This document shows, one piece after another, positions 1 through 64,000 of a DNA stretch of 64,000 bases. The stretch's first letter is position 1; the number at the start of each line of letters is the position of its first letter. Origin of the DNA: Crossiella equi (GTDB taxonomy: Bacteria; Actinomycetota; Actinomycetes; Mycobacteriales; Pseudonocardiaceae); contig NZ_JAGIOO010000001.1 in assembly GCF_017876755.1 (NCBI RefSeq), positions 3,023,786-3,087,785 on the forward strand, given 5' to 3'. The notes under the pieces were generated by a model. It searched no databases. It was not told the origin of the DNA and saw nothing but the letters and a program-made list of their open reading frames with translations. A program made the translations under genes and the position numbers.

Positions 1-398
1 TGGCCGCGCTGGGCTGCGCGCACCTCACCCCGGACCGGGTGCGCACGCACCTGGCCACGATGACCAGGCTGTTCGACGAGGCGGGCCCGGCCGCCGAGGG
101 CAGCGGCCTGCCCTTCGCCAGCGACCTGTCCCCGGCCGCGCGGGCGGTCGCGGTGGACGGCACCGCCGCCCAGATCGAGGCCGGGGAGCACCGCGAGGCG
201 GTGTTCTGGCTGGTCGCGACCTGCGCGCGGGCCCTGCTGGCACTGCGCCGCGACGACGACCCCGGCTTCGCGGAGCTGCTGGCCGATCTCGGCCAGACGG
301 GTCCGGCCGACCTGCGTGCGCAGATCGGCCGGACCCGGTCGTTCCTGCCCCGCCTCGCCGAGATCCGCGAGGAGGTGCTGGTCAGAACGCTTGCCTAA
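1..398 (+). CDS. C-terminal part of an unidentified helical protein (5' end outside window)
   Basis: An open frame (codons start at base 3) enters from the left edge and stops at 396-398, so only about 131 residues are visible. The visible part is alanine- and leucine-rich, predicted mostly helical, with a Trp/Cys-containing helix (AVFWLVATCARALL) and no catalytic motif I can name. The AVFWLVATCAR stretch resembles C-terminal helical regions of some actinobacterial nucleotidyltransferase-type proteins, but this is only an impression. It converges on the adenosine kinase gene with 7 bases between the stop codons. Codon use is typical of the host (GC at third positions). Function not assigned. 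Confidence 0.7.
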   Translation, partial: AALGCAHLTPDRVRTHLATMTRLFDEAGPAAEGSGLPFASDLSPAARAVAVDGTAAQIEAGEHREAVFWLVATCARALLALRRDDDPGFAELLADLGQTGPADLRAQIGRTRSFLPRLAEIREEVLVRTLA

Positions 399-405
399 GC
401 TCGGT

Positions 406-1392
<987 letters not shown>

Positions 1393-1510
1393 CTATGAGA
1401 AGGCTTTCGGTACGGCCGTCGTCACCCAATCCGGTCGCGGACGGCCGGACGCGAAGACTACTTGGTGGTAAGGCTGTCGCACATCAATCTGCCGACTTAA
1501 CGTCCTCGAC

Positions 1511-1684
1511 ATGAGGATTCCCGAAGCGGACACGATGGCCGAGCTCATCGAGGACTGCGCCGCTATCCCCTCCACCCTGCGCCCCGGTGACCACCTGTTG
1601 CCCGCACCCCGCCGCGAGGCGTCCTGGCAGGTCAGCGAGGCTTGTTCCGCGCAGGTGCGCGGGATGGACGACTACGGCGCCTAG
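1511..1684 (+). CDS. Possible small protein, 57 aa, unknown
   Basis: An ATG-started frame of 57 codons with mostly G/C third positions lies in the 375-base gap between adoK and erpA, opposite to both. It encodes a mildly acidic peptide beginning MRIPEADTMAELIEDCAAIP and ends at a TAG 20 bases before a hairpin. No clear ribosome binding site precedes the ATG, and I know no homologue. It may be a genuine small gene or chance in GC-rich DNA. The rest of the gap holds the adoK upstream region and the terminator, with no other frame I would defend. Confidence 0.35.
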   Translation: MRIPEADTMAELIEDCAAIPSTLRPGDHLLPAPRREASWQVSEACSAQVRGMDDYGA

Positions 1685-1703
1685 CCGTCCGGACACGAAA
1701 AAA

Positions 1704-1725
1704 GGACCGCGGGTGCCCGCGGTCC
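1704..1725. terminator. Bidirectional hairpin terminator downstream of erpA
   Basis: A perfect inverted repeat (GGACCGCGGG/CCCGCGGTCC) is flanked by an A-run on the left and TCATTT on the right. On the minus strand it is followed by TTTTTT, so it fits an intrinsic terminator for erpA. It could also end the small ORF at 1511-1684. Confidence 0.75.
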
Positions 1726-1755
1726 TCATTTCGCGTCGTGCCACCACCAGCAGAA

Positions 1756-2118
1756 CTAGTGGAAAGAATCACCACAGGCGCAAGACCCACCGGCGTTCGG
1801 GTTGTCGATCGTGAAGCCCTGCTTCTCGATCGTGTCAACGAAGTCGATCACGGCGCCGTCCACGTAGGGCACGCTCATGCGGTCCACGGCGACCTTGAGG
1901 CCACCGAAGTCGCGGAAGGCGTCACCGTCGAGGGTGCGCTCGTCGAAGAACAGCTGGTAACGCAGGCCGGCACAGCCACCGGGCTGCACGGCGATGCGAA
2001 GGTGCATGTCGTCTCGACCCTCCTGGTCGAGCAGTGCCTTCGCCTTGGAGGCAGCGGCGTCGGTCAGCGTGACGCCGTGCGTCGCCGCTTCGGTCGCCGT
2101 GGTGTTCTCGGCGCTCAT
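1756..2118 (-). CDS. erpA: HesB/IscA-type iron-sulfur cluster insertion protein
   Basis: A-type carrier that delivers Fe-S clusters to apo-proteins. The 120-residue product has the three conserved cysteines of the family: Cys49 (GGCAGLRYQ) and the C-terminal pair Cys113 and Cys115 (CACGDSF). The more usual tail is CGCGxSF, so the Ala between the cysteines is a mild variant. The N-terminus matches the family from GVTLTDAAASKAKALL. The ATG at 2118 gives the normal length. It sits between adoK and glycerate kinase as in mycobacteria (Rv2204c). Nearby Fe-S clients include lipoyl synthase LipA, but a specific partnership is inference. Confidence 0.93.
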   Translation of the reverse strand: MSAENTTATEAATHGVTLTDAAASKAKALLDQEGRDDMHLRIAVQPGGCAGLRYQLFFDERTLDGDAFRDFGGLKVAVDRMSVPYVDGAVIDFVDTIEKQGFTIDNPNAGGSCACGDSFH

Positions 2119-2222
2119 GGTTCTCCCTACGAGGTCGGCGCTCGGGCCCGTACCGTAGCTGCAACGCAGCCCCGAGCCGGGATGTTCCCGTGGACCCATC
2201 GTCGCACAGGAATAGTTCAGGC

Positions 2223-3362
2223 TTATTCCTGTGGGCTGCGCCACCGCCCGGCCACGTGCTCGGCCAGCCCCGCCAGCCCCCGTGCCGGTTCGGCCATGGC
2301 CCGCTCCACCGAGCCGAGGTGCTCGGCCACCGAGTACGAGTCCTCCACCCCGGCCGCCCCCGCCTCGCGCCTGCCCACGCTGACCTGGCCGGCCAGCACC
2401 AGGCAGGGCACCCCGCGTTCGGCCGCACCGGCCGCCACGCTGGTCACGAGCTTGCCGCGCAGCGACTGCCAGTCGAAGCTGCCCTCGCCGGTAAGCACCA
2501 GGCCCGCCCGGTCCAGGGCGGTGTCCAGGCCGCTGAGCCGTCGCACCAGACCGGCGCCGGACTCCACGGTCGCGCCCAGGGCCAGCAGCGCGGCCCCCAG
2601 GCCACCGGCCGCGCCCGCGCCGGGCAGCCCGGCCACGTCCACGCCCAGCTCCTCCTGGAGCACCTCGGCCCAGCGGGCCAGCGCCCGGTCCAGCTCCTCG
2701 ACCCCGGCCGGGTCCGCGCCCTTCTGCGGACCGAACACGTGCGCGGCGCCGGTGGGCCCGAGCAGCGGGTTGTCCACGTCCGAGGCGGCCACCAGCCGCA
2801 GGCCGCCCAGGTCGGGCAGCCCGGCCAGGGCCGCGCAGCCCGCCAGCGCGGCGCCGCCGCCCGGCAGCTCCGCGCCCAGGGTGTCCAGCGGTCCGGCACC
2901 GAGCGCGGCGAACAGGCCCGCGCCGCCGTCGGTGGTGGCCGAGCCGCCGAGGCCGACCACGGCCGTGTGCACCCCGGCGCGGACCGCGTCGAGGAGGAGC
3001 TCGCCCACGCCCCGGGTGGTGGCCGCACCGGCCACGCGGTCGGGCTTGGGCACCAGGTGCAGGCCCGCGGCCTGCGCGGACTCCAGGTAGGCGGTGCCGT
3101 CGTGCTCCAGCCACACCGCCTCGACCCGGCCGCCGTGCGGACCGGTGACCTCGACGGTGTGCAGCGTGCCGCCGAGGGCGGTGTGCAGCACGTCGACGAA
3201 GCCGGGGCCGCCGTCGGCGAGGGGCCGGAGCAGGACCTGGTCGGCGGGACTGGCCCGCCGCCAGCCCTCCGCGATGGCCTGCGCGGCCTCGTTCGCCGTG
3301 AGCGTGCCACCGAAGCAGTCGGGTGCGACGAGCACCACCCGACCGGGTCCGTCGGTCATCAT
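2223..3362 (-). CDS. glxK: Glycerate kinase (GlxK/GarK type)
   Basis: Phosphorylates D-glycerate to phosphoglycerate using ATP. The 379-residue length fits the family. The N-terminus VLVAPDCFGGTLTANEAA is the signature of GlxK/GarK kinases (usual form APDSFKGSLSA). Later motifs PLADGGPGFVDVL and VGLGGSATTDGGAGLF are the conserved substrate and nucleotide loops. In this copy the usual DSFK is DCFG, a substitution at a normally conserved Ser-x-Lys. Two ATGs (3362 and 3359) are possible starts. The gene lies 104 bases upstream of erpA on the same strand, and is divergent from the DUF3043 gene across a 48-base promoter gap. Confidence 0.88.
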   Translation of the reverse strand: MMTDGPGRVVLVAPDCFGGTLTANEAAQAIAEGWRRASPADQVLLRPLADGGPGFVDVLHTALGGTLHTVEVTGPHGGRVEAVWLEHDGTAYLESAQAAGLHLVPKPDRVAGAATTRGVGELLLDAVRAGVHTAVVGLGGSATTDGGAGLFAALGAGPLDTLGAELPGGGAALAGCAALAGLPDLGGLRLVAASDVDNPLLGPTGAAHVFGPQKGADPAGVEELDRALARWAEVLQEELGVDVAGLPGAGAAGGLGAALLALGATVESGAGLVRRLSGLDTALDRAGLVLTGEGSFDWQSLRGKLVTSVAAGAAERGVPCLVLAGQVSVGRREAGAAGVEDSYSVAEHLGSVERAMAEPARGLAGLAEHVAGRWRSPQE

Positions 3363-3410
3363 GTGCCGGACGGTACCCCGCCCGTTTTGGGCCTGCCCTA
3401 CCCTGTTTGC

Positions 3411-4040
3411 GTGAGGTTTCTCCGTCGCAACAGCACCGAGCAGGTCCAGGACGCCCCCGAGGCGGTCTCGACGGCCGAGGTCGCCGAGCCCATCGAGGGC
3501 TCCCGCACCGCGGGCAAGGGCCGCCCGACGCCCAAGCGGCGGGACGCCGAGACGCGCAAGCGCGGGCCCGTCCCGCCCCCGCCGCGCACCCAGCGCGAGG
3601 CCATCCGCCGGGCGCGCGGGAACAAGGACGAGCGGCGCAAGGCCGCCCAGATCCGCCGCGAGCGCATGAACGCGGGCGACGAGGCGTACCTGATGCCGCG
3701 CGACAAGGGCCCGGCCAAGGCCTACGTGCGCGACCTGGTCGACTCGCGCCGCAACCTCATGGGCCTGTTCATGCCGCTGGCGATCATCGTGTTCGTGTCG
3801 ATCCTGACGCCGTCGCCGATGATCAAGCAGTACGCGAGCCTGTTCTGCATGTTCATGCTGCTGTCGATGATCATCGAGGGCATCGTGCTGGGCCGCCTGG
3901 TCACGCGGAAGGTGCGCGAGCGCTTCCCGCAGGACACCACCCGGGGCTTCGCGCTGGGCTGGTACGCCTTCACCCGGGCCACCCAGATCCGCAAGCTGCG
4001 CATGCCGAAGCCGAGGGTCAAGCCCGGCGCCCAGGTCTAA
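3411..4040 (+). CDS. DUF3043 integral membrane protein
   Basis: A 209-residue protein (GTG start) with a long basic, charged N-terminal cytoplasmic part (about 1-110, rich in Arg/Lys/Glu), then two predicted membrane helices near 116-134 (MGLFMPLAIIVFVSIL) and 143-165 (LFCMFMLLSMIIEGIVLG), and a basic tail. This is the layout of the DUF3043 family, found next to erpA, glycerate kinase and cob genes in actinobacteria (Rv2206-like). The function is unknown. It is transcribed divergently from glycerate kinase and ends 31 bases before the aldo/keto reductase. Confidence 0.88.
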   Translation: MRFLRRNSTEQVQDAPEAVSTAEVAEPIEGSRTAGKGRPTPKRRDAETRKRGPVPPPPRTQREAIRRARGNKDERRKAAQIRRERMNAGDEAYLMPRDKGPAKAYVRDLVDSRRNLMGLFMPLAIIVFVSILTPSPMIKQYASLFCMFMLLSMIIEGIVLGRLVTRKVRERFPQDTTRGFALGWYAFTRATQIRKLRMPKPRVKPGAQV

Positions 4041-4071
4041 ATGCCTTCGGGGTCAGCCTAGGCTCGGTTGT

Positions 4072-5058
4072 ATGGAGTTTCGACGCCTGGGCCGCAGTGG
4101 CCTGTCGGTCAGTGAGATCTCGTACGGCAACTGGATCACGCACGGCTCCCAGGTCGAGGAGGAGGCCGCGCACGCCTGCGTGCGCGCCGCCCTCGACGCG
4201 GGCATCACCACCTTCGACACCGCCGACATCTACGCCAACACCGCGGCGGAGTCGGTGCTCGGGCGCGCGCTGGCGGGTCAGCGGCGGGAGAGCCTGGAGA
4301 TCTTCACCAAGGTCTTCTGGCCGACCGGCCCCGGCGGCCCCAACGACCGCGGCCTGGGCCGCAAGCACATCACCGAGGCCGTCCACGGTTCGCTGAAGCG
4401 GCTGGGCACCGACTACCTGGACCTCTACCAGGCGCACCGGTTCGACACCACGGTGCCGCTGGAGGAGACCATGCTCGCCTTCGCGGACCTGGTCCGCCAG
4501 GGCAAGGTGCTCTACATCGGCGTCTCGGAGTGGAACGCCGAGCAGATCACGCGCGGCGCGGCCATCGCCCGCGAGCTGAACGTGCCGTTCATCTCCAACC
4601 AGCCGCAGTACTCGATGCTGTGGCGGGTGATCGAACCGCAGGTCGTGCCCGCCTCCGAGCGCGAGGGCATCGGCCAGATCGTGTGGTCGCCGATCGCGCA
4701 GGGCGTGCTGACCGGCAAGTACCTGCCCGGTCAGGCCGTGCCCGAGGGCTCGCGGGCCACCGACGAGCGCGGCAGCGGGTTCGTCAGCCGGTTCCTGCGG
4801 GATGACCTGCTCACCGCGGTGCAGAACCTCAAGCCGCTGGCCGAGGAGGCCGGGCTGTCCATGGCGCAGCTGGCCGTGGCCTGGGTGCTCCAGAACCCGA
4901 ACGTGTCCTCGGCGATCATCGGGGCCAGCCGCCCCGAGCAGGTCCAGGAGAACGTCAAGGCGGCGGGCGTGAAGCTGGACGCCGACCTGCTGGACAAGAT
5001 CGACCAGGTGCTGGACGGGTTCGTGGAGTCCGACCCGCGCCGCACCGCGGTCGCCTGA
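4072..5058 (+). CDS. Aldo/keto reductase, potassium-channel beta-subunit-like
   Basis: An NADPH-dependent oxidoreductase of 328 residues. The TIM-barrel tetrad is recognisable: Asp and Tyr in FDTADIYANT, Lys in IFTKVFW and His in YQAHRFD. The N-terminus MEFRRLGRSGLSVSEIS and the late cofactor motif SAIIGASRPEQVQEN are typical of the Kv-beta/YghZ-like subgroup. The substrate cannot be read from sequence. The gene is not part of the mycobacterial block, so it is a lineage-specific addition between DUF3043 and the cob genes. A GC-rich hairpin (5073-5091, arms CCCCGCC/GGCGGGG) follows the stop and probably ends transcription. Confidence 0.9.
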   Translation: MEFRRLGRSGLSVSEISYGNWITHGSQVEEEAAHACVRAALDAGITTFDTADIYANTAAESVLGRALAGQRRESLEIFTKVFWPTGPGGPNDRGLGRKHITEAVHGSLKRLGTDYLDLYQAHRFDTTVPLEETMLAFADLVRQGKVLYIGVSEWNAEQITRGAAIARELNVPFISNQPQYSMLWRVIEPQVVPASEREGIGQIVWSPIAQGVLTGKYLPGQAVPEGSRATDERGSGFVSRFLRDDLLTAVQNLKPLAEEAGLSMAQLAVAWVLQNPNVSSAIIGASRPEQVQENVKAAGVKLDADLLDKIDQVLDGFVESDPRRTAVA

Positions 5059-5078
5059 GTCCCGGGCCCGCGCCCCGC

Positions 5079-5279
5079 CTACCCGGCGGGGTGCAGGCTC
5101 ATCGGGCCGTAGACCTCGTCCTCGCCGTCGAGCAGCACCACCTGGTCGATCCCGGCGGCGAGGAGCTCGTTCCACTCCGCGCTGAACCAGGCCTCGGCCT
5201 CGTCCTGGTCCTCGAACTCCACGGCCGGGCCCTCGACCACGCCGCCCTCCGCGTCCTCGTAACGCCACCGGTACGCCAT
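5079..5279 (-). CDS. Conserved small acidic protein, 66 aa
   Basis: A 66-residue product starting MAYRWRYED and ending YGPMSLHPAG, with several Trp, Glu and Asp residues and no transmembrane segment. I recall near-identical small proteins across actinobacteria, so it is likely a real gene of unknown role. The ATG at 5279 is 44 bases from the divergent cobU start, so both promoters share that gap. It converges on the aldo/keto reductase gene (20 bases between stops). Confidence 0.7.
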   Translation of the reverse strand: MAYRWRYEDAEGGVVEGPAVEFEDQDEAEAWFSAEWNELLAAGIDQVVLLDGEDEVYGPMSLHPAG

Positions 5280-5323
5280 GCGGGCCAAGGTAGCGTGTTG
5301 ATCGACACCGGAGGAGGAGCGAC

Positions 5324-5863
5324 GTGACGCGACGCACGCTGGTGCTGGGCGGCGCGCGCTCCGGCAAGTCCGCCCACGCCGAGGGCCTGCTGACCGACGC
5401 CCCCGCCACCTACGTGGCCACCGGCCGCCGCGACCCCGCCGACGCGGACTGGGAGGCGCGCATCGCCGAGCACGTGCGGCGGCGCCCGTCCTCCTGGCGC
5501 ACGGTGGAGTGCGGGGCCGAGCTGCCCGAGCTGGTTTCCGCTGCCGCACAACAGGATCCACCTCTGTTGGTGGACGATCTGGCCACCTGGCTGACCGGGC
5601 TGCTGGACGACGCGGGCGCCTGGGAGGGCGGCCGGGCGGCGCTGCCCCCGGTGCGCGCGGCCGGGCAGCGCCTGCGCGCGGCGGTCGCGGCCTGCCCGGC
5701 GCGGCTGGTGCTGGTCTCGGCCGAGGTCGGCCTCGGCGTGGTGCCCGCGACCCGTTCTGGCAGGCTCTTCCGTGACGAGCTGGGCGCGCTGAACGCCCGG
5801 CTCGCGCAGGTGTGCGACGAGGTAGTGCTCCTGGTCGCCGGAATCCCGCTGAAGCTGCGCTGA
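5324..5863 (+). CDS. cobU: Adenosylcobinamide kinase / adenosylcobinamide-phosphate guanylyltransferase
   Basis: A bifunctional enzyme of the cobalamin nucleotide loop pathway: phosphorylates adenosylcobinamide, then transfers GMP to give adenosylcobinamide-GDP. The P-loop GGARSGKS (residues 9-16) and the 179-residue length fit Cob[22 protein letters not shown] is split here as [13 protein letters not shown] then RLFRDELG, and is the diagnostic C-terminal motif. A GTG start at 5324 follows GGAGGAG with good spacing. CobT starts 14 bases after its stop, and CobS overlaps CobT, so the three form one operon. I saw no room for a B12 riboswitch in the 44-base leader. Confidence 0.95.
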
Positions 5864-5877
5864 CGGAGGTTGCCCCA

Positions 5878-7122
5878 GTGGACTACGAGGCTGTCCGGTT
5901 CCCCCCGGTCGCGCCGCCCGACGCCGAGGCGCGGTACGCGGCGACCGAGCGCCAGGCGCAGCTGACCAAGCCCGCCGGTTCCCTCGGCCGCCTGGAGCAG
6001 CTCGGCGTGTGGCTGTCCGCCTGCCAGGGCGTGTGCCCGCCCAAGCCCCTGGAACGGGCGCGCGTGGTGGTCTTCGCCGGGGACCACGGCGTCGCCGCGC
6101 ACGGCGTGTCGGCCTACCCCAGCGAGGTCACCGGCCAGATGGTCGGCGGTTTCCTGGCCGGGACCGCCGCGGTGAACGTGCTGGCCGAGGCCGCGGGCGC
6201 CACGGTGCGCGTGGTGGACATGTCGGTGGCGGGTGACACCGCGCCGGAGGTGTCCGGGCACAAGATCCGCCGGGGCTCGGGCCGCATCGACCGCGAGGAC
6301 GCCCTGACCGAGGCCGAGGCCGTGGCCGCCATCAAGGCGGGCCGCGACATCGCCGACGAGGAGATCGACGCGGGCGCGGACCTGCTCATCGCCGGTGACA
6401 TGGGCATCGGCAACACCACCCCGGCCGCGGTGCTGATCGCGGCGCTGACCGGCAGCGAGCCGGTGGCCGTGGTGGGCCGGGGCACCGGCATCGACGACCA
6501 CGGCTGGATGCGCAAGACCGCCGCCATCCGCGACGCGCTGCGCCGGGCCCGCCCGGTCAGCGCGGACCCCATCGGCCTGCTGCGCACCAGCGGCGGCGCG
6601 GACCTGGCGGCCATGGCGGGCTTCCTGGCCCAAGCGGCGCTGCGCCGCACCCCGGTCCTGCTGGACGGCGTGGTCGTCGGCGCGGCGGCCATGGTCGCCG
6701 AGGAGCTGGCCCCTGGCGCGCGGGAGTGGTGGCAGGCCGGGCACCGCTCGGTCGAACCGGCCCACACGATCGTGCTGGACCACCTGGACCTGACCCCCCT
6801 GCTGGAGTTCAGGCTGCGCCTGGGCGAGGGCTCGGGCGCGGTGGCGGCCCTGCCGCTGCTGAAGATGGCCTCGCGCATCCTGTCGGACATGGCGACCTTC
6901 ACCGAGGCGGGCATCTCGGGGCCCAGCGGTGAGGCGTCGACGCCCGTCGTGGAACCTTCCTCGGTGGTGGCCGCGCCGACCGAGGACGGGCCTCGGGACA
7001 GTCCGGAGGAGACCAGCCACCCCACCCCGCTCTCCTCTCCGGAGCCCGCCCCCGCTGCCCCGGCCCAGCCCGAACCCCCGGCCGCACCCCGGATCGTGGT
7101 GGCCCCGCCCACCGACCTGTGA
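5878..7122 (+). CDS. cobT: Nicotinate-nucleotide--dimethylbenzimidazole phosphoribosyltransferase with proline-rich tail
   Basis: Makes alpha-ribazole phosphate from NaMN and DMB for the lower ligand of cobalamin. Family motifs: [14 protein letters not shown] near the N-terminus, [27 protein letters not shown], and the late [15 protein letters not shown] containing the catalytic glutamate. The GTG at 5878 follows GGAGGTT. The enzyme body ends around residue 350. About 65 further residues, rich in Pro, Ala, Ser and Glu, follow (from [11 protein letters not shown] to the end), giving 414 aa against roughly 350 in the family. The tail has no motif I know and looks disordered. The gene overlaps cobS by one base. 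Confidence 0.94.
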
Positions 7123-7856
7123 TGCGGGGCGCCCACCTGGCCCTGTCCTGGCTGACGGTGCTCCCGGTCCAGGTCACCGACGTGGACCGCCGGGTGGCCC
7201 GCGACGCGATCACCCTGGCCCCGCTGGTCGGTGCCCTGCTGGGCGCGGCGGCGGCCGGGGTGCTGTTCGGCCTGACGTGGCTGGGTGCCCCCGCGCTGCT
7301 GGCGGGCCTGCTGGTGGTGGGCCTGCTGGCCCTGGCCACCCGGGGCATGCACCTGGACGGCCTGGCCGACACCGCCGACGGCCTGGGCTGCTACGGCCCG
7401 CCCGAACGCGCCCTCCAGGTCATGCGCGACGGTTCGGCGGGCCCGTTCGCGGTGGTCACCCTGGTGCTCGTGCTGGGTGCCCAGGCGGTCAGCCTGGCCA
7501 CCCTGGCCGAGACCGGCCGCTGGGGCGCGGTGGTCATCGCCCTGGCCGTCGGCCGCGCCGCGTTCGCCTGGTGCTGCCGCCGGGGTGTCCCGGCCGCCCG
7601 GCCCGAGGGCCTCGGTGCCCTGGTCGCGGGCACCCAGCCGCTGGCCGTGCCGCTGCTGTGGACCCTCGGGCTCGCGGTGGCCGCCGCCGCGGTGCACCCG
7701 TGGCTGGGCCCGGTCGGCGTGCTGCTGGCCACCGGGTGCACCGTGCTGCTGACCCGGCACGCGGGTCGCCGCTTCGGCGGGGTCACCGGCGACGTGCTCG
7801 GTGCCGCCGCCGAGGTGTCGGTGCTGCTCGTGCTGGCGGTGTCGGCTTTCCGCTAA
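7122..7856 (+). CDS. cobS: Adenosylcobinamide-GDP ribazoletransferase (cobalamin synthase)
   Basis: Integral membrane enzyme that joins adenosylcobinamide-GDP to alpha-ribazole, the final step of cobalamin assembly. The signature HLDGLADTADGL lies in the first half and is followed by hydrophobic helices through to the end (244 aa, several transmembrane segments). The start is the ATG at 7122, whose first base is the last base of the cobT stop. A GTG three bases earlier is equally possible. Translational coupling with cobT is expected from the overlap. The N-terminus ALSWLTVLPV is typical of CobS. Confidence 0.93.
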   Translation: MRGAHLALSWLTVLPVQVTDVDRRVARDAITLAPLVGALLGAAAAGVLFGLTWLGAPALLAGLLVVGLLALATRGMHLDGLADTADGLGCYGPPERALQVMRDGSAGPFAVVTLVLVLGAQAVSLATLAETGRWGAVVIALAVGRAAFAWCCRRGVPAARPEGLGALVAGTQPLAVPLLWTLGLAVAAAAVHPWLGPVGVLLATGCTVLLTRHAGRRFGGVTGDVLGAAAEVSVLLVLAVSAFR

Positions 7857-7886
7857 CGCCGGGCCCGGACTCCTCGACACGGTCAC

Positions 7887-8129
7887 GTGCCCGGCTTCGT
7901 GGAACCACTCGCGGCGGAGGCGGCCGCGCCCATCCCGCGCCGCATCCGGGCGAACCTGGCCCGCCGCCGGGGCCGCAGCGAGGGGTTGCACGCACTGGCC
8001 GGAGCGCTGCTGACACTGTCGCACCTCACCCCCGGCTCGTTCAGCCAGGAGGACATCGAGGAGACGGCCGCCTGGGTGGCCGGCTCCCCGGTGGAGTGGG
8101 TCATCCAGCAGGACCAGGGCGTGTCGTGA
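7887..8129 (+). CDS. Hypothetical protein, 80 aa
   Basis: An 80-residue frame (GTG start) 30 bases after cobS, on the same strand and with strongly GC-biased third positions. The N-terminal half is basic and alanine-rich (PRRIRANLARRRGR). The C-terminal half, FSQEDIEETAAWVAGSPVEWV, looks like a small helical domain. There is no clear ribosome binding site. The last 29 bases overlap the 3' end of the convergent EamA gene. I know no family for it. It may be a real small gene co-transcribed with cobS. Confidence 0.5.
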   Translation: MPGFVEPLAAEAAAPIPRRIRANLARRRGRSEGLHALAGALLTLSHLTPGSFSQEDIEETAAWVAGSPVEWVIQQDQGVS

Positions 8130-8979
8130 CCGCGGTGCCCGCGCTGGCCAGCACCACCAGGCCGATCGCCAGCAGCTGCGTGGCGGTGAGCACCTGGCCC
8201 AGCACCACGAACCCGGCCAGGGCCGCGACCGCGGGCTGCAAGCTCATCAGGGTGCCGAACGCCCCGGCGGGCAGGCGGCGCAGCGCGAGCAGGTCCATCG
8301 TGTACGGCACCGCCGAGGCCAGCAGCCCGACCAGCAGGCCCAGCAACAGGTTCTCCGGGCGCAGCAGCAGCGGGCCCGCCGCGACCGCGCCCACCGGCAG
8401 CACCAGCACCGCCCCGGCCGCCGTGCCCAGCGCCAGGCCCTCCACGCCGGTGAACGCCTGGCCAAGGCGCCGGGTCAGCAGGATGTAGCCCGCCCAGCAC
8501 ACGCCGCCGCCCAGTGCGAACAGCACCCCGGTCACGCTCGCCGCGGCCAGGCCGCTGCTCAGCAGCAGCACGCCCAGCCCGGCGCAGCCCGCCCAGACGA
8601 AGTCCAGGCGCCGCCGGGACAGCACGATGGCCAGGCTCAGCGGCCCGAGGTACTCCAGGGTGATCGCCGCGCCCAGCGGCAGGCGCTGGATGGACAGGTA
8701 CACGCACACGTTCATCGCGGTCATCACCGCGCCGAAGGCCAGCACGGTCAGCCACTCCCGGCGGGTGCGGCCGCGCAGCCGGGGCCGGAACAGCGCCAGC
8801 ATCAGCACCGCCGCGCCGACCAGCCGCAGCGTCACCACCCCCAGCGGGCCGAGCACCGGGTACAGGCTGACCGCGAGCGTGGCGGAGAACTGCACCGAGG
8901 TCATGCCGACCAGCACCAGGCCCACCCCGGACAGGCGGGTGCCGAGGGTGCTGGGCGCGGGAACGGTGAGAGCGGTCAC
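8101..8979 (-). CDS. EamA/DMT-superfamily transporter (RhtA-like exporter)
   Basis: A 292-residue membrane protein with about ten hydrophobic helices in two repeats, the EamA pattern. ITLEYLGPLSLAI and the second-repeat VPYTMDLLALRRLPAGAFGTLMSLQPAVAAL segment (quoted here only by its ends, VPYTMDLLAL and LQPAVAAL) are typical of RhtA-like amino acid or metabolite exporters. It is divergent from a LysR-type regulator across 69 bases, an arrangement that often means the regulator controls the exporter. GTG start at 8979. The substrate is unknown. Confidence 0.88.
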   Translation of the reverse strand: MTALTVPAPSTLGTRLSGVGLVLVGMTSVQFSATLAVSLYPVLGPLGVVTLRLVGAAVLMLALFRPRLRGRTRREWLTVLAFGAVMTAMNVCVYLSIQRLPLGAAITLEYLGPLSLAIVLSRRRLDFVWAGCAGLGVLLLSSGLAAASVTGVLFALGGGVCWAGYILLTRRLGQAFTGVEGLALGTAAGAVLVLPVGAVAAGPLLLRPENLLLGLLVGLLASAVPYTMDLLALRRLPAGAFGTLMSLQPAVAALAGFVVLGQVLTATQLLAIGLVVLASAGTAVTTRPGPAG

Positions 8980-9048
8980 CGGGCCAGCGTAGGTACGGGT
9001 TCCGCGAGCTGGGAAATGCTTCTCACGCAGTGGTTATGCTTGGCGGTA

Positions 9049-9894
9049 ATGGATGTGGAGTTGCGGCACTTCCGGTGCTTCCTGGCCATCGCCGAGGAGG
9101 GCTCGGTCACCGCCGCCGCCCAGCGGCTGCACCTGACCCAGCCCGCGGTCTCGCGCACGCTCGGGCAGCTGGAACACCGCCTGGGCCGTCGGCTCGTGGA
9201 GCGCAGCACCCGGCACCTGCGGCTGACCGCCGACGGCGAGGCGTTCCGGGCCAAGGCCCGCGCGGTGCTGGCCGCGGTCGAGGCCGCGCTGGACCCGGCA
9301 CCGGTGCCGCCGCTGCGGTTCGGCTACGCGTGGGCGGCGGCGGGCCCGCACACCACCACGATCCTGCGCACCTGGCGCGAGCGGTACCCGGACACGCCCC
9401 TGGTCATCCGGCGCTTCGACGAGCGCACCGCGGGTCTGAGCCGGGGCGAGGTGGACGTGGCGCTGCTGCGCACCCGCCTGGAGGACCCCGGCCTGCGCCA
9501 GGTGCCGGTGTACGAGGAGGGGCGGTGCGCCGCGGTCGCCGCCGACCACCCGCTGGCCGCGCACGAGTCGCTGAGCCTGCGCGAGCTGAGCGGCTTCCCC
9601 TTGGCGCGCAACGAGCTGTCCGGTACCACCACGCCCGCGCTGTGGCCGCCGGAGAGCCAGCCGGGCGAGACGGTGTGGGTGCACAACGTGGACGAGTGGC
9701 TGACCGTGATCGCGGCGGGCAGCGCGGTGGGCGTGACCGCGGACGGCACGCGCCACCACCACATGCACGGCGGGGTGGCGTACGTGCCGCTGACCGGGGT
9801 GCCGCCGATGACGGTGTACCTGACCTGGCTGGCCGGTCACCACCACCCGCGGCTGTCCGATTTCGTGGAGCTGACGAAGGAGATCGCCGGTTAG
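9049..9894 (+). CDS. LysR-family transcriptional regulator
   Basis: A 281-residue regulator. The N-terminal winged helix is classic: [22 protein letters not shown], split as [15 protein letters not shown] and [21 protein letters not shown] periplasmic-binding-like effector domain follows from about residue 85. The ATG at 9049 gives the normal LysR start (an upstream in-frame ATG at 9016 would add 11 unconserved residues). It is divergent from the EamA exporter and probably regulates it. Its TAG overlaps the ilvE stop codon on the other strand (bases 9891-9894), so the two genes have interdigitated stops. Confidence 0.92.
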
Positions 9895-10988
9895 AGCTTG
9901 GTGACCCAGCCCTCGGGCGCGGGCGCGGTGCCGTTCTGGATGCCGGTCAGCGCGGCGCGCAGCTTCATGGTCAGCTCGCCGGAGCCGCCGCCGTTGACGA
10001 GGAACTCGCCCCCGGCGTGCTTGACCCGGCCGACCGGCGTGATCACCGCGGCGGTGCCGCAGGCGAACACCTCGGTCAGCTCACCGGACTCGGCCTTCTT
10101 CTCCCACTCCTCGGTGGAGATGCGCCGCTCCTCCACCGCGTAGCCGAGGCTTTCCGCCAGGGCCAGCAGCGAGCGGCGGGTGATGCCGGGCAGCAGCGCG
10201 CCGGACAGCTCGGGGGTGACCACTCGGGCCTCGTCGCCGGAGCCGAGGACGAAGAACAGGTTCATCCCGCCCATCTCCTCGACCCACCGGCGCTCCACCG
10301 CGTCCAGCCACACGACCTGGTCACAGCCCTGCTCCGCGGCCTGGGCCTGGGCGAGCAGCGAGGCGGCGTAGTTGCCCGCGAACTTGGCCGCGCCGGTGCC
10401 ACCGGGCGAGGCGCGCACGTACTCGGTGCACAGCCACACGCTCACCGGCTTCACGCCCCCGGCGAAGTACGCCCCGGCGGGCGAGGCGATGAGCACGTAC
10501 AGGTACTCCTTGGCGGGCCGCACCCCGAGCCCGGCCTCGGTGGCGAACATGAACGGCCGCAGGTACAGCGAGGAGTCCTCCTGGGTGGGCACCCAGGCGC
10601 GGTCGACGTCGAGCAGCTCCCGCACCGAGGCCAGGAACAGCTCGTCCGGCAGCTCCGGCATGGCCAGCCGCCGGGCCGAGTCCCGCAGCCGCTCGGCGTT
10701 GGCCTCGGGCCGGAACAGGGCCACGGACCCGTCGGGCTGGTGGTAGGCCTTGAGCCCCTCGAAGATCGACTGGCCGTAGTGCAGCACCATGGCCGCCGGG
10801 TCGAACGGGATGGCCCCGTAGGGCACGACCGCCGCGTCGTGCCAGCCCTGCTCCGGGTTCCAGCGAATGGTGACCATGTGGTCGGTGAAGAACTGGCCGA
10901 ACCCGGGCTTGGCCAGGATCTCCGCACGCCGCTCCCCGCTCGCGGGCTGGGGGTTCAAGCTGCGGGTGAACGACACCGATGACGTCAT
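9891..10988 (-). CDS. ilvE: Branched-chain-amino-acid aminotransferase
   Basis: A PLP-dependent transaminase (fold type IV) for the last step of Leu, Ile and Val synthesis. At 365 residues it has the length of the mycobacterial enzyme. The PLP lysine is Lys202 in [35 protein letters not shown] and the late [13 protein letters not shown] (phosphate-binding) are present. The ATG at 10988 starts [13 protein letters not shown], where family members begin. The upstream 205 bases contain a strong hairpin (11078-11114). It belongs to the conserved block (ilvE-gcvT-pepA). Confidence 0.95.
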
Positions 10989-11077
10989 GGCCAAGAGGGT
11001 AATACTCCACCCCGGCTCCGACCATTGTGATCCCAACAGTCGGGCTTCCTACTAAATTGGCACGCTCCGCGCGCGGG

Positions 11078-11114
11078 GTGTTCTCGCTCCCAGGTGACCT
11101 CGGAGCGAGAACAC
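11078..11114. terminator. 13-bp perfect hairpin between DUF402 and ilvE genes
   Basis: Arms GTGTTCTCGCTCC and GGAGCGAGAACAC pair perfectly around an 11-base loop that itself contains AGGTGACCT. It lies downstream of the DUF402 gene and about 90 bases upstream of the ilvE start, both on the minus strand. A second smaller hairpin with a TTCG loop lies at about 11137-11159. There is no T-run, so a terminator for DUF402 or an operator/attenuator for ilvE are both possible. Confidence 0.55.
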
Positions 11115-11193
11115 AACAGCCAGCCGGGTAGCGGGGGTGTCGCCTTCGGCGCCACACCACGCTTCGCCGTACGGGCCTGGAGAACCCCCGAGA

Positions 11194-11859
11194 TCACACC
11201 ACCGGCAGCCCGGCGGAGATCTCCTCCGGCAGCACGGGCTTCGGCCACTCGGGCTCCGGCGCGAAGTCGCACCAGGACCCGTCGAACGGGAACGCGCCCC
11301 GCTCCGCCAGCGCGATCATCCGCTCGCCCTCGGCCCGCAGCCGGGCCATCTGCCCGGCGGTGAACATCCCGGCGGCGACGGCCTCCTCGGCCTCGTCCTC
11401 GTCCTTCCACTCCCAGCCGCGGTCGGGCTCGACCACGACGTCCAGCACGCCGTCCACGCGGTCGACGTACCCCTCACCCCGGCCGACCGGGATCTCCAGG
11501 TTCACGTACCAGTGGCGGAAGCGGCCGTCCGGCTCGAAGAACCACCACACGCTGGACCAGGCGTTCTCGTCGACCAGGCGCAGGTTGGAGTGGCCGTGCC
11601 AGCTGGACAGCACCGGGACGCGCGGCAGCCGGAACCGCTCCGCCAGGGGCGCTTCGCGCTGGTGCCGACCGTCGGCCAGGCGGGTGGCACGCACCGGCGT
11701 GCCGTCCGGGATCCAGCACACCAGCTGGGCGCCGTCGTCGGCCAGCACCCGGGCCGGGGTCACCGAGCCCAGGCTGCCGTCCAGGCGGCGGAAGCGGTAC
11801 AGCACCTGCTCGCCGGGCTGCCACACAGTCATCGCGGGGTCTACCGGAACCGTGGTCAC
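11194..11859 (-). CDS. DUF402 domain protein
   Basis: A 221-residue protein with the DUF402 barrel features: [17 protein letters not shown], a [17 protein letters not shown] acidic stretch, WKDEDE, then a helical tail ending in [15 protein letters not shown]402 includes nucleoside di/triphosphate phosphatases and RNA-associated proteins; the exact reaction is unknown. I chose the GTG at 11859 because it overlaps the gcvT stop (GTGA). This implies translational coupling. The ATG at 11832 would shorten it by nine residues. It probably forms an operon with gcvT. Confidence 0.82.
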
Positions 11860-12962
11860 CGGACGTGCGACTCCACGAACGGGGGCTTCACGACCTCGCA
11901 GCGCAGCGCGCGGCCGCGCACGTCGAGGCTGACCTCCGCGCCCGGCTCCAGCCCGGCGGCGGTGTCCAGCAGCGCCAGCGCGATCCCGGTCTTCAGGCTC
12001 GGGGAGAACGTGCCCGAGGTGGTCTGGCCGACCTTCGCGCCGTCCACCAGCACGGTCATGCCCGCGCGCGGCACACCCCGGTCCAGGGCCTTGAGCCCGA
12101 ACAGCTTCCGCGCCGGACCGGCCGCCTTCTCCGCGGCCAGCGCCTCGCGGCCCCAGAACTCCTCCTTCTTCCAGCCGACCGCCCAGCCGGAACCGGCCTG
12201 CACCGGGGTGATGTCCAGGGACAGGTCCTGGCCGTGCAGCGGGTAGCCCATCTCGGTGCGCAGCGTGTCCCGGGCACCCAGCCCGCAGGCCCGGCCACCG
12301 CGTGACTCCACCGCCGCGAGCAGCGCCTCCCACAGCGCGGGCGCGTCGCCCCAGGCCGGGATCAGCTCGTAGCCGTGCTCACCGGTGTAGCCGGTGCGGC
12401 AGATCCGGACCGTGACGCCCTTCCACTCCGCGTCGGCGAAGGCCATGTAGTCCATGTCCGCGGGCAGGCCGAGCTCGGCCAGCACCTCCGCCGACCGAGG
12501 GCCCTGCAACGCCAGCACGGCGTGGTCCTCGTGCTGGTAGGTGACCGTGATGCCCTCCGGCGCGGCCGCGACCAGCAGGTCGACCACCTTCGCGGTGTTG
12601 GCCGCGTTCGGGACCAGGAACACCTCGTCCTCGGAGACCAGGTAGGCGATCAGGTCGTCCACCACGCCGCCGGTCTCGGTGCAGCAGAGCGTGTACTGGG
12701 CCTTGCCCGGCTCGATGCGGCGCAGGTCGTTGCTCAGGCAGCCGTTGACGAACGCGGCCGCGCCCGGGCCCGAGACCAAAGCTTTGCCCAGGTGCGAGAC
12801 GTCGAAGACGCCCACCGCCTCGCGCACCGCGGTGTGCTCGGCGACCACGCCGCCGTTGGCGTACTGGATGGGCATCTCCCAGCCGCCGAACGGCGCGAAG
12901 GTGGCGCCGAGGGCACGGTGTGACTCGTGCAGGGGGCTGGTGCGCAGCGGAGTGTCAGTCAC
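11856..12962 (-). CDS. gcvT: Glycine cleavage system T protein (aminomethyltransferase)
   Basis: Transfers the aminomethyl carbon from lipoyl-H protein to tetrahydrofolate. The 368-residue product carries [27 protein letters not shown], the folate-site block [12 protein letters not shown] and [18 protein letters not shown], all standard for GcvT. The GTG at 12962 starts [11 protein letters not shown]. In actinobacteria this gene sits beside ilvE, pepA and the lipoate genes, as here. The partner H, P and L genes are not in the window; the Lpd encoded at 16953-18326 could serve as L protein (inference). Confidence 0.94.
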
Positions 12963-12973
12963 AAGGGGGCAAG

Positions 12974-14239
12974 TTACCGCCACTGGCGCGAGACGAGCGC
13001 GGCGACGCAGGATCCGGCCACGACCGTGGCCAACGTCGCGAGCAGCAGCACCGGCGGCAGGCTCATCAGCAGCACCACCGACATGCCCAGGCCCAGGCAC
13101 GCGGTGCGCATCGGCCAGGTGCGGTCCTCGGCCAGCAGCAGCCGGGCCGCGGCGTTGGTGAAGGCGTAGTAGGTGAGCAGGCAGCACGCGGCGAACTGCA
13201 ACGCGGTCACCGGGCTGACCAGCAGCACCAGCCCGCTCGCGCCCGCCGCGGCGAGCAGCTGCACCCGCCACGGGGCCTTGCCCAGGCCCAGCGGCAGCTC
13301 CCGGTCGCGGGACAGCGACAGCAGCGCGCGCCGCAGGTCCACGCTGACCACCACGGCCATCGCGCCGAGCGCGACCACCGCGCCCGCGGTGATCAAGGGC
13401 ACCAGCACCGCGCCGTCCGCGGCGGCCAGCGCGTCCCGCAGCGGGGTCGGTGACAGGGCCAGGCGGGCCGCGCCGAGCTGGCGCAGCATGGCCCAGCCCA
13501 GCGCCAGGTAGAGCAGCGTGCCGATGCCGACCACCCACGGGATGGCCCGGCGCACCGCGCGGGTGGGGTAGACGCGGCCGTCGGCGGGCGAGGTGATGCG
13601 CTCGAAGCCGATCAGGCCGAAGAAGACGATCGAGCCGGAGGTGATGAGCATCCGGGGGTTGTCCGCGCCCGGCTGCCCGGGCGCCGGGCGGACCTGGTCC
13701 ACCGGCGGGATGGTGAAGCACGCGACGACCACGACCAGCAGCACGGCCAGCACGAACCCGGTGACCGCCCAGACGAGCCAGCGCGGCGGGTCGGCCCGGA
13801 CCGCGCCGACCGAGGCGGCCAGCACGATGACGGTGACCGCGGCCACCCACGGGCGCGCGGGCATCAGGTACTGGCCGAAGGCGCCCGCGACCGCGGCGAG
13901 CGAGGCGAGCTTGCCCACCAGCAGCCCGGTACCGGCCAGGCGGCCCGGCCAGCGGCCGAGGTGCTCCTTGGTGCAGGCGTACCCGCTGCCGTAGCCGACG
14001 TAGGCCGCCGACTGGTCAGAGGTGGAGAAAGCCGTGCACAATGCGCCGATGGCGGCGAGCACCACCCCGACGAGCAGCCAGCGCCCGGAGGCCTCGGCGG
14101 CGGGCGCGAGCCCGATGAAGGCCCCGGCTCCGAGCATGCCGCCCAGGCCGAGCACCACCAGGTCGGGTACCCCGATCGTGCGGCCGGGCGCCATTTCACC
14201 CGACGCGCGGGCTCGCGCTACGTCCAATGCCACCGACAC
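12974..14239 (-). CDS. APC-family amino acid permease
   Basis: A polytopic membrane protein of about 421 residues with 11-12 hydrophobic helices. The first helix, [17 protein letters not shown], matches the unwound substrate-binding GGMIGAGIF-type motif of the amino acid-polyamine-cation superfamily. [10 protein letters not shown] is the usual helix-6 region. The start is uncertain: the GTG at 14239 (just beside a palindrome) or the ATG at 14194, where sequence conservation would begin. It follows gcvT closely on the same strand upstream (11 bases), so it may head that operon. Substrate unknown. Confidence 0.85.
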
Positions 14240-14255
14240 ACAGTATTCGGACTGT
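14240..14255. promoter_or_regulatory. Palindrome in the permease-pepA divergent promoter region
   Basis: ACAGT and ACTGT are separated by six bases, next to an AT-rich TTTAAT (minus strand 14256-14262) that could be a -10 box. The position suits an operator for the permease gene, and it would favour the ATG at 14194 as the true start. The rest of 14256-14396 is the divergent promoter region, ending in AAGGAG before pepA. Confidence 0.35.
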
Positions 14256-14396
14256 ATTAAAGAGCGATAGCGCCGCGGGGGCGGATAGCCCACTCGGATG
14301 AGCCTTCGGCGACACTGACCCAGGACAACAACGGAACACGCACCGTCACCGCGTCCGGGACGAGCAGTTCGGGCGGGACGGGATTAAGGAGCACAT

Positions 14397-15893
14397 GTGA
14401 CCGCGCCCAAGCTCGCGCTGATCGACAGCGACCCCCGGGCCGCCTCGACCGACGCGGTGGTCATCGGCACCATCCAGGGTTCCGACGGGGTGCTGCTCGC
14501 GCCGGGCGCCGAGCAGGTCGACGGCGCCTTCGACGGTGAGCTCGCCGCCCTGCTGAGCACCCTCGGCGCCACCGGCAAGGCCGACGAACTGGTCAAGCTG
14601 CCCACCCGGGGCGCCGTGGGCGCGCCGCTGGTGCTCGCCGTCGGCCTCGGCAAGGTCGCCGCGGGCCACGACGGCCCGAGCAGCGAGGCCGTGCGCAGCG
14701 CGGCCGGTGTCGCCGCCCGCGCGCTCGCGGGGGTGGCCAAGGCCACCGTGACCCTGTCGGCGATCGACCTCGGCGCCGCGGCCGAGGGCATCGTCATGGG
14801 CGCCTACACCTTCACCGGCTACAAGTCCGACGCGGGCAAGGCCCCGCTGGGCAAGGCCGACCTGGTGGTCGCCGACGCCAAGGACAAGCACGCCAAGGCC
14901 GTGCTCAAGGCCAACACGCTGATCGCCGAGGCCGTCACCACCGCCCGCGACTTCGTGAACACCCCGCCGAACGACCTGTTCCCGGCCTCCTTCGCCGAGC
15001 GCGCCCAGAAGCTGGGCGAGGCGGCCGGCCTGACCGTCGAGGTCCTCGACGAGAAGGCCCTGCGCAAGGGCGGCTACGGCGGCATCCTGGGCGTCGGCGG
15101 GGGCTCCTCCCGGCAGCCGCGCCTGGTGCGCCTGTCCTACAAGGGCGCCAAGGCCAAGAAGAAGGTCGCGCTGGTCGGCAAGGGCATCACCTTCGACACC
15201 GGCGGCATCTCCATCAAGCCCGCGGCGGGCATGGACGAGATGACCATGGACATGGGCGGCGCGGCCGCGGTCGTGGCCAGCGTCATCCTGGCGGCCAAGC
15301 TGAAGTACCCGCTCGAGGTCACCGCGACCGTGCCGATGGCCGAGAACATGCCCTCCGGCACCGCGTACCGCCCGGGCGACGTGCTCACCATGTACGGCGG
15401 CAAGACCGTCGAGGTGCTCAACACCGACGCCGAGGGCCGCCTCATCCTGGCCGACGCGCTGGTGCGCGCGGGCGAGGACGACCCGGACTACCTGATCGAG
15501 ACCTCCACGCTGACCGGCGCGCAGGTCGTGGCCCTGGGCAAGCGCACCGCGGGCATCATGGGCAGCGACGAGTTCCGCGACCGGGTGGCCACCATCGCGC
15601 GCGCCACCGGCGAGGGCGGCTGGGCCATGCCGCTGCCGGAGGAGCTGCGGGCCGACCTGGACTCGCGCCTGGCCGACCTGGCCAACGTCACCGGCCACCG
15701 CTGGGGCGGCATGCTGGCCGCGGGCATCTTCCTGCGGGAGTTCGTCAAGGACGGCGTCCAGTGGGCGCACGTGGACATCGCGGGCCCGGCCTACAACTCG
15801 GGCGGCCCGTTCGGCTACACCACCAAGGGCGGCACCGGCGTCCCGGTCCGCACGATCGCGGCCGTGCTGGCGGACATCGCCGACAACGGCTGA
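14397..15893 (+). CDS. pepA: Leucyl aminopeptidase (M17 family)
   Basis: A cytosolic dinuclear-metal exopeptidase of 498 residues. The N-terminal macrodomain-like half is variable. The catalytic half contains [14 protein letters not shown] (metal and catalytic lysine), MDMGGAAAV, and the M17 signature NTDAEGRL at 342-349. The GTG at 14397 follows AAGGAG with good spacing. It is the Rv2213 (pepB) position in the conserved block. A strong terminator follows at 15905-15942. Confidence 0.95.
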
Positions 15894-15904
15894 GCGAGCT
15901 CACC

Positions 15905-15942
15905 CGAACGGGGCGTGGCCGACACCGGCCGCGCCCCGTTCG
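15905..15942. terminator. Hairpin terminator between pepA and a convergent gene
   Basis: Arms of about 16 bases (CGAACGGGGCGTGGCC and its partner, one G-T wobble) around a six-base loop. It lies 12 bases after the pepA stop and 4 before the stop of the convergent gene, so it likely serves both. Confidence 0.8.
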
Positions 15943-15945
15943 CCG

Positions 15946-16365
15946 TCAGATGAGCGGCACGACCCAGGCGGCGATCCCGGTGCGCTTCTTCTCCGCCAGG
16001 TCCTGCTCGCCGAAGAACGCCGACACCACGGTCTCGGCCGTCACCGGCACCACCCGCCCCTGGAACGGCAGCTCCGAGGGCGCGCACGAGCCGGTCGAGC
16101 AGCGCAGCTGCCGGGCCAGCTCCTCGTACCAGGCGAAGAACGTGACCGGCGCCGCCGCCAGCTGGGCCGCGGCCCGCTCGGCCAGCCGCCCGGCCAGCTC
16201 GCCGAGCACCGCGACCAGGGTGGTGACGTCCAGGTGCGCGCGCTCGGCCTCGTCCGTGGTGAGCCACCACGTGTTCTCACGCAGCTCACGGTCGCGGTCG
16301 GCCGGGTCCAGGAACAGCGGTTCCTGGGCGACCCCCGCGAGCCGGTCGAGGAAAGTCTCGGACAC
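15946..16365 (-). CDS. Hypothetical protein, 139 aa
   Basis: A 139-residue product with GTG start at 16365, directly abutting the stop of the gene upstream (TAG then GTG), so the two are co-transcribed and likely coupled. The N-terminal half is charged (SETFLDRLAGVAQEPLFLD), followed by an alanine-rich helix and a C-terminal part with two cysteines (LRCSTGSCAPSELP). I recognise no domain or catalytic motif. Codon use is host-like. Confidence 0.72.
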   Translation of the reverse strand: MSETFLDRLAGVAQEPLFLDPADRDRELRENTWWLTTDEAERAHLDVTTLVAVLGELAGRLAERAAAQLAAAPVTFFAWYEELARQLRCSTGSCAPSELPFQGRVVPVTAETVVSAFFGEQDLAEKKRTGIAAWVVPLI

Positions 16366-16710
16366 CTAGCTGGACGCCTTCCCGTCGCGGCGCTGCTGCG
16401 CGCGCTGCCGTGCCGTGTAGTCGCGCATCCTCTGCGGATAACCGACCTTGTTGGCCTCGTACATCGGAATCTTCAATTTCCGGGCAAGTTTCTGGGCGGC
16501 GTCGAAGCCCGCGATGCGGCGGCGCGTCCACTCCCCGTCATGGGCGATGAACACCACGGTGGTCTCGGTCACCGTGGTCTTCGGCTCAAGGTACGCCTCA
16601 ACGCCATGCCGCTGTGAGGCCCATGCCTCCAGGTGGGCGGTGTCCGCGTTGGAGGCGGTTCGCAGCTGGCCGGGACGGTCCTTGCGGCGAAAACGGTCGA
16701 ACAGACCCAC
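16366..16710 (-). CDS. Conserved actinobacterial protein, 114 aa
   Basis: A small basic protein starting VGLFDRFRRKD (GTG at 16710), with TVTETTVVFIAHDGEWTRR and a C-terminal GYPQRMRDYTARQRAQ. I recall close relatives beside pepA and lpd in streptomycetes and other actinobacteria, sometimes labelled oxidoreductase without support. No cofactor motif is visible. It is divergent from lpdA across about 240 bases that must hold both promoters. That gap also contains a non-host-like stretch without a frame. Confidence 0.7.
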   Translation of the reverse strand: MGLFDRFRRKDRPGQLRTASNADTAHLEAWASQRHGVEAYLEPKTTVTETTVVFIAHDGEWTRRRIAGFDAAQKLARKLKIPMYEANKVGYPQRMRDYTARQRAQQRRDGKASS

Positions 16711-16952
16711 CGCGCACCTCCATTCGTATCCGACCCCCGATCTTGCCAGTTCGGTTGTTGGGCGGATGTCACATTCCGGGCGAATGTCCGACACGGTGAT
16801 CGACCCAGAGTGATGCCGGACATGCGTACTGAGATGTAGGTATCCCGCGTCGCGAGCACCCCCCGCAAGGTGACAAGATGGCGGGTGCCTGAAGCGCTCA
16901 CCGGCGTTCCCGGCAACGAAGAGAGAACGCCGCCTCGTTGAGGAGAACCGAA

Positions 16953-18326
16953 GTGACCGACACCTCCGCCGACCTCGTGATCCTTGGCGGCGGCTCGGGC
17001 GGCTACGCCTGCGCTCTGCGCGCGAGCCAGCTCGGCCTGTCCGTGATCCTGGTCGAGAAGGACAAGCTCGGTGGCACCTGCCTGCACCGCGGCTGCATCC
17101 CGACCAAGGCTCTGCTGCACGCGGCTGAGGTGGCCGACAGCGCCCGCGAGTCCGACCAGTTCGGTGTGAAGGCCTCCCTGGAGGGCATCGACATCGCCGG
17201 GGTCAACTCCTACAAGGACGGCGTGGTCAACGGCCTCTACAAGGGCCTGACCGGCATGTTCAAGTCGCGCAAGGGCGTCACCGTCGTCGAGGGCGCGGGC
17301 ACCTTCCAGGCCCCGAACACCGTCGTGGTCGACGGCAAGAGCTACACCGGCAAGAACGTGGTGCTCGCCACCGGCTCCTACGCCCGCTCGCTGCCCGGCC
17401 TCGAGATCGGCGGCCGCGTGCTCACCAGCGACCAGGCCCTCAACCTCAACTTCGTGCCGGAGAAGGTCGTCGTGCTCGGCGGCGGCGTCATCGGCGTGGA
17501 GTTCGCCTCCGTGTGGCGCTCCTTCGGCGCCGAGGTCACCATCGTGGAGGCCCTGCCCCGCCTGGTGCCGGCCGAGGACGAGTTCTGCTCCAAGCAGATC
17601 GAGCGCTCCTTCCGCCGTCGCGGCATCAAGTTCAAGACCGGCGTGCGCTTCACCGGCGCCACCCAGACCGACTCCTCGGTGTCGGTCACCCTGGAGTCCG
17701 GTGAGGTCCTCGACGCGGACGTGCTGCTCGTCGCGGTCGGCCGCGGCCCGAACAGCGCGGGCCACGGCTACGAGGAGGCCGGGGTCAAGATGGAGCGCGG
17801 CTTCGTCCTCACCGACGAGTACCTGCGCACCAACCTGCCGAACGTCTACGCCGTCGGCGACCTGGTGCCGGGCCTGCAGCTGGCCCACCGCGGCTTCCAG
17901 CAGGGCATCCTGATCGCCGAGCAGATCGCCGGGCTCAACCCGAAGCCGATCGACGAGGCGGGCATCCCCCGCGTCACCTACTGCGAGCCCGAGGTCGCCT
18001 CGGTCGGCCTCACCGAGGCCCAGGCCAAGGAGAAGTACGGTTCCGTCGAGACCGTCACCTACGACCTCGCGGGCAACGGCAAGAGCCAGATCCTCAAGAC
18101 CAAGGGCGCCATCAAGCTCGTGAAGGCCACCGATGGTCCCGTCGTCGGTCTGCACATGGTCGGCTCGCGTGTCGGCGAACTCATCGGCGAGGCGCAGCTG
18201 ATCTACAACTGGGAGGCCTACGCTGACGACGTGGCCCCCCTGGTGCACGCGCACCCCACCCAGAACGAAGCCCTCGGCGAGGCCCACCTCGCCCTGGCCG
18301 GCAAGCCGCTGCACGCGCACGGCTGA
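16953..18326 (+). CDS. lpdA: Dihydrolipoyl dehydrogenase (E3)
   Basis: An FAD flavoprotein that reoxidises dihydrolipoyl groups with NAD+. FAD-binding GGGSGGYACALRASQLG is near the N-terminus. The redox disulfide is Cys43-Cys48 (GGTCLHRGCIPTK), the NAD motif is VVVLGGGVIGVEFA, and the His434/Glu439 pair lies in HAHPTQNEAL. Length 457 is standard. GTG at 16953 is preceded by GAGGAGA; an ATG-free extension to 16938 is less likely. It sits 54 bases before sucB, so E3 and E2 are probably made together. Confidence 0.96.
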   Translation: MTDTSADLVILGGGSGGYACALRASQLGLSVILVEKDKLGGTCLHRGCIPTKALLHAAEVADSARESDQFGVKASLEGIDIAGVNSYKDGVVNGLYKGLTGMFKSRKGVTVVEGAGTFQAPNTVVVDGKSYTGKNVVLATGSYARSLPGLEIGGRVLTSDQALNLNFVPEKVVVLGGGVIGVEFASVWRSFGAEVTIVEALPRLVPAEDEFCSKQIERSFRRRGIKFKTGVRFTGATQTDSSVSVTLESGEVLDADVLLVAVGRGPNSAGHGYEEAGVKMERGFVLTDEYLRTNLPNVYAVGDLVPGLQLAHRGFQQGILIAEQIAGLNPKPIDEAGIPRVTYCEPEVASVGLTEAQAKEKYGSVETVTYDLAGNGKSQILKTKGAIKLVKATDGPVVGLHMVGSRVGELIGEAQLIYNWEAYADDVAPLVHAHPTQNEALGEAHLALAGKPLHAHG

Positions 18327-18380
18327 TTCGCCCGGCGCGAGGCAAACCCAGTGAGCACAAGCACGAGGAGCTAGCGAAAG

Positions 18381-20123
18381 ATGGCCTTCTCCGTCCAGAT
18401 GCCGGCGCTCGGCGAGAGCGTCACGGAGGGCACTGTCACCCGGTGGCTGAAGCAGGTCGGCGACACCGTCGAGGTTGACGAGCCCTTGCTCGAAGTGTCC
18501 ACCGACAAGGTGGACACCGAGATCCCGTCCCCGGCCGCCGGTGTGCTGCAGCGCATCGTCGTCAACGAGGACGAGACCGTGGACGTCGGCGCCGAGCTGG
18601 CGGTCATCGGCGACGGCGCCGAGGGCGACTCCGCCCCGGCCGCCACCCAGCCGACGGCAGCCCCCAGCGAGCAGCCCGCTCCGGAGCCCGAGCCCGCCCA
18701 GCAGCAGGCCCCGGCCCCGCAGCAGGAGTCCGCTCCCGCCCCGGCGCCGTCCGGCGGCGGTTCCGCGCAGGGCACCCCGGTGCCCATGCCGGCGCTCGGC
18801 GAGTCCGTCACCGAGGGCACCGTGACCCGGTGGCTCAAGCAGGTCGGCGACACCGTCGACGTGGACGAGCCGCTGCTCGAGGTCTCCACCGACAAGGTCG
18901 ACACCGAGATCCCCTCGCCCGTCGCGGGGACCCTGCTGGAGATCAACGTCGGCGAGGACGAGACGGTCGACGTCGGCGCCCAGCTGGCCGTGATCGGCAG
19001 CGGTTCCCCGGCGCCCGCGGCGGCCCCGGCGCCCGCCCCGGCCCCGGCTCCCGCTCCGGCCCCCGCGCCGCAGCAGGCCGCCCCGGCCCCGGCTCCGGCA
19101 CCTGCCCCCGCTCCGGCCCCCGCCGCGGCTCCGGCCTCGGCACCGGCCGCCGAGGAGAACGGCAGCAACGGTGACGCCCCGTACGTCACCCCGCTGGTGC
19201 GCAAGCTCGCCGCGGAGCACAAGGTCGACCTGAACGCCCTCAAGGGCTCCGGTGTCGGCGGCCGCATCCGCAAGCAGGACGTGCTCGCCGCCGTCGAGGA
19301 GGCCAAGGCCGCCGCGGCCAAGCCCGCCCCGGCTCCGGCCGCCGCGCCCGCCGCCTCGGCCCCGAAGGCCGCCGCCCCGTCCTCCACCCCGGAGTCGGAG
19401 CTGCGCGGCAAGACGGTGAAGATGACCCGGCCGCGCCAGGTCATCGCCCGCCGCATGGTGGAGTCGCTGCAGACCTCCGCCCAGCTCACCACGGTGGTCG
19501 AGGTGGACGTCACCAAGATCGCCCGCCTGCGCGCGAAGGCGAAGGGCGCGTTCGAGGCCCGCGAGGGCGTCAAGCTGTCCTTCCTGCCCTTCTTCGCCAA
19601 GGCCGCGGTCGAGGCCCTCAAGCAGCACCCGAAGCTGAACGCCTCGATCAACGCCGAGACCAACGAGGTCACCTACCACGGTGCCGAGCACCTGGTGATC
19701 GCCGTGGACACCGAGAAGGGCCTGATGGTCCCGGTCATCCACGACGCCGGTGACCTCAACATCGCCGGGCTGGCCCGCAAGATCGCGGACGTGGCGGACC
19801 GCACCCGCCGCAACAAGATCACGCCGGACGAGCTCAGCGGCGGCACCTTCACGCTGACCAACACCGGCAGCCGCGGCGCCCTGTTCGACACGCCGATCAT
19901 CAACCAGCCGCAGGTCGGCATCCTGGGCACCGGTGGTGTGGTCAAGCGCGCCGTGGTCGTCACCGACGACGCGGGCGGCGACACCATCGCCATCCGATCC
20001 ATGGTCTACCTGGCCCTGTCCTACGACCACCGCCTGGTGGACGGCGCGGACGCGGCCCGCTTCCTCACCGCGGTCAAGCACCGCCTCGAGGAGGCCGAGT
20101 TCGAGGCCGACCTGGGCCTCTGA
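18381..20123 (+). CDS. sucB: Dihydrolipoamide acyltransferase E2 (2-oxoglutarate/pyruvate dehydrogenase), two lipoyl domains
   Basis: The 580-residue E2 core of a 2-oxoacid dehydrogenase complex. It has two near-identical lipoyl domains with lysines at 43 and 172 (STDKVDT), separated by Pro/Ala/Gln-rich linkers. A long Ala-Pro repeat runs at about 212-255. A peripheral subunit-binding domain is near 268-303 ([16 protein letters not shown]), and the acyltransferase domain from about 345. The catalytic His550 and Asp554 are in SYDHRLVDG. It corresponds to mycobacterial DlaT/SucB (Rv2215). AGGAG precedes the ATG. The lipoyl groups come from LipB/LipA encoded downstream. A 16-bp perfect hairpin ends the transcript. 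Confidence 0.95.
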
Positions 20124-20139
20124 CCCACACGCACCACCC

Positions 20140-20171
20140 GGAAGGGCCCTGCCGCGCGGCAGGGCCCTTCC
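20140..20171. terminator. Perfect palindromic terminator after sucB
   Basis: Two 16-base arms (GGAAGGGCCCTGCCGC and its exact complement) with no spacer lie 16 bases after the sucB stop and just before the next promoter. No long T-run follows. Confidence 0.75.
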
Positions 20172-20188
20172 GTCGTTACGGTGGGTGC

Positions 20189-21097
20189 ATGCGAGTGGTG
20201 GTCGCCGGTTCCTCCGGCTTGATCGGCAGCGCCCTGGTCAGCGAGCTCCGGGAGAACGGCCACGAGGTCGTCCGCCTGGTCCGGCGGGCACCCTCCGCCC
20301 GGGACGAGCGCCGCTGGGACCCGTCGAGCGGCGCCTTCCAGGACGGTGCGCTCGACGGCGCGGAGGCCGTGGTCAACCTGGGCGGGGTGGGCATCGGCGA
20401 CAAGCGCTGGACCGAGGAGCGCAAGCGCGAGCTGCTTTCCAGCCGCACCGGGCCCACCCGGGTGCTGGCCGAAGCCGTCGCCCGCCACCGGATCCCGCTG
20501 CTGGTCAACGGCTCCGCGGTCGGCTACTACGGCGACACCGGGGCCCGCGAGGTCGACGAGACCGCCGAGTCCGGCGAGGGCTTCCTGGCCGAGCTGTGCC
20601 GCCGCTGGGAGGCGGCCACCGAACCCGCCGAGCGGCACGGCGCGCGGGTGGTGCGGGTGCGCACCGGCCTGGTGCTGTCCCGGCACGGCGGGCTGCTCGG
20701 CCGCCTGCGCCCGCTGTTCTCCTTCCTGCTGGGCGGTCGGCTCGGCTCGGGCGCGCAGTACATGCCGTGGATCTCCCTGGACGACGAGGTCGGCGCGATC
20801 CGGTTCGCCCTGGAGCACAGCCAGGTCAGCGGCCCGGTCAACCTCACCGGCCCGGCACCGGCCACCAACGCCGAGTTCACCCGCGAGCTCGGCGAGGCCC
20901 TGGGCCGCCCGGCGCCGTGGGTAGTGCCGGAGTTCGCGCTCAAGCTCGTCCTCGGCGGCGAGACCGCCCAGGAGATGGCCCTGATCGGGCAGCGCGCGGT
21001 GCCCGGTGTGCTGCGCCGCCACGGCTACGCCTTCCAGCACCCGACGCTGGCGCTGGCGCTGGCCGCCGCCGTACCGGGGGCCGAACCCACGGCGTAG
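20189..21097 (+). CDS. TIGR01777-family NAD(P)-binding epimerase-like protein
   Basis: A 302-residue extended-SDR protein. [18 protein letters not shown] is the dinucleotide-binding loop. [11 protein letters not shown] and [11 protein letters not shown] are typical of TIGR01777 (SDR39U1-like) proteins, as are [12 protein letters not shown] and a C-terminal DUF1731-like tail ([14 protein letters not shown]). The substrate is not known. It corresponds to Rv2216 between sucB and lipB. The lipB GTG lies 11 bases after its stop, so they are co-transcribed. Confidence 0.88.
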
Positions 21098-21107
21098 GGT
21101 CGGGGCT

Positions 21108-21845
21108 GTGAACCGCAGCCAGCACTCCTGCCGCGAGTCCGGCGAGCCCGTACAGGTCCGCCACCTCGGCAGCATCGACTACCTGCAGGCCTGGGACCTC
21201 CAGCGGGAGGTCCTCGACGCCCGGGCCGACGGCACCGGCCCGGACACCCTCCTGCTGCTGGAGCACCCGTCCGTCTACACCGCGGGCAAGCGCACCCAGC
21301 CCGAGGACCGGCCCACCGACGGCACCCCCGTGGTCGAGGTCGACCGGGGCGGCAAGATCACCTGGCACGGGCCGGGGCAGCTGGTCGGCTACCCGATCGT
21401 CAAGCTCACCGACCCGGTCGACGTGGTCGACTACGTGCGCCGCGTCGAGGAGGGTCTGATCAAGGTCTGCCGCGACTACGGCCTGCCCGCCGGTCGGGTG
21501 GAGGGGCGCAGCGGCGTGTGGCTGCCCGCCGACGAGACCCGCATCGAGCGCAAGATCGCGGCCATCGGCATCCGCGTGCAGCGCGGGGTCACCATGCACG
21601 GCTTCGAGATCAACTGCGACGCCGACCTGGGCTTCTTCGAGCGCATCATCCCGTGTGGCATCGCCGACGCGGGCGTCACCTCGCTGACCGCCGAGCTGGG
21701 CCGCCCGGTCCCGGTCGCCGAGGTCGAGCCGCTGGCCCAGGCCGCCGTGCTGGCCGCCCTGGAGGGTGAGCTGCCGGTCACCGAGTGCTGGCTGCCGAGG
21801 CCGGAGCTGAGCGCTCCCGGCATCAACTTCGCTCTCCCCAACTGA
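21108..21845 (+). CDS. lipB: Octanoyl-[acyl carrier protein]:protein octanoyltransferase
   Basis: Transfers octanoate from ACP to lipoyl domains, the first step of lipoate synthesis. At 245 residues it has the LipB catalytic dyad: Lys149 ([11 protein letters not shown]) and Cys183 ([14 protein letters not shown]). [19 protein letters not shown] is the conserved substrate loop. The GTG at 21108 gives the usual short N-terminus. LipA, the next enzyme, is encoded 10 kb further on, the two being separated by accessory genes; in mycobacteria they are adjacent. Confidence 0.95.
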
Positions 21846-21860
21846 GCGAGCACGGATTGT

Positions 21861-21912
21861 GGTCAGGCCACTGCTCCGATCGGGGGCCGTCCCCCACTCG
21901 GAGTCCCTGACC
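21861..21912. terminator. Two-part hairpin terminator after lipB
   Basis: An inner stem (CTCCGA..GGGGG / CCCCC..CGGAG, 21874-21903) is nested in an outer GGTCAGG/CCTGACC pair. It lies 15 bases after lipB. Further on, GTCAA-n4-TTGAC (21943-21956) is a small palindrome about 50 bases before the next gene and could be an operator. Confidence 0.65.
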
Positions 21913-22002
21913 GGCCGGAACCCGACGTAAGCTGCCCCCGTTGTCAAAATGTTGACCATCTGGGGGTCATGAGCCGGTGGGTCCGGCACGGGGGAGGGTG
22001 CT

Positions 22003-25000
22003 GTGCACGGCCCGGTGATGACCTTCGGTCTGCTCGGCCCGCTGCAGGTGCTGCGCGGGTCGTCACCGGTGCCGGTGCGCGCCGCCAAGCAGCGCACGGT
22101 ACTGGCCACGCTGTTGCTGCGCGCCAACCAGCACGTGGCCTTCGACGAGCTGACCACGCACGTGTGGGGCGAGGAGCCGGTCGGCCAGCCCCGCCAGACC
22201 ATCCAGGTCTACGTGATGCGGCTGCGCCAGACCCTCGGCGACGGGGTGCTGATCCACACCGAGCCGGACGGCTACCGCCTGGAGCTCGCCCCCGAGCTGC
22301 TGGACATCAACCGCTTCCGCCACCTCACCGACGGCGCCCGCCGGGCCGCGGACGACCCGGCCTGCGCGGTGGGCCTGCTCACCGACGCGCTCTCGCTGTG
22401 GCGAGGTGTGGCGCTGGCCGACGTGCCCTCGGAGTCGTTGCAGTCCGGGGAGGCACGCTGGCTGGAGGAGCTGCGCCTGACCGCCACCGCGGACCGGGTC
22501 ACCGCGCGGCTGGCGCTGGGCCAGCACCAGGACGTGGTCGGCGAGCTGTACGGGCTGACCGCCCAGCACCCGCTGCGGGAGCAGTTCTGGGCACAGCTGA
22601 TGCTCGCGCTGTACCGGTCGAACCGGCAGGTCGACGCCCTGGAGGCGTTCGGGTCGGTGAGCCGCCGCCTCGGGGAGGAGCTGGGCGTCGACCCCGGCGA
22701 GGAGCTGCGTGCCCTGCACCAGTCGATCCTGGCCAGCGACACCGCGCTGCTGCCCGCCGCGCCCCCGGCACCCGCCCCGGTCGTGGCACCGGTGCCCGCG
22801 CCGACCCGGCCGGGCTCGCTGTCCCAGCTGCCGCCGAACATCGCCGGGTTCGTCGGAAGGGAGGAGGAGACCACCGATCTGGGTGAACTTCTCCGCGGTG
22901 CGGGCAGCGCCATGTCGGTCCCGGTGGTCACGCTGACCGGGCCGCCCGGGGTGGGCAAGACCGCGCTGGCCATCCGGGCCGCGCACGCGGTGCGCCCGCA
23001 CTTCCCGGACGGCCAGATCTACGTCAACCTGCACGGCTACTCCCCCGGCCCGCCGCTCTCTCCTTCGGACGTGCTCAGCCGGTTCCTGCGCGCGCTGGGC
23101 GTGGCACCGGAGCACATTCCCCTGGACGCCGAGGAGCGCGCCGCGCAGTACCGGTCGCTGCTGACCGGCAAGCGGCTGCTCATCGTGTTGGACAACGCGA
23201 TCGGCCCGGAGCAGGTGCGTGCGCTGCTGCCCGGTGAGCCCGGCTGCGCGGTGCTGATCACCAGCCGCAACGCGCTGCGCGGCATGACCGTGCTGGACGG
23301 CGCCCGCCCGCTGTCCCTGGAGGTGCTCAGCCCGGCCGAGGCCGCCGACCTGCTCGGCACCATCCTCGGCGCGGACGTGGTGGCCGCCGAGCCAGCGGCC
23401 GCGCAGGAGCTGGCCCGGCTGTGCGGGCACCTGCCGCTGGCGCTGCGCGTGGCGGCGGGCAACCTGGCCGGGCGGCCCAGCGCGCGCATCGCCGACTACG
23501 TCACCGAGCTCACCGAGGACAACCGGCTGGCCGGGCTGAGCGTGGAGGGTGATGACGCCACTGCCGTGCAGGCCGCCTTCGACCTGTCCTACGACACCTT
23601 GGACGAGCAGGCCAAGCGCTTGTTCCGGCTGCTGGGCCTGGTCCCGGGCAACGACTTCACCAAGGAGGTCGCAGCCGCGCTGGCCGGGCTGGCCCCGGAC
23701 GCCGCGCTGCCCGCGCTGCGCCGCCTGGGCACCGCGAACCTGGTCCAGCACCTGGCAGGGGACCGCTACCAGGCCCACGACCTGCTGCGCCTGTACGCCG
23801 CCGAGCGGGCCGCGGCCGAGGAGAACGCGCAGGAGCTGGACCGGGCGCGCCGGGCGCTGCTGGCCTACTACCTGCACACCGCGCGTGCCGCCTCGCGCGT
23901 GCTGTACCCGGAGATCGTGCGGCTGCCGCTGCCGGAGCCGGAGCCCGACCTGGCGATGGGCGGTCCGGAGGCACGGGCCTGGCTGGCGGCCGAGCACACC
24001 AACATCGTCGCGGCGGCCACCATGAGCGTGGGCCCGCTCGCGCACTTCTCCTGGTACCTGGCCGACGCGCTGCGCGGCTACCTGCACCACTCCGGCCAGG
24101 TGGTGGACTGGCTGCGCGTGGTGCAGACCGGCATGGCGGCGGCGCGGGCCGAGCACGACGAGCCGGGCGAGGCCGCGATGCGCCTGAGCCTGGGCACGCT
24201 GCACTGGACGCTGGGCGACAACCCGGCCGCGGCCGAGCAGTACGAGCGGGCGCTGCGCCTGCAACGGCACATCGGCGACACCGACGGCGAGTTCGCCACG
24301 CTCAACAACCTCGGCGTGGTGTGCCTGAAGCTGGGGCGGCTCACCGAGTCCACCGCGCACCTGCGGCGGGCGCTGGCCATCGTCGGCTCCTCCGGCGGTC
24401 CGGACGAGGGCATGGTGCGGGCCAACCTCGGCCACCTGTGCGTGCACCTGGGCGAGCTGGCCGAGGCCGAGCAGCACTTCCACCGGGTGGTGGCCCTGGG
24501 CACCGGCGAGGGCGGGGTGCTGGCGCGGGCCTACGGCCTGTACGGGCTGGGCCGCACGCACCTGGCACGCCGGGAGCACGAGCAGGCCGAGGCGGTGCTG
24601 ACCGACGTGCTGGCCTCCTTCCGCGAGCTGGGCCACCGCCGCATGCTGGCCGAGGTCCTGGACGGCCTGGCCCTGGCCCGTCTGGGCGTGGGCGAGCCGG
24701 ACTCGGCGGCGGCCGCGGCGAGCGAGGGCGTGCGGCTGTCCCAGGGCATGGCGCACCGGGTGGCCGAGGCGGACGCGTTGAACACCCTGGCCCGCTGCTC
24801 GGGTGCGGAGGCGGCGAGCCTGTTCACCCGGGCGCACGCGGTGTCCTCGGAGACCGGCTACCTGTGGGGCCGCGTGCAGGCGCTGCTGGGCCTGGCGGCG
24901 GTGCACCGGCAGCTGGGCCGCGCCGAGCTGGCCCTGGCCGAGGCCACGCACGCGGTCGAGCTGCTCCGGGGAACCGGAGTCCCGACGGTGCTCACGCCGA

Positions 25001-25179
25001 CGGCCCTGATCATGAAGGGCGCCCTGCACCTGGACCTGGGCAACGCCACGGCCGCGCACGACGCGGCCAAGGAGGCCGTCCGTATGGCCACTGAGCAGCA
25101 CCAACACCTCATCCAAGACGAAGCGCTGGCCCTGCTGGCGGCCACCCTGACGGAGCAGCCGACAGTCCTGCCCAACTGA
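22003..25179 (+). CDS. AfsR-like regulator: SARP + NB-ARC ATPase + TPR
   Basis: A 1058-residue regulator of the AfsR/DnrI/RedD group. It has an OmpR-type winged helix (about 1-95, starting MTFGLLGPLQVL), then a bacterial transcriptional activation domain (about 95-245). An Ala/Pro linker is followed by an NB-ARC NTPase with P-loop GPPGVGKT near 312-319 and Walker B LLIVLDNA. TPR repeats run from about 700 to the end (DNPAAAEQYERALRLQRHIGD type). The GTG at 22003 follows GGGAGG; an ATG at 22018 also exists. Such proteins activate secondary metabolism or development, but no biosynthetic cluster is next to it, so its targets are unknown. It interrupts the lipB-lipA order seen in mycobacteria. 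Confidence 0.92.
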   Translation: MHGPVMTFGLLGPLQVLRGSSPVPVRAAKQRTVLATLLLRANQHVAFDELTTHVWGEEPVGQPRQTIQVYVMRLRQTLGDGVLIHTEPDGYRLELAPELLDINRFRHLTDGARRAADDPACAVGLLTDALSLWRGVALADVPSESLQSGEARWLEELRLTATADRVTARLALGQHQDVVGELYGLTAQHPLREQFWAQLMLALYRSNRQVDALEAFGSVSRRLGEELGVDPGEELRALHQSILASDTALLPAAPPAPAPVVAPVPAPTRPGSLSQLPPNIAGFVGREEETTDLGELLRGAGSAMSVPVVTLTGPPGVGKTALAIRAAHAVRPHFPDGQIYVNLHGYSPGPPLSPSDVLSRFLRALGVAPEHIPLDAEERAAQYRSLLTGKRLLIVLDNAIGPEQVRALLPGEPGCAVLITSRNALRGMTVLDGARPLSLEVLSPAEAADLLGTILGADVVAAEPAAAQELARLCGHLPLALRVAAGNLAGRPSARIADYVTELTEDNRLAGLSVEGDDATAVQAAFDLSYDTLDEQAKRLFRLLGLVPGNDFTKEVAAALAGLAPDAALPALRRLGTANLVQHLAGDRYQAHDLLRLYAAERAAAEENAQELDRARRALLAYYLHTARAASRVLYPEIVRLPLPEPEPDLAMGGPEARAWLAAEHTNIVAAATMSVGPLAHFSWYLADALRGYLHHSGQVVDWLRVVQTGMAAARAEHDEPGEAAMRLSLGTLHWTLGDNPAAAEQYERALRLQRHIGDTDGEFATLNNLGVVCLKLGRLTESTAHLRRALAIVGSSGGPDEGMVRANLGHLCVHLGELAEAEQHFHRVVALGTGEGGVLARAYGLYGLGRTHLARREHEQAEAVLTDVLASFRELGHRRMLAEVLDGLALARLGVGEPDSAAAAASEGVRLSQGMAHRVAEADALNTLARCSGAEAASLFTRAHAVSSETGYLWGRVQALLGLAAVHRQLGRAELALAEATHAVELLRGTGVPTVLTPTALIMKGALHLDLGNATAAHDAAKEAVRMATEQHQHLIQDEALALLAATLTEQPTVLPN

Positions 25180-25212
25180 ACCCCTGCACCTCGCCCTCCA
25201 ATCCTCTAGACT

Positions 25213-25226
25213 TCCGTAATTACGGA
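25213..25226. promoter_or_regulatory. Perfect 14-bp palindrome, probable operator
   Basis: TCCGTAATTACGGA lies in an AT-rich spot 22 bases before the serine hydrolase start. It is within the expected promoter or leader, a typical place for a repressor site. The ArsR-like regulator two frames downstream (26359) is a candidate ligand (inference). Confidence 0.55.
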
Positions 25227-25247
25227 GACCCAGAGGAGGGGGAACTC

Positions 25248-26111
25248 ATGCTGTCCCGACGCCGCCTGCTGACCGCGGGCGCCACGGCCGCCGCCGCGTC
25301 CTTGCTGCTGCCCGCCCTACCGGCGCTGGCCGCCCCGAAGGCGGACTTCACCACCCGCGAGGGCTGGCTGGCCTGGCTGGCCGCGAACCGCCACCGCGTG
25401 GGCCTGTACGCGAACACCGGCCGCACCTGCCTGGCCCACCGCGCGGACGCCCCGCAGCCCCTGGCCTCGGCGGTCAAGGTCGTGCACCTGGCTGCCTACG
25501 CGGAGTCGGGCCTGAACCCGGCCACGAAGGTCACGGTCGCCGACTGGGAACGCTTCCTGCTGCCCTTCACCGACGGCGGCGCCCACCCGGCGGCACTGCG
25601 CCACCTGGGCCTTGCGGCGGACCCGGTCACGGGCCTGGCGGTGGACCAGGCGGCCGAGGTCACGCTGGACCAGCTGGCAGGCGTGATGATCTACCTGAGC
25701 GACAACGCGGCCACCGACTTCCTCCGCGACCGCCTGGGCGAACCGGCCCTGCGCCGCGCGGCCCTCCGGGGCGGCTGGCCCGCGGTGGACACCCGGAGCA
25801 AGCTGGGCGACTTCCTTTACCTGCTGCTCCCCGGCGAGCACCGCCCTGGCGTGCCGAGGATCCCGATGGGCGAGCTGCTGGCGCGGCGCTACCTGCGGGA
25901 GGAGGCCTTCCGCGACCGGGCCCGCCTGCTGGCACGCGACCCGGCGAACCTGCCCCCGGTCGATGCCCAGCTGGCCTGGGCCCGGGGCGACGTCCGCGCC
26001 TCGGCGAGCACCCTGGCCAGCTTCCACCGGGCGATCGCCACCCTCCGTTTCCCTGCGGCGGCCCGCCACCACCTGGAGCTCCCGAGCTCCACCACCCTGC
26101 CCCGGGCGTGA
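25248..26111 (+). CDS. Serine hydrolase (beta-lactamase-like), frameshifted N-terminal part
   Basis: A secreted penicillin-binding/beta-lactamase-fold hydrolase. The N-terminus SRRRLLTAGATAAAAS is a likely Tat signal followed by an Ala-rich export region with a probable cleavage near residue 28. The catalytic Ser-x-x-Lys is Ser74-Lys77 (LASAVKVV), and SDN is at 151-153 (YLSDNAATD). The third motif, KTG/KGG, is missing from this frame, which ends early at 26111. It is found instead in the overlapping frame at 26108-26338 (GLKGGNLPG). The gene therefore reads as one ancestral enzyme broken by a shift equivalent to losing one base near 26080-26108, unless ribosomes shift or the sequence has an error. 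Confidence 0.82.
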   Translation: MLSRRRLLTAGATAAAASLLLPALPALAAPKADFTTREGWLAWLAANRHRVGLYANTGRTCLAHRADAPQPLASAVKVVHLAAYAESGLNPATKVTVADWERFLLPFTDGGAHPAALRHLGLAADPVTGLAVDQAAEVTLDQLAGVMIYLSDNAATDFLRDRLGEPALRRAALRGGWPAVDTRSKLGDFLYLLLPGEHRPGVPRIPMGELLARRYLREEAFRDRARLLARDPANLPPVDAQLAWARGDVRASASTLASFHRAIATLRFPAAARHHLELPSSTTLPRA

Positions 26112-26338
26112 CGGGCATGGGTCTGAAGGGCGGCAACCTCCCGGGCACCCTCACCATGGGCCTCTCGATCCGCTGGCCGAACGGCCGCACGGGCACCGCG
26201 GCCCTCCTCCTGGCCGACATCCCGCTGGCGGACTACGCGGAGTTCCTGACCAACCCGAAATCCCTCTTCGTCGAGATCATCCGCGACCTCCTCCTGGACG
26301 AGGCCTGGCACACCAGGGTCGCCGCGACGCTGCGCTGA
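26108..26338 (+). pseudogene. C-terminal fragment of the serine hydrolase (KGG-motif part)
   Basis: This 76-codon frame overlaps the end of the upstream frame (GTGA at 26108-26111). It carries LKGGNLPGTLTMGLSIRWP, the third active-site motif and final beta strands expected of the same hydrolase, then LLLADIPLADYAEF and a C-terminal helix. Alone it could not be an enzyme. Reading frame moves by -1 between the two parts. If translated by coupling at the GTGA overlap, the two parts could in principle associate, but decay is simpler. Confidence 0.75.
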
Positions 26339-26358
26339 CCGCCAGGCATGCTGACCAG

Positions 26359-26826
26359 ATGACCGACGAGTCCCTGGAATCCCGCGTCAAGGACCTGGAA
26401 ACCCGGGTCCGCGCCCTGGAGGCGGTGGCCGAACAGGTCACCGCCGACCTGGGCGGAACCCTCCACTACCAGGGCACCCTCACCACCCCGGCCGACCTCA
26501 CCTGGTCGATGACCCTCCCGGTCACCCGGGTGTTGGCTCTCCCGGACCACCCCCACATCGAGGTCCTCTCCGCCCTGGGCCACCCGGTCCGCGCCTCCCT
26601 GGTCCGAGTCCTGGCCAAAGACGGCCCCCAGTCAGCGGCCGATCTCCAGACGGCGGCCGAGATCGGCTCGACCGGCCAGCTCTACCACCACCTGAAACCC
26701 CTCACCACCACCGGCCTGGTGGAACAGGACGGCCGGGGCCGCTACCGCCTCCGCCCCCAGGCCACCATCCCGGCCCTGCTCCTGCTCGCGGCGGCGGCCG
26801 ACATCGCGGGCCAGTTCAAGTCCTAG
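26359..26826 (+). CDS. ArsR-type winged-helix regulator with coiled-coil N-terminus
   Basis: A 155-residue protein starting at the ATG 26359. A short coiled coil (ESRVKDLETRVRALEAVAEQ) precedes a winged helix: VLSALGHPVRASLVRVL, ADLQTAAEIGSTGQLYHHLKPL and GLVEQDGRGRYRL. There are no metal-binding cysteines, so it is not a classical metal sensor. Its TAG lies inside the 6-bp target duplication of the IS, so the insertion left the protein intact but removed its downstream region. It is probably co-transcribed with, and may regulate, the serine hydrolase gene. Confidence 0.85.
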   Translation: MTDESLESRVKDLETRVRALEAVAEQVTADLGGTLHYQGTLTTPADLTWSMTLPVTRVLALPDHPHIEVLSALGHPVRASLVRVLAKDGPQSAADLQTAAEIGSTGQLYHHLKPLTTTGLVEQDGRGRYRLRPQATIPALLLLAAAADIAGQFKS

Positions 26827-26827
26827 C

Positions 26828-27910
26828 TGTACTGACTCGTGACGTTGTTGAGACTCACCCGGCCAGGACGCTGATCGGTGGGTGGCCTGCCAGGGCTGAG
26901 TGGGCGCGTTGGGTGTTGTAGCGATCCACCCAGCCCGGCAGTGCCGCCACCCGCTCGTCGTTGGAGGTCCAGGCCCTCGCGTAGGCGAACTCGGTCTGCA
27001 ACGTCCGGTTGAACCGCTCGGCCTTGCCGTTGGTCCAGGGACACCCCGGTTTGATGAAGCGCCGCCGGATCCCCAGGGCGGTGCAGACCGCCTGCCAGTC
27101 CCGGTCCACTCGGTAGGCCTTGGCGTTGTCGGTCAGCACCCGCAACACGGTCACCCCGTGTTCCCGGAACCAGCAAGCGGCCCTGTGCAGGAAACCCGCG
27201 CAGGTCAGACCCTTCTCATCCGGCAACGCCTCGACATAGGCCAGGCGGGAACGGTCATCGACAGCCACGTGCAGGTAGTCCCAGCCATTGCCCCGGCCAC
27301 GGACGGCCTCGCTGCGACCGTGCACGCGCCAGCCACCACCATCAGGGATCCGGCCGAGCTTCTTGACATCGACATGCAGCAGGTCACCGGGGTGCGGGCG
27401 CTGGTAGCGGATCCCGGTGTGGCGGCGGCGCACCGGCAGCCCGGTGACGGCGTCCAGGTGGGCGAGTGCGGGCACGTGGTGTCGGCGCAGGATCCGGCCG
27501 ACGGTGGCCGCGGCCAGCCCGAGCAGTCCGGCCAGGTGCACCGCGCCCCGGCGGTGCTCGGTCCGGGCGGCCAGAACCGCCGTCTCGAGCTCGGCGGGGG
27601 TGCGGGTGGGGCTGGTGTGGGGGCGGGAGGAGCGGTCGGCCAGGCCCGCTTCACCCTCGGTGCGGTAGCGGTGGATCCATTTGTGCACGGTGGTGCGGGA
27701 GATGCCGAGTTGTTCGGCGATGCGGGCCGGTGGCCACCCGGCCTGGTAGCGGGTGTTGATGAGCTGGCGTGCGTGGATGGTGGTGCGGGCGTTACGGTGC
27801 ATGTGAGGACCTTCTGGTGCGCGGTGGTTGCGTAGAGAACATCCACTTCGCCTGAAGGTCCTCCCTGCTTTCAAGGCGACACGCCCGCAACAACGTCATG
27901 AGTTACTACA
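26828..27910 (-). mobile_element. IS481-family insertion sequence, complete, 1083 bp
   Basis: Ends begin TGT and finish ACA with 23-bp terminal inverted repeats (26828-26850 and 27888-27910) that match at 20 of 23 positions; the innermost 11 bases, TGACGTTGTTG, are identical. Both sides are flanked by a 6-bp direct repeat CCTAGC (26822-26827 and 27911-27916), the target duplication. The intact transposase, ends and duplication indicate a recent insertion. It landed exactly on the stop codon of the ArsR-like gene, whose TAG is part of the duplication. Confidence 0.9.
26855..27802 (-). CDS. IS481-family DDE transposase
   Basis: A 315-residue integrase-fold transposase. The N-terminal helix-turn-helix (RIAEQLGISRTTVHKWIHRY) is followed by a linker, then the RNase H-like core with Asp145 (LLHVDVKKLG), Asp225 (VLTDNAKAY) and Glu262 (NGKAERFNRTLQ). 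The C-terminus YNTQRAHSALAGHPP is the family signature. The ATG at 27802 lies just inside the right inverted repeat. No frameshift is seen, so it should be active. Confidence 0.94.
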   Translation of the reverse strand: MHRNARTTIHARQLINTRYQAGWPPARIAEQLGISRTTVHKWIHRYRTEGEAGLADRSSRPHTSPTRTPAELETAVLAARTEHRRGAVHLAGLLGLAAATVGRILRRHHVPALAHLDAVTGLPVRRRHTGIRYQRPHPGDLLHVDVKKLGRIPDGGGWRVHGRSEAVRGRGNGWDYLHVAVDDRSRLAYVEALPDEKGLTCAGFLHRAACWFREHGVTVLRVLTDNAKAYRVDRDWQAVCTALGIRRRFIKPGCPWTNGKAERFNRTLQTEFAYARAWTSNDERVAALPGWVDRYNTQRAHSALAGHPPISVLAG

Positions 27911-27997
27911 CCTAGCGCCCCGGCCCCTGCCGCAAGCCAACCCCGTACACGGGTTCCGGGGGCGCGGCGACCGACGCCACCCCGCCCCCGCACACCG

Positions 27998-28942
27998 TCA
28001 GCCGCCGAAGTGCGGCATGACCTCCGCCGCGACCAGCTCGACCTGGTCCAGGTCGGCCAGGTCCAGCACCTGCAGGTAGACCCGGCTGATGCCGGTCTCC
28101 TCCCGCCAGCGCCCGAGCTTGTCGGCCACCTCGGCCGGGGTGCCCGCCAGCCCGTTCTCCCGGAGCTCGTCGACCTCGCGGCCGATCACCCCGGCCCGCC
28201 GGGCGATCTCGGCCTCGTCCCGGCCGACGCACACGACCAGCGCGGCGGAGCGGGTGATCTCCTTGTGGTCCCGGCCGATCTCCGCGCAGGCCGCCTCGAC
28301 CCGCTCGAACTGCCGCACCGCGACCTCCGGCGGGCTGAACGGCAGGTTGAACTCGGCCGCGTACCGGGCCGCCAGCATCGGCGTGCGCTTGGCGCCCCGG
28401 CCACCGATCAGCACCGGCGGGGTGGGCTGCTGCACCGGCTTCGGCAGCGCGGGCGAGTCGGTCAGCCGGTAGTGCTCGCCCTGGTAGGAGAAGGCCTCCC
28501 CCTCGGGCGTGCGCCACAGGCCGGTGATCACCGCGAGCTGCTCGGCGTAGCGGTCGAAGCGCTCGGCCACCTCCGGAAACGGCAGCCCGTAGGCCTGGTG
28601 CTCCCGCTCGAACCACCCGGCCCCGAGCCCGAACTCCACCCGGCCACCGGACATGGCGTCCACCTGCGCGACCGCGATGGCCAGCGGCCCCGGGTGCCGG
28701 AACGTGGCCGCGGTCATCAGGGTGCCCAGCCGCACCCGCGAGGTCTCCCTGGCCAGCCCGGCCAGCGTCACCCAGGCGTCGGTCGGGCCCGGCAGCCCGT
28801 CCACCTCGCCCATCTTGAGGTAGTGGTCGGACCGGAAGAACGCGTCGTAACCCGCGTCCTCGGCGCACCGGGCGACGCGCAGCAGATCGTCATAAGTGGC
28901 CCCCTGCTGGGGCTCGGTGAAGACCCTGAAATCCACGGGCAC
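27998..28942 (-). CDS. LLM-class F420-dependent oxidoreductase
   Basis: A 314-residue luciferase-like TIM-barrel enzyme. MPVDFRVFTEPQQGATYDDL, the early SDHYLKMG (usual substrate/cofactor histidine), RVRLGTLMTAATFRHPG and FGLGAGWFEREHQAYG are diagnostic of the F420-dependent LLM group common in actinobacteria. It would use coenzyme F420 for hydride transfer; the substrate is unknown. GTG start at 28942. It is followed by the IS and preceded, on the same strand, by the TetR gene 59 bases upstream, so they may form an operon. Confidence 0.87.
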   Translation of the reverse strand: MPVDFRVFTEPQQGATYDDLLRVARCAEDAGYDAFFRSDHYLKMGEVDGLPGPTDAWVTLAGLARETSRVRLGTLMTAATFRHPGPLAIAVAQVDAMSGGRVEFGLGAGWFEREHQAYGLPFPEVAERFDRYAEQLAVITGLWRTPEGEAFSYQGEHYRLTDSPALPKPVQQPTPPVLIGGRGAKRTPMLAARYAAEFNLPFSPPEVAVRQFERVEAACAEIGRDHKEITRSAALVVCVGRDEAEIARRAGVIGREVDELRENGLAGTPAEVADKLGRWREETGISRVYLQVLDLADLDQVELVAAEVMPHFGG

Positions 28943-29001
28943 ACGCTAACCCGCACCCCGGGCAATCGCTTACCGGCGCGGGCGCCGCCGCGCGGCCGGG
29001 G

Positions 29002-29667
29002 TCAGCGCCTGCGCCGCCGCGAGCTCGAGGTCGTCTCCACCCGGATCGGCTCCGAGGTGCCGACCTTGTGCAGCAGCCGCAGCCCGCTCATCATCCGCTC
29101 GATGCACTCACCGACCTCCACGGCCGCACGCTTCGGGTCGGCGGCGTTGGCGATGAAGGTGGCGCTGCCGGTCAGCGCGCCGAACATCAACCGCGCCATG
29201 GGCTCGACCGGCGCGTTCTCGATCTCGCCCGCGTCGACCAGTGCCGTCACGGCGGCCCGCACCAGCCCGTAGCTGAACCGCTCCTCGGCCTCGCGCCACC
29301 GTTCCCAGCCCATGGCTACCGGCGCCTCGTGCAACACGATCCGCTGGTAGGAGGGCTCGAGGCACACCCGCAGGTAGGCCCGCAGCGCCTCCAGCGAGCT
29401 GTCCCAGGGGTTGCCGGGCCGCGCGACGATCTTCCCCAGCCGCGCCAGCATGTCGGTCTCCACCGCCTCGAAGGCGGCCTCGAACAACGCCTGCTTGCCC
29501 CCGAAGTGGTGGTAGAGCGCCCCCTTGGTGACCCGCGCCTTCGCCGCGATCTCATCCAGCGAGGTACCCGCGTACCCCTTCCTGGTGAACAGCTCCACGG
29601 CGCTGTCGACCAGAGCCTGCCTGGTGGTTTCTGAATATTCCATTCGCCGCGGCCGCGCTGTCGCCAT
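29002..29667 (-). CDS. TetR-family transcriptional regulator
   Basis: A 221-residue repressor. The HTH (GTSLDEIAAKARVTKGALYHHF, given as GTSLDEIAAKARV and TKGALYHHFGGKQALF) lies near 33-65. A ligand-binding helical domain follows, and the C-terminus is a run of arginines. The ATG at 29667 is chosen because it follows the divergent operator region; a second ATG at 29643 is possible. Two palindromes in the 119-base gap to the divergent gene suggest that it controls itself and that gene. Confidence 0.9.
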   Translation of the reverse strand: MATARPRRMEYSETTRQALVDSAVELFTRKGYAGTSLDEIAAKARVTKGALYHHFGGKQALFEAAFEAVETDMLARLGKIVARPGNPWDSSLEALRAYLRVCLEPSYQRIVLHEAPVAMGWERWREAEERFSYGLVRAAVTALVDAGEIENAPVEPMARLMFGALTGSATFIANAADPKRAAVEVGECIERMMSGLRLLHKVGTSEPIRVETTSSSRRRRR

Positions 29668-29682
29668 ACTCACAACACTATT

Positions 29683-29712
29683 ACATACCGAGAGTACGTA
29701 CCCGTGGTATGT
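29683..29712. promoter_or_regulatory. TetR-type operator between divergent genes
   Basis: A 30-base two-fold site: outer arms ACATACC and GGTATGT, with a central perfect GTACGTAC (29694-29701) on the same axis. A second palindrome, TACCGTCGGTA, is at 29730-29740. Both lie between the TetR start and the ribosome binding site of the divergent gene. Confidence 0.65.
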
Positions 29713-29786
29713 TCGCCATGTCGGATTCATACCGTCGGTACGCCGGAAACTCCGGGTACGCACGGTCCACGACAAGGAGGGGCGCC

Positions 29787-30275
29787 ATGAGCTGGAACGA
29801 CTTCTACCGACGGCGGGACGTCATCGACGCCGTGCTGCGCCAGGCGGAACGCGAAGCCGAGCCGAGGGTGCCGTTCGAGGAGATCCCGTTCGCCACCTCC
29901 GTCTTCGCCGACCGCGCCGAACTCCTGGCCGCCCTGCACTACCGCTGGATGCTGCACCTGACCAGCCACCTGGAACTGGCCCTGCACGACTCCACCGACC
30001 GCGTGGAAGCGGCCACCTCCGCCTGGCAGCGCCTGGCCGACGAACAGCCCGCCCTCCGCAAGCTCCTGGACGCGGGCGCGGACACGATCCCGGCGGCCCT
30101 GGCCAACGAACACCGCACCCTGGCCCTGTTCACGGGCCTGGCAGACGTCCGCGAGGATCCGACCGAGGTCGAACGAGTGGGCGCGGCCTTCCTGGCCCTG
30201 GCCCGCGACGGCGTCCGCCAAACCCGCTGCACCTCAGCCCGCGGCCTCTTCCGCCGCCTGGCCACGAGCGCCTGA
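29787..30275 (+). CDS. Hypothetical helical protein, 162 aa, divergent from TetR
   Basis: A 162-residue protein (ATG at 29787 after AAGGAGG). It begins SWNDFYRRRDVIDAVLRQA and is largely helical and acidic-basic mixed, without transmembrane or catalytic motifs I can name. I recall similar proteins beside TetR regulators in actinobacteria but no known function. Its promoter contains the TetR-type operators, so it is the likely regulated target. An intrinsic terminator follows at 30328-30363. Confidence 0.75.
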   Translation: MSWNDFYRRRDVIDAVLRQAEREAEPRVPFEEIPFATSVFADRAELLAALHYRWMLHLTSHLELALHDSTDRVEAATSAWQRLADEQPALRKLLDAGADTIPAALANEHRTLALFTGLADVREDPTEVERVGAAFLALARDGVRQTRCTSARGLFRRLATSA

Positions 30276-30327
30276 CCAGCAAGAACAAGCAGACAAGGCG
30301 GAAACCCCATCCGCCCCAGCAGTACCC

Positions 30328-30363
30328 ATCGGCGCCGGCCACCCACCCCGGCGCCGATTTCCT
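30328..30363 (+). terminator. Intrinsic terminator after the TetR-controlled gene
   Basis: Arms ATCGGCGCCGG and CCGGCGCCGAT with a nine-base loop are followed by TTTCC. It stands 52 bases after the stop codon at 30275. Apart from this and the heptamer array, the gap up to 30725 holds only the promoter region of the SDR gene. Confidence 0.8.
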
Positions 30364-30419
30364 TTCCCGCCCCGGCCCCGATTCACGTGGAACCAACCCA
30401 TGTGCTAGGCCACAATCCC

Positions 30420-30540
30420 CCGCCAGCCGCCAGCCGCCAGCCGCCAGCCGCCAGCCGCCAGCCGCCAGCCGCCAGCCGCCAGCCGCCAGCCGCCAGCCGC
30501 CAGCCGCCAGCCGCCAGCCGCCAGCCGCCAGCCGCCAGCC
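30420..30540. repeat. Perfect heptanucleotide tandem array, about 17 copies of CGCCAGC
   Basis: 121 bases of uninterrupted 7-bp repeat with no single-base variation, in the intergenic region before the SDR gene. Every frame reads through it as a 7-residue repeat, but no gene is supported there. The perfection suggests an actively changing copy number (slipped-strand array). Confidence 0.95.
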
Positions 30541-30725
30541 CTGACTTCGTCAATCACCCAGCTCGGTGGGATTGGCTCGATCGCCCGGCCTGCCGCCGCC
30601 CCTCGCCCGGGATCAACCGATGTGGCTTGGGTTGGCCCACGGGTGGAACTCCCGGGTGGGTGCGACGTTGGTCTGGGTGGCGAGGAGACTTGCCACGGCG
30701 GCGGGTGAGGACAGGAGTAACAGGC

Positions 30726-31661
30726 ATGCGGGACTGGACGGCGGAGGACATGCCCGACCAGAGCGGGCGCACGTTCGTGATCACGGGCGCCAGTTCGGGA
30801 CTGGGTTTGTACAGCGCCTACGCCCTCGCCGCGAAGGGCGCGACGCTGCTGCTCGCCTGCCGGTCGCCCGAGCGCGGTGCCCGCGCCGTCGACCAGGTTC
30901 GTACCACCGCCCCTCGGGCTCGGGTCGAGCTCGTGCGGCTCGACCTGTCGGACCTGGCGTCGGTGCGCGCCGCGGCCGCGGACATCCGCGAGCGCACCGA
31001 CGACCAGCTGCACGTGCTCATGAACAACGCGGGCGTGATGGGCCCGCCGCTCGGCCGCACCGCCGACGGTTTCGAGACCCAGATGGGCACCAACCACCTG
31101 GGCCACGCCGCGCTGACGTGGCTGCTGATGCCCGCGTTGCGGCAGACCGCGGGCGCCAGGGTCGTGACCGTCTCCAGCCTCGCGCACCGCCGCACCACGC
31201 TGCGCCTGGACGACCTCAACTACGAACGCCGCCGGTACAACGCCTTCGGCGCGTACAGCGAGTCGAAGCTGGCCAACCTCATGTTCGCCCAGGAACTGGA
31301 CCGGAGACTGTCCGCGGCGTCCCTGGACGTGCTCAGCCTGGCCGCGCACCCTGGCCTGACCGACACCGAGCTCGGGCCCAGTGGCGGGCGCGCCCGCCGG
31401 AACAAGGTGCTGGAGGTCGGCATCACCCTGTTCAACAAGGCCTTCACCATGCGCACCGAACGAGGCGTGCTGCCCCAGCTCTACGCCGCGACCGCGCCCG
31501 GGGTGCGAGGTGGCCAGTACTACGGTCCGGCCAGCATGGGCGAGACCCGGGGCGGGCCCGCCCTGGCCGCCTGCTCGCCGCAGTCCCAGGACACCTCGGT
31601 GGCCGCCGAGCTGTACGCGCTGTCCGGCGAGCTCACCGGTATCCATCCTGACCCATCGTGA
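30726..31661 (+). CDS. Short-chain dehydrogenase/reductase (retinol/protochlorophyllide reductase-like)
   Basis: A 311-residue SDR. The cofactor loop TGASSGLG is at 20-27, the NNAG motif is present (MNNAGVMGPP), and the catalytic Tyr177 and Lys181 lie in AYSESKLANL. The length and the MGTNHLGHAALTWLL segment resemble the RDH/POR-like group used widely for NADP-dependent reductions. ATG at 30726 follows AGGAGT. The gene lies about 185 bases downstream of the heptamer array, so array length could affect its promoter. Substrate unknown. Confidence 0.88.
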   Translation: MRDWTAEDMPDQSGRTFVITGASSGLGLYSAYALAAKGATLLLACRSPERGARAVDQVRTTAPRARVELVRLDLSDLASVRAAAADIRERTDDQLHVLMNNAGVMGPPLGRTADGFETQMGTNHLGHAALTWLLMPALRQTAGARVVTVSSLAHRRTTLRLDDLNYERRRYNAFGAYSESKLANLMFAQELDRRLSAASLDVLSLAAHPGLTDTELGPSGGRARRNKVLEVGITLFNKAFTMRTERGVLPQLYAATAPGVRGGQYYGPASMGETRGGPALAACSPQSQDTSVAAELYALSGELTGIHPDPS

Positions 31662-31678
31662 GGGCCGGAGACGCCGAA

Positions 31679-31703
31679 AAGGTAGGTCAGTCTGACCTAC
31701 CTT
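31679..31703. terminator. 25-bp perfect palindrome after the SDR gene
   Basis: AAGGTAGGTCAG, a central T, and its exact complement. It sits 17 bases after the stop codon with AAAA before and TT after, so it fits a terminator usable in both directions. Its symmetry also resembles a repressor operator. Confidence 0.6.
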
Positions 31704-31983
31704 CCTGGCGTCCGCCCCCCGGAACGTGTGCCAATCTGAACGTGTGATCGGCCACCCTCCGGCCGGCAGGCGGATGGCCCGGTCACACGGACAGCTCCGG
31801 AGCCGTTCCGTTCCACACGCCATCTACCAGCTCTGATGGCGCTCCGACCGCTGGCCGTCGCACACCGCGCACCCGGTGGGCGACGGCTGGTGACCACAAC
31901 CACCCGTCCATCCGCATTCGGTTTACTCAACAGCTGAACCACTGGCTCGGAAACACCCCGGGCGGCGACGTAGGCTGAGGGGT
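31704..31983. promoter_or_regulatory. lipA upstream region without a gene
   Basis: This 280-base stretch shows no frame I would support. TAGGCT near 31970 lies seven bases before GAGGGGT and the lipA ATG, and could be the -10 box of a near-leaderless promoter. No other structure is evident. Confidence 0.4.
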
Positions 31984-32985
31984 ATGACCGTGGTGCCCGA
32001 GGGCCGCAAGCTTCTGCGGCTGGAGGTTCGTAACAGCCAGACTCCCATCGAGAAGAAGCCCTCGTGGATCAAGACCCGGGCGAAGATGGGACCCGAGTAC
32101 CGCGAGCTGAAGGGCCTCGTCAAACGCGAGGGCCTGCACACGGTCTGCGAGGAAGCGGGCTGTCCCAACATCTACGAGTGCTGGGAAGACCGCGAGGCCA
32201 CGTTCCTCATCGGCGGTGACCAGTGCACCCGCCGCTGCGACTTCTGCCAGATCGACACGGGCAAGCCCGCCGACTTCGACGCCGAGGAGCCGCGCCGGGT
32301 CGCCGAGTCGGTCCAGGCGATGGGCCTGCGCTACTCCACCGTCACCGGCGTCGCGCGCGATGACCTGCCCGACGGCGGGGCGTGGCTGTACGCCGAGACC
32401 GTGCGCCAGATCCACGCGATGAACCCGGGCACCGGTGTCGAGCTGCTCATCCCCGACTTCAACGCCGACCCGGAGCAGCTGGCCGAGGTCTTCGGCTCGC
32501 GCCCGGAGGTGCTCGCGCACAACCTGGAGACGGTGCCGCGGATCTTCAAGCGGATCCGGCCCGCCTTCCGGTACGAGCGCTCGCTGCAGGTGATCACCGA
32601 GGCGCGTGAGTTCGGCCTGGTCACCAAGAGCAACCTGATCCTGGGCATGGGCGAGACCCCGGAAGAGGTCACCGAGGCGCTGCAGGACCTGCACGACGCG
32701 GGCTGCGACATCATCACGATCACCCAGTACCTGCGGCCGAGCCTGCGCCACCACCCGGTGGAGCGCTGGGTCAAGCCGGAGGAGTTCGTGGCGCACAAGG
32801 AGACCGCCGAGAAGATCGGCTTCGCCGGTGTCATGGCCGGTCCGCTGGTGCGCTCCTCCTACCGCGCGGGTCGTCTGTACGCGCAGGCCAAGCAGTTCCG
32901 CGGTGAGCAGGTGCCCGCGCACCTCAACCACCTCGCCGAGGCCGGGCCGGGCGCGCAGGAGATCACCGCGCTGCTGTCCCGCTGA
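31984..32985 (+). CDS. lipA: Lipoyl synthase (radical SAM)
   Basis: Inserts two sulfurs into octanoyl-lipoyl domains. The radical SAM cluster ligands are Cys81, Cys85 and Cys88 (CTRRCDFC), and the auxiliary cluster ligands are Cys55, Cys60 and Cys66 ([12 protein letters not shown]). The C-terminal serine ligand is also present (ALLSR). At 333 residues it is the usual actinobacterial length. ATG at 31984. It acts on octanoylated E2 and H proteins made by LipB. It is followed by DUF4191, as in mycobacteria (Rv2218-Rv2219). Confidence 0.96.
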
Positions 32986-33044
32986 GCGATGGGGGTTCAC
33001 CCGCCCGAATAGGTGAGCCGGGGCCAGGTCCGTATCCTGTGGTC

Positions 33045-33788
33045 ATGGCCCCGAAGCCCCCCAAGCAGGACAAGGCGGCTGCCAAGGAAGCAGCGCGCGA
33101 ACGACGTGCCGCGTCCAAGGCACGCCGCAAGCAGATCTTCGAAGCGTTCAAGATGCAGCGCCGCGAGGACAAGTGGCTGATCCCACTGATGGTCCTGGCG
33201 GTGCTGGGTGGCACGGGCGTGGTCTTCGGCATCGGCTGGCTCGTCGGCTACCCGTGGGTGCTGCTGCCGCTGGGCATCGCGGTCGGCGCCCTGCTCGCGG
33301 TGAGCATCTTCGGCCGCCGGGTGCAGCGCAACGTCTACTCCAAGGCCGACGGCCAGCCCGGTGCGGCGGCGTGGGCGCTGGACAACCTGCGCGGCAAGTG
33401 GCGCGTCACCCAGGCGGTCGCGGGCACCACGCACCTGGACGCCGTGCACCGCGTGCTCGGCAGGCCGGGCGTGGTGCTGGTGGCAGAGGGTGCGCCGCAC
33501 CGCGTGAAGCCCCTGCTGGCGCAGGAGAAGAAGCGCATCGGCCGCCTCATCGGCGACACCCCGATCTACGACATCATCATCGGCAACGACGAGGACGCCA
33601 AGCAGGTGCCGCTGCGGCGCCTGCAGACGCACCTGTCGAAGCTGCCGCGCAACATCACCGTGGCGCAGATGGACGTCATCGAGAAGCGCCTCAGCGCGCT
33701 GGCCAGCCGTGGCGCCGCGCTGCCCAAGGGCCCCATGCCGCAGGGCGCCAAGATGCGCAACGTGCAGCGCACCATCCGCCGCCGCTGA
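33045..33788 (+). CDS. DUF4191 membrane protein
   Basis: A 247-residue protein with a highly basic N-terminus (KQDKAAAKEAARERRAASKA), two adjacent membrane helices near 47-85 (LIPLMVLAVLGGTGVVFGIG and VLLPLGIAVGALLAV), and a cytoplasmic domain (WRVTQAVAGTTHLDAVHR). This is DUF4191, always found after lipA in actinobacteria (Rv2219). The function is unknown; the position hints at lipoate or membrane lipid metabolism. ATG at 33045 is preferred; another lies two codons upstream. Confidence 0.88.
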   Translation: MAPKPPKQDKAAAKEAARERRAASKARRKQIFEAFKMQRREDKWLIPLMVLAVLGGTGVVFGIGWLVGYPWVLLPLGIAVGALLAVSIFGRRVQRNVYSKADGQPGAAAWALDNLRGKWRVTQAVAGTTHLDAVHRVLGRPGVVLVAEGAPHRVKPLLAQEKKRIGRLIGDTPIYDIIIGNDEDAKQVPLRRLQTHLSKLPRNITVAQMDVIEKRLSALASRGAALPKGPMPQGAKMRNVQRTIRRR

Positions 33789-33827
33789 CCGCGACCTGCC
33801 CCGGGGCCGTACGACCCAGGAACGCCA

Positions 33828-33861
33828 ACTGCCCGCCCGGAGAGCTCTCCGGGCGGGCAGT
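33828..33861 (+). terminator. Perfect hairpin terminator after DUF4191
   Basis: Seventeen-base arms (ACTGCCCGCCCGGAGAG and its exact complement) with no spacer, 39 bases after the DUF4191 stop. It precedes the GCCGGGA array, so most lipA-DUF4191 transcripts should end before the array. Confidence 0.8.
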
Positions 33862-33920
33862 GTCATGTTCCGGGCATGCCGTGCCCGGAGCCGCCAGCGC
33901 ACGTGTGGTGCCGACGTCGG

Positions 33921-34011
33921 GCCGGGAGCCGGGAGCCGGGAGCCGGGAGCCGGGAGCCGGGAGCCGGGAGCCGGGAGCCGGGAGCCGGGAGCCGGGAGCC
34001 GGGAGCCGGGA
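33921..34011. repeat. Perfect heptanucleotide tandem array, 13 copies of GCCGGGA
   Basis: 91 bases with no interruption, between the convergent DUF4191 and RDD genes, ending 17 bases before the RDD stop codon. The plus strand carries GGG every seven bases with four-base loops, the canonical pattern for intramolecular G-quadruplexes. Confidence 0.95.
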
Positions 34012-34028
34012 CGGAGGCTAGCCGCTGC

Positions 34029-34481
34029 TCAGCGGACCCGGAGCACCACGGTGCGGGCGGCGTGGTCGTGCAGGCCCCGGCCGTCCACGTCGGCCACCAG
34101 CGGCGGGATGACCAGGCACAACAGCAGGGTGCGAATGACCGAGTGGCCGAAGCCGATCTTGTCCCCGGCCAGGTAGGTGGGGCGGATGCCCGCCGCCATG
34201 TGGCCCGGCGTGCGGCCGAAGACCGCCAGCGTGACCACGGTCAGCAGGGCGAAGAGCGCCATGGCCGACAGGGGTGGGTTGGTGGTGAGGAAGTTGGCGA
34301 CCGCGGCGCAGGGCACCCAGTCGATCAAGAGGGCGATAAGCTTGCGCCCGAAACCGGACACCGAGCCCACACCGGACTCGGGGAGGCCCAGTCGCTCCCC
34401 TCGGTAGCCGGGCTGCTCGGTCCCGTCATCCTGACGCGCCGAGCCTGGTCCTGACAGCCACGAACCGGTCCACCTGCTCAC
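34029..34481 (-). CDS. RDD-domain membrane protein
   Basis: A 150-residue protein starting VSRWTGSWLSGPGSA (GTG at 34481), the N-terminus of the Rv2219A group. GYRGERLGLPESGVGSVSGF leads into the RDD domain (RKLIALLIDWV with its Asp), then hydrophobic helices and VFGRTPGHMAAGI. The Arg-Asp-Asp pattern is only partly conserved. It is divergent from glnA and shares its promoter gap. Function unknown; RDD proteins are suspected transporters or ion antiporters. The 3' end abuts the GCCGGGA array. Confidence 0.86.
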   Translation of the reverse strand: MSRWTGSWLSGPGSARQDDGTEQPGYRGERLGLPESGVGSVSGFGRKLIALLIDWVPCAAVANFLTTNPPLSAMALFALLTVVTLAVFGRTPGHMAAGIRPTYLAGDKIGFGHSVIRTLLLCLVIPPLVADVDGRGLHDHAARTVVLRVR

Positions 34482-34552
34482 GGTGTCAAGAGTAGGACGG
34501 GCGGGTGTGGTTGCCCCGACCAGGTGGCTGCGTTCCCCGAACCGGGTCGTCG

Positions 34553-34590
34553 TTAACACCGGTGAAACACTCAAGTGATGACCGAGCAAC
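34553..34590 (+). promoter_or_regulatory. GlnR-type double operator upstream of glnA
   Basis: TTAAC-n6-GAAAC (34553-34568) matches the actinobacterial GlnR box (gTnAC-n6-GaAAC) at all key positions but the first. A weaker copy, GTGAT-n6-GCAAC, starts exactly 22 bases later (34575-34590). The 22-bp spacing is the one described for paired GlnR sites. It lies about 110-147 bases before the glnA start. Confidence 0.7.
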
Positions 34591-34699
34591 ACCATGGTCA
34601 TACCGTCTGCTCTCAACAGGGGCGGCTTTAGCGCCGTGCTTCCTGGCGGCGTGTACTCGCGCCGGCCCTGCCGGCACAACGACGAAGGAGCCAACGAGG

Positions 34700-36124
34700 G
34701 TGTTCAAAAATCCCGACGAGGTGCTGAAGTTCATTGCCGACAACGGCGTGAAGTTCGTTGACGTGCGGTTCTGCGACCTCCCCGGCATCATGCAGCACTT
34801 CACGATCCCGGCGGCGGCCTTCGAACTCGAGACGTTCCAGGAGGGCCTGGCGTTCGACGGGTCCTCGGTGCGCGGGTTCCAGTCGATCCACGAGTCCGAC
34901 ATGCTGCTGCTGCCCGACGTGGCCACCGCGCGCATCGACCCGTTCCGGATCGAGAAGACCCTCATCATCAACTTCTTCGTGCACGACCCGCTGACGCTGG
35001 AGCCTTACAGCCGCGACCCGCGCAACATCGCGCGCAAGGCCGAGCAGTACATCACCGAGTCCGGCATCGCGGACACCTGCTTCTTCGGCCCCGAGGCCGA
35101 GTTCTACCTCTTCGACTCGGTGCGCTTCGACAGCGCCGAGCACGCCTCCTTCCACGAGATCGACTCCGTCGCGGGCTGGTGGAACACCGGCACCGACGAG
35201 GAGGGCGGCAACAAGGGCTACAAGGTCAAGTTCAAGGGCGGCTACTTCCCGGTCTCCCCGACCGACCACTTCGCCGACCTGCGCGACAAGATCACGCTGA
35301 ACCTGATCGACTCCGGCTTCACCGTCGAGCGCGCCCACCACGAGGTCGGCACCGGCGGTCAGACCGAGATCAACTACAAGTTCAACACGCTGCTGCACGC
35401 CGCGGACGACCTGCAGCTGTTCAAGTACATCGTCAAGAACACCGCGTGGGCCAACGGCAAGACCGCGACGTTCATGCCGAAGCCGCTCTACGGCGACAAC
35501 GGCTCGGGCATGCACGCCCACCAGTCGCTCTGGAAGGACGGCGCGCCGCTCTTCCACGACGAGTCCGGCTACGGCGGCCTGTCCGACACCGCCCGCCACT
35601 ACATCGGCGGCCTGCTGCACCACGCGCCGAGCCTGCTGGCCTTCACCAACCCGACGGTGAACTCCTACCACCGCCTGGTGCCGGGTTACGAGGCGCCGGT
35701 CAACCTGGTGTACAGCTCGCGCAACCGCTCGGCATGCATCCGCATCCCGATCACGGGCAACAACCCGAAGGCCAAGCGCGTCGAGTTCCGCTGCCCGGAC
35801 AGCTCGGGCAACCCGTACCTGGCCTTCTCCGCCATGCTGATGGCCGGCCTGGACGGCATCAAGAACAAGATCGAGCCCCCGGCCCCGATCGACAAGGACC
35901 TCTACGAGCTCCCGCCCGAGGAGGCCAAGAACGTCCCGCAGGTCCCGGGCTCCCTGGGCGAGGTGCTGGACAACCTGGAGCGCGACCACGACTTCCTCCT
36001 CGAGGGCGGCGTGTTCACCCCGGACGTCATCGACACCTGGATCTCCTACAAGCGCGAGAACGAGATCGACCCGATCCGTCTGCGCCCGCACCCGTACGAG
36101 TTCGCGCTTTACTACGACGTGTGA
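34700..36124 (+). CDS. glnA: Glutamine synthetase type I (GSI-beta)
   Basis: Makes glutamine from glutamate, ammonia and ATP; a dodecamer. The 474-residue protein has the catalytic loops [41 protein letters not shown] and the ATP-site NRSACIRIP. Tyr402 in [10 protein letters not shown] is the adenylylation site, consistent with the glnE gene in the window. GTG at 34700 follows AAGGAG at modest distance. Its final codons and stop (36112-36126) are the left copy of a 15-bp direct repeat that bounds the island. The protein itself is complete. Confidence 0.96.
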
Positions 36125-36126
36125 TC
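36112..36126 (+). repeat. Left island repeat (candidate attL)
   Basis: CTACGACGTGTGATC, overlapping the last codons and TGA stop of glnA. It is identical to 46843-46857. Confidence 0.75.
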
Positions 36127-36196
36127 CCGGGAAGCCCTAGAATGGCCTGACCAGCGGATACGCCGTTCAAGTCGCTCTCCCAGGCCGCCTGAGAAC

Positions 36197-36241
36197 CACG
36201 ATCATGGCCCGCCAGCATTGTGCTGGCGGGCCATGATCGTG
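36197..36241. terminator. 21-bp perfect hairpin after glnA
   Basis: Two exact 21-base arms with a TTG loop, 72 bases after the glnA stop and inside the island. It probably now terminates glnA transcription and may shield the island operon. No T-run follows the hairpin. Confidence 0.75.
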
Positions 36242-36824
36242 TTAGGCCGAAAACGATCAACACGAACCATACTCGACCTGGCCTGCGAAAACGTCTCGTT
36301 CTCGCAGGCCAGCCAGTACCCACAATCTGTTACACAAAGTAACCGAGACTCGTCGACGAAGTACCGCCCAGGCCGTTCACGTATGAGAGACCAGCAGGAA
36401 CCCAACTGGTTGTCTTCAGGATCCTTCGTCGCCACAACGTGGTTGTGTGCACAACGGACCAAGAGCCGGTGTGGTGGTCACCGACCCGTCCCGAAGCTCG
36501 CGACGATCTGCCCATACCGAGGCACACCGACCAACTGGCTGGACATGTCAGAGCCAGCAGCTAACTTGACCTGCGTCATCACAAGGCCAGAAGTTGGAGA
36601 TGCACGCGAAGTAGACTCCTCCGATCGCCCGCAGGTATGCCGTGTACGTCACCACGGGCGCCCAGGAGGCCACGTACTCATACCTCGTTTCGCCTCGTTG
36701 CCAGCGTTGGTCAGTCGGAGCGCCTGCCCTGTGCCGGAGGGGCCAGCTGGGCGATGGGTGCTGTCGCACCCATAATGGAAGATGTTCTTGACGCTCAACA
36801 AACGATGCTGGGGGTGATGGCCAG
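36242..36824. other. Island left arm, noncoding or decayed
   Basis: About 580 bases of distinctly lower GC without a convincing gene; several frames of 60-180 codons exist but have no sensible codon bias. A second hairpin is at 36278-36312, with 16-base arms (one mismatch) around TCT. CATAAT at 36772-36777 could be the -10 box of the operon that follows, with no strong -35. Possibly the residue of lost mobility genes. Confidence 0.5.
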
Positions 36825-37124
36825 GTGACGGACGAACTCAGGCCGGCGGATACGACGTTGCCCCGCACGGAACAGCAAGCGGCCATGTGTGGCTGCCACT
36901 TGCCGCCTGAAGTTCGGCCGAGGCCGTCGACGGTGGGCGGCTGGTTCCCCTTCATGTTCGAGGCAAGCGGCTCGAAAATCCGCTACATGACCGGTCGAAA
37001 CAAGCGGCCGCAGGCCCGACCCCCCTTCAACGTCCCGAAGTTCAACGCCAGCGAGGCTACCGACAAGCGGATGCATAGAGGCGGAGCGTCACTTGATTTT
37101 AGGCCGAAGGATGGTGGCGTCTGA
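36825..37124 (+). CDS. Unknown small protein, 99 aa, first gene of the R-M operon
   Basis: A GTG-started frame whose TGA directly abuts the GTG of the helicase gene (37122-37127), so it is almost certainly in that operon if real. The product is basic at the C-terminus, contains a CGCH motif (MCGCHLPPEV, two Cys and a His) and FPFMFEASGSKIRYMTG, and has no transmembrane segment. I do not recognise a family. The start is unsure: no good ribosome binding site is seen apart from CCAGG. Confidence 0.5.
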   Translation: MTDELRPADTTLPRTEQQAAMCGCHLPPEVRPRPSTVGGWFPFMFEASGSKIRYMTGRNKRPQARPPFNVPKFNASEATDKRMHRGGASLDFRPKDGGV

Positions 37125-40100
37125 GTGCGCATCATCGACAACCTCAATGATTTCTTCGGCGACGATCTAAAGGCTTCGATCAAGCCTGGCTCCAAGCTAC
37201 GTATCGCGGCGAGCACGTTCTCAATCTTCGCATTCGAAGCACTGAGGCGCGAACTTCAGTCGATCAAGGAGCTTGAGTTCATCTTCACCGCGCCATCGTT
37301 CACAACGACGAAGGCGACCGACAAGCCCGCACAGGAAAGGCGACAGTTCTTTATCCCGAACGACAAGAGCCAGGACGCCGCACTGTACGGCACTGAGTTC
37401 GAGATTCGGCTGCGCAACAAGCTGACCCAACGGGCCATCGCACGTGAATGCGCTGAGTGGGTGCGACAGAAGGTCACGTTCCGCTCGAATCACACAGGCG
37501 CGCCGATGCAGTCGTTCGCTGTTGTCGATGACACCGCCGCCTACGCACCCCTCCACGGCTTCACGACCGCTGACCTCGGGTATGAGCGCGGCCCCGCAGT
37601 GTCGAACATGGTGCATAAGATCGACGATAAGCTGGCAACGCGCCAATACATGCAGCTCTTCGACCAGATCTGGCGCAACCCAGACCAACTCGACGAGGTG
37701 ACCGAGGCGGTCCGAGAGCACATCGCGAGCGTGTATGCCGAGAACTCCCCGCAGCGGGTGTACTTCCTGATCCTCTACAACCTCTTCAACGAGTTCCTCG
37801 AAGAAATCAGCGAGGACGTGCTGCCGAACGACCGCACCGGATACCAGAGCACCGAGATTTGGAAAGCGCTCTACAATTTCCAGAAGGACGCTGCGACCGG
37901 CGTGATCAACAAGTTGGAGATTTACAGCGGTTGCATCCTCGCCGACAGCGTGGGACTCGGGAAGACGTTCACAGCGCTAGCGGTGATCAAGTACTACGAG
38001 CTGCGCAACAAGACCGTACTCGTACTGGCGCCGAAGAAGCTCGCTGAAAACTGGACGAACTATAACTCGAACTATACAACGAATATCTTCACAAAAGACC
38101 GCTTCAACTACGACGTCCTCGCCCACACCGACCTTTCGCGCGACGGTGGCGAGTCCCTGGGCAAGCGACTGGACCTGATCAACTGGGGCAACTACGACCT
38201 GGTCGTGATCGACGAGTCTCACAACTTCCGCAATGCCGACATCATCGCCCAGCGGGAGACCCGCTACCAGCGGTTGATGCGCAAGGTTATCCGTGCGGGA
38301 GTGAAGACAAAGGTGTTGATGCTCTCCGCGACCCCGGTCAACAACCGCTTCAACGATCTGCGCAATCAGCTGGCCCTAGCCTACGCGGGAGATTCGACAC
38401 AGCTCGCCACGAAGCTCAACATCCAGTCGATCGAGGAGGTGTTCCGGCAAGCCCAGCGCGTCTTCAACGAGTGGTCCGACCTGCCGCCGGAGCTGCGCAC
38501 AACTGACGCCATCCTCGCCCAGCTGGACTTCGACTTCTTCGAGTTGCTGGACGCCGTGACCATCGCCCGCTCGCGCAAACACATCCAGGCGTTCTATGAC
38601 ACGGCCGACATTGGCGCGTTCCCAGAGCGGATGAAGCCGGAATCCCTGCGACCGCCACTGACTGGCTTGTCAGGCGTTCCGACATTCAATGAGATCTTCG
38701 AACAGCTCCAGCTACTGACCCTGGCGGTCTACACCCCGCTGGCGTACGTGTTCGAAAGCCGCCGAGACAAGTACGAGCAGATCTACGGGGCAGGTGCCGG
38801 CCAGAACTACATGGGTGGCGAAAACGCGAACCTTGGCGCAGCGAACCGCGAGCAGGGCATCCGCAAGCTGATGACGGTGAACCTGCTCAAGCGACTGGAG
38901 AGCAGTATCGAGGCGTTCCGCCTGACCCTTAACCGGCTGGAATACGCGGTCACCGACGCCATCAAAGCTGTGGACAACCACGCCGCGAACATCGCCGACA
39001 TCGTCTCTGCGTTCACCGACGTGGACACCAACGATGACGACTTCGAGTTCCCCACCAGCGGCACGGTCGGCCGGAAGGTGCAGATCGACCTTGCTGACAT
39101 GGATGTCGAGTCGTGGAGCCGCGACCTCGCCCACGACGGCACGGTGATCCAGAACCTGCTGCGCTCGGTCAGCGGCATCACCCCCGAGCACGATTCCAAG
39201 CTTCGCGCGCTGCTCGAGCGGCTCGACGCCAAGTTCCAGCAACCGCTGAACCCCGGCAACCGCAAGGTTCTGATCTTTTCCGCGTTCGCCGACACGGCCG
39301 AGTACCTCTACAAGAACCTCGCCCCAGCGCTGAAGCGGCACGGCTACCACAGTGCCCTCGTCACCGGCCAGGGCAACCCGTCCACGACGGTCGGCAAGGG
39401 ATACAGCTTCCAGCAGATCCTCACCCTGTTTTCCCCGCAGTCGAAGCAGCGTCACCTGGTGATGCCGCAGGAGACCTCGGAGATCGATCTACTAGTCGGC
39501 ACCGACTGCATCAGTGAGGGTCAGAACCTCCAGGACTGCGACTTCCTGGTCAATTACGACATACACTGGAACCCCGTTCGGATCATTCAGCGATTTGGCC
39601 GAATCGATCGTATCGGCTCGACCAACGAGCGCATCCAGCTTGTGAACTTCTGGCCAGACATCTCGCTAGACGAATACATCAACCTCAAGGAGCGCGTCGA
39701 GAACCGCATGGTCGCCGCCAACCTCGGCGGAACAGGCGACGACAACATTCTCGACCCGGAGGCCAGCGATGCCGCATTCCGAAAGGAGCAGCTCCGCAAG
39801 CTTCAGGACGAAGTAATCGAACTCGAAGACGTTCGCACCGGCGTATCGATCACTGACCTCGGCCTGAACGACTTCCGCATGGACCTGCTCGGTTACCTCA
39901 AGGAGTACGGCGACCTGGCCGGCACCCCGAAGGGGCTGCACGCGGTCGTCCCCGCCCAGCCCGAAAAGGGGCTCAAGCCCGGCGCGATCTTCGTGCTGCG
40001 CAACATCAACGCCGACCAGCACCTCAACCGCGGCAACAGGCTGCACCCTCACTACCTCGTCTACCTCGACGACGACAGACAGGTGATCGCCGATCACACC

Positions 40101-40394
40101 GAGGTCAAGCACCTGCTCGACCTGATCCGCGCTGGATGCCGGAACCGTGACGAGCCCGCATGGGAGGTGTGCCGCGTTTTTAACGCTGCCACTCGCGATG
40201 GGGCCGAAATGGGCACGTACAGTCGCTTGCTCACCGATGCGATCCGCTCGATGATCGACCTCACCACCGAGCGCGACGTCGACAGCCTGTTCAGTCCCGG
40301 CCACACGACTGCGCTCGCGCAGACCATCGCCGGGCTCGATGACTTCGAGCTGATCGCCTTCCTCGCCATCGTCGCGGAGCCCACCAATGATTGA
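37125..40394 (+). CDS. SNF2-type helicase with phospholipase D-like N-terminus
   Basis: A 1089-residue superfamily 2 translocase. Residues about 20-190 resemble a PLD-like domain as found in this helicase group (KLRIAASTFSIFAFEALRRE) but show no HKD catalytic motif. Motor motifs: Walker A GLGKT at 277-281 (DSVGLGKTFTA), DESH at 363-366, SATP at 401-404, and the SNF2 motif VI QRFGRIDRIG at 822-831. In many bacteria this protein type is encoded with DUF4391 and type III Mod/Res genes, as here. It may translocate on foreign DNA or remodel the R-M complex (inference). Its end overlaps the DUF4391 gene by 8 bases. Confidence 0.9.
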   Translation: MRIIDNLNDFFGDDLKASIKPGSKLRIAASTFSIFAFEALRRELQSIKELEFIFTAPSFTTTKATDKPAQERRQFFIPNDKSQDAALYGTEFEIRLRNKLTQRAIARECAEWVRQKVTFRSNHTGAPMQSFAVVDDTAAYAPLHGFTTADLGYERGPAVSNMVHKIDDKLATRQYMQLFDQIWRNPDQLDEVTEAVREHIASVYAENSPQRVYFLILYNLFNEFLEEISEDVLPNDRTGYQSTEIWKALYNFQKDAATGVINKLEIYSGCILADSVGLGKTFTALAVIKYYELRNKTVLVLAPKKLAENWTNYNSNYTTNIFTKDRFNYDVLAHTDLSRDGGESLGKRLDLINWGNYDLVVIDESHNFRNADIIAQRETRYQRLMRKVIRAGVKTKVLMLSATPVNNRFNDLRNQLALAYAGDSTQLATKLNIQSIEEVFRQAQRVFNEWSDLPPELRTTDAILAQLDFDFFELLDAVTIARSRKHIQAFYDTADIGAFPERMKPESLRPPLTGLSGVPTFNEIFEQLQLLTLAVYTPLAYVFESRRDKYEQIYGAGAGQNYMGGENANLGAANREQGIRKLMTVNLLKRLESSIEAFRLTLNRLEYAVTDAIKAVDNHAANIADIVSAFTDVDTNDDDFEFPTSGTVGRKVQIDLADMDVESWSRDLAHDGTVIQNLLRSVSGITPEHDSKLRALLERLDAKFQQPLNPGNRKVLIFSAFADTAEYLYKNLAPALKRHGYHSALVTGQGNPSTTVGKGYSFQQILTLFSPQSKQRHLVMPQETSEIDLLVGTDCISEGQNLQDCDFLVNYDIHWNPVRIIQRFGRIDRIGSTNERIQLVNFWPDISLDEYINLKERVENRMVAANLGGTGDDNILDPEASDAAFRKEQLRKLQDEVIELEDVRTGVSITDLGLNDFRMDLLGYLKEYGDLAGTPKGLHAVVPAQPEKGLKPGAIFVLRNINADQHLNRGNRLHPHYLVYLDDDRQVIADHTEVKHLLDLIRAGCRNRDEPAWEVCRVFNAATRDGAEMGTYSRLLTDAIRSMIDLTTERDVDSLFSPGHTTALAQTIAGLDDFELIAFLAIVAEPTND

Positions 40395-41100
40395 CGTCTC
40401 ACCGGCGGTCGAAACTGCCGGAACCAACCCGGTTCTATACCGCTGGCCCGCGAACGCCGCGTTCGGCCGCACCGTCCCTAAGACAAAGTTCTACGAGCAT
40501 GGCAACGTCCGCACCGCGCTGCGCGAGAAATTCGTCAACGACATTCAGCGCATCACCTGGGCCTACAAGCTCGCCGACAACACCATCCGCCTGCGCGGCA
40601 CGACCGCGGTGCCCGAGATCCAGATCTTCACCGTCGAGACCAAAGGTGAGGATGTCTCCGACGACGTGCTGACCGCCATCGACAGATCTGTGCACTTCCC
40701 GATCATCTTCGAAGTCGCTGGTAACGACCGTCTGCGCACGGTCGCGGCCCAGAAGGCGCTCGACGGCAAAGTGCCGAAGATCGGACCGTACTTCACGACC
40801 GGCTGGCAACCCTTTGACGCGCCCCGCCAACCTCTACCCCCGGCGCTCAATCTGCCGGGCCTGTACGAGGCGATACTCGCATCGCTACTACCGGTCATGA
40901 CGCGCGTCGGCGAGACGGTCTCACAGGCAACCGAAAGACTGGGCCGTGCCCGCAAGCTCGAGCGTGAGATCGCCGCACTGAACAAGAAGCTGCGCACCGA
41001 ACCACAACTCAACCGCAAGATCGAACTCCGCAAGCAGATCAAGGAACGCACCGCAGTGCTCACCGAGCTGATCGACCTCACCTCGAACAACAAGGAATGA
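40387..41100 (+). CDS. DUF4391 protein
   Basis: A 237-residue protein of the DUF4391 family, which is typically encoded between a SNF2-like helicase and a type III Mod gene. The N-terminal part (NPVLYRWPANAAFGRTVPKT, KFVNDIQRITWAYKLA) has the Trp-Tyr-Lys pattern I associate with the family. The C-terminal 60 residues form a predicted coiled coil (ERLGRARKLEREIAALNKKL). Biochemical role unknown. It starts inside the end of the helicase gene and its TGA overlaps the mod ATG (ATGA), indicating translational coupling. Confidence 0.82.
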   Translation: MIDVSPAVETAGTNPVLYRWPANAAFGRTVPKTKFYEHGNVRTALREKFVNDIQRITWAYKLADNTIRLRGTTAVPEIQIFTVETKGEDVSDDVLTAIDRSVHFPIIFEVAGNDRLRTVAAQKALDGKVPKIGPYFTTGWQPFDAPRQPLPPALNLPGLYEAILASLLPVMTRVGETVSQATERLGRARKLEREIAALNKKLRTEPQLNRKIELRKQIKERTAVLTELIDLTSNNKE

Positions 41101-43061
41101 CAGTGGACAAGCTCAAGATGCACTCGCCAGACCTAACCCAGCGCAACATCGACGCCATCGCCAAGCTGTTCCCCACGGTCGTCACCGAGACGCTCGACTC
41201 CGATGGCAAGCCGGTGCGCGCCGTCGACTTCGATCTGCTGCGCCAGGAACTCTCCGACCACCTCATTGAGGGACCGCAGGAGCGCTACCAGCTCGACTGG
41301 CCCGGCAAGCGCGCAGCTGCCTTCGCCGCCAACGCGCCGATTGCCAAGACCTTGCGCCCTGTCCGCGACGAGTCGGTCGACTTCGACACGAGCCGGAACC
41401 TTTTCATCGAGGGTGACAACCTTGAGGCGCTCAAGCTGCTCCAGGAGTCGTACCTCGGCAAGATCAAGTTGATCTACATCGACCCGCCCTACAACACCGG
41501 CAACGACTTCGTCTACGAGGACGACTTCGCCGAGTCGAGCGCCGACTACCTCACCCGCTCGAGCCAGAAGTCTGAGAGCGGCGACCGCCTCATCGCAAAC
41601 ACCGAGGCGAACGGTCGCTTCCACTCCGACTGGCTCGGCATGATGTACTCCCGGCTGAAGCTGGCCCGCGGTCTGCTGTCCGACGACGGTGTCATGATCG
41701 TCGCCATCGACGACCACGAGCATGGGAACCTCCGCTTGCTCCTCGACCAGGTCCTCGGGTCGGAGAACTTCATCGCGAATGTGACGTGGCAGGGCAGTGG
41801 GAAGAACGACGCGCGCTACACCGCGGGCGGCGTGGACTACATGCTCATCTACGCCAAGAACGAGCGTCTGCTTCGTTCTCTCGACACTCGCTGGAAGGAG
41901 CCCAAGCCCGGGATTGAGGAAGTTGAGGCGGTTGCTCGCCGTGCCTGGCAGCAGTCGGGGGGTGACCCCGCGAAGGCAACCGCGATCTTTCGCAGTGGAG
42001 TCAGGGCGATCAAGGCTGACCTGGAGCCAGCCGTGTTCCGATACGACCAGATCGACGACGACGGTCGCGTCTTCCAAGCGGACAACATTACGAGCCCAAA
42101 CCCGCGTCCCAACCTCATGTACGAGATAATGCATCCGGGGACCGGAAAGGCCGTTCGGACGCCGACAAATGGCTGGCGCTACTCGCGCGAGACGATGGAC
42201 GAACTGATCGCTCAGGGACGAGTTCTGTTCGGGCCCGATGAGACAACCTCGCCACGCATTAAGAAGTTCCTGGCGGAGCAAGGCGATCGCGTTCCGTACC
42301 CAACCTTCACGCAGTCACGCATGCCGGGCACCAAGAAGCTCGATGACTTGCTGGGCGCCGATGTCTTCGACTACCCGAAGGACACCGCCGTCCTGGCACG
42401 TTGGATCGGCGCGATCACCCGAGACACTCCGGACGCACTCATCCTCGATTTCTTTGCCGGCTCTGGCTCGACTGGCCACGCCGTCATGGAGCTCAATGCG
42501 GCAGATGGCGGGCATCGCCGATACATCCTTGTCCAACTCGACGAGGCAGTTGACCATCCTGACTACGACTCCATCGCCGACATCGCCCGTGAGCGCCTAC
42601 GCCGTGCCGGCGCACGAGTGAAGCAGGAGGGTGGGCTGCTGGGTGCCGACCTCGACGTCGGATTTCGGTCGCTGCACGTTGCCACGACCAACATGGCTGA
42701 CACGCTCGCGACCGCCGACGACCTGGTGCAGGACGCGCTCATCGACGCGATCGGCAGCGTCAAGCCCGGCCGCACAGACGAAGACCTGCTCTTCCAGGTG
42801 CTGCTCGACTGGGGGCTCGACCTCGCCGAGCCGATCACGGTCAAGGAGGTCGATGCCCGGCGAGTGCTGTCGGTCGCCGATGGCGCTCTGATCGCGTGCT
42901 TTGCCGACGACATCACCGACGGTGTTGTGAAGGCGATCGCCGAGCAGCATCCGCTGCGCGCCGTGTTCCTGGATGCGGGCTTCGCGAGCGACGCCGCACG
43001 CATCAACGCTGAGCAGATCTTCCGCGAGGTGTCACCCGAGACAGAGGTAAAGGCGATCTGA
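41097..43061 (+). CDS. mod: Type III DNA methyltransferase (Mod), N6-adenine, beta class
   Basis: The specificity and modification subunit of a type III R-M system; methylates adenine on one strand of an asymmetric site. At 654 residues it has motif IV DPPYNTG at 129-135 before motif I DFFAGSGSTGHA at 451-462, the beta-class order. NLFIEGDNLEALKLLQESYL precedes the active site as usual. The target-recognition region (about 230-420) is, as expected, the least familiar part, so the recognition site cannot be predicted. ATG at 41097 overlaps the DUF4391 stop; a GTG at 41103 is an alternative. Confidence 0.93.
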   Translation: MTVDKLKMHSPDLTQRNIDAIAKLFPTVVTETLDSDGKPVRAVDFDLLRQELSDHLIEGPQERYQLDWPGKRAAAFAANAPIAKTLRPVRDESVDFDTSRNLFIEGDNLEALKLLQESYLGKIKLIYIDPPYNTGNDFVYEDDFAESSADYLTRSSQKSESGDRLIANTEANGRFHSDWLGMMYSRLKLARGLLSDDGVMIVAIDDHEHGNLRLLLDQVLGSENFIANVTWQGSGKNDARYTAGGVDYMLIYAKNERLLRSLDTRWKEPKPGIEEVEAVARRAWQQSGGDPAKATAIFRSGVRAIKADLEPAVFRYDQIDDDGRVFQADNITSPNPRPNLMYEIMHPGTGKAVRTPTNGWRYSRETMDELIAQGRVLFGPDETTSPRIKKFLAEQGDRVPYPTFTQSRMPGTKKLDDLLGADVFDYPKDTAVLARWIGAITRDTPDALILDFFAGSGSTGHAVMELNAADGGHRRYILVQLDEAVDHPDYDSIADIARERLRRAGARVKQEGGLLGADLDVGFRSLHVATTNMADTLATADDLVQDALIDAIGSVKPGRTDEDLLFQVLLDWGLDLAEPITVKEVDARRVLSVADGALIACFADDITDGVVKAIAEQHPLRAVFLDAGFASDAARINAEQIFREVSPETEVKAI

Positions 43062-43065
43062 CCCG

Positions 43066-46000
43066 ATGAAGCTCCAGTTCAAGGTCCAGCAGTACCAGAC
43101 CGAGGCCGTCGATGCCGTTGTCGACGTGTTCACCGGGCAGCCGTACGCCGACGGCGTGAAGTACCGCATCGACCCCGGCAAGGACGCTGCGCAAACCTTG
43201 CTGGAGCACGCCGGTCTGCGCAACGCGGAGATCGCTCTGACGCCCCCCCAGCTACTGGCGAACGTGCACCGGGTGCAACAGGCGCGCGGGCTGGAGCAGT
43301 CGAAGGACCTCAAGGACCCCGTCAAGAAGTCAGCGGCCCCGATCAATCTCGACGTCGAGATGGAAACCGGTACGGGCAAGACCTACGTGTACATCAAGAC
43401 GATCATGGAGCTGCACAAGCGGTACGGGTGGTCGAAGTACATCGTGGTCGTGCCGTCGATTGCGATCCGCGAGGGCGTGAAGAAGTCCTTCGACATCACT
43501 GCCGAGCACTTCCAGCAGCTCTACGGCACCAAGCCTCGCACGTTCGTCTACAACTCCTCGCGGCTGCACGAGCTGGAGCGGTTCTCCTCCGACTCGGGCG
43601 TGCAGGTGATGATCATCAACATCCAGGCGTTCAACGCCACTGGCAAGGACGCCCGCCGCATCTACGAGGTGCTCGACGACTTCCAGTCGCGAAGGCCGAT
43701 CGACGTGATCGCGGCGAACCGTCCGGTTCTGATCATCGATGAGCCGCAGAAGATCGAGGGCGATGGGAAGAAGCCGTCGAAATCGCTGGAGGCGCTCGGG
43801 TTGTTCAAGGCGCTGTTCGCTTTGCGCTACTCGGCGACCCACAAGATCGAGCGCACCAAGGTGCACCGCCTGGACGCCGTAGATGCGTACAACCAGAAGC
43901 TGGTGAAGAAGATCGCGGTGCGCGGCATCACGGTCAAGCACCTGGCCGGCAGCACCGCCTACTTGTACGTGGACGGGTTGGAGGTCGGCAAAGGCACGGA
44001 CTTCCCGAAGGCTCGGGTCGAACTGGAGGTGCAGACCGCCCAGGGCATCAGGCGGCAGGTGAAACGGCTGAGCCAGGGCATGAATCTGCACGACATCTCC
44101 GGCGGCATCGAGGCGTACAAGGGCCTGTTCATCCGGGATGTCGATGCGAACCGCGACATCATCGAGCTGAGCAACGGCGACATCATCGGCGCCGGCGAGG
44201 TCACCCAGGATGTCACCGACGATGCGAAGCGCCGCATCCAGATCCGGGAAGTCATCCGCGCCCACCTCGATAAAGAGCGCGAGCTGTTCGCGCAGGGCAT
44301 CAAGGCACTGTCACTGTTCTTCATCGACGAGGTCGCCAAATACCGCGACTATGACCGCGAGGACACGCTGGGCGAGTACGCCCGCGTGTTCGAGGAGGAG
44401 TACGAGGCGGTACTCACCGACTACCTGGGCCAGCTCGACTTTGACGAGGCCGCCGAGCGGTACCGCGCGCATGTCGAGGCGATCCCGGTGCGATCGACGC
44501 ACGAGGGCTACTTCTCGATCGACAAGAAGACCGGCCGCTCCATCGACGGCAAGATCGCCGCGCGTGGCGACTTCGCAGGCCAGTCGGACGACGTCGATGC
44601 CTACGACCTGATCCTCAAGGACAAGGAGCGGCTTCTGTCGTTCGAGGAGCCGGTGCGGTTCATCTGGTCGCACTCGGCGCTGCGCGAGGGCTGGGACAAC
44701 CCAAATGTGTTCGTCATGGGCATGCTCAAGAAGAGCGACAACACCACCACGCGGCGACAGGAGATCGGCCGAGGCCTGCGCCTGTCGGTCGACCAGCACG
44801 GCGAGCGGATGGACAACCCCGTCACTGTCCACGACATCAACGAGCTAACCGTCGTCACCGACGAGTCGTACACCGACTTCGTCACCGCCCTGCAGAAGGA
44901 GATCATCGAGTCGCTGTCGGCCCGCCCGCGCAAGGCGACCGTCGACTACTTCATCGGCAAGCAGATCAAGCTCGCCGACGGCTCCACCAGCGTGCTGGAG
45001 AAGTCGCTGGCGCAGGCGCTCTACAACCACCTGATCCGTAACGACTACATCGACGACGACGGCCTGGTGACACAGGCGTACAGGGACGCCCGCGCCAACG
45101 GAACGCTCGCCGCACCCGTGGCCGAAGTGCTCAAGCCGGTCATCGACTTCGTGTGGCCGCTCGTCGATGCGCTGTACCTCGACGTGCCCAAGCCGACCGA
45201 CGGCCGCAAGCCGAAGAAGATCCCGTTCAACGAGGCGAACTTCAAGAAGCGCGAGTTCCAAGAGCTGTGGAGCCGCATCAACCACAAGTGCGTCTACCAG
45301 GTCGAGTTCGACTCCTCCGAGCTGATCAAGAACTGCATCCACACGCTCGACAAGTCGCTCAACGTCACAGTCATGCAGTACCTCGTCGAGGCAGGCAAGC
45401 AAGTCGTGGGACTTGAAGTCGAGCAGCTCGAAGCAGGGACCGGGTTCAAGGTTTCGGAGACGAAGGTCGAGCACTCAGCCGTCTCGGCGGGCTCCACAGT
45501 CAAGTACGACCTGCTCGGCGAAATCGCGGAGAAGACCCAGCTCACCCGTCGGACCTGCGCGGCAATCCTTACAGGCATCAACCCCGGCACGTTCGCGAAG
45601 TTCAAGCAGAACCCCGAGCAGTTCATCACCGAGGCCGCCCGGCTCATCAACGAGCAGAAGGCCACGGTGATCGTCGAGCACCTCAGCTACGACCCGATCG
45701 ATGGCCGCTACGACTCCTCGATCTTCACCGAGAATCAGACCGCGCAAGACCTGTCGAAGGCCGGCGACAAGCTCAAGAAGAGCGTCTACGAGTACGTGGT
45801 CACCGACTCGAAGGTCGAGCGGTTGTTCGTCGAGAAGCTCGACGTCAGCGACGAGGTCGTCGTCTACTCCAAGCTGCCGCGCGGATTCTTCATCCCAACC
45901 CCGGTCGGCGACTACAACCCGGACTGGGCGATCGCCTTCCGCGATGGCAAGGTCAAGCACGTCTACTTCGTCGCCGAGACCAAGGGCACGATGTCCACGC

Positions 46001-46143
46001 TCCAGCTCAAGGGAATCGAGGAAGCAAAGATCGAGTGTGCTCGGAAGTTTTTCAGGTCGCTCAACGAGAAGGCAGGCACCGAGAACGTCGCCTACGACGT
46101 GGTCGACACGTTCGAGAACCTGCTCCAGCTCGTGAGGGCGTAA
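43066..46143 (+). CDS. res: Type III restriction subunit (Res), helicase-nuclease
   Basis: The 1025-residue ATP-dependent endonuclease partner of Mod. The superfamily 2 helicase core has Walker A METGTGKT at 99-106, DEPQ at 225-228 and RRQEIGRGLRLSVD as motif VI. The C-terminal PD-(D/E)xK nuclease is intact: Pro952-Asp953 (YNPDWAIAF) and Glu971-x-Lys973 (FVAETKG). It starts 4 bases after mod. All key residues are present, so the restriction activity should be functional. The operon seems to end here. Confidence 0.93.
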   Translation: MKLQFKVQQYQTEAVDAVVDVFTGQPYADGVKYRIDPGKDAAQTLLEHAGLRNAEIALTPPQLLANVHRVQQARGLEQSKDLKDPVKKSAAPINLDVEMETGTGKTYVYIKTIMELHKRYGWSKYIVVVPSIAIREGVKKSFDITAEHFQQLYGTKPRTFVYNSSRLHELERFSSDSGVQVMIINIQAFNATGKDARRIYEVLDDFQSRRPIDVIAANRPVLIIDEPQKIEGDGKKPSKSLEALGLFKALFALRYSATHKIERTKVHRLDAVDAYNQKLVKKIAVRGITVKHLAGSTAYLYVDGLEVGKGTDFPKARVELEVQTAQGIRRQVKRLSQGMNLHDISGGIEAYKGLFIRDVDANRDIIELSNGDIIGAGEVTQDVTDDAKRRIQIREVIRAHLDKERELFAQGIKALSLFFIDEVAKYRDYDREDTLGEYARVFEEEYEAVLTDYLGQLDFDEAAERYRAHVEAIPVRSTHEGYFSIDKKTGRSIDGKIAARGDFAGQSDDVDAYDLILKDKERLLSFEEPVRFIWSHSALREGWDNPNVFVMGMLKKSDNTTTRRQEIGRGLRLSVDQHGERMDNPVTVHDINELTVVTDESYTDFVTALQKEIIESLSARPRKATVDYFIGKQIKLADGSTSVLEKSLAQALYNHLIRNDYIDDDGLVTQAYRDARANGTLAAPVAEVLKPVIDFVWPLVDALYLDVPKPTDGRKPKKIPFNEANFKKREFQELWSRINHKCVYQVEFDSSELIKNCIHTLDKSLNVTVMQYLVEAGKQVVGLEVEQLEAGTGFKVSETKVEHSAVSAGSTVKYDLLGEIAEKTQLTRRTCAAILTGINPGTFAKFKQNPEQFITEAARLINEQKATVIVEHLSYDPIDGRYDSSIFTENQTAQDLSKAGDKLKKSVYEYVVTDSKVERLFVEKLDVSDEVVVYSKLPRGFFIPTPVGDYNPDWAIAFRDGKVKHVYFVAETKGTMSTLQLKGIEEAKIECARKFFRSLNEKAGTENVAYDVVDTFENLLQLVRA

Positions 46144-46261
46144 CTGAGGGTAAGTTCCTCAGGATTGACGACCGGGTTCGGCCCGGCTGGGCAGGGCAAG
46201 CGCGGAGATTTGATCAAGATCTCCCAGCGGACACTGGGTATGCCATGGTTCATCCTCTGAC

Positions 46262-46487
46262 CTGGCATGCCCGCATCGCTTGGTTCGATGACCACGGTGT
46301 GGCGCGGTTTCCGGCCAGCAGGTCCAAGCTCCGGCAGGGCGGAATCACCATGACCAGCACCGGCGGCCGGCCGAGCTGTCCGAACCCAGTGAGATGTCCA
46401 CCGGCGGGAACCACTGGTCGCACTGGGCCAGCTCCCCGGGCCGGTAGCCGGTCCGCGACTCCGGGTCCGGTGGGGGAGTGTCCCTAT
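46262..46487 (-). pseudogene. IS21-family transposase (IstA) fragment, frameshifted
   Basis: Read on the minus strand, one frame gives DPESRTGYRPGELAQCDQWF then PPVDISLG. The neighbouring frame continues GQLGRPPVLVMV, then IPPCRSLDLLAG. This matches, from memory, the core of IS21-type IstA (RTxYxPGELAQ, WFPPVDIPLGFGQ, RPPVLVMV, MIPSRQAPDLLAG). A single-base shift and a short deletion after LVMV have broken it. The boundaries are approximate. Confidence 0.6.
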
Positions 46488-46777
46488 GGTTGTTGTCAAG
46501 CTGTCGGCGAACTCTGGGCTTCGGATTCAGCTTCGCGGCAAGCTAGGTAGGTGGGCCGGTCGGCTCGTGCTGCGAGCACGTCGGCGATGGATAGTTTGAT
46601 GACGGCGCAGCCGCTGAGTGAGCAGGTTCATGGGGCGCTCGCGTCGATGAGGAAATGCCGCCGATCTCGTCGCTGTCGTCGATGTGAGGGCAAAGCACCG
46701 GGTGTACGAGCAGTCCTCGTAGAACCCAGGCCGTCATACGGTGAAGAATGTTGATCGGCAACGACTGACAACAACCA
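46487..46777. repeat. 12-bp inverted repeat pair, 291 bp apart
   Basis: TGGTTGTTGTCA at 46487-46498 and its exact complement at 46766-46777. They could be the ends of a small non-autonomous element or of a decayed insertion sequence. The left copy abuts the IS21-like remnant. Confidence 0.5.
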
Positions 46778-46842
46778 CAAACCACCAGTTCAAATACGGT
46801 ACTGCTGACAAAGATGCAGTTCAGCGAATCGGCCGCACGCAC

Positions 46843-46857
46843 CTACGACGTGTGATC
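46843..46857 (+). repeat. Right island repeat (candidate attR)
   Basis: CTACGACGTGTGATC, identical to the end of glnA. It is preceded by unrelated sequence, so it is a repeat of only the last 15 bases and not a longer gene copy. Confidence 0.75.
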
Positions 46858-46880
46858 GGCACGGCGTACTGAGTCGCACC

Positions 46881-46937
46881 GCACAACGGCCGAGGGCCGG
46901 GTGGTCGTCACGACCACCCGGCCCTCGGCCGTTGTGC
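46881..46937. terminator. 27-bp perfect hairpin, possibly the original glnA terminator
   Basis: Two exact 27-base arms with a TCA loop, starting 24 bases right of the island repeat and ending 4 bases before the stop of the convergent-facing lipoprotein gene. If the island is removed it would lie about 37 bases after the glnA stop, the expected place for its terminator. It now serves the minus-strand gene. Confidence 0.8.
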
Positions 46938-46940
46938 GCC

Positions 46941-47360
46941 TCAGCCGAGCTCCTTGGCCACCTCGTTGACCACGTCGGCGGGCAGTGCGGTGCGGCCGGT
47001 GTCCAGCAGCCAGCGTTCCAGGGTGCGGTCGGCGGCGTCGCGCGTGGTGCCGTCCGGTTGGTGGACGGCGCGGTGGACGCGGGTGGGTGGGGTGTTGGTG
47101 GACAAGCGGACCAGGAAGCCCCGGTAGCCCAGGTTGTCCGGGGGTGGGGTGGAGGCGGTGGTGGGCAGGGCTTCCAGGCGTTCGCGGAGCTCGGTGGACT
47201 GGGTGGTGGTGAGGGTCCAGGTCGGGTTCGGGCGGCCTGAGTAGAGGTCCAGTTCGACCTCGACCGGGGTGGGGGTGGGCATCGGCTTGTCTCCCGTCTG
47301 GCCCGGGCCGCACGCGGTCAGGGCCACGGTCAGGAGTACCAGGGCCAGTGGGGGTCTCAT
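46941..47360 (-). CDS. Putative lipoprotein with SGxPNPxW domain, 139 aa
   Basis: The N-terminal hydrophobic segment ends in a lipobox, LTAC, with Cys17 as the lipidation site, then a Pro/Thr linker. The rest (VEVELDLYSGRPNPTW at 33-48, then LGYRGFLVRL) is closely similar to the N-terminal half of the upstream protein, so the two genes share a duplicated domain of unknown function. Its ATG overlaps the upstream stop (ATGA), so they form one operon. It is expected on the outer face of the membrane. Confidence 0.8.
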   Translation of the reverse strand: MRPPLALVLLTVALTACGPGQTGDKPMPTPTPVEVELDLYSGRPNPTWTLTTTQSTELRERLEALPTTASTPPPDNLGYRGFLVRLSTNTPPTRVHRAVHQPDGTTRDAADRTLERWLLDTGRTALPADVVNEVAKELG

Positions 47361-48313
47361 GCCACGTAGGCCGTGTTGTTGTTCTGGTAGAAGTAGCCGC
47401 AGAAGTCGGTGTAGGGGCCCCGGCAGATGTTGTTCGGGGCGTAGCCCCGGCCGTTCTCCTGGTAGATCGCGTGGCCGCAGTCGTCGGTGTACTTGGCCGG
47501 GGTGGCGCCCGGTTTGTGGCCCCACCACCAGTTCGGGCCACCCGTCACCAGACGGTAGAAGTGGTAGTCCCGGCCCGGCCAGATGACCATCGCGATGGTC
47601 AGGGTGTTCTGCTGGCAGCTGTCCGACCAGCCGTCGGCACGCAGGCCGTCGGTGACGCCGCCGCAGGTGATCGAGGTGGCCGGCCGGCCGCCCCGGCGGC
47701 CCGGCAGGGCGTAGCGCACGTCGGCCAGGTGGTTGCTGGCAAAGCAGTAGCAGTTGTTGATGCCGATGTGCGCCGGGTCGTTGAAGTACTGGGCGTTCGC
47801 GCTGAACAGGTTCGAGCCGCACGCCCACCACGTGCTGCCCAGCACGCCCAGGTCACCGCGTTCGTTGGCCGTGTCCGGGTGCTCGCCGTCGGTGGACTCG
47901 GGCAGGGCGCCCGCCGGGCTCGCCGACTGGGCCGCGGTGCGCAGCAGGCTCACGCCCTGGGCGGCGAGCTCGGTCAGCTCCTCGTCCACGCCGCTGTCCC
48001 GGACCGATGCCGAGGTGCCCAGCAGCCAGTCCGCGATCGGCTCGGCCGCGGGACGGCTGCCCACGCGGAAGTTCAGCGGCAGGCTCGCGCCGTTGGCCAG
48101 GCGGGTGTTCTGCCAGGCGCCCTCGGTCGACTTGATCATGCGGACGACCAGGCCGCGGTAGCCCAGGCTGAACTGCTCGTCCTCGGTGGCCACCGGGGAC
48201 AGCTGTTCCGGGGCGGAGGTAACGCGGGCGACCAGCTCGCGTTCGTCGGCCTCGGACAGGTGCCAGGTCGGGTTCGGCATCCCGGAGAAGATGTCCAGTT
48301 CCACTTCCAGCAT
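47357..48313 (-). CDS. Two-domain protein: SGxPNPxW domain plus Cys-rich C-terminal domain, 318 aa
   Basis: Residues 3-120 carry EVELDIFSGMPNPTW and LGYRGLVVRMI, the same domain as the downstream lipoprotein. Residues about 170-318 contain seven or more cysteines, NNCYCFASNHLA (Cys near 187), ALPGRRGGRP, GRDYHFYRLV, WWGHKPGATPAKYTDD and RGPYTDFCGYFYQ. I recall this C-terminal block in other uncharacterised bacterial proteins. A Cys followed by a His could mean a papain-like hydrolase fold (speculative). No signal peptide is visible, although the Cys content suggests an extracellular protein. GTG/ATG choice: ATG at 48313 after GGGGGAA. Confidence 0.75.
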   Translation of the reverse strand: MLEVELDIFSGMPNPTWHLSEADERELVARVTSAPEQLSPVATEDEQFSLGYRGLVVRMIKSTEGAWQNTRLANGASLPLNFRVGSRPAAEPIADWLLGTSASVRDSGVDEELTELAAQGVSLLRTAAQSASPAGALPESTDGEHPDTANERGDLGVLGSTWWACGSNLFSANAQYFNDPAHIGINNCYCFASNHLADVRYALPGRRGGRPATSITCGGVTDGLRADGWSDSCQQNTLTIAMVIWPGRDYHFYRLVTGGPNWWWGHKPGATPAKYTDDCGHAIYQENGRGYAPNNICRGPYTDFCGYFYQNNNTAYVA

Positions 48314-48451
48314 GGTGGTTCCCCCTTGCCGTGGCGGGCGGGGCCGCCCGCCTGTCCCCAGTAGAGACCCGGGCGGGGCGGGGCGGACGGCCGTGGGACG
48401 GGATTGGGCCCAACGGCCGCCCCAACGGGCCGGGGTTCTAGGTAACACCGG

Positions 48452-50443
48452 TCAGACGCGGCGGCGCACGTGCAGCAGGTACTCCTTGCGGTCCAACGGG
48501 TTGTGGTCGGTGCGGGCCCGCGTCGGCACGGCCGTGCCGCGTACCGGGTGGTGGCGGGCGAACACGCACTCCAGCTCGCCCTCGCCGCGGGTCAGGCCGG
48601 GCAGGAGCTGCCGCAGCGGGTGGATCGCGGTGGCGGGCAGCTCCCCCGTCAGGTGGCAGACGCCGCTGTGCGCGGTGGTGCTGGTGGCCACCGCGCGGTA
48701 CCGCGTGAGCACGGGGCCGAGGACGGGCAGCACGTCCGCCGGGGCCGCCAGGTGGAAGCGGTGCAGCGGTTCGCACACCGTGGTGCCCGCCTGCGCCAGC
48801 GCGCGCATGAGCACCAGTGGGGTCAACTGCCGGAAGTCGCCCGCGGTGCTCGACATGCTCTTGTCGAATACCGCGTGCGAGTGACTCTGCCGTGGCCAGT
48901 AACCGGAATGGGTCATCGTGACCTGGCAGTCCAGCACCTGCCAGCCGTGCAGTCCCGCCGCCAAGGTGACGCGGACGGTCTCCTCGACCGCCTTGAGGAA
49001 CGCCGGTGGCAGCGCGCCGAGCTCGAACCCGATGCCGAAGGTGGTGCCGCTGCCGGGCGGGCCGGGTTCCACCCGCAGGCCGACCGTGGCCAGGAAAGGG
49101 TTGTCCCCCAACGCGATCACCTCCAGGGCGTGCCCGGTGCCGTGGACGCGTTCCACGCAGATCGTGGTGGTCTCGCGGAAGTCCACGGCCACGCCGTACT
49201 CGGTGTGCAGCACGGCCCGCAGGACCTCCTTCTGCACCTCCCCGTACAGCGACACCGCGAGCTCCCGACGCACGTCGTCCTGCCGGACGTCGATCAGCGG
49301 GTCCTGTTCGGCGAGCTGGGCCAGTGCCGCGTGCAGCGCGCCCCACTCACGCGGATCCGCCGGTACCACAACGGTTTCCAGCGTCGGCGGGGCGAACTGG
49401 CGGGGCACCACCGGGGGCGGTGCGCTGCCGACCGCATCGCCGATCCGCACTTCGCCCAGACCCCACACCCGGCCGATGCGACCGGCGGTCAGCACCTCCG
49501 CGCGCTGGGCGCCACCCCGGTCGAACACGCTGAGCGCGGTCACCCGACCCACACGGGAGCCGGGGCCACCGACCGGCAGGCGGTCGCGGGTGCGGACCGT
49601 GCCGGAGAACAGGCGCAGGTAGGCGATCCGCTCCCCCGCCGGGCCGCGCTCGACCTTGAACACCGTGCCGGACACCGGTTCCCCGGCCGCACCGGTGCTC
49701 GCTGGCAGCAGGCCGGTGATGCCACCGACCAGCTCGGCCACCCCGGCGCCGGTGATCGCCGAGCCGAAGTACACCGGGGTCACCAGGCCGCGGCGGGTCT
49801 GCTCGACCAGGCCCGCCCGCAGCCGGGGCCAGTCCGCCGCGGGACCGTGCACGTAGGCGGCGAGCAGGTCCTCGTCGTGTTCGGCCAGCAGTTCAGCCAG
49901 GCGGGTGAGGAACGGGGGCTCGGTTCCCCGGAACGGGGTGATCTCGGCGGCGGAGGTGCCCGGTCGGCGCACCCCCGCCATGGGCACCACGGCCGGGGTG
50001 AGGCGGTCGGCGACCTCGGCCAGCACCCGCGCCGGGTCCGCACCGCCCCGGTCGATCTTGTTCACGAAGACCAACACCGGGATCCCCAAGCGCCGCAACG
50101 ACTTCAGCAGCACCCGGGTCTGCGCCTGCACGCCCTCGACAGCGGAGACGACCAGCACCGCGCCGTCCAGCACGCCAAGCACGCGCTCGACCTCGGCGAT
50201 GAAGTCCGGGTGGCCGGGGGTGTCGATGAGGTTGACCGCGACGTCGTCCACCACGAACGAGACGACCGCGGACTTGATGGTGATGCCCCGTTGCCGTTCC
50301 AGGGCGAGGGAATCGGTCTGGGTGCTGCCCTCGTCGACGCTGCCCGGCTCGTCGAGGACCCCGGCGGCGTGCAGCAGCCGCTCGGTCAGGCTCGTCTTAC
50401 CGGCGTCGACGTGCGCCAGGATGCCCAGGTTGACGGTACGCAC
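48452..50443 (-). CDS. TetM/OtrA-type ribosomal protection GTPase (tetracycline resistance family)
   Basis: A 663-residue EF-G-like GTPase that would release tetracyclines from the ribosome. GTPase motifs: AHVDAGKTSL (G1, about 10-19), RGITIKSAV, DTPGHPDF and NKIDRGG. The C-terminal part, with DFRETTTICVERVHGTGHA and TMTHSGYWPRQSHSHAVFD (domain IV of ribosomal protection proteins), separates it from true EF-G. GTG at 50443 is preceded by GAAGGA. A leader ORF with a better ribosome binding site overlaps the start. In antibiotic-producing actinomycetes such genes may be self-protection or WhiB7-regulon genes; no tetracycline cluster is visible here. Confidence 0.9.
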   Translation of the reverse strand: MRTVNLGILAHVDAGKTSLTERLLHAAGVLDEPGSVDEGSTQTDSLALERQRGITIKSAVVSFVVDDVAVNLIDTPGHPDFIAEVERVLGVLDGAVLVVSAVEGVQAQTRVLLKSLRRLGIPVLVFVNKIDRGGADPARVLAEVADRLTPAVVPMAGVRRPGTSAAEITPFRGTEPPFLTRLAELLAEHDEDLLAAYVHGPAADWPRLRAGLVEQTRRGLVTPVYFGSAITGAGVAELVGGITGLLPASTGAAGEPVSGTVFKVERGPAGERIAYLRLFSGTVRTRDRLPVGGPGSRVGRVTALSVFDRGGAQRAEVLTAGRIGRVWGLGEVRIGDAVGSAPPPVVPRQFAPPTLETVVVPADPREWGALHAALAQLAEQDPLIDVRQDDVRRELAVSLYGEVQKEVLRAVLHTEYGVAVDFRETTTICVERVHGTGHALEVIALGDNPFLATVGLRVEPGPPGSGTTFGIGFELGALPPAFLKAVEETVRVTLAAGLHGWQVLDCQVTMTHSGYWPRQSHSHAVFDKSMSSTAGDFRQLTPLVLMRALAQAGTTVCEPLHRFHLAAPADVLPVLGPVLTRYRAVATSTTAHSGVCHLTGELPATAIHPLRQLLPGLTRGEGELECVFARHHPVRGTAVPTRARTDHNPLDRKEYLLHVRRRV

Positions 50444-50507
50444 CAGCGTTCGTGTCCTTCGCTGAGGAGGCGGTGGCCAGCGGGGTGGACCAGAACGCAG
50501 CTCGCAT
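50397..50507 (-). CDS. Candidate regulatory leader peptide of the ribosomal protection gene, 36 aa
   Basis: An ATG at 50507 preceded by AAGGAG at ideal spacing opens a 36-codon frame (MRAAFWSTPLATASS...) that runs past the GTG start of the GTPase in another frame and ends inside its P-loop codons. Short, well-translated leader ORFs before genes that protect the ribosome often couple induction to ribosome stalling. The overlap would make translation of the leader compete with, or reinitiate at, the GTPase start. Not proven. Confidence 0.5.
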   Translation of the reverse strand: MRAAFWSTPLATASSAKDTNAGAYRQPGHPGARRRR

Positions 50508-50545
50508 GACCGGGCTCCTTGGCGTTGGTGGTGCGGACGGCGGTG

Positions 50546-50583
50546 ACTACAGCAGAACCCGCTCAGCCCCGGCAACCGGTTTT
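50546..50583 (-). promoter_or_regulatory. WhiB7-like promoter of the ribosomal protection gene
   Basis: On the minus strand: AAAA (50583-50580), four bases, TTGCCG (-35, 50575-50570), 18 bases, TGTAGT (-10, 50551-50546). An AT-rich tract just upstream of the -35 is the described WhiB7 target. Transcription would start about 30 bases before the leader ORF. Confidence 0.5.
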
Positions 50584-50598
50584 GGCTAGCCTCCGGAG

Positions 50599-52095
50599 GT
50601 GCTTACCATCCGCCACACGCTCGGCGCCCGCCCGCACGGCGAGGCCGGTACCCCACTCGTCACCGCCTCCGGCCACGGGATGACCGTGGTCGGCGGGGAG
50701 CTCGGCAGGCTCCAGTGGCACGGGGACGGCACCCGCGACAGCCACTGGCGCGCTCACACGATAGGGGTGTTCACCCCGGACGGCCGGTGCACGCACCTGC
50801 GGCGCTCGTCCTGGCGGACGCGGGCGGTCGTGGTGCACCCGAGCCTGCCGCTGGCGGTGGTGGGCACCGGCGGGTACGACGGCGGCTACAGCTTCGAGGG
50901 CGAACTGCTGGTGCTGGACCTGGTCACCGGCACGGCGGTGGACCTGCTGGAGCGCCCGCTCGAGGTACGCGAGCTGCGCTGGCTGGACGAGCGGCGGCTG
51001 GAGTGCGTGTTCGCCCCGCCCAACGACGACGAGTACAAGAAGGCCTTCACGCACGGCTACCGCGAGGTGCTGGAGCTGCCGGACTGGACCTCACCCGCCG
51101 GGCACGCGTACTGGCCGGAGTTCGCGAAGCGGGTCAAGTCCGCGCACGACCTGCCCGAGGCGGCGCGGTCCGGGCGGGGCCGGGTGTGGTCGGTGCACGG
51201 CCTGCCTGACGGCAGCCTGCTGGCCTGCACGGACACCGCGCTGCTGGAGGCCTGGGCGGACGGCGGGCTGGTGTGGTCGGTGCCGGACGGGCTGGGCGGG
51301 CGGCAGCTCGTCCCCGCCCCGGGCGGCGGGTCGGTCTGGGTGAACGCGCCGGGCCCGCGCGCGGACGGCGAGTCAGGGTGGGATCCGGCGCCGGGCCGGG
51401 TGAGCGAGCACTCGATCACGGACGGCGCCCGGCTGGCCACCCTGGACCTGCCGTTCGAGGGGGTGCTGACCAGCCGGGCCGACGGCTGGCTGGCGGTCCG
51501 GGAAAGCCACTGGGACACCAGGAAACCGGCCGTGGCGCTGCGTTCCCCAGGTGGTGAGCTCCACCAGGCCAAGGTGGGCCGCTACGACCTGTTCAACCAC
51601 TGGTTCCCGGTTCAGGGCGCCCCGGAGCTGTGGTTCCTCAAGGGCAAGCCCGAGACCAAGCGCCTGGTGACCCTGGACCCGGTCTCCGGCGAGCTCACGA
51701 CCAGGTTCCCCCTGGAGTGGGACCCCGGGCGCGGTGCCCAGCTGTTCGGCGGTCCCGCGCTGCACCTGGGGGACGCGCTGGTGCACGCGGGCACGGTGTA
51801 CGACGGCCGGGGCCTGTTGCCCGGCAACGCCTTCGTGGTGCGCCGCGCGCTGCCGGACGGCCGGGCGGAGTGGGTGCACACCGCCGACCGCCCGGTCACC
51901 GCGCTGGCCGGGGACGGCGAGACCGTGTACGCGGCATTCAACTCGGGCGAGCTGCTCGCGCTGGACGCCCGGGACGGCTCGGTGCGCTGGCGGCACGACC
52001 TCGACCCGGGCGTCGCGCTGTCCCTGCACCTGCCGTCACCGGACCGTTTGGTGCTCGGCCTGGTCGACGGCCGGATCCTGGACTGCTCGGTCTAG
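50599..52095 (+). CDS. Beta-propeller-like protein (PQQ/WD-type repeats), 498 aa
   Basis: A 498-residue protein built of repeated blade-like segments, several with Gly-rich turns: GGYDGGYSFEGELLVLDLVTG, given as GGYDGGYS and GELLVLDLVTG; also GRVWSVHGLPDGSLLA, GETVYAAFNSGELLALDARDG and VRWRHDLDPG, the last two like PQQ-enzyme repeats. There is no signal peptide, so it is probably cytosolic. GTG at 50599 has GGAGG immediately before it, too close for normal use, so the start may be leaderless or slightly downstream. The promoter gap is shared with the divergent ribosomal protection gene. Function unknown. Confidence 0.8.
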   Translation: MLTIRHTLGARPHGEAGTPLVTASGHGMTVVGGELGRLQWHGDGTRDSHWRAHTIGVFTPDGRCTHLRRSSWRTRAVVVHPSLPLAVVGTGGYDGGYSFEGELLVLDLVTGTAVDLLERPLEVRELRWLDERRLECVFAPPNDDEYKKAFTHGYREVLELPDWTSPAGHAYWPEFAKRVKSAHDLPEAARSGRGRVWSVHGLPDGSLLACTDTALLEAWADGGLVWSVPDGLGGRQLVPAPGGGSVWVNAPGPRADGESGWDPAPGRVSEHSITDGARLATLDLPFEGVLTSRADGWLAVRESHWDTRKPAVALRSPGGELHQAKVGRYDLFNHWFPVQGAPELWFLKGKPETKRLVTLDPVSGELTTRFPLEWDPGRGAQLFGGPALHLGDALVHAGTVYDGRGLLPGNAFVVRRALPDGRAEWVHTADRPVTALAGDGETVYAAFNSGELLALDARDGSVRWRHDLDPGVALSLHLPSPDRLVLGLVDGRILDCSV

Positions 52096-52829
52096 CCGAG
52101 CAGCCCGGCGCAGATCCGGGGCAGGGCCTCCCCGATGGGTTCGCGCACGACCTCGACGGCCTGCCCGTCGTAGGGCGTGGGCTCGTTGTTGACCACGACG
52201 AGCCGCGCCCCGGCCGCCACCGCCACGGTGCACAGCGAGGCGGCGGGCTCGACCTGGAGCGAGCTGCCCACGGCCAGGAACAGCTCGCTGGCCGCCGCGA
52301 CCGTCCGGGCCCGCCCGATGACCTCGGGGTCGAGGTGCTCCCCGAACAGCACGATCCCGGGCTTGAGCACCCCGCCGCAGTCCACACAGGACGGATCGGC
52401 CTCCCCGGCGCGCACGCGGTCGAGCACCACCCGCGTCTCGACCTCGGTTCCGCACAGAACGCAGCCGGTGGTGCGCAGGTTGCCGTGCAGCTCGAACACC
52501 TTGCGCGCGGGCACCCCGGCCCGCTGGTGCAGCCCGTCCACGTTCTGCGTGAGCACCCGCACCGCCGGTCCCCCGGCCAGCTCGGCGAGAGCGCGGTGGG
52601 CGGCGTTGGGCTCGGCCCGCCACACCGGGTGGTCCAGGTACCGCCGCCACAGCCGCGCCCGCACCTCGGGGTCGCCGAGGAAGTTGGCCGCGGTGAACAG
52701 CCCGGCGGCCTCCGGGGAACGGGTCCACTCACCGTCCGGGCCCCGGTAGTCGGGGACACCGGAGTCGGTGGACAGGCCAGCGCCGGTGAGCACGGCGATC
52801 CGCCGCACCCCGCGCATCCAGTCGGTCAT
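52092..52829 (-). CDS. NAD-dependent protein deacylase (sirtuin)
   Basis: A 245-residue Sir2 enzyme: removes acyl groups from lysines using NAD. TGAGLSTDSGVPDYRG (15-30) is the NAD loop, TQNVDGLH (94-101) and the catalytic His115 (FELHG) are present. The zinc ligands are Cys123, Cys126, Cys148 and Cys151 (CVLC, CVDC). Late GSSLQVEPAASL is standard. ATG at 52829. Its stop shares bases with the TAG of the convergent propeller gene (CTAG). Substrates might include acetyl-CoA synthetase or other metabolic enzymes, as for other bacterial sirtuins, but nothing here is specific. Confidence 0.93.
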   Translation of the reverse strand: MTDWMRGVRRIAVLTGAGLSTDSGVPDYRGPDGEWTRSPEAAGLFTAANFLGDPEVRARLWRRYLDHPVWRAEPNAAHRALAELAGGPAVRVLTQNVDGLHQRAGVPARKVFELHGNLRTTGCVLCGTEVETRVVLDRVRAGEADPSCVDCGGVLKPGIVLFGEHLDPEVIGRARTVAAASELFLAVGSSLQVEPAASLCTVAVAAGARLVVVNNEPTPYDGQAVEVVREPIGEALPRICAGLLG

Positions 52830-52872
52830 GGCCGCCGAGGCTAGGCGGCGGGCACTCGGCCGGGCGAGTGGT

Positions 52873-53466
52873 TTACCGGTTCGCCGGTTCGGCCAGGGCC
52901 ACGCGGTCCAGCTCGCTCCACAGGTGCTGGCCGGAGTGCCAGCGGAGCAGGGCCAGGGAGATGCTGTCCACCCGGATGTCGACCGGGCGGGTCTGGACGG
53001 TGGACAGGACGCGGCGCAGCTGCAGCGGGTCGACGGACTCGGTGTGGTGGGCCAGCAAGAGGCGCGGCGGGCGGTGCCAGCGCGGGCGCCAGCCCAGCAC
53101 GCTGGCCACGGCCGCTTCCAGGGTGCGTTGCAGGGGGCGGAGGTCGCCGTGCACCTCGAGGCTGAGGGTGCCCCGGCGGCGGATGACCTCACCGGTGGTG
53201 AGGGTGCACACCGGGATGGCGGTCAGGCGTTCCTGGACCGCGGCGGTGATGTCCTGCACATCGGTGTAGCGGATCTCCGTGGCCGGGCCCAGGTCGCGCA
53301 GCGGCAGCCGCAGCCACGGGGGCGTGCACAGGCGGAGCTGGGGGACTTGGCTCAGCGCCCACTGGTACTGCGTCGCCAGCCGGTGCATGGGTGCGTGTGC
53401 CTTCAGCGGGATGTGCCAGCTGTACACACGGTCGTCCGGACGCATGCCGCCCTTCATCCATTCCAC
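52873..53466 (-). CDS. Possible degenerate 2H phosphoesterase (2'-5' RNA ligase-like), 197 aa
   Basis: A 197-residue protein. VYSWHIPLKAHAPMHRLATQYQWAL and a two-lobed arrangement with LLLAHHTESVD in the second half recall actinobacterial 2'-5' RNA ligase-like proteins. However, the two catalytic His-x-Thr/Ser motifs are absent or altered (LRLCTPPW where LHLTL is expected). It may be a non-catalytic or diverged member. Start at 53466 (ATG), or the third Met eight codons later. It is upstream of the sirtuin on the same strand (43 bases), so co-transcription is possible. Confidence 0.5.
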   Translation of the reverse strand: MEWMKGGMRPDDRVYSWHIPLKAHAPMHRLATQYQWALSQVPQLRLCTPPWLRLPLRDLGPATEIRYTDVQDITAAVQERLTAIPVCTLTTGEVIRRRGTLSLEVHGDLRPLQRTLEAAVASVLGWRPRWHRPPRLLLAHHTESVDPLQLRRVLSTVQTRPVDIRVDSISLALLRWHSGQHLWSELDRVALAEPANR

Positions 53467-53592
53467 TCGAGCCCCCCGTCACCATTGCCTGTGTCCTTGG
53501 TACCGACCGGGGGAGTCAGCTCGCGTCAACCTGTGGTCGCTGGCCGTGACCGACCCTGGAGCGAGTCCGGGGTGTGAACGGGTGGGAACAGA

Positions 53593-53633
53593 CCACAGGG
53601 CCGGGCAGCGAGACTCGCTGCCCGGCCCTGTGG
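53593..53633. terminator. 20-bp perfect hairpin
   Basis: Exact 20-base arms with a single unpaired base, 17 bases beyond the stop of the small gene at 53651-53806 and on the same strand. It also isolates the 2H-like gene's promoter. Strong terminator candidate. Confidence 0.8.
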
Positions 53634-53650
53634 GCTCCTGCGTCAGAGGA

Positions 53651-53806
53651 TCAGGACTGGCGCTCCGCGTGGGCCTCCGCCTGGGCCCGTTCCTTGCGAA
53701 GACGTGCCGCCTCGGCCAACAACATGGGCGAGGGGCGGTTCGCCGGCACTGTGCGAGTGGCCTGGTCACCGGCGGTCCGCTGCGACTGCCCGTTGTGTTC
53801 GACCAT
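53651..53806 (-). CDS. Small basic/hydrophilic protein, 51 aa
   Basis: A 51-residue product, MVEHNGQSQRTAGDQATRTV..., with a C-terminal charged helix (LLAEAARLRKERAQAEAHAE). The ATG at 53806 is preceded by GGAGGA at good spacing, and a strong terminator follows the stop, so the transcription unit looks real. Function unknown; no family known to me. Confidence 0.6.
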   Translation of the reverse strand: MVEHNGQSQRTAGDQATRTVPANRPSPMLLAEAARLRKERAQAEAHAERQS

Positions 53807-53893
53807 TGTGTCCTCCTCCAGCCGGGTTCTAACCAACTGCCACGAGGCTAGGCCTGTCTGCGTCACCCCATCAGGCGAATCTGTGGCAGCGGA

Positions 53894-53919
53894 GCGTCTC
53901 GGAAACGATTCCGAGACGC
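53894..53919. terminator. 11-bp perfect hairpin
   Basis: GCGTCTCGGAA, loop ACGA, then the exact complement, in the 288-base gap between the 51-aa gene and the DUF4279 gene. It may end the DUF4279 transcript or be an operator for the 51-aa gene, whose start is 88 bases away. The rest of that gap shows nothing else I can support; it is less GC-rich than the surroundings. Confidence 0.5.
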
Positions 53920-54094
53920 CGCCAAATGATCGCCACCAGCCCCGTGAGCTGCACGTTCATCCCAATGAACAGTCAGTCGGAAATAAGCCGGAGTTGATCC
54001 CGCCACCCGGACAAGATCTTCAGAATTCGTCGGGAAAACGATTGCTATCGGGACGTTCCGCAAGCGCCCGCTTGCCCGGTGTTATTCGAACGGA

Positions 54095-54520
54095 CTAGTC
54101 CTCGTACTCGTCGTCCTCGTCCTCGGAGAGGTACAGGTCGACGGTGTAGGCGCAGGGCAGCCCGGCCAGGCGCGCGGTCAGCCCGGGGGTGAAGGTGAGC
54201 TGGCCCTGCCCGTGGGTGGCCTCGACCACGCACCACACGTCGACCTCGTAGTCGCCGAGCAGCCCGGCCAGCGCGCCGAGCTTGCCCTCCAGTGTGTCCA
54301 GCAGCCATTCCAGGTGCTCGGCCAGGGTGGCGTCCTCGTCGGCCTCGCTCTCCAGCAGCCACATGGACTGCTCGCGCGGCGGGAGGTTGCGGCCCATGGG
54401 CTCGCCGCGTTCGGCGGAGGCGGTCGGTTCCAGGTCGAGGGCCTCGGTGACCGCCGAGGCGGCGGCCTTGGTGCTGAACAGTCGTAGTGATGCGCTCGCG
54501 CGGGAGATTGCCACACTCAC
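54095..54520 (-). CDS. DUF4279-like protein, 141 aa
   Basis: A 141-residue acidic protein. SRASASLRLFSTKAAASAVTEAL then DLEPTASAERGEPMG, MWLLESEADEDATLAEHLEWLLDTLEG and AYTVDLYLSEDEDD follow the order of the DUF4279 family (lone proteins and suspected immunity proteins). The C-terminus is a run of Asp/Glu. GTG at 54520. It is divergent from the acidic 92-aa gene. No toxin partner is visible, so an immunity role is only a family-level possibility. Confidence 0.65.
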   Translation of the reverse strand: MSVAISRASASLRLFSTKAAASAVTEALDLEPTASAERGEPMGRNLPPREQSMWLLESEADEDATLAEHLEWLLDTLEGKLGALAGLLGDYEVDVWCVVEATHGQGQLTFTPGLTARLAGLPCAYTVDLYLSEDEDDEYED

Positions 54521-54604
54521 CGTCCTCGTGAAGGGGTCACCATCGTGTCAGACCGCCGCCCGCGCCTCCCAGCGTTTCGCGCGCCCGGGCGGTAGCTTGC
54601 GGGC

Positions 54605-54883
54605 GTGAGCGACAGCGATGACGAGTTCGACGTGCCCACCCGGATCGTGAGCCACTTCTACGACAACCTGGCCGACGCGGTCGAGTCGCTGGAGGCGGCC
54701 GAACGCCTGGGCCTGGGCGTGACCGTGCGCAACCGCGTGGTCGTCCAGGGCTCGGCCGAGGACGGCGACGAGGTCCTGCTGGAGGAGTGGGTGGTGGACG
54801 TCTACGACGCCCCGCCCATGGAGGACGAGGACGAGGACGACGAGGACCCCGACGAGCCCGGGGCCGAGCCCGCCGGGGAGTGA
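54605..54883 (+). CDS. Acidic hypothetical protein, 92 aa
   Basis: A 92-residue protein with GTG start. A folded-looking core (FDVPTRIVSHFYDNLADAVES, shown here as two parts RIVSHFYDN and LADAVES; VTVRNRVVVQG) is followed by a tail of almost only Asp and Glu. Strong G/C third-position bias supports it as a gene. It ends 3 bases before the stop of the convergent quinone oxidoreductase. Not recognised. Confidence 0.65.
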   Translation: MSDSDDEFDVPTRIVSHFYDNLADAVESLEAAERLGLGVTVRNRVVVQGSAEDGDEVLLEEWVVDVYDAPPMEDEDEDDEDPDEPGAEPAGE

Positions 54884-54886
54884 TCC

Positions 54887-55816
54887 CTAGGGGATGAGGA
54901 CGAGCTTGCCGCGGACGTGCCCCTCCTCCAGGAGGCGGTGCGCCGCGGCGGCCTCGGCCAGCGGGAACGTGCGCTCCACGTCCACTCGCAGCCGCCCGGC
55001 AGCGGCCAGCTCGCCGCAGAAGGTGAGGTCGGCGCGGTCGGCCTGGGCCCAGACGAGCTTGCCGCCCTGCTCCAGCACCTCGTTGCCCACGATCGAGCAG
55101 TGCCGCGCCCGGTCGCGCACCAGCGCCGGGGAGTCGGACAGCGCCTGCCCGCCGACCAGGTCGACCACCGCGTCCACCCGGCCGTCGCCGCCGACCAGCC
55201 CGGCCACCCGCTCGACGAGCCCGTCGCCGTAGGTCACCGGCTCCACGCCCAGTTCTCGCAGGTAGTCGTGGTTGCGCTCGGACGCGGTGCCCAGCACGCG
55301 CTTGGCGCCCAGCGCCTGGGCCAGCTGCACCGCGACGTGCCCGACCCCGCCCGCGGCGGCGTGCACCAGCACGGTGTCCCCGTCCCCGGCGCCGACCGCG
55401 CGCAGCGCCTGCAGCGCGGTGAGCCCGACCAGGGGCAGCGCGCCCGCGGTCACCCAGTCCACGTTCGCGGGCTTGCGCACGATGCAGCGCTGCGGCGCGG
55501 CCACCAGCTCGGCGTAGGAGCCGTGCTCGACGACGTCTTTGCGCACGTAGCCGAAGACCTCGTCGCCGGGGACGAAGTCGGTGACGTTGGGGAAGACCGC
55601 GGTGACCGTGCCCGCCACGTCCCACCCGGGGATGGCGGGCAGGTGGTGCGGCATCAACCCCTGGAGGTAGCCCTGGCGGATCTTGAAGTCCACCGGGTTC
55701 ACCCCGGCGGCCTCCACCTTGACCAGTGCGATCTCCGGACCGACCAGCGGGTCCGGCAGGTCCCGGTACTGGAGCACCTCGGGACCGCCGAACTCCTCGA
55801 ACGCGATTGCCTTCAC
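54887..55816 (-). CDS. MDR-family NADP-dependent oxidoreductase (quinone reductase-like)
   Basis: A 309-residue medium-chain reductase without catalytic zinc. VKAIAFEEFGGPEVLQ, the substrate-site AAGVNPVDFKIRQGY, GWDVAGTVTAV and the Rossmann loop VHAAAGGVGHVAVQLAQ (as VHAAAGGVGHVAVQ) are the quinone-oxidoreductase subgroup signature. GTG at 55816 starts 2 bases after the glnE stop, so it is the downstream gene of the glnE operon. Substrate unknown. Confidence 0.9.
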   Translation of the reverse strand: MKAIAFEEFGGPEVLQYRDLPDPLVGPEIALVKVEAAGVNPVDFKIRQGYLQGLMPHHLPAIPGWDVAGTVTAVFPNVTDFVPGDEVFGYVRKDVVEHGSYAELVAAPQRCIVRKPANVDWVTAGALPLVGLTALQALRAVGAGDGDTVLVHAAAGGVGHVAVQLAQALGAKRVLGTASERNHDYLRELGVEPVTYGDGLVERVAGLVGGDGRVDAVVDLVGGQALSDSPALVRDRARHCSIVGNEVLEQGGKLVWAQADRADLTFCGELAAAGRLRVDVERTFPLAEAAAAHRLLEEGHVRGKLVLIP

Positions 55817-55818
55817 GG

Positions 55819-58818
55819 TCAGGAATCGTAGAAGAGCCGCTCCACCACCGCGCGCGCCCGACGGGTGACCCGGCGGTACTCGTCGATGAACTCCCCGGGG
55901 TCGGCCGAGGCCGCGTAGCCCATGGCACGGGCCACCGCGGCCAGCTCGCGACCCTGCCGGGGCAGCTGGTCGGTGGGCTTGCCACGCACCAGGGTGGCCG
56001 CGTTGCGCGCCCGGGTGGCCATGTCCCACGCGGCCTGGAGCGCGGCCCGGTCCGGCTCGGTCACCAGGTCCGCCGCGACCGCGGCCGTCAGACCATCCAC
56101 AGTGGACGTGGTGCGCAGCTCGGGCACCCGGTGCGCGTGCTGGAGCTGCAACAGCTGCACGGTCCACTCGACGTCGGCGAGCCCGCCGCGGCCTAGCTTG
56201 GTGTGCGTGGCCGGGTCGGCACCGCGGGGCAGCCGCTCGGCGTCCACCCGGGCCTTGATCCGCCGGATCTGCAACACGTTCGCCTGGTCCAGGCCCTGCT
56301 CCGGGTAGCGCACCGGGTCGATCATCTCCCGGAACCGCTCCCCCAGCCCGGGGTCACCAGCGACCGGGCGGGCGCGCAGCAGCGCCTGCTGCTCCCACAC
56401 CTCGCCCCACTGCCGGTAGTAGGCACGGTAGGACTCCAGGGTGCGCACCAGCGGGCCACTGCGGCCCTCCGGGCGCAGATCGGCGTCGACCTGGAGCGCC
56501 GGGTCCTGGCTGGGCGCGCCCAGCAGCCTGCGCACCAGCTCGGCGACCGCGGCCGCGTAGCGCACCGCCTCGGTCTCGGTCGCGCCGTCCACCGGCTCGC
56601 ACACGAACAGCACATCGGCGTCCGAGCTGTAGCCCAGCTCCGCACCGCCCAGGCGGCCCATGCCGATGACCGCGACCCGCGCGTGCTGGGCGCCGCGTTC
56701 GGCCGCGACGGCCCGGCAGGCGGCGTCCACCGCGGACTCCAGCACGGCCACCCACACGCTGCTCAGCGCCTGGCACACCTTCGGCAGCGGCAGCGCGCCG
56801 AGCAGGTCCGCGCAGGCCACGCGCAGCAGCTCGTGGCGGCGCAGCGAACGGGCGGCGGTGACCGCGGTGACCGGGTCGGTGTAGCGGGAGACCGTGCTGC
56901 GCAACGAGGTGGCCACCTCGGCCGGGTCGCGTTCGGCCAGACCGGTGGTGTCGGACAGCAACCGCAGCACCTCGGGCGCGCGCACCAGCAGGTCGGGCAC
57001 CACGCGGGAGGTGCCGAGCAGGTAGGCCAGGTGTTCGGCGACCGCGCCCTCATCGCGCAGCAGCCGCAGGTACCAGGGCGTGGTGGCCAGCGCCTCGGAC
57101 ACCCGCCGGTAGGCGAGCAGGCCGTGGTCGGGGTCGGGGCTGTGCGCGAGCAGGTCGAGCAGCACGGGCAACAGCGCGCCCTGGATGGCCGCGCGCCGGG
57201 ACACCCCGGTGGTCAGCGACTCGATGTGCCGCAGCGCGCCGTCCGGGGAGGCGTAGCCCAGGGCGGAGAGCCGCAGCTTGGCCGCGTCGGTGGACAGCCG
57301 CAGCGCCTCGCTGGGCACGCGGGAGACCGCTTCCAGCAGCGGGCGGTAGAACAGCTTCTCGTGCAGCCGCCGGACCCGGTTGCAGTGCGAGCGGAACTCG
57401 GCCTGCAGCACCGAGCCGGAGCTGCGGCGGCCGTCCGGGCGCACCCCGGCGGCTCGGGCCAGCCAGCGCAGGCCCACACGGTCGTCGTCGGCGGGGAACA
57501 GGTGCGTGCGGCGCAGCCGTTGCAGCTGCAGGCGGTGCTCCAGGGTGCGCAGGAACCGGTAGGACTCGGCGAGCCCGGCGGCGTCCGCGCGGCCCACGTA
57601 GCCGCCCTGGCCGAGCACGGCCAGGGCGTCCATGGTGGACAGCACGCGCAGCGCCGAGTCGCCACGGCCGTGCACGAGCTGGAGCAGCTGCACCGCGAAC
57701 TCCACGTCGCGCAGCCCGCCCCGGCCCAGCTTGAGCTCGCGGTCGGTGAGCCCGGCGGGCACGTGGTCCTCGACCTTGCGGCGCATGGCCTGCACGTCGA
57801 CGACGAAGTGCTCGCGGTCGCCCGCCGACCACACCATGGGCGAGAGGGTGTCCACATAGGACTGGCCGAGCTCGGCGTCCCCGGCGACCGGGCGGGCCTT
57901 GAGCAGCGCCTGGAACTCCCAGGTGCGCGCCCAGCGCTTGTAGTAGGCGACGTGCCCGTCCAGGGTGCGCACCAGCGCACCGGCCTTGCCCTCCGGGCGC
58001 AGCGCCGCGTCGACCTCGAAGCAGGCCTCCCCCGCCACCCGCATCAGCGAGGCGGCCAGCCGGGTGGCCAGCGCGGTGTCGCCCTCGGCGACGAAGATGA
58101 CGTCGACGTCGCTGACGTAGTTGAGCTCCCGGGCCCCGCACTTGCCCATGGCGATGACCGCGATGCGGCACGGCAGCTCGCCCTCGGGCACCAGCTCGTG
58201 CACGGCCACCGCGAGCGCGGCCTGCAACGCGGCCCCGGCCAGGTCGGACAGCAGCGCGGCGACCGCCTCGTACGGGGTCTCCGGTGCCTGGCCGTCCACG
58301 GTGTGCGCCAGGTCGGCGGCGGCCACGCGCAGCAGCTCCAGCCGGTAGGCCTCGCGCAGCGCGCGCACCGCGTCCTGGCCCTTCACCGCGGCCCGCCACA
58401 CCGGCACCCCCGGGTCGGCGCCGACCGCGGCGAGCAGGCGCTCGGTCAGCTCCTCGACCTCGGGCAGCGGCACGTCCAGGTCCCCGGCCAGCACGGCCAG
58501 CCGGGCGGGGTCGGCGATGACGAAGTCGGCGAGCGCGCTGGAGGCGCCGAAGACCGCGAACAGCCGGGTGCGCAGCCCGGCCTCGGTGCGCAGCCGTTCG
58601 TCCATCTCGGGCCAGTCCTCACCGAGGGCCTCCCGCAGCCGGACCAGGCTGCGCAGCGTGAGGTCGGGGTCGGCGGTGCGGGACAGGGCGGCGAGCTTGG
58701 TCTCCGCGCCGGGCCTGCCCCACCAGCCGACGTCGCCGAGCAGCGCGGCGGCCTTCGGGTCGGTGAGCCCGAACCGCGCGGGGGACGGGGTGGCGCGGCT
58801 GGGGTCGGTGTGGGTCAT
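55819..58818 (-). CDS. glnE: Bifunctional glutamine synthetase adenylyltransferase/deadenylase
   Basis: Adds or removes AMP on the glutamine synthetase tyrosine (Tyr402 of GlnA here). At 999 residues it has both nucleotidyltransferase halves: the N-terminal deadenylylase GARELNYVSDVDVIFV and the C-terminal adenylyltransferase GGAELGYSSDADVLFV. The linker between them is helical. ATG at 58818. In mycobacteria glnE is next to glnA; here about 19.7 kb separate them, half of it the island. It lies 2 bases after the amidotransferase gene in one operon with the quinone reductase. Confidence 0.95.
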   Translation of the reverse strand: MTHTDPSRATPSPARFGLTDPKAAALLGDVGWWGRPGAETKLAALSRTADPDLTLRSLVRLREALGEDWPEMDERLRTEAGLRTRLFAVFGASSALADFVIADPARLAVLAGDLDVPLPEVEELTERLLAAVGADPGVPVWRAAVKGQDAVRALREAYRLELLRVAAADLAHTVDGQAPETPYEAVAALLSDLAGAALQAALAVAVHELVPEGELPCRIAVIAMGKCGARELNYVSDVDVIFVAEGDTALATRLAASLMRVAGEACFEVDAALRPEGKAGALVRTLDGHVAYYKRWARTWEFQALLKARPVAGDAELGQSYVDTLSPMVWSAGDREHFVVDVQAMRRKVEDHVPAGLTDRELKLGRGGLRDVEFAVQLLQLVHGRGDSALRVLSTMDALAVLGQGGYVGRADAAGLAESYRFLRTLEHRLQLQRLRRTHLFPADDDRVGLRWLARAAGVRPDGRRSSGSVLQAEFRSHCNRVRRLHEKLFYRPLLEAVSRVPSEALRLSTDAAKLRLSALGYASPDGALRHIESLTTGVSRRAAIQGALLPVLLDLLAHSPDPDHGLLAYRRVSEALATTPWYLRLLRDEGAVAEHLAYLLGTSRVVPDLLVRAPEVLRLLSDTTGLAERDPAEVATSLRSTVSRYTDPVTAVTAARSLRRHELLRVACADLLGALPLPKVCQALSSVWVAVLESAVDAACRAVAAERGAQHARVAVIGMGRLGGAELGYSSDADVLFVCEPVDGATETEAVRYAAAVAELVRRLLGAPSQDPALQVDADLRPEGRSGPLVRTLESYRAYYRQWGEVWEQQALLRARPVAGDPGLGERFREMIDPVRYPEQGLDQANVLQIRRIKARVDAERLPRGADPATHTKLGRGGLADVEWTVQLLQLQHAHRVPELRTTSTVDGLTAAVAADLVTEPDRAALQAAWDMATRARNAATLVRGKPTDQLPRQGRELAAVARAMGYAASADPGEFIDEYRRVTRRARAVVERLFYDS

Positions 58819-58820
58819 CC

Positions 58821-59567
58821 CTACACCAGCGGCAGGCGACGGCCGGGCGCGGCCTGGCCCAGGTCCCCGGCGGCCAGGTGCACGAACCGCTCGGTGAACG
58901 GCTGCCACACCTCCGCGAAGTCCTGGTGCCGCTCCAGGAGGTGCTCGTCCTCGAAGTGCCCGCGCGGGGCGAACCCGGCCTCCTCCGGCGCGTGCTCCAC
59001 CCAGGTCTGGATGATCTCGGGCGTGGTCTCGATGTGGAACTGCACGCCGTAGGCGCTGTTGCCGACCCGGAACGCCTGGTGCGGGTACTTCGGTGAGGAG
59101 GCCAGCAGCGTGGCGCCCGGTGGCAGCACGTGGATCTCGTCGGAGTGGAACTGCAGCACGTCCGGGGTCATCGGCATCGGGTCGAACAGCGGGTCGCCGC
59201 CCGCCGCGTCCCGCTTGGCCACGAGCAGCGTGCCGACCTCCGGCCCGGCCTCCCCGGGGCGGACCTGCCCGCCGGTGGCCACCGCGAGCAGCTGCGCGCC
59301 CAGGCACACCCCGAGCACCGGCACCTGCTTGGACACCGCGTGGGACAGCAGGGCCCGCACGTCCTTGAGCCACGGGTGCTGGAGGTCGTCCAGGGCGCCC
59401 ATCTCCCCGCCCAGGCACACCAGCGCCCGGTGACCCTCCACAGTGGACGGGATCGGGTCGGCCCAGCAGCGCACCAGCTGGATGTCGGCGCCCGCGTCCA
59501 TGAGCCAGTCGGCGAGCGTGCCGAGCGGAGCGAGTTCGGAGGGCTGGAGCACGAGCACCGAGGTCAT
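58821..59567 (-). CDS. Class I glutamine amidotransferase-like protein
   Basis: A 248-residue type 1 glutamine amidotransferase. The nucleophile is Cys88 in GVCLGAQLLA. The His-Glu pair is in VQFHIETTPE. The second strand ALVCLGGEMGALDD provides the oxyanion glycines. No fused synthetase domain is present, so it may be a stand-alone GMP synthase-like amidotransferase or a glutamine/gamma-glutamyl hydrolase. ATG at 59567. It begins the operon amidotransferase-glnE-quinone reductase, which suggests a nitrogen link. Confidence 0.88.
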   Translation of the reverse strand: MTSVLVLQPSELAPLGTLADWLMDAGADIQLVRCWADPIPSTVEGHRALVCLGGEMGALDDLQHPWLKDVRALLSHAVSKQVPVLGVCLGAQLLAVATGGQVRPGEAGPEVGTLLVAKRDAAGGDPLFDPMPMTPDVLQFHSDEIHVLPPGATLLASSPKYPHQAFRVGNSAYGVQFHIETTPEIIQTWVEHAPEEAGFAPRGHFEDEHLLERHQDFAEVWQPFTERFVHLAAGDLGQAAPGRRLPLV

Positions 59568-59619
59568 GCCCAAAGCCTAGGCCGTGTCGGCCCAGCCGCG
59601 TCTGCGGGAGTCGTGATCA

Positions 59620-59700
59620 GGTCGGTCGCTGGCAGCACGGCCGGAACGCCCGAATACGCCCGGTATGAGGGCGTTCCGGCCGCACCGCCAGCGACCGACC
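59620..59700 (-). terminator. Long two-part hairpin after the rhodanese gene
   Basis: Outer arms of 14 exact bases (59620-59633 with 59687-59700), a symmetric 5/5 internal loop, inner arms of 13 exact bases (59639-59651 with 59669-59681) and a 17-base loop, 81 bases in all. It lies between the rhodanese stop and the amidotransferase start. Unusually large for a terminator. Confidence 0.6.
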
Positions 59701-59752
59701 TGGCGCGGCTGGCGCGGGCGCGGTTGGGCCGACACGGCCTGGGCTCTCGCGT

Positions 59753-60193
59753 TCAGCAGGCGCAGGCCACCGCCCGGTGGAGCTGATCAACGGCCTCGCC
59801 CTCGACCGGGTAGCCCGCGGCCAGCCAGGACTGGATGCCGCCGGACAGGCGCTTGACGCGGAACCCCAGCTCCGCCAGCCGGGCGGCGCCCTTGGTGGCG
59901 GCGTTGCACTGGCTGCTCTCGCAGTAGCAGACGTAGACCAGGCCGCGGTCCAGGTGCGCGGTGCTCTCCGGCGTCAGGTCCGCGTACGGCAGGTTGACCG
60001 CCCCGGGCAGGCGGGCCGCGCGGTAGGCGGCCGGGCGGCGGCACTCGACCAGCACGTACCCGGCGGTGGCACCAGCCACCAGGTCGCGGTGCACATCGTC
60101 CGGGTCGGCCTCGAAGGCCAGCTCCGCGGCGAAGTGCGCGGCCGCCACCGACGGCTCGGCCGGTGGGAAGGTCAACACGTTCGGGGTGGTCAT
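59753..60193 (-). CDS. Rhodanese-domain protein, 146 aa
   Basis: A single rhodanese domain. VLVECRRPAAYRAARLPGAVNLPYADLTP gives the CH2A region (as RLPGAVNLPY), and the active-site loop CESSQCNAAT begins with Cys91. LSGGIQSWLAAGYPV is the classical C-terminal motif. The tail has two more cysteines (CAC), which may be redox active. ATG at 60193. It is divergent from an Lrp/AsnC regulator, which may control it. Sulfur transfer is the family role; the acceptor is unknown. Confidence 0.88.
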   Translation of the reverse strand: MTTPNVLTFPPAEPSVAAAHFAAELAFEADPDDVHRDLVAGATAGYVLVECRRPAAYRAARLPGAVNLPYADLTPESTAHLDRGLVYVCYCESSQCNAATKGAARLAELGFRVKRLSGGIQSWLAAGYPVEGEAVDQLHRAVACAC

Positions 60194-60305
60194 GAGAGGA
60201 ATTCTCGGGCAGTGGGACGGCCTCGAACAGGGACCGTTCCTGGTTCTAGCCTTGCCTCACCTGTGTTTCCCCGGAAAGACCGAGCTTCGACGAGGAATTT
60301 GTTTC

Positions 60306-60749
60306 GTGGACCTCGACGCACTGGACTGGCGGATCCTCGAGCTGCTCCAGCAGGACGGCCGGATCACCTTCACCGAGCTGGCCCGTCAGGTGAACCTGTC
60401 CGCGCCCGCCACCACCGAGCGGGTACGCCGGCTGGAACAGCTGGGCGTGATCACCGGCTACGTGGCGGTGGTCGACCCCCAGCTGCTGGGCCTGCCGATC
60501 GAGGCGATCGTGCGGGTCCGCGTGCGCAGCCTGGACACGCCCCGCTTCCGCGAGCGTGTGCTGCCGCTGGGCGCGGTCTGCGACGCGGACCATGTCACCG
60601 GCGACGACTGCTGGCTGCTGCGCGTGCGCTGCCGCTCGATGGGCGAGCTGGAGACCCTGGTCGGCACCGCCTCGCAGTACGGCGAGACGACGACCTCACT
60701 CGTGTTCTCCTCGCATGTGCGGAACCGCCCCGTCACCAGCCCCGGCTGA
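60306..60749 (+). CDS. Lrp/AsnC-family transcriptional regulator
   Basis: A 147-residue regulator: an HTH (LDWRILELLQQDGRITFTELARQ, split as LDWRILELLQQDG and RITFTELARQVNLS), then the RAM effector domain (GYVAVVDPQLLGLPIEAIV). GTG at 60306 follows GAGGAA. It ends inside the 3' end of the convergent GNAT gene (54-base overlap). The 112-base gap to the divergent rhodanese gene is the likely binding region. The ligand is probably an amino acid, as for the family. Confidence 0.9.
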   Translation: MDLDALDWRILELLQQDGRITFTELARQVNLSAPATTERVRRLEQLGVITGYVAVVDPQLLGLPIEAIVRVRVRSLDTPRFRERVLPLGAVCDADHVTGDDCWLLRVRCRSMGELETLVGTASQYGETTTSLVFSSHVRNRPVTSPG

Positions 60750-61586
60750 GAAGTCGACCTGCACCAGCTCCTCCCTCGGCTGGTAGCCCAGGCGCTGGTA
60801 GATCCGGGTGGCGACGTCGTTTCCGAGGTCGGCGAAGAGCACCACGTCAGTCGCACCCCGGTCCAGGGCCCACTGGGACACCCAGGCCGCGGCCGCGGAC
60901 CCGTAGCCCCGGCCGCGCTGGACGACGGGCGTGTAGACGTAGGCCACCCGGGACATGCCCGCCTCGGGCTCGGAGGTGAAGGCCATGGCCACCGCCTCGC
61001 CGTCGACCTCCCAGAGCACGTGCGCGCCCCCGCTGCCGTTGAGGCTGGCGAGCACGGCCGCGCGCTCGTCGCTGTCGGTGCCCGCCATGGCCTCAAGCAT
61101 GAAAACCGTGCGCCACTTGACCAGCAGCTCCAGGTCGGCCTCCCCGGCCAGCCTGCCCCGCCCGGACACGTCCGGCGGGACGAGCCGCTCAAGCCGGTAG
61201 GCCCGTGCGGGCGGGTGCTCGTGGGCGAGGTGCCCGGTGGCGGCGATCCAGGCCGTGGTGACCGCCTCCACGCTGTCCCGGGGCCCGGTCACCCCGGACA
61301 GGCCGGGGTCGTGCAGCCGCAAGGCGTCCACGGCCGCGGGCACCGCGGCCGTGGGCAGCCCGCTGACCAGCAGCGGGTGGGGTGGGGTCCGCAGCGCGGC
61401 GCCGACGAGCGCACCGCTGTTGTCGTGCACGGTGAGCATGAGCGGGTCGCGGTAGCCCGCCTCCTCTCCGGCCAGGCACCGCCGCATGACGGTGATGGCC
61501 AGGGTGTGGTGCACCGGATCGGCCAGGAAGTGCGGGCCCGCTACCGCCCAGAACAGCTTGGGGTCGTTGTGCACCTGCGCATCCAT
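60696..61586 (-). CDS. GNAT-family acetyltransferase, paralogue 1
   Basis: A 296-residue protein with the acetyltransferase fold in its C-terminal half: VAYVYTPVVQRGRGYGSAAAAW holds the acetyl-CoA loop (QRGRGYG), then LFADLGNDVATRIYQRLGYQP. The N-terminal half (MDAQVHNDPKLFWAVAGPHFL) is specific to this group. It is clearly a relative of the next upstream gene along its whole length. It overlaps the Lrp gene 3' end. Substrate unknown. ATG at 61586. Confidence 0.87.
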   Translation of the reverse strand: MDAQVHNDPKLFWAVAGPHFLADPVHHTLAITVMRRCLAGEEAGYRDPLMLTVHDNSGALVGAALRTPPHPLLVSGLPTAAVPAAVDALRLHDPGLSGVTGPRDSVEAVTTAWIAATGHLAHEHPPARAYRLERLVPPDVSGRGRLAGEADLELLVKWRTVFMLEAMAGTDSDERAAVLASLNGSGGAHVLWEVDGEAVAMAFTSEPEAGMSRVAYVYTPVVQRGRGYGSAAAAWVSQWALDRGATDVVLFADLGNDVATRIYQRLGYQPREELVQVDFSAGAGDGAVPHMRGEHE

Positions 61587-61637
61587 GTCTCCAGCCTGGT
61601 CCTGCGACGGCCTCCCGGCGACTCGATTTCGCCCCCG

Positions 61638-62486
61638 TCACACCTCCCGGAAGTCGATCTCCACGACCTCGTAGTCGGCCCGGTACCCGATGCGCTGGTA
61701 GATGCGGTTGGCGACCTCGTTGCCGAGGTCTGTGAACAACACCACGTCGGTCGCGCCCCTCGCGAGCGCGACCCGGGAGGCCTCGGCGGTGGCGGCGGAG
61801 GCGTAGCCGTTACCCCGCAGGTGCTCCGGTGTGTAAACGGGCCCGATCCGGGACATGCCCGCGGTGGGCCCGGAGAAGTGCGCCAAGGCCACCGGCGCCC
61901 CGTGGACCTCCCACAGCACATAGGTGCCAGCCCCGCTGGCGAGCCCGGCCAGGACGGCGGCCCGCTCATCGGTGGTGGCCCGCCCGGTCGCCTCCAGGTG
62001 GAAGGCCTCCCGCCACGCCACCAGGAGCTCCAGGTCGGCCTCGGTCCCCAGCCTGGGCGAGCCGGCCACGGTAGGCGGGACGAGCTCCCCGAGCCGGTAG
62101 GCCCGCATGGGCTTGTGCTCGTAGGCGATCTTGCCGGTGGCGGCTGCCCAGGCCTTGCCGAAGGGCTCGGCATTGTCCCGGGGCCCATTGACCCCGGGCA
62201 GCTCCGGATCGTGCTGCCGCAAGGCCTCCACGGCCGCGGGCGCGGTGTCCGGGGGCAGCGCGCTGACGATCAGCCCGTAGGGCGGGGTACGCGCGGTGGC
62301 GCCGACCACCGCGCCCGTGTGGTCGTGCACGGTCACCAGCACCGGGTTCCGGTAGTCGGCTTCGACTCCAGCGAGACAGCGGCGCAGCACGGTGACGGCG
62401 ACGGTGTGCCGCACCGGGTCAGACAGGAACAACGGTCCGGCCAGGTCCCAGAACTCCTGGATGTCGGTGTGCACACGCGCGTCCAT
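61638..62486 (-). CDS. GNAT-family acetyltransferase, paralogue 2
   Basis: A 282-residue paralogue of the preceding gene (MDARVHTDIQEFWDLAGPLFL; GPVYTPEHLRGNGYASAATAE; LFTDLGNEVANRIYQRIGY), arranged head-to-tail and likely co-transcribed (51 bases between). The R/Q-x-x-G-x-G/A acetyl-CoA loop is RGNGYA. It lies next to the rRNA operon terminator. The ATG at 62486 is used; an in-frame extension upstream has no conserved features. Recent tandem duplication, substrate unknown. Confidence 0.87.
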   Translation of the reverse strand: MDARVHTDIQEFWDLAGPLFLSDPVRHTVAVTVLRRCLAGVEADYRNPVLVTVHDHTGAVVGATARTPPYGLIVSALPPDTAPAAVEALRQHDPELPGVNGPRDNAEPFGKAWAAATGKIAYEHKPMRAYRLGELVPPTVAGSPRLGTEADLELLVAWREAFHLEATGRATTDERAAVLAGLASGAGTYVLWEVHGAPVALAHFSGPTAGMSRIGPVYTPEHLRGNGYASAATAEASRVALARGATDVVLFTDLGNEVANRIYQRIGYRADYEVVEIDFREV

Positions 62487-62532
62487 GCCCCACAGGGTGC
62501 GCCAACAACCGGTTCGCGCACAACGCAAAAAA

Positions 62533-62570
62533 GCGTGTGGCCCAGAATCCGAAGATCCTGAGCCACACGC
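62533..62570 (-). terminator. rRNA operon terminator with TTCG loop
   Basis: On the minus strand, GCGTGTGGC ... GCCACACGC forms the outer stem, with an inner stem closed by a C(TTCG)G tetraloop, followed by TTTTTT. It lies 8 bases after the 5S gene end. Confidence 0.9.
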
Positions 62571-62577
62571 AAATTTA

Positions 62578-62696
62578 GTTCGGCGGCGTCCTACTCTCCC
62601 ACACACTCACGCATGCAGTACCATCGGCGCTGGAGGACTTAGCTTCCGGGTTCGGAATGGGACCGGGCGTTTCCCCTCCGCCATAACCACCGAAAC
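62578..62696 (-). rRNA. rrf: 5S ribosomal RNA
   Basis: The minus strand reads GTTTCGGTGGTTATGGCGG at its 5' end, includes the conserved CCCATTCCGAACCCGGAAG (loop B/C region) and ends GTAGGACGCCGCCGAAC, the actinobacterial 5S. Ends are estimated to within a few bases. It follows 23S by about 90 bases in the usual operon order. Confidence 0.93.
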
Positions 62697-62783
62697 ACTA
62701 TGAAAAAACCATCAACACACACCACAGTCGGTGCAGGTTGGTTCCTTCAGAACCACACAGTGGACGCGTAGCAACTTTGTGAA

Positions 62784-64000
<1,217 letters not shown>

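Follow-up and report, generated by a model that had tools for sequence, protein, structure and literature searches.

Descriptions of type III restriction usually name two genes, mod and res. What, then, do a large SNF2-type helicase (HEL) and a small DUF4391 protein contribute when they share an operon with this pair? The question is raised by a locus in Crossiella equi (GCF_017876755.1, contig NZ_JAGIOO010000001.1, 3,023,786-3,087,785, forward strand). This whole 64,000-nt stretch is called the window, and all positions are given within it. No experiments on the four-gene operon were found in the CC-licensed PMC literature searched. The features discussed are:

36112..36126, + strand: left, att-like copy of a direct repeat of 15 bp, made up of the glnA 3' end including its stop codon
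36136..46886, no strand: segment missing from the sister genome G397
36825..37124, + strand: small ORF, 99 aa; not counted among the genes of the system
37125..40394, + strand: HEL, 1089 aa; PLD-fold N-terminus without HxK (about residues 1-199), then a SNF2/RapA-like motor with its motifs
40387..41100, + strand: DUF4391 protein, 237 aa; alpha/beta domain (about 25-167) and C-terminal coiled-coil hairpin (178-229); proposed adaptor
41097..43061, + strand: Mod, 654 aa; type III beta-class amino-methyltransferase, EcoP15I Mod-like, DPPY at 129-132
43066..46143, + strand: Res, 1025 aa; type III helicase-nuclease, EcoP15I Res-like; METGTGKT from 99, DEPQ from 225, D953/E971/K973
46843..46857, + strand: right copy of the 15-bp direct repeat, same sequence as the left copy

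Four genes around a type III pair

The four genes lie on the same strand, HEL overlapping DUF4391 by 8 bases and DUF4391 overlapping Mod by 4 bases, with a gap of 4 bases between Mod and Res. An earlier note on this DNA had described five tightly packed genes; the two overlaps and the short gap bear this out for HEL, DUF4391, Mod and Res, but the small first ORF drops out. Pfam, PADLOC and NCBIfam give no match for it, its GC content at codon position 2 is 0.56 against 0.35-0.43 in the four operon genes, and tblastn against the 2 kb that precede related HELs gave, with self excluded, nothing better than E 0.38. On family scans, codon composition and tblastn it is therefore rejected as a component of the system. 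No constant gene precedes HEL, since 256 upstream ORFs of at least 70 aa fall into families of at most five members. One upstream family, with four members, is an HTH_17 protein (scanned in L028).

Mod matches PADLOC MTase_III (1.1e-206) and is a homologue of EcoP15I Mod (E 1e-110). As expected of a type III methyltransferase it is beta-class and has the SAM motif, and DPPY is found in 80 of 80 loci with all four genes. Res matches PADLOC REase_III (E 0) and RE_endonuc (2.6e-32) and is a homologue of EcoP15I Res (E 2.1e-109), with SF2 motifs and a C-terminal PD-(D/E)XK nuclease. D953 is kept in 76 of the 80 four-gene loci and E971 and K973 in 77, the exceptions being three gaps and one N at 953. 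The claim that Mod and Res have their catalytic motifs is therefore upheld: the motifs checked in HEL, Mod and Res are present and near-invariant in the 80 loci. The mod and res genes are adjacent in the window, as in a typical type III pair; in relatives there are often genes between them. Both proteins are clear homologues of the EcoP15I subunits (Mod2Res1, PDB 4zcf). EcoP15I is assembled from these two proteins, whereas in the present operon HEL and DUF4391 are near-constant extra partners.

Linkage, correlated evolution and mobility

HEL was used as the seed of the genome search, the DUF4391 alignment being too divergent for the purpose; DUF4391 was detected by profiles (phmmer misses divergent members). 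Of 581 confirmed genome loci the best 80 are used and their counts are thereby biased toward close kin, which is offset in part by a viral set of 76 loci from 103 confirmed (37-73% identity). The 168 HELs counted below are what is left of 176 loci after removal of eight without a HEL above 900 bits and 900 aa (L015, L018, L248, L254, L264, L266, L271 and L285).

The earlier note had proposed counting how often the genes co-occur across genomes. The order HEL-DUF4391-Mod-Res was found again in other genomes, and the arrangement is thus not due to chance. The four-gene form recurs across several phyla, in phage records and on plasmids (among them those of E. coli, Enterococcus and Acinetobacter, and an archaeal one). 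Among 396 genomes, HEL is present in 12, all of them within the 13 that have DUF4391. DUF4391 follows HEL in 153 of the 168 HELs among the matches listed, and nine of the other 15 have only 0-559 bases downstream; this count is from the earlier model, because the viral count with the iterated model (59/64) may include a methylase-fused form (L258). The HEL/DUF4391 overlap is exactly 4 bases in 38 of the 77 loci listed. Over the 80 loci with all four genes, distance matrices correlate at 0.755-0.943, against a top value of 0.369 in 500 permutations (L017 and L166 excluded). Res scores fall into two groups: 12 genomes, every one with DUF4391, reach at least 1170 bits, and 11 others stay at 895 bits or below.

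The operon also moves as one block. The segment that contains it is lacking in G397, where the site is empty, and its GC content is below that of the flanks. This 10.7-kb segment may be a CIME-like island (att-flanked, with no integrase): the flanking repeats and the empty site are seen, and the ORFs family-scanned inside it are those of the operon, the small ORF and a single further one. The near-constant neighbourhood, overlapping frames, correlated evolution and block movement support the proposal that the operon is more than a plain Mod-Res pair, with HEL and DUF4391 included.

Such linkage might also result from the stacking of two defences in one mobile operon, in which Mod-Res would act by itself as a normal type III enzyme, HEL-DUF4391 being an independent device that uses the same promoter. 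HEL is absent in G380 beside DUF4391-Mod-Res, L269 has HEL-DUF4391 with neither Mod nor Res above 100 bits in 8 kb downstream, and further defence-type genes (Schlafen AlbA_2, GmrSD, RecF-like AAA) sit inside the operons of relatives. However, Mod, Res or a type IIG-like methylase lies downstream of 152 of 153 assessable HELs among the matches listed (set aside are nine at contig ends and six that have DUF4391 but no more than 1009 bases downstream). This and the correlated evolution of the four genes speak against stacking, which is held to be rather unlikely.

The HEL motor and its PLD domain

HEL matches SNF2-rel_dom (4.5e-12) and PADLOC PDLC01075 'HKD+Snf2' (2.1e-129). The latter match places it in PADLOC C3a139 (HKD+Snf2), to which the PADLOC output gives no function; no source for this name was found in the CC-licensed PMC literature searched. 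Its best PDB match by sequence profile is RapA, an RNA polymerase-associated ATPase (E 1.7e-12). In the predicted model, which is of moderate confidence (mean pLDDT only 70.4), the N-terminus has a PLD fold and SauUSI is its closest fold (L011, L012 and L013 were omitted from the alignment behind the structure work).

The earlier description of HEL as PLD-like holds for the fold by structure comparison, but not for catalysis, as the HxK of PLD (HKD) nucleases is replaced by M128/S130 in the window HEL. HxK occurs at the motif position in none of 89 aligned HEL rows, one row being gapped there; the HELs of L214 and L252 have H.K by pattern, but off the motif position and without GSxN. With its nuclease motif lost, the domain is probably used for dimerisation or as a DNA clamp. 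SauUSI (PDB 7clg), in the part of PMC7913695 that describes it, dimerises via its PLD domains and translocates with ATP; unlike HEL, it is a single protein that keeps H(X)K(X)4E and has an SRA target-recognition domain at its end. Loss of the motif from HEL beside Mod-Res also counts against stacked defences, since an independent HEL-DUF4391 device would have no known cutter.

The similarity to RapA and the loss of HxK would suit control parts, HEL and DUF4391 displacing Mod-Res from host DNA or limiting its action (at replication, at single sites) to guard against self-restriction. Conservation points the same way, HEL having the highest mean identity of the four proteins (0.62) and DUF4391 the lowest (0.37). 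Such a guard is nevertheless unlikely: other Mod-Res loci of type III in this phylum have neither DUF4391 nor a HEL of this family within the stretches read, and a sister group that keeps its PLD motif intact suggests that the ancestral role lay in restriction.

In this sister group, HEL precedes a type IIG-like methylase. HxK and GSxN are found in five of five such HELs and in none of the 163 others among the matches listed, the type IIG-like class resting on a model made from all but one of its five members. No Mod or Res lies in 8 kb downstream of four of these HELs, and the contig of the fifth ends in the methylase. A sixth HEL, on a Planktothrix plasmid, also has HxK and GSSN. By its description in the relevant part of PMC6098607, orf33-34 of the Lactococcus plasmid pLd8, a PLD-SNF2 protein with a type IIG methylase that has no restriction domain, fits this arrangement; that description has no Mod-Res, in contrast to the present operon.

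Two of the type IIG-like methylases have weak DUF4391 matches (Pfam 8.6e-5 and 0.001, both below the Pfam cut-off), and a third that was scanned (L259) has none. Profile-profile comparison of DUF4391 with the methylase gave a probability of 56.5%, which is not decisive, against 1.1% and 0.2% in two control comparisons. The weak matches, and L253, where HEL and Res occur with neither DUF4391 nor Mod, suggest that DUF4391 goes with a methyltransferase. HEL-DUF4391 could be a transferable motor-and-adaptor module for unrelated methyltransferases. Beside a type IIG-like methylase, HEL would be the restriction subunit and cut by its PLD domain; beside Mod-Res, cutting would be passed to Res and HEL would be a pure translocase. 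We hold this to be possible though rather doubtful. It is weakened by six HELs with DUF4391 that show no Res above 100 bits in 8-10 kb downstream (L235, L228, L224, L065, L017 and L269), all of which have lost HxK; in the genome of L017 (G346), a Res lies about 125 kb away. If the module exists, these type III enzymes would translocate actively, unlike the diffusing 'switch' enzymes that the EcoP15I model describes. Because HELs with and without the nuclease motif occur beside different methylases, it can be tested how motor and cutter divide the work.

Possible roles of DUF4391 and the added motor

The DUF4391 protein (PF14335, 1.2e-44) has the coiled-coil tail seen by the earlier reader, with two long helices (178-204 and 208-229) in the predicted model and matches to coiled-coil structures. 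A PDB sequence search found nothing better than E 0.69, and the globular alpha/beta part, a domain taken from the larger predicted model, had no confident fold match. PDB sequence and fold searches thus give no support to a nuclease or known fold. The only mention of DUF4391 in the CC-licensed PMC literature searched is an entry in a table of enriched domains. A role as an adaptor tying HEL to the methyltransferase subunit would be a first functional hypothesis for this family.

Sensors or targets of phage inhibitors often evolve fast, and DUF4391 is the fastest-evolving component. This is in keeping with an idea that builds on the sensing role suggested in the earlier note, namely that Mod-Res is licensed once HEL and DUF4391 detect a sign of infection, such as modified phage DNA or replication intermediates. 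Against it, recognition is already supplied by Mod, and the fold searches recognised none in the globular part of DUF4391; sensing appears improbable. A motor plus an adaptor is favoured over the sensing or delivery of target DNA.

Our preferred reading, held tentatively and at a little under an even chance, is that the operon encodes a four-component ATP-dependent restriction-modification system, composite rather than a plain restriction enzyme. Mod and Res would form an EcoP15I-like enzyme, with recognition and methylation by Mod and cutting by the Res PD-(D/E)XK domain. HEL, as a SNF2-family DNA motor whose PLD domain probably serves in dimerisation or as a clamp, would be linked to the methyltransferase subunit by DUF4391. 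Where foreign DNA lacks the modification, HEL would travel along the duplex and shift, load or stimulate the complex of Mod and Res. The enzyme would thereby gain an active motor, its own Res ATPase working mainly as a switch according to the part of PMC7913695 concerned with it. The analysis itself shows which genes are present and in what order, their correlated evolution, the kept and lost catalytic motifs and the mobility; complex formation, translocation, the adaptor function and defence are inferred from these.

The composite system is favoured by the HEL/DUF4391 linkage, the 4-base overlaps, the correlated evolution and the two Res score groups, and also by the nuclease hand-over, the association of DUF4391 with methyltransferases, the dimerisation and translocation of SauUSI and the defence genes inside relatives' operons. 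Against it are G380, L253, the six HELs without nearby Res (of which L269 lacks a nearby Mod as well), the sub-cut-off methylase matches, the pLDDT of HEL and the Eco86II findings given below.

DISARM DrmD resembles HEL in the motor (149 bits, NCBIfam), but this is far from the DrmD cut-off of 610 and the remaining genes here are DUF4391, Mod and Res. Another locus for comparison is L277 of NCTC86, which we take to be Eco86II from its gene order (two 50-kb stretches near the expected position of the restriction locus were covered). It is annotated as SNF2 (963 aa), MTase (1040 aa) and DEAD/DEAH (1126 aa), with no DUF4391. Its helicase aligns full-length with those of L167, L168 and L170 (40-43%) and with HEL in the motor only, and scores 118 bits with the HEL profile against at least 1257 for four HELs in the same test.

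In the parts of Murray et al. 2021 (PMC8259958) that deal with the m4C type III systems Eco86II and BspHIV, mod and res are preceded by the gene of a helicase-like ATPase, in more than 500 genomes according to the authors. The present operon likewise has an ATPase gene 5' of mod and res; it differs from that subgroup, in which a homologous ATPase is immediately 5' of mod, in its helicase family, if L277 is Eco86II, and in having DUF4391 between HEL and mod. The spacing of about 140 bp between helicase and mod given there for BspHIV leaves too little room for DUF4391. The same source reports that the extra helicase of Eco86II is not required for methyltransferase activity, and that a partially cleaving preparation had no detected extra helicase, which speaks for stacked defences. 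The Type-2 BREX-related systems, as presented in the part of PMC12839542 that treats them, resemble the present operon in combining an HKD-Swi2/Snf2 helicase with an N6-methylase and with DUF3780 as the small partner. They differ in that Mod-Res goes unmentioned there, DUF499 accompanies DUF3780 and the HKD domain is the primary effector.

The operon at the 3' end of glnA

The earlier note had described five same-strand genes packed by overlaps or short gaps, and this holds for four of them.

Genes of the operon in the window (from the ORF listing)
37125-40394, + strand: HEL, SNF2-type helicase, 1089 aa, GTG start
40387-41100, + strand: DUF4391 protein
41097-43061, + strand: Mod
43066-46143, + strand: Res

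HEL and DUF4391 overlap by 8 bases, DUF4391 and Mod by 4, and a 4-base gap separates Mod from Res. In Pfam, PADLOC and NCBIfam scans HEL comes out as an SNF2-type helicase (PADLOC PDLC01075 'HKD+Snf2', 2.1e-129), and Mod and Res as type III methyltransferase and restriction subunit, respectively; the DUF4391 protein matches PF14335 in Pfam (1.2e-44) and has no match in PADLOC or NCBIfam. The proposed fifth member, a 99-aa small ORF at 36825-37124, was dropped from the system: it has no Pfam, PADLOC or NCBIfam match and an odd codon composition, and no convincing relatives were found upstream of other HELs.

The GC content of the operon is 0.58-0.64, that of its surroundings mostly 0.67-0.75. 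DUF4391 was found in none of the four other genomes of the genus sampled and in only two of 200 family genomes, the Crossiella equi genome of the window and G521, where HEL, DUF4391, Mod and Res are all present again. The site is empty in the sister genome G397, in which the counterparts of window 34048-36135 and 46887-48341 are separated by 6 bases. A 15-bp exact repeat, the final bases of glnA, lies at window 36112-36126 and 46843-46857; in genome G398 it stands on both sides of a 10.6-kb element, and in G396 it flanks a 2.8-kb segment with an integrase. Since the G398 element encodes a phage-type integrase (3.8e-18), a pSAM2-type RepSA (5.6e-100) and an FtsK-like protein (5.7e-12), it is an AICE. 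Thus the operon occupies an AICE attachment site, where it is the sole recognised cargo among the island ORFs scanned for families (the four genes, the small ORF and one further ORF). The glnA 3' end, with its 15-bp repeat, is an integration site in the genus, holding an AICE in G398, an integrase segment in G396, the restriction-modification island in the window and nothing in G397.

Strong hairpins lie at window 36197-36241 (near the left end, inside the island) and 46885-46933 (near the right end, outside the repeat), with predicted energies of -52 and -66 kcal/mol, respectively, for the stretches folded; the right-end hairpin also occurs in sister genomes. Downstream of the island, 48452-50575 (- strand) encodes a GTPase with elongation-factor-G domains, by eye a candidate likeness to ribosomal protection proteins.

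Linkage and correlated evolution of the four genes

Among 396 Actinomycetota genomes, 13 have DUF4391, and all 12 genomes with a HEL of at least 700 bits fall within these 13 (the next helicase scores 328 bits). All 12 genomes with a Res of at least 1170 bits are likewise DUF4391 genomes; Res matches in 11 other genomes reach at most 895 bits. In the best 80 of 581 confirmed HEL-seeded genome loci, a set leaning to close kin, DUF4391 lies downstream of HEL in 77, and in the other three the contig ends inside HEL or 559 bases past it. Of these 77 loci, 76 have Mod and 74 have Res after Mod; an exact 4-base HEL/DUF4391 overlap occurs in 38, and the spacing exceeds 300 bases in seven.

A combined set of 176 loci (the window, L014-L105, L176-L180, L196, L285 and L199-L274) includes 76 viral-contig loci from 103 confirmed. 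Its HELs exceed 900 bits and 900 aa in 168 cases, and 153 of these are followed by DUF4391. Both Mod and Res (>100 bits) accompany 136 such pairs, Mod only 10 and neither seven; the majority of these incomplete loci are short. The 15 HELs without DUF4391 comprise nine at contig ends (0-559 bases downstream), five before a type IIG-like methylase and one before Res alone.

Across the 80 loci, distance correlations among the four proteins are 0.755-0.943, against a permutation maximum of 0.369 (500 per pair); mean identity is 0.62 for HEL, 0.57 for Res, 0.47 for Mod and 0.37 for DUF4391. The Res tree, which has long branches and comes from a quick search with warnings, needs 3 label changes vs 8.7 in shuffles. 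The four genes are linked, have overlapping frames, evolve in a correlated way and move as one block, which makes it likely that they form a single functional system.

Incomplete loci do occur. Five (L235, L228, L224, L065, L017) have Mod and no Res above 100 bits in about 8-10 kb downstream, and L269 has HEL-DUF4391 with neither Mod nor Res above 100 bits over a similar distance (about 8-10 kb). Genome G346 has a split operon, HEL-DUF4391-OLD-type ATPase-Mod (L017), with an 88-aa Mod-like fragment and Res (L166) about 125 kb away; G380 has DUF4391-Mod-Res without HEL, and L253 is a HEL-Res locus without Mod and DUF4391.

Tandem Mod genes precede Res in five loci (L016, L029, L033, L059, L097), possibly giving two specificities with one common Res. 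In 15 loci (L033, L042, L048, L055, L060 and 10 more) a gene of a ~550-aa family lies between Mod and Res, with Schlafen AlbA_2 and HATPase domains in the member scanned (L048); RhuM, Bro-N, 23S rRNA IVP-type, GmrSD, UvrD-like and RecF-like genes are also seen in this or adjoining slots.

A sister arrangement and the proposed roles of HEL and DUF4391

In five viral-contig loci (L250, L257, L258, L259, L268) a long methylase takes the place of DUF4391 after HEL. Three of these methylases were scanned and give Eco57I/MmeI-type matches (1200, 1560 and 1307 aa); the L257 methylase runs off its contig, and L258 was assigned via a profile derived from the remaining four. All five HELs carry the PLD nuclease motif as HGK and GSSNFT, and HxK together with GSxN occurs in none of the remaining 163. 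Neither Mod nor Res lies beside the four with 8 kb downstream. A Planktothrix plasmid HEL, below 900 bits and so outside the 168, has a PLDc_2 match with HAK and GSSN, and the 711-aa protein encoded after it matches methylases. Two of the three scanned methylases match DUF4391 weakly near residues 105-216, and a profile comparison with DUF4391 gives 56.5% (E 1.1e-4; two controls 1.1% and 0.2%); this indicates with moderate confidence that the type IIG-like methylases may carry a fused DUF4391-like domain.

The HEL nuclease motif is thus absent beside DUF4391-Mod(-Res) and present beside the type IIG-like methylase. Loss or retention by partner type suggests that the enduring role of HEL would be that of a motor, with cutting passed to Res, although six motif-less HELs without nearby Res count against a strict hand-over rule. 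In both arrangements DUF4391 is linked with a methyltransferase, and it is missing from the Mod-less L253, which suggests that it may be an adaptor for the recognition subunit; L269 speaks against this, since it has DUF4391 although no methylase was found there. For the four-gene system we infer complex formation, translocation and phage defence.

A confident AlphaFold2 model of the DUF4391 protein (mean pLDDT 92.4, pTM 0.86) predicts an alpha/beta domain plus a coiled-coil hairpin, and structural matches are to the hairpin only. The most conserved residues, P21, K32, E77, E205 and Q207, bear no likeness to a recognisable active site. A published table associates DUF4391 with those Actinomyces strains that are nonpermissive for TM7x, an epibiont (3/3 vs 1/10 and 1/10, small numbers; PMC7784981).

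Related systems and carriers

The Eco86II and BspHIV systems are reported to have an extra helicase-like ATPase beside type III genes (PMC8259958). At a probable Eco86II locus the helicase differs from HEL and DUF4391 is not annotated. An Eco86II-type SNF2 helicase lies upstream of other type III Mod-Res pairs at L167, L168 and L170, so that the SNF2 motors which have joined type III genes belong to at least two families. A PLD-SNF2 and type IIG pair has been noted on Lactococcus pLd8 (PMC6098607). Searches of CC-licensed papers turned up no account of the four-gene unit with DUF4391.

HEL relatives appear in 111 plasmid records (E up to 1e-50) and five phage records (E up to 1e-30). The annotated order HEL-DUF4391-Mod-Res is found on one E. 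coli and one Mycolicibacterium plasmid. An Acinetobacter plasmid operon has an IS1 element within Mod, and the operons of a Lactococcus plasmid and an archaeal Methanomethylovorans plasmid have inserted genes. An Enterococcus plasmid and the Erysipelothrix phage phi1605 have the DUF4391 gene annotated under a different name. A Desulforapulum plasmid has annotations for just HEL, DUF4391 and the methylase, and a Latilactobacillus plasmid has genes annotated as hypothetical after HEL. The version on the E. coli plasmid has matches in 10 of 5426 E. coli genomes, nine of them covering 80% or more of the query, and 10 of the 11 places are plasmids.
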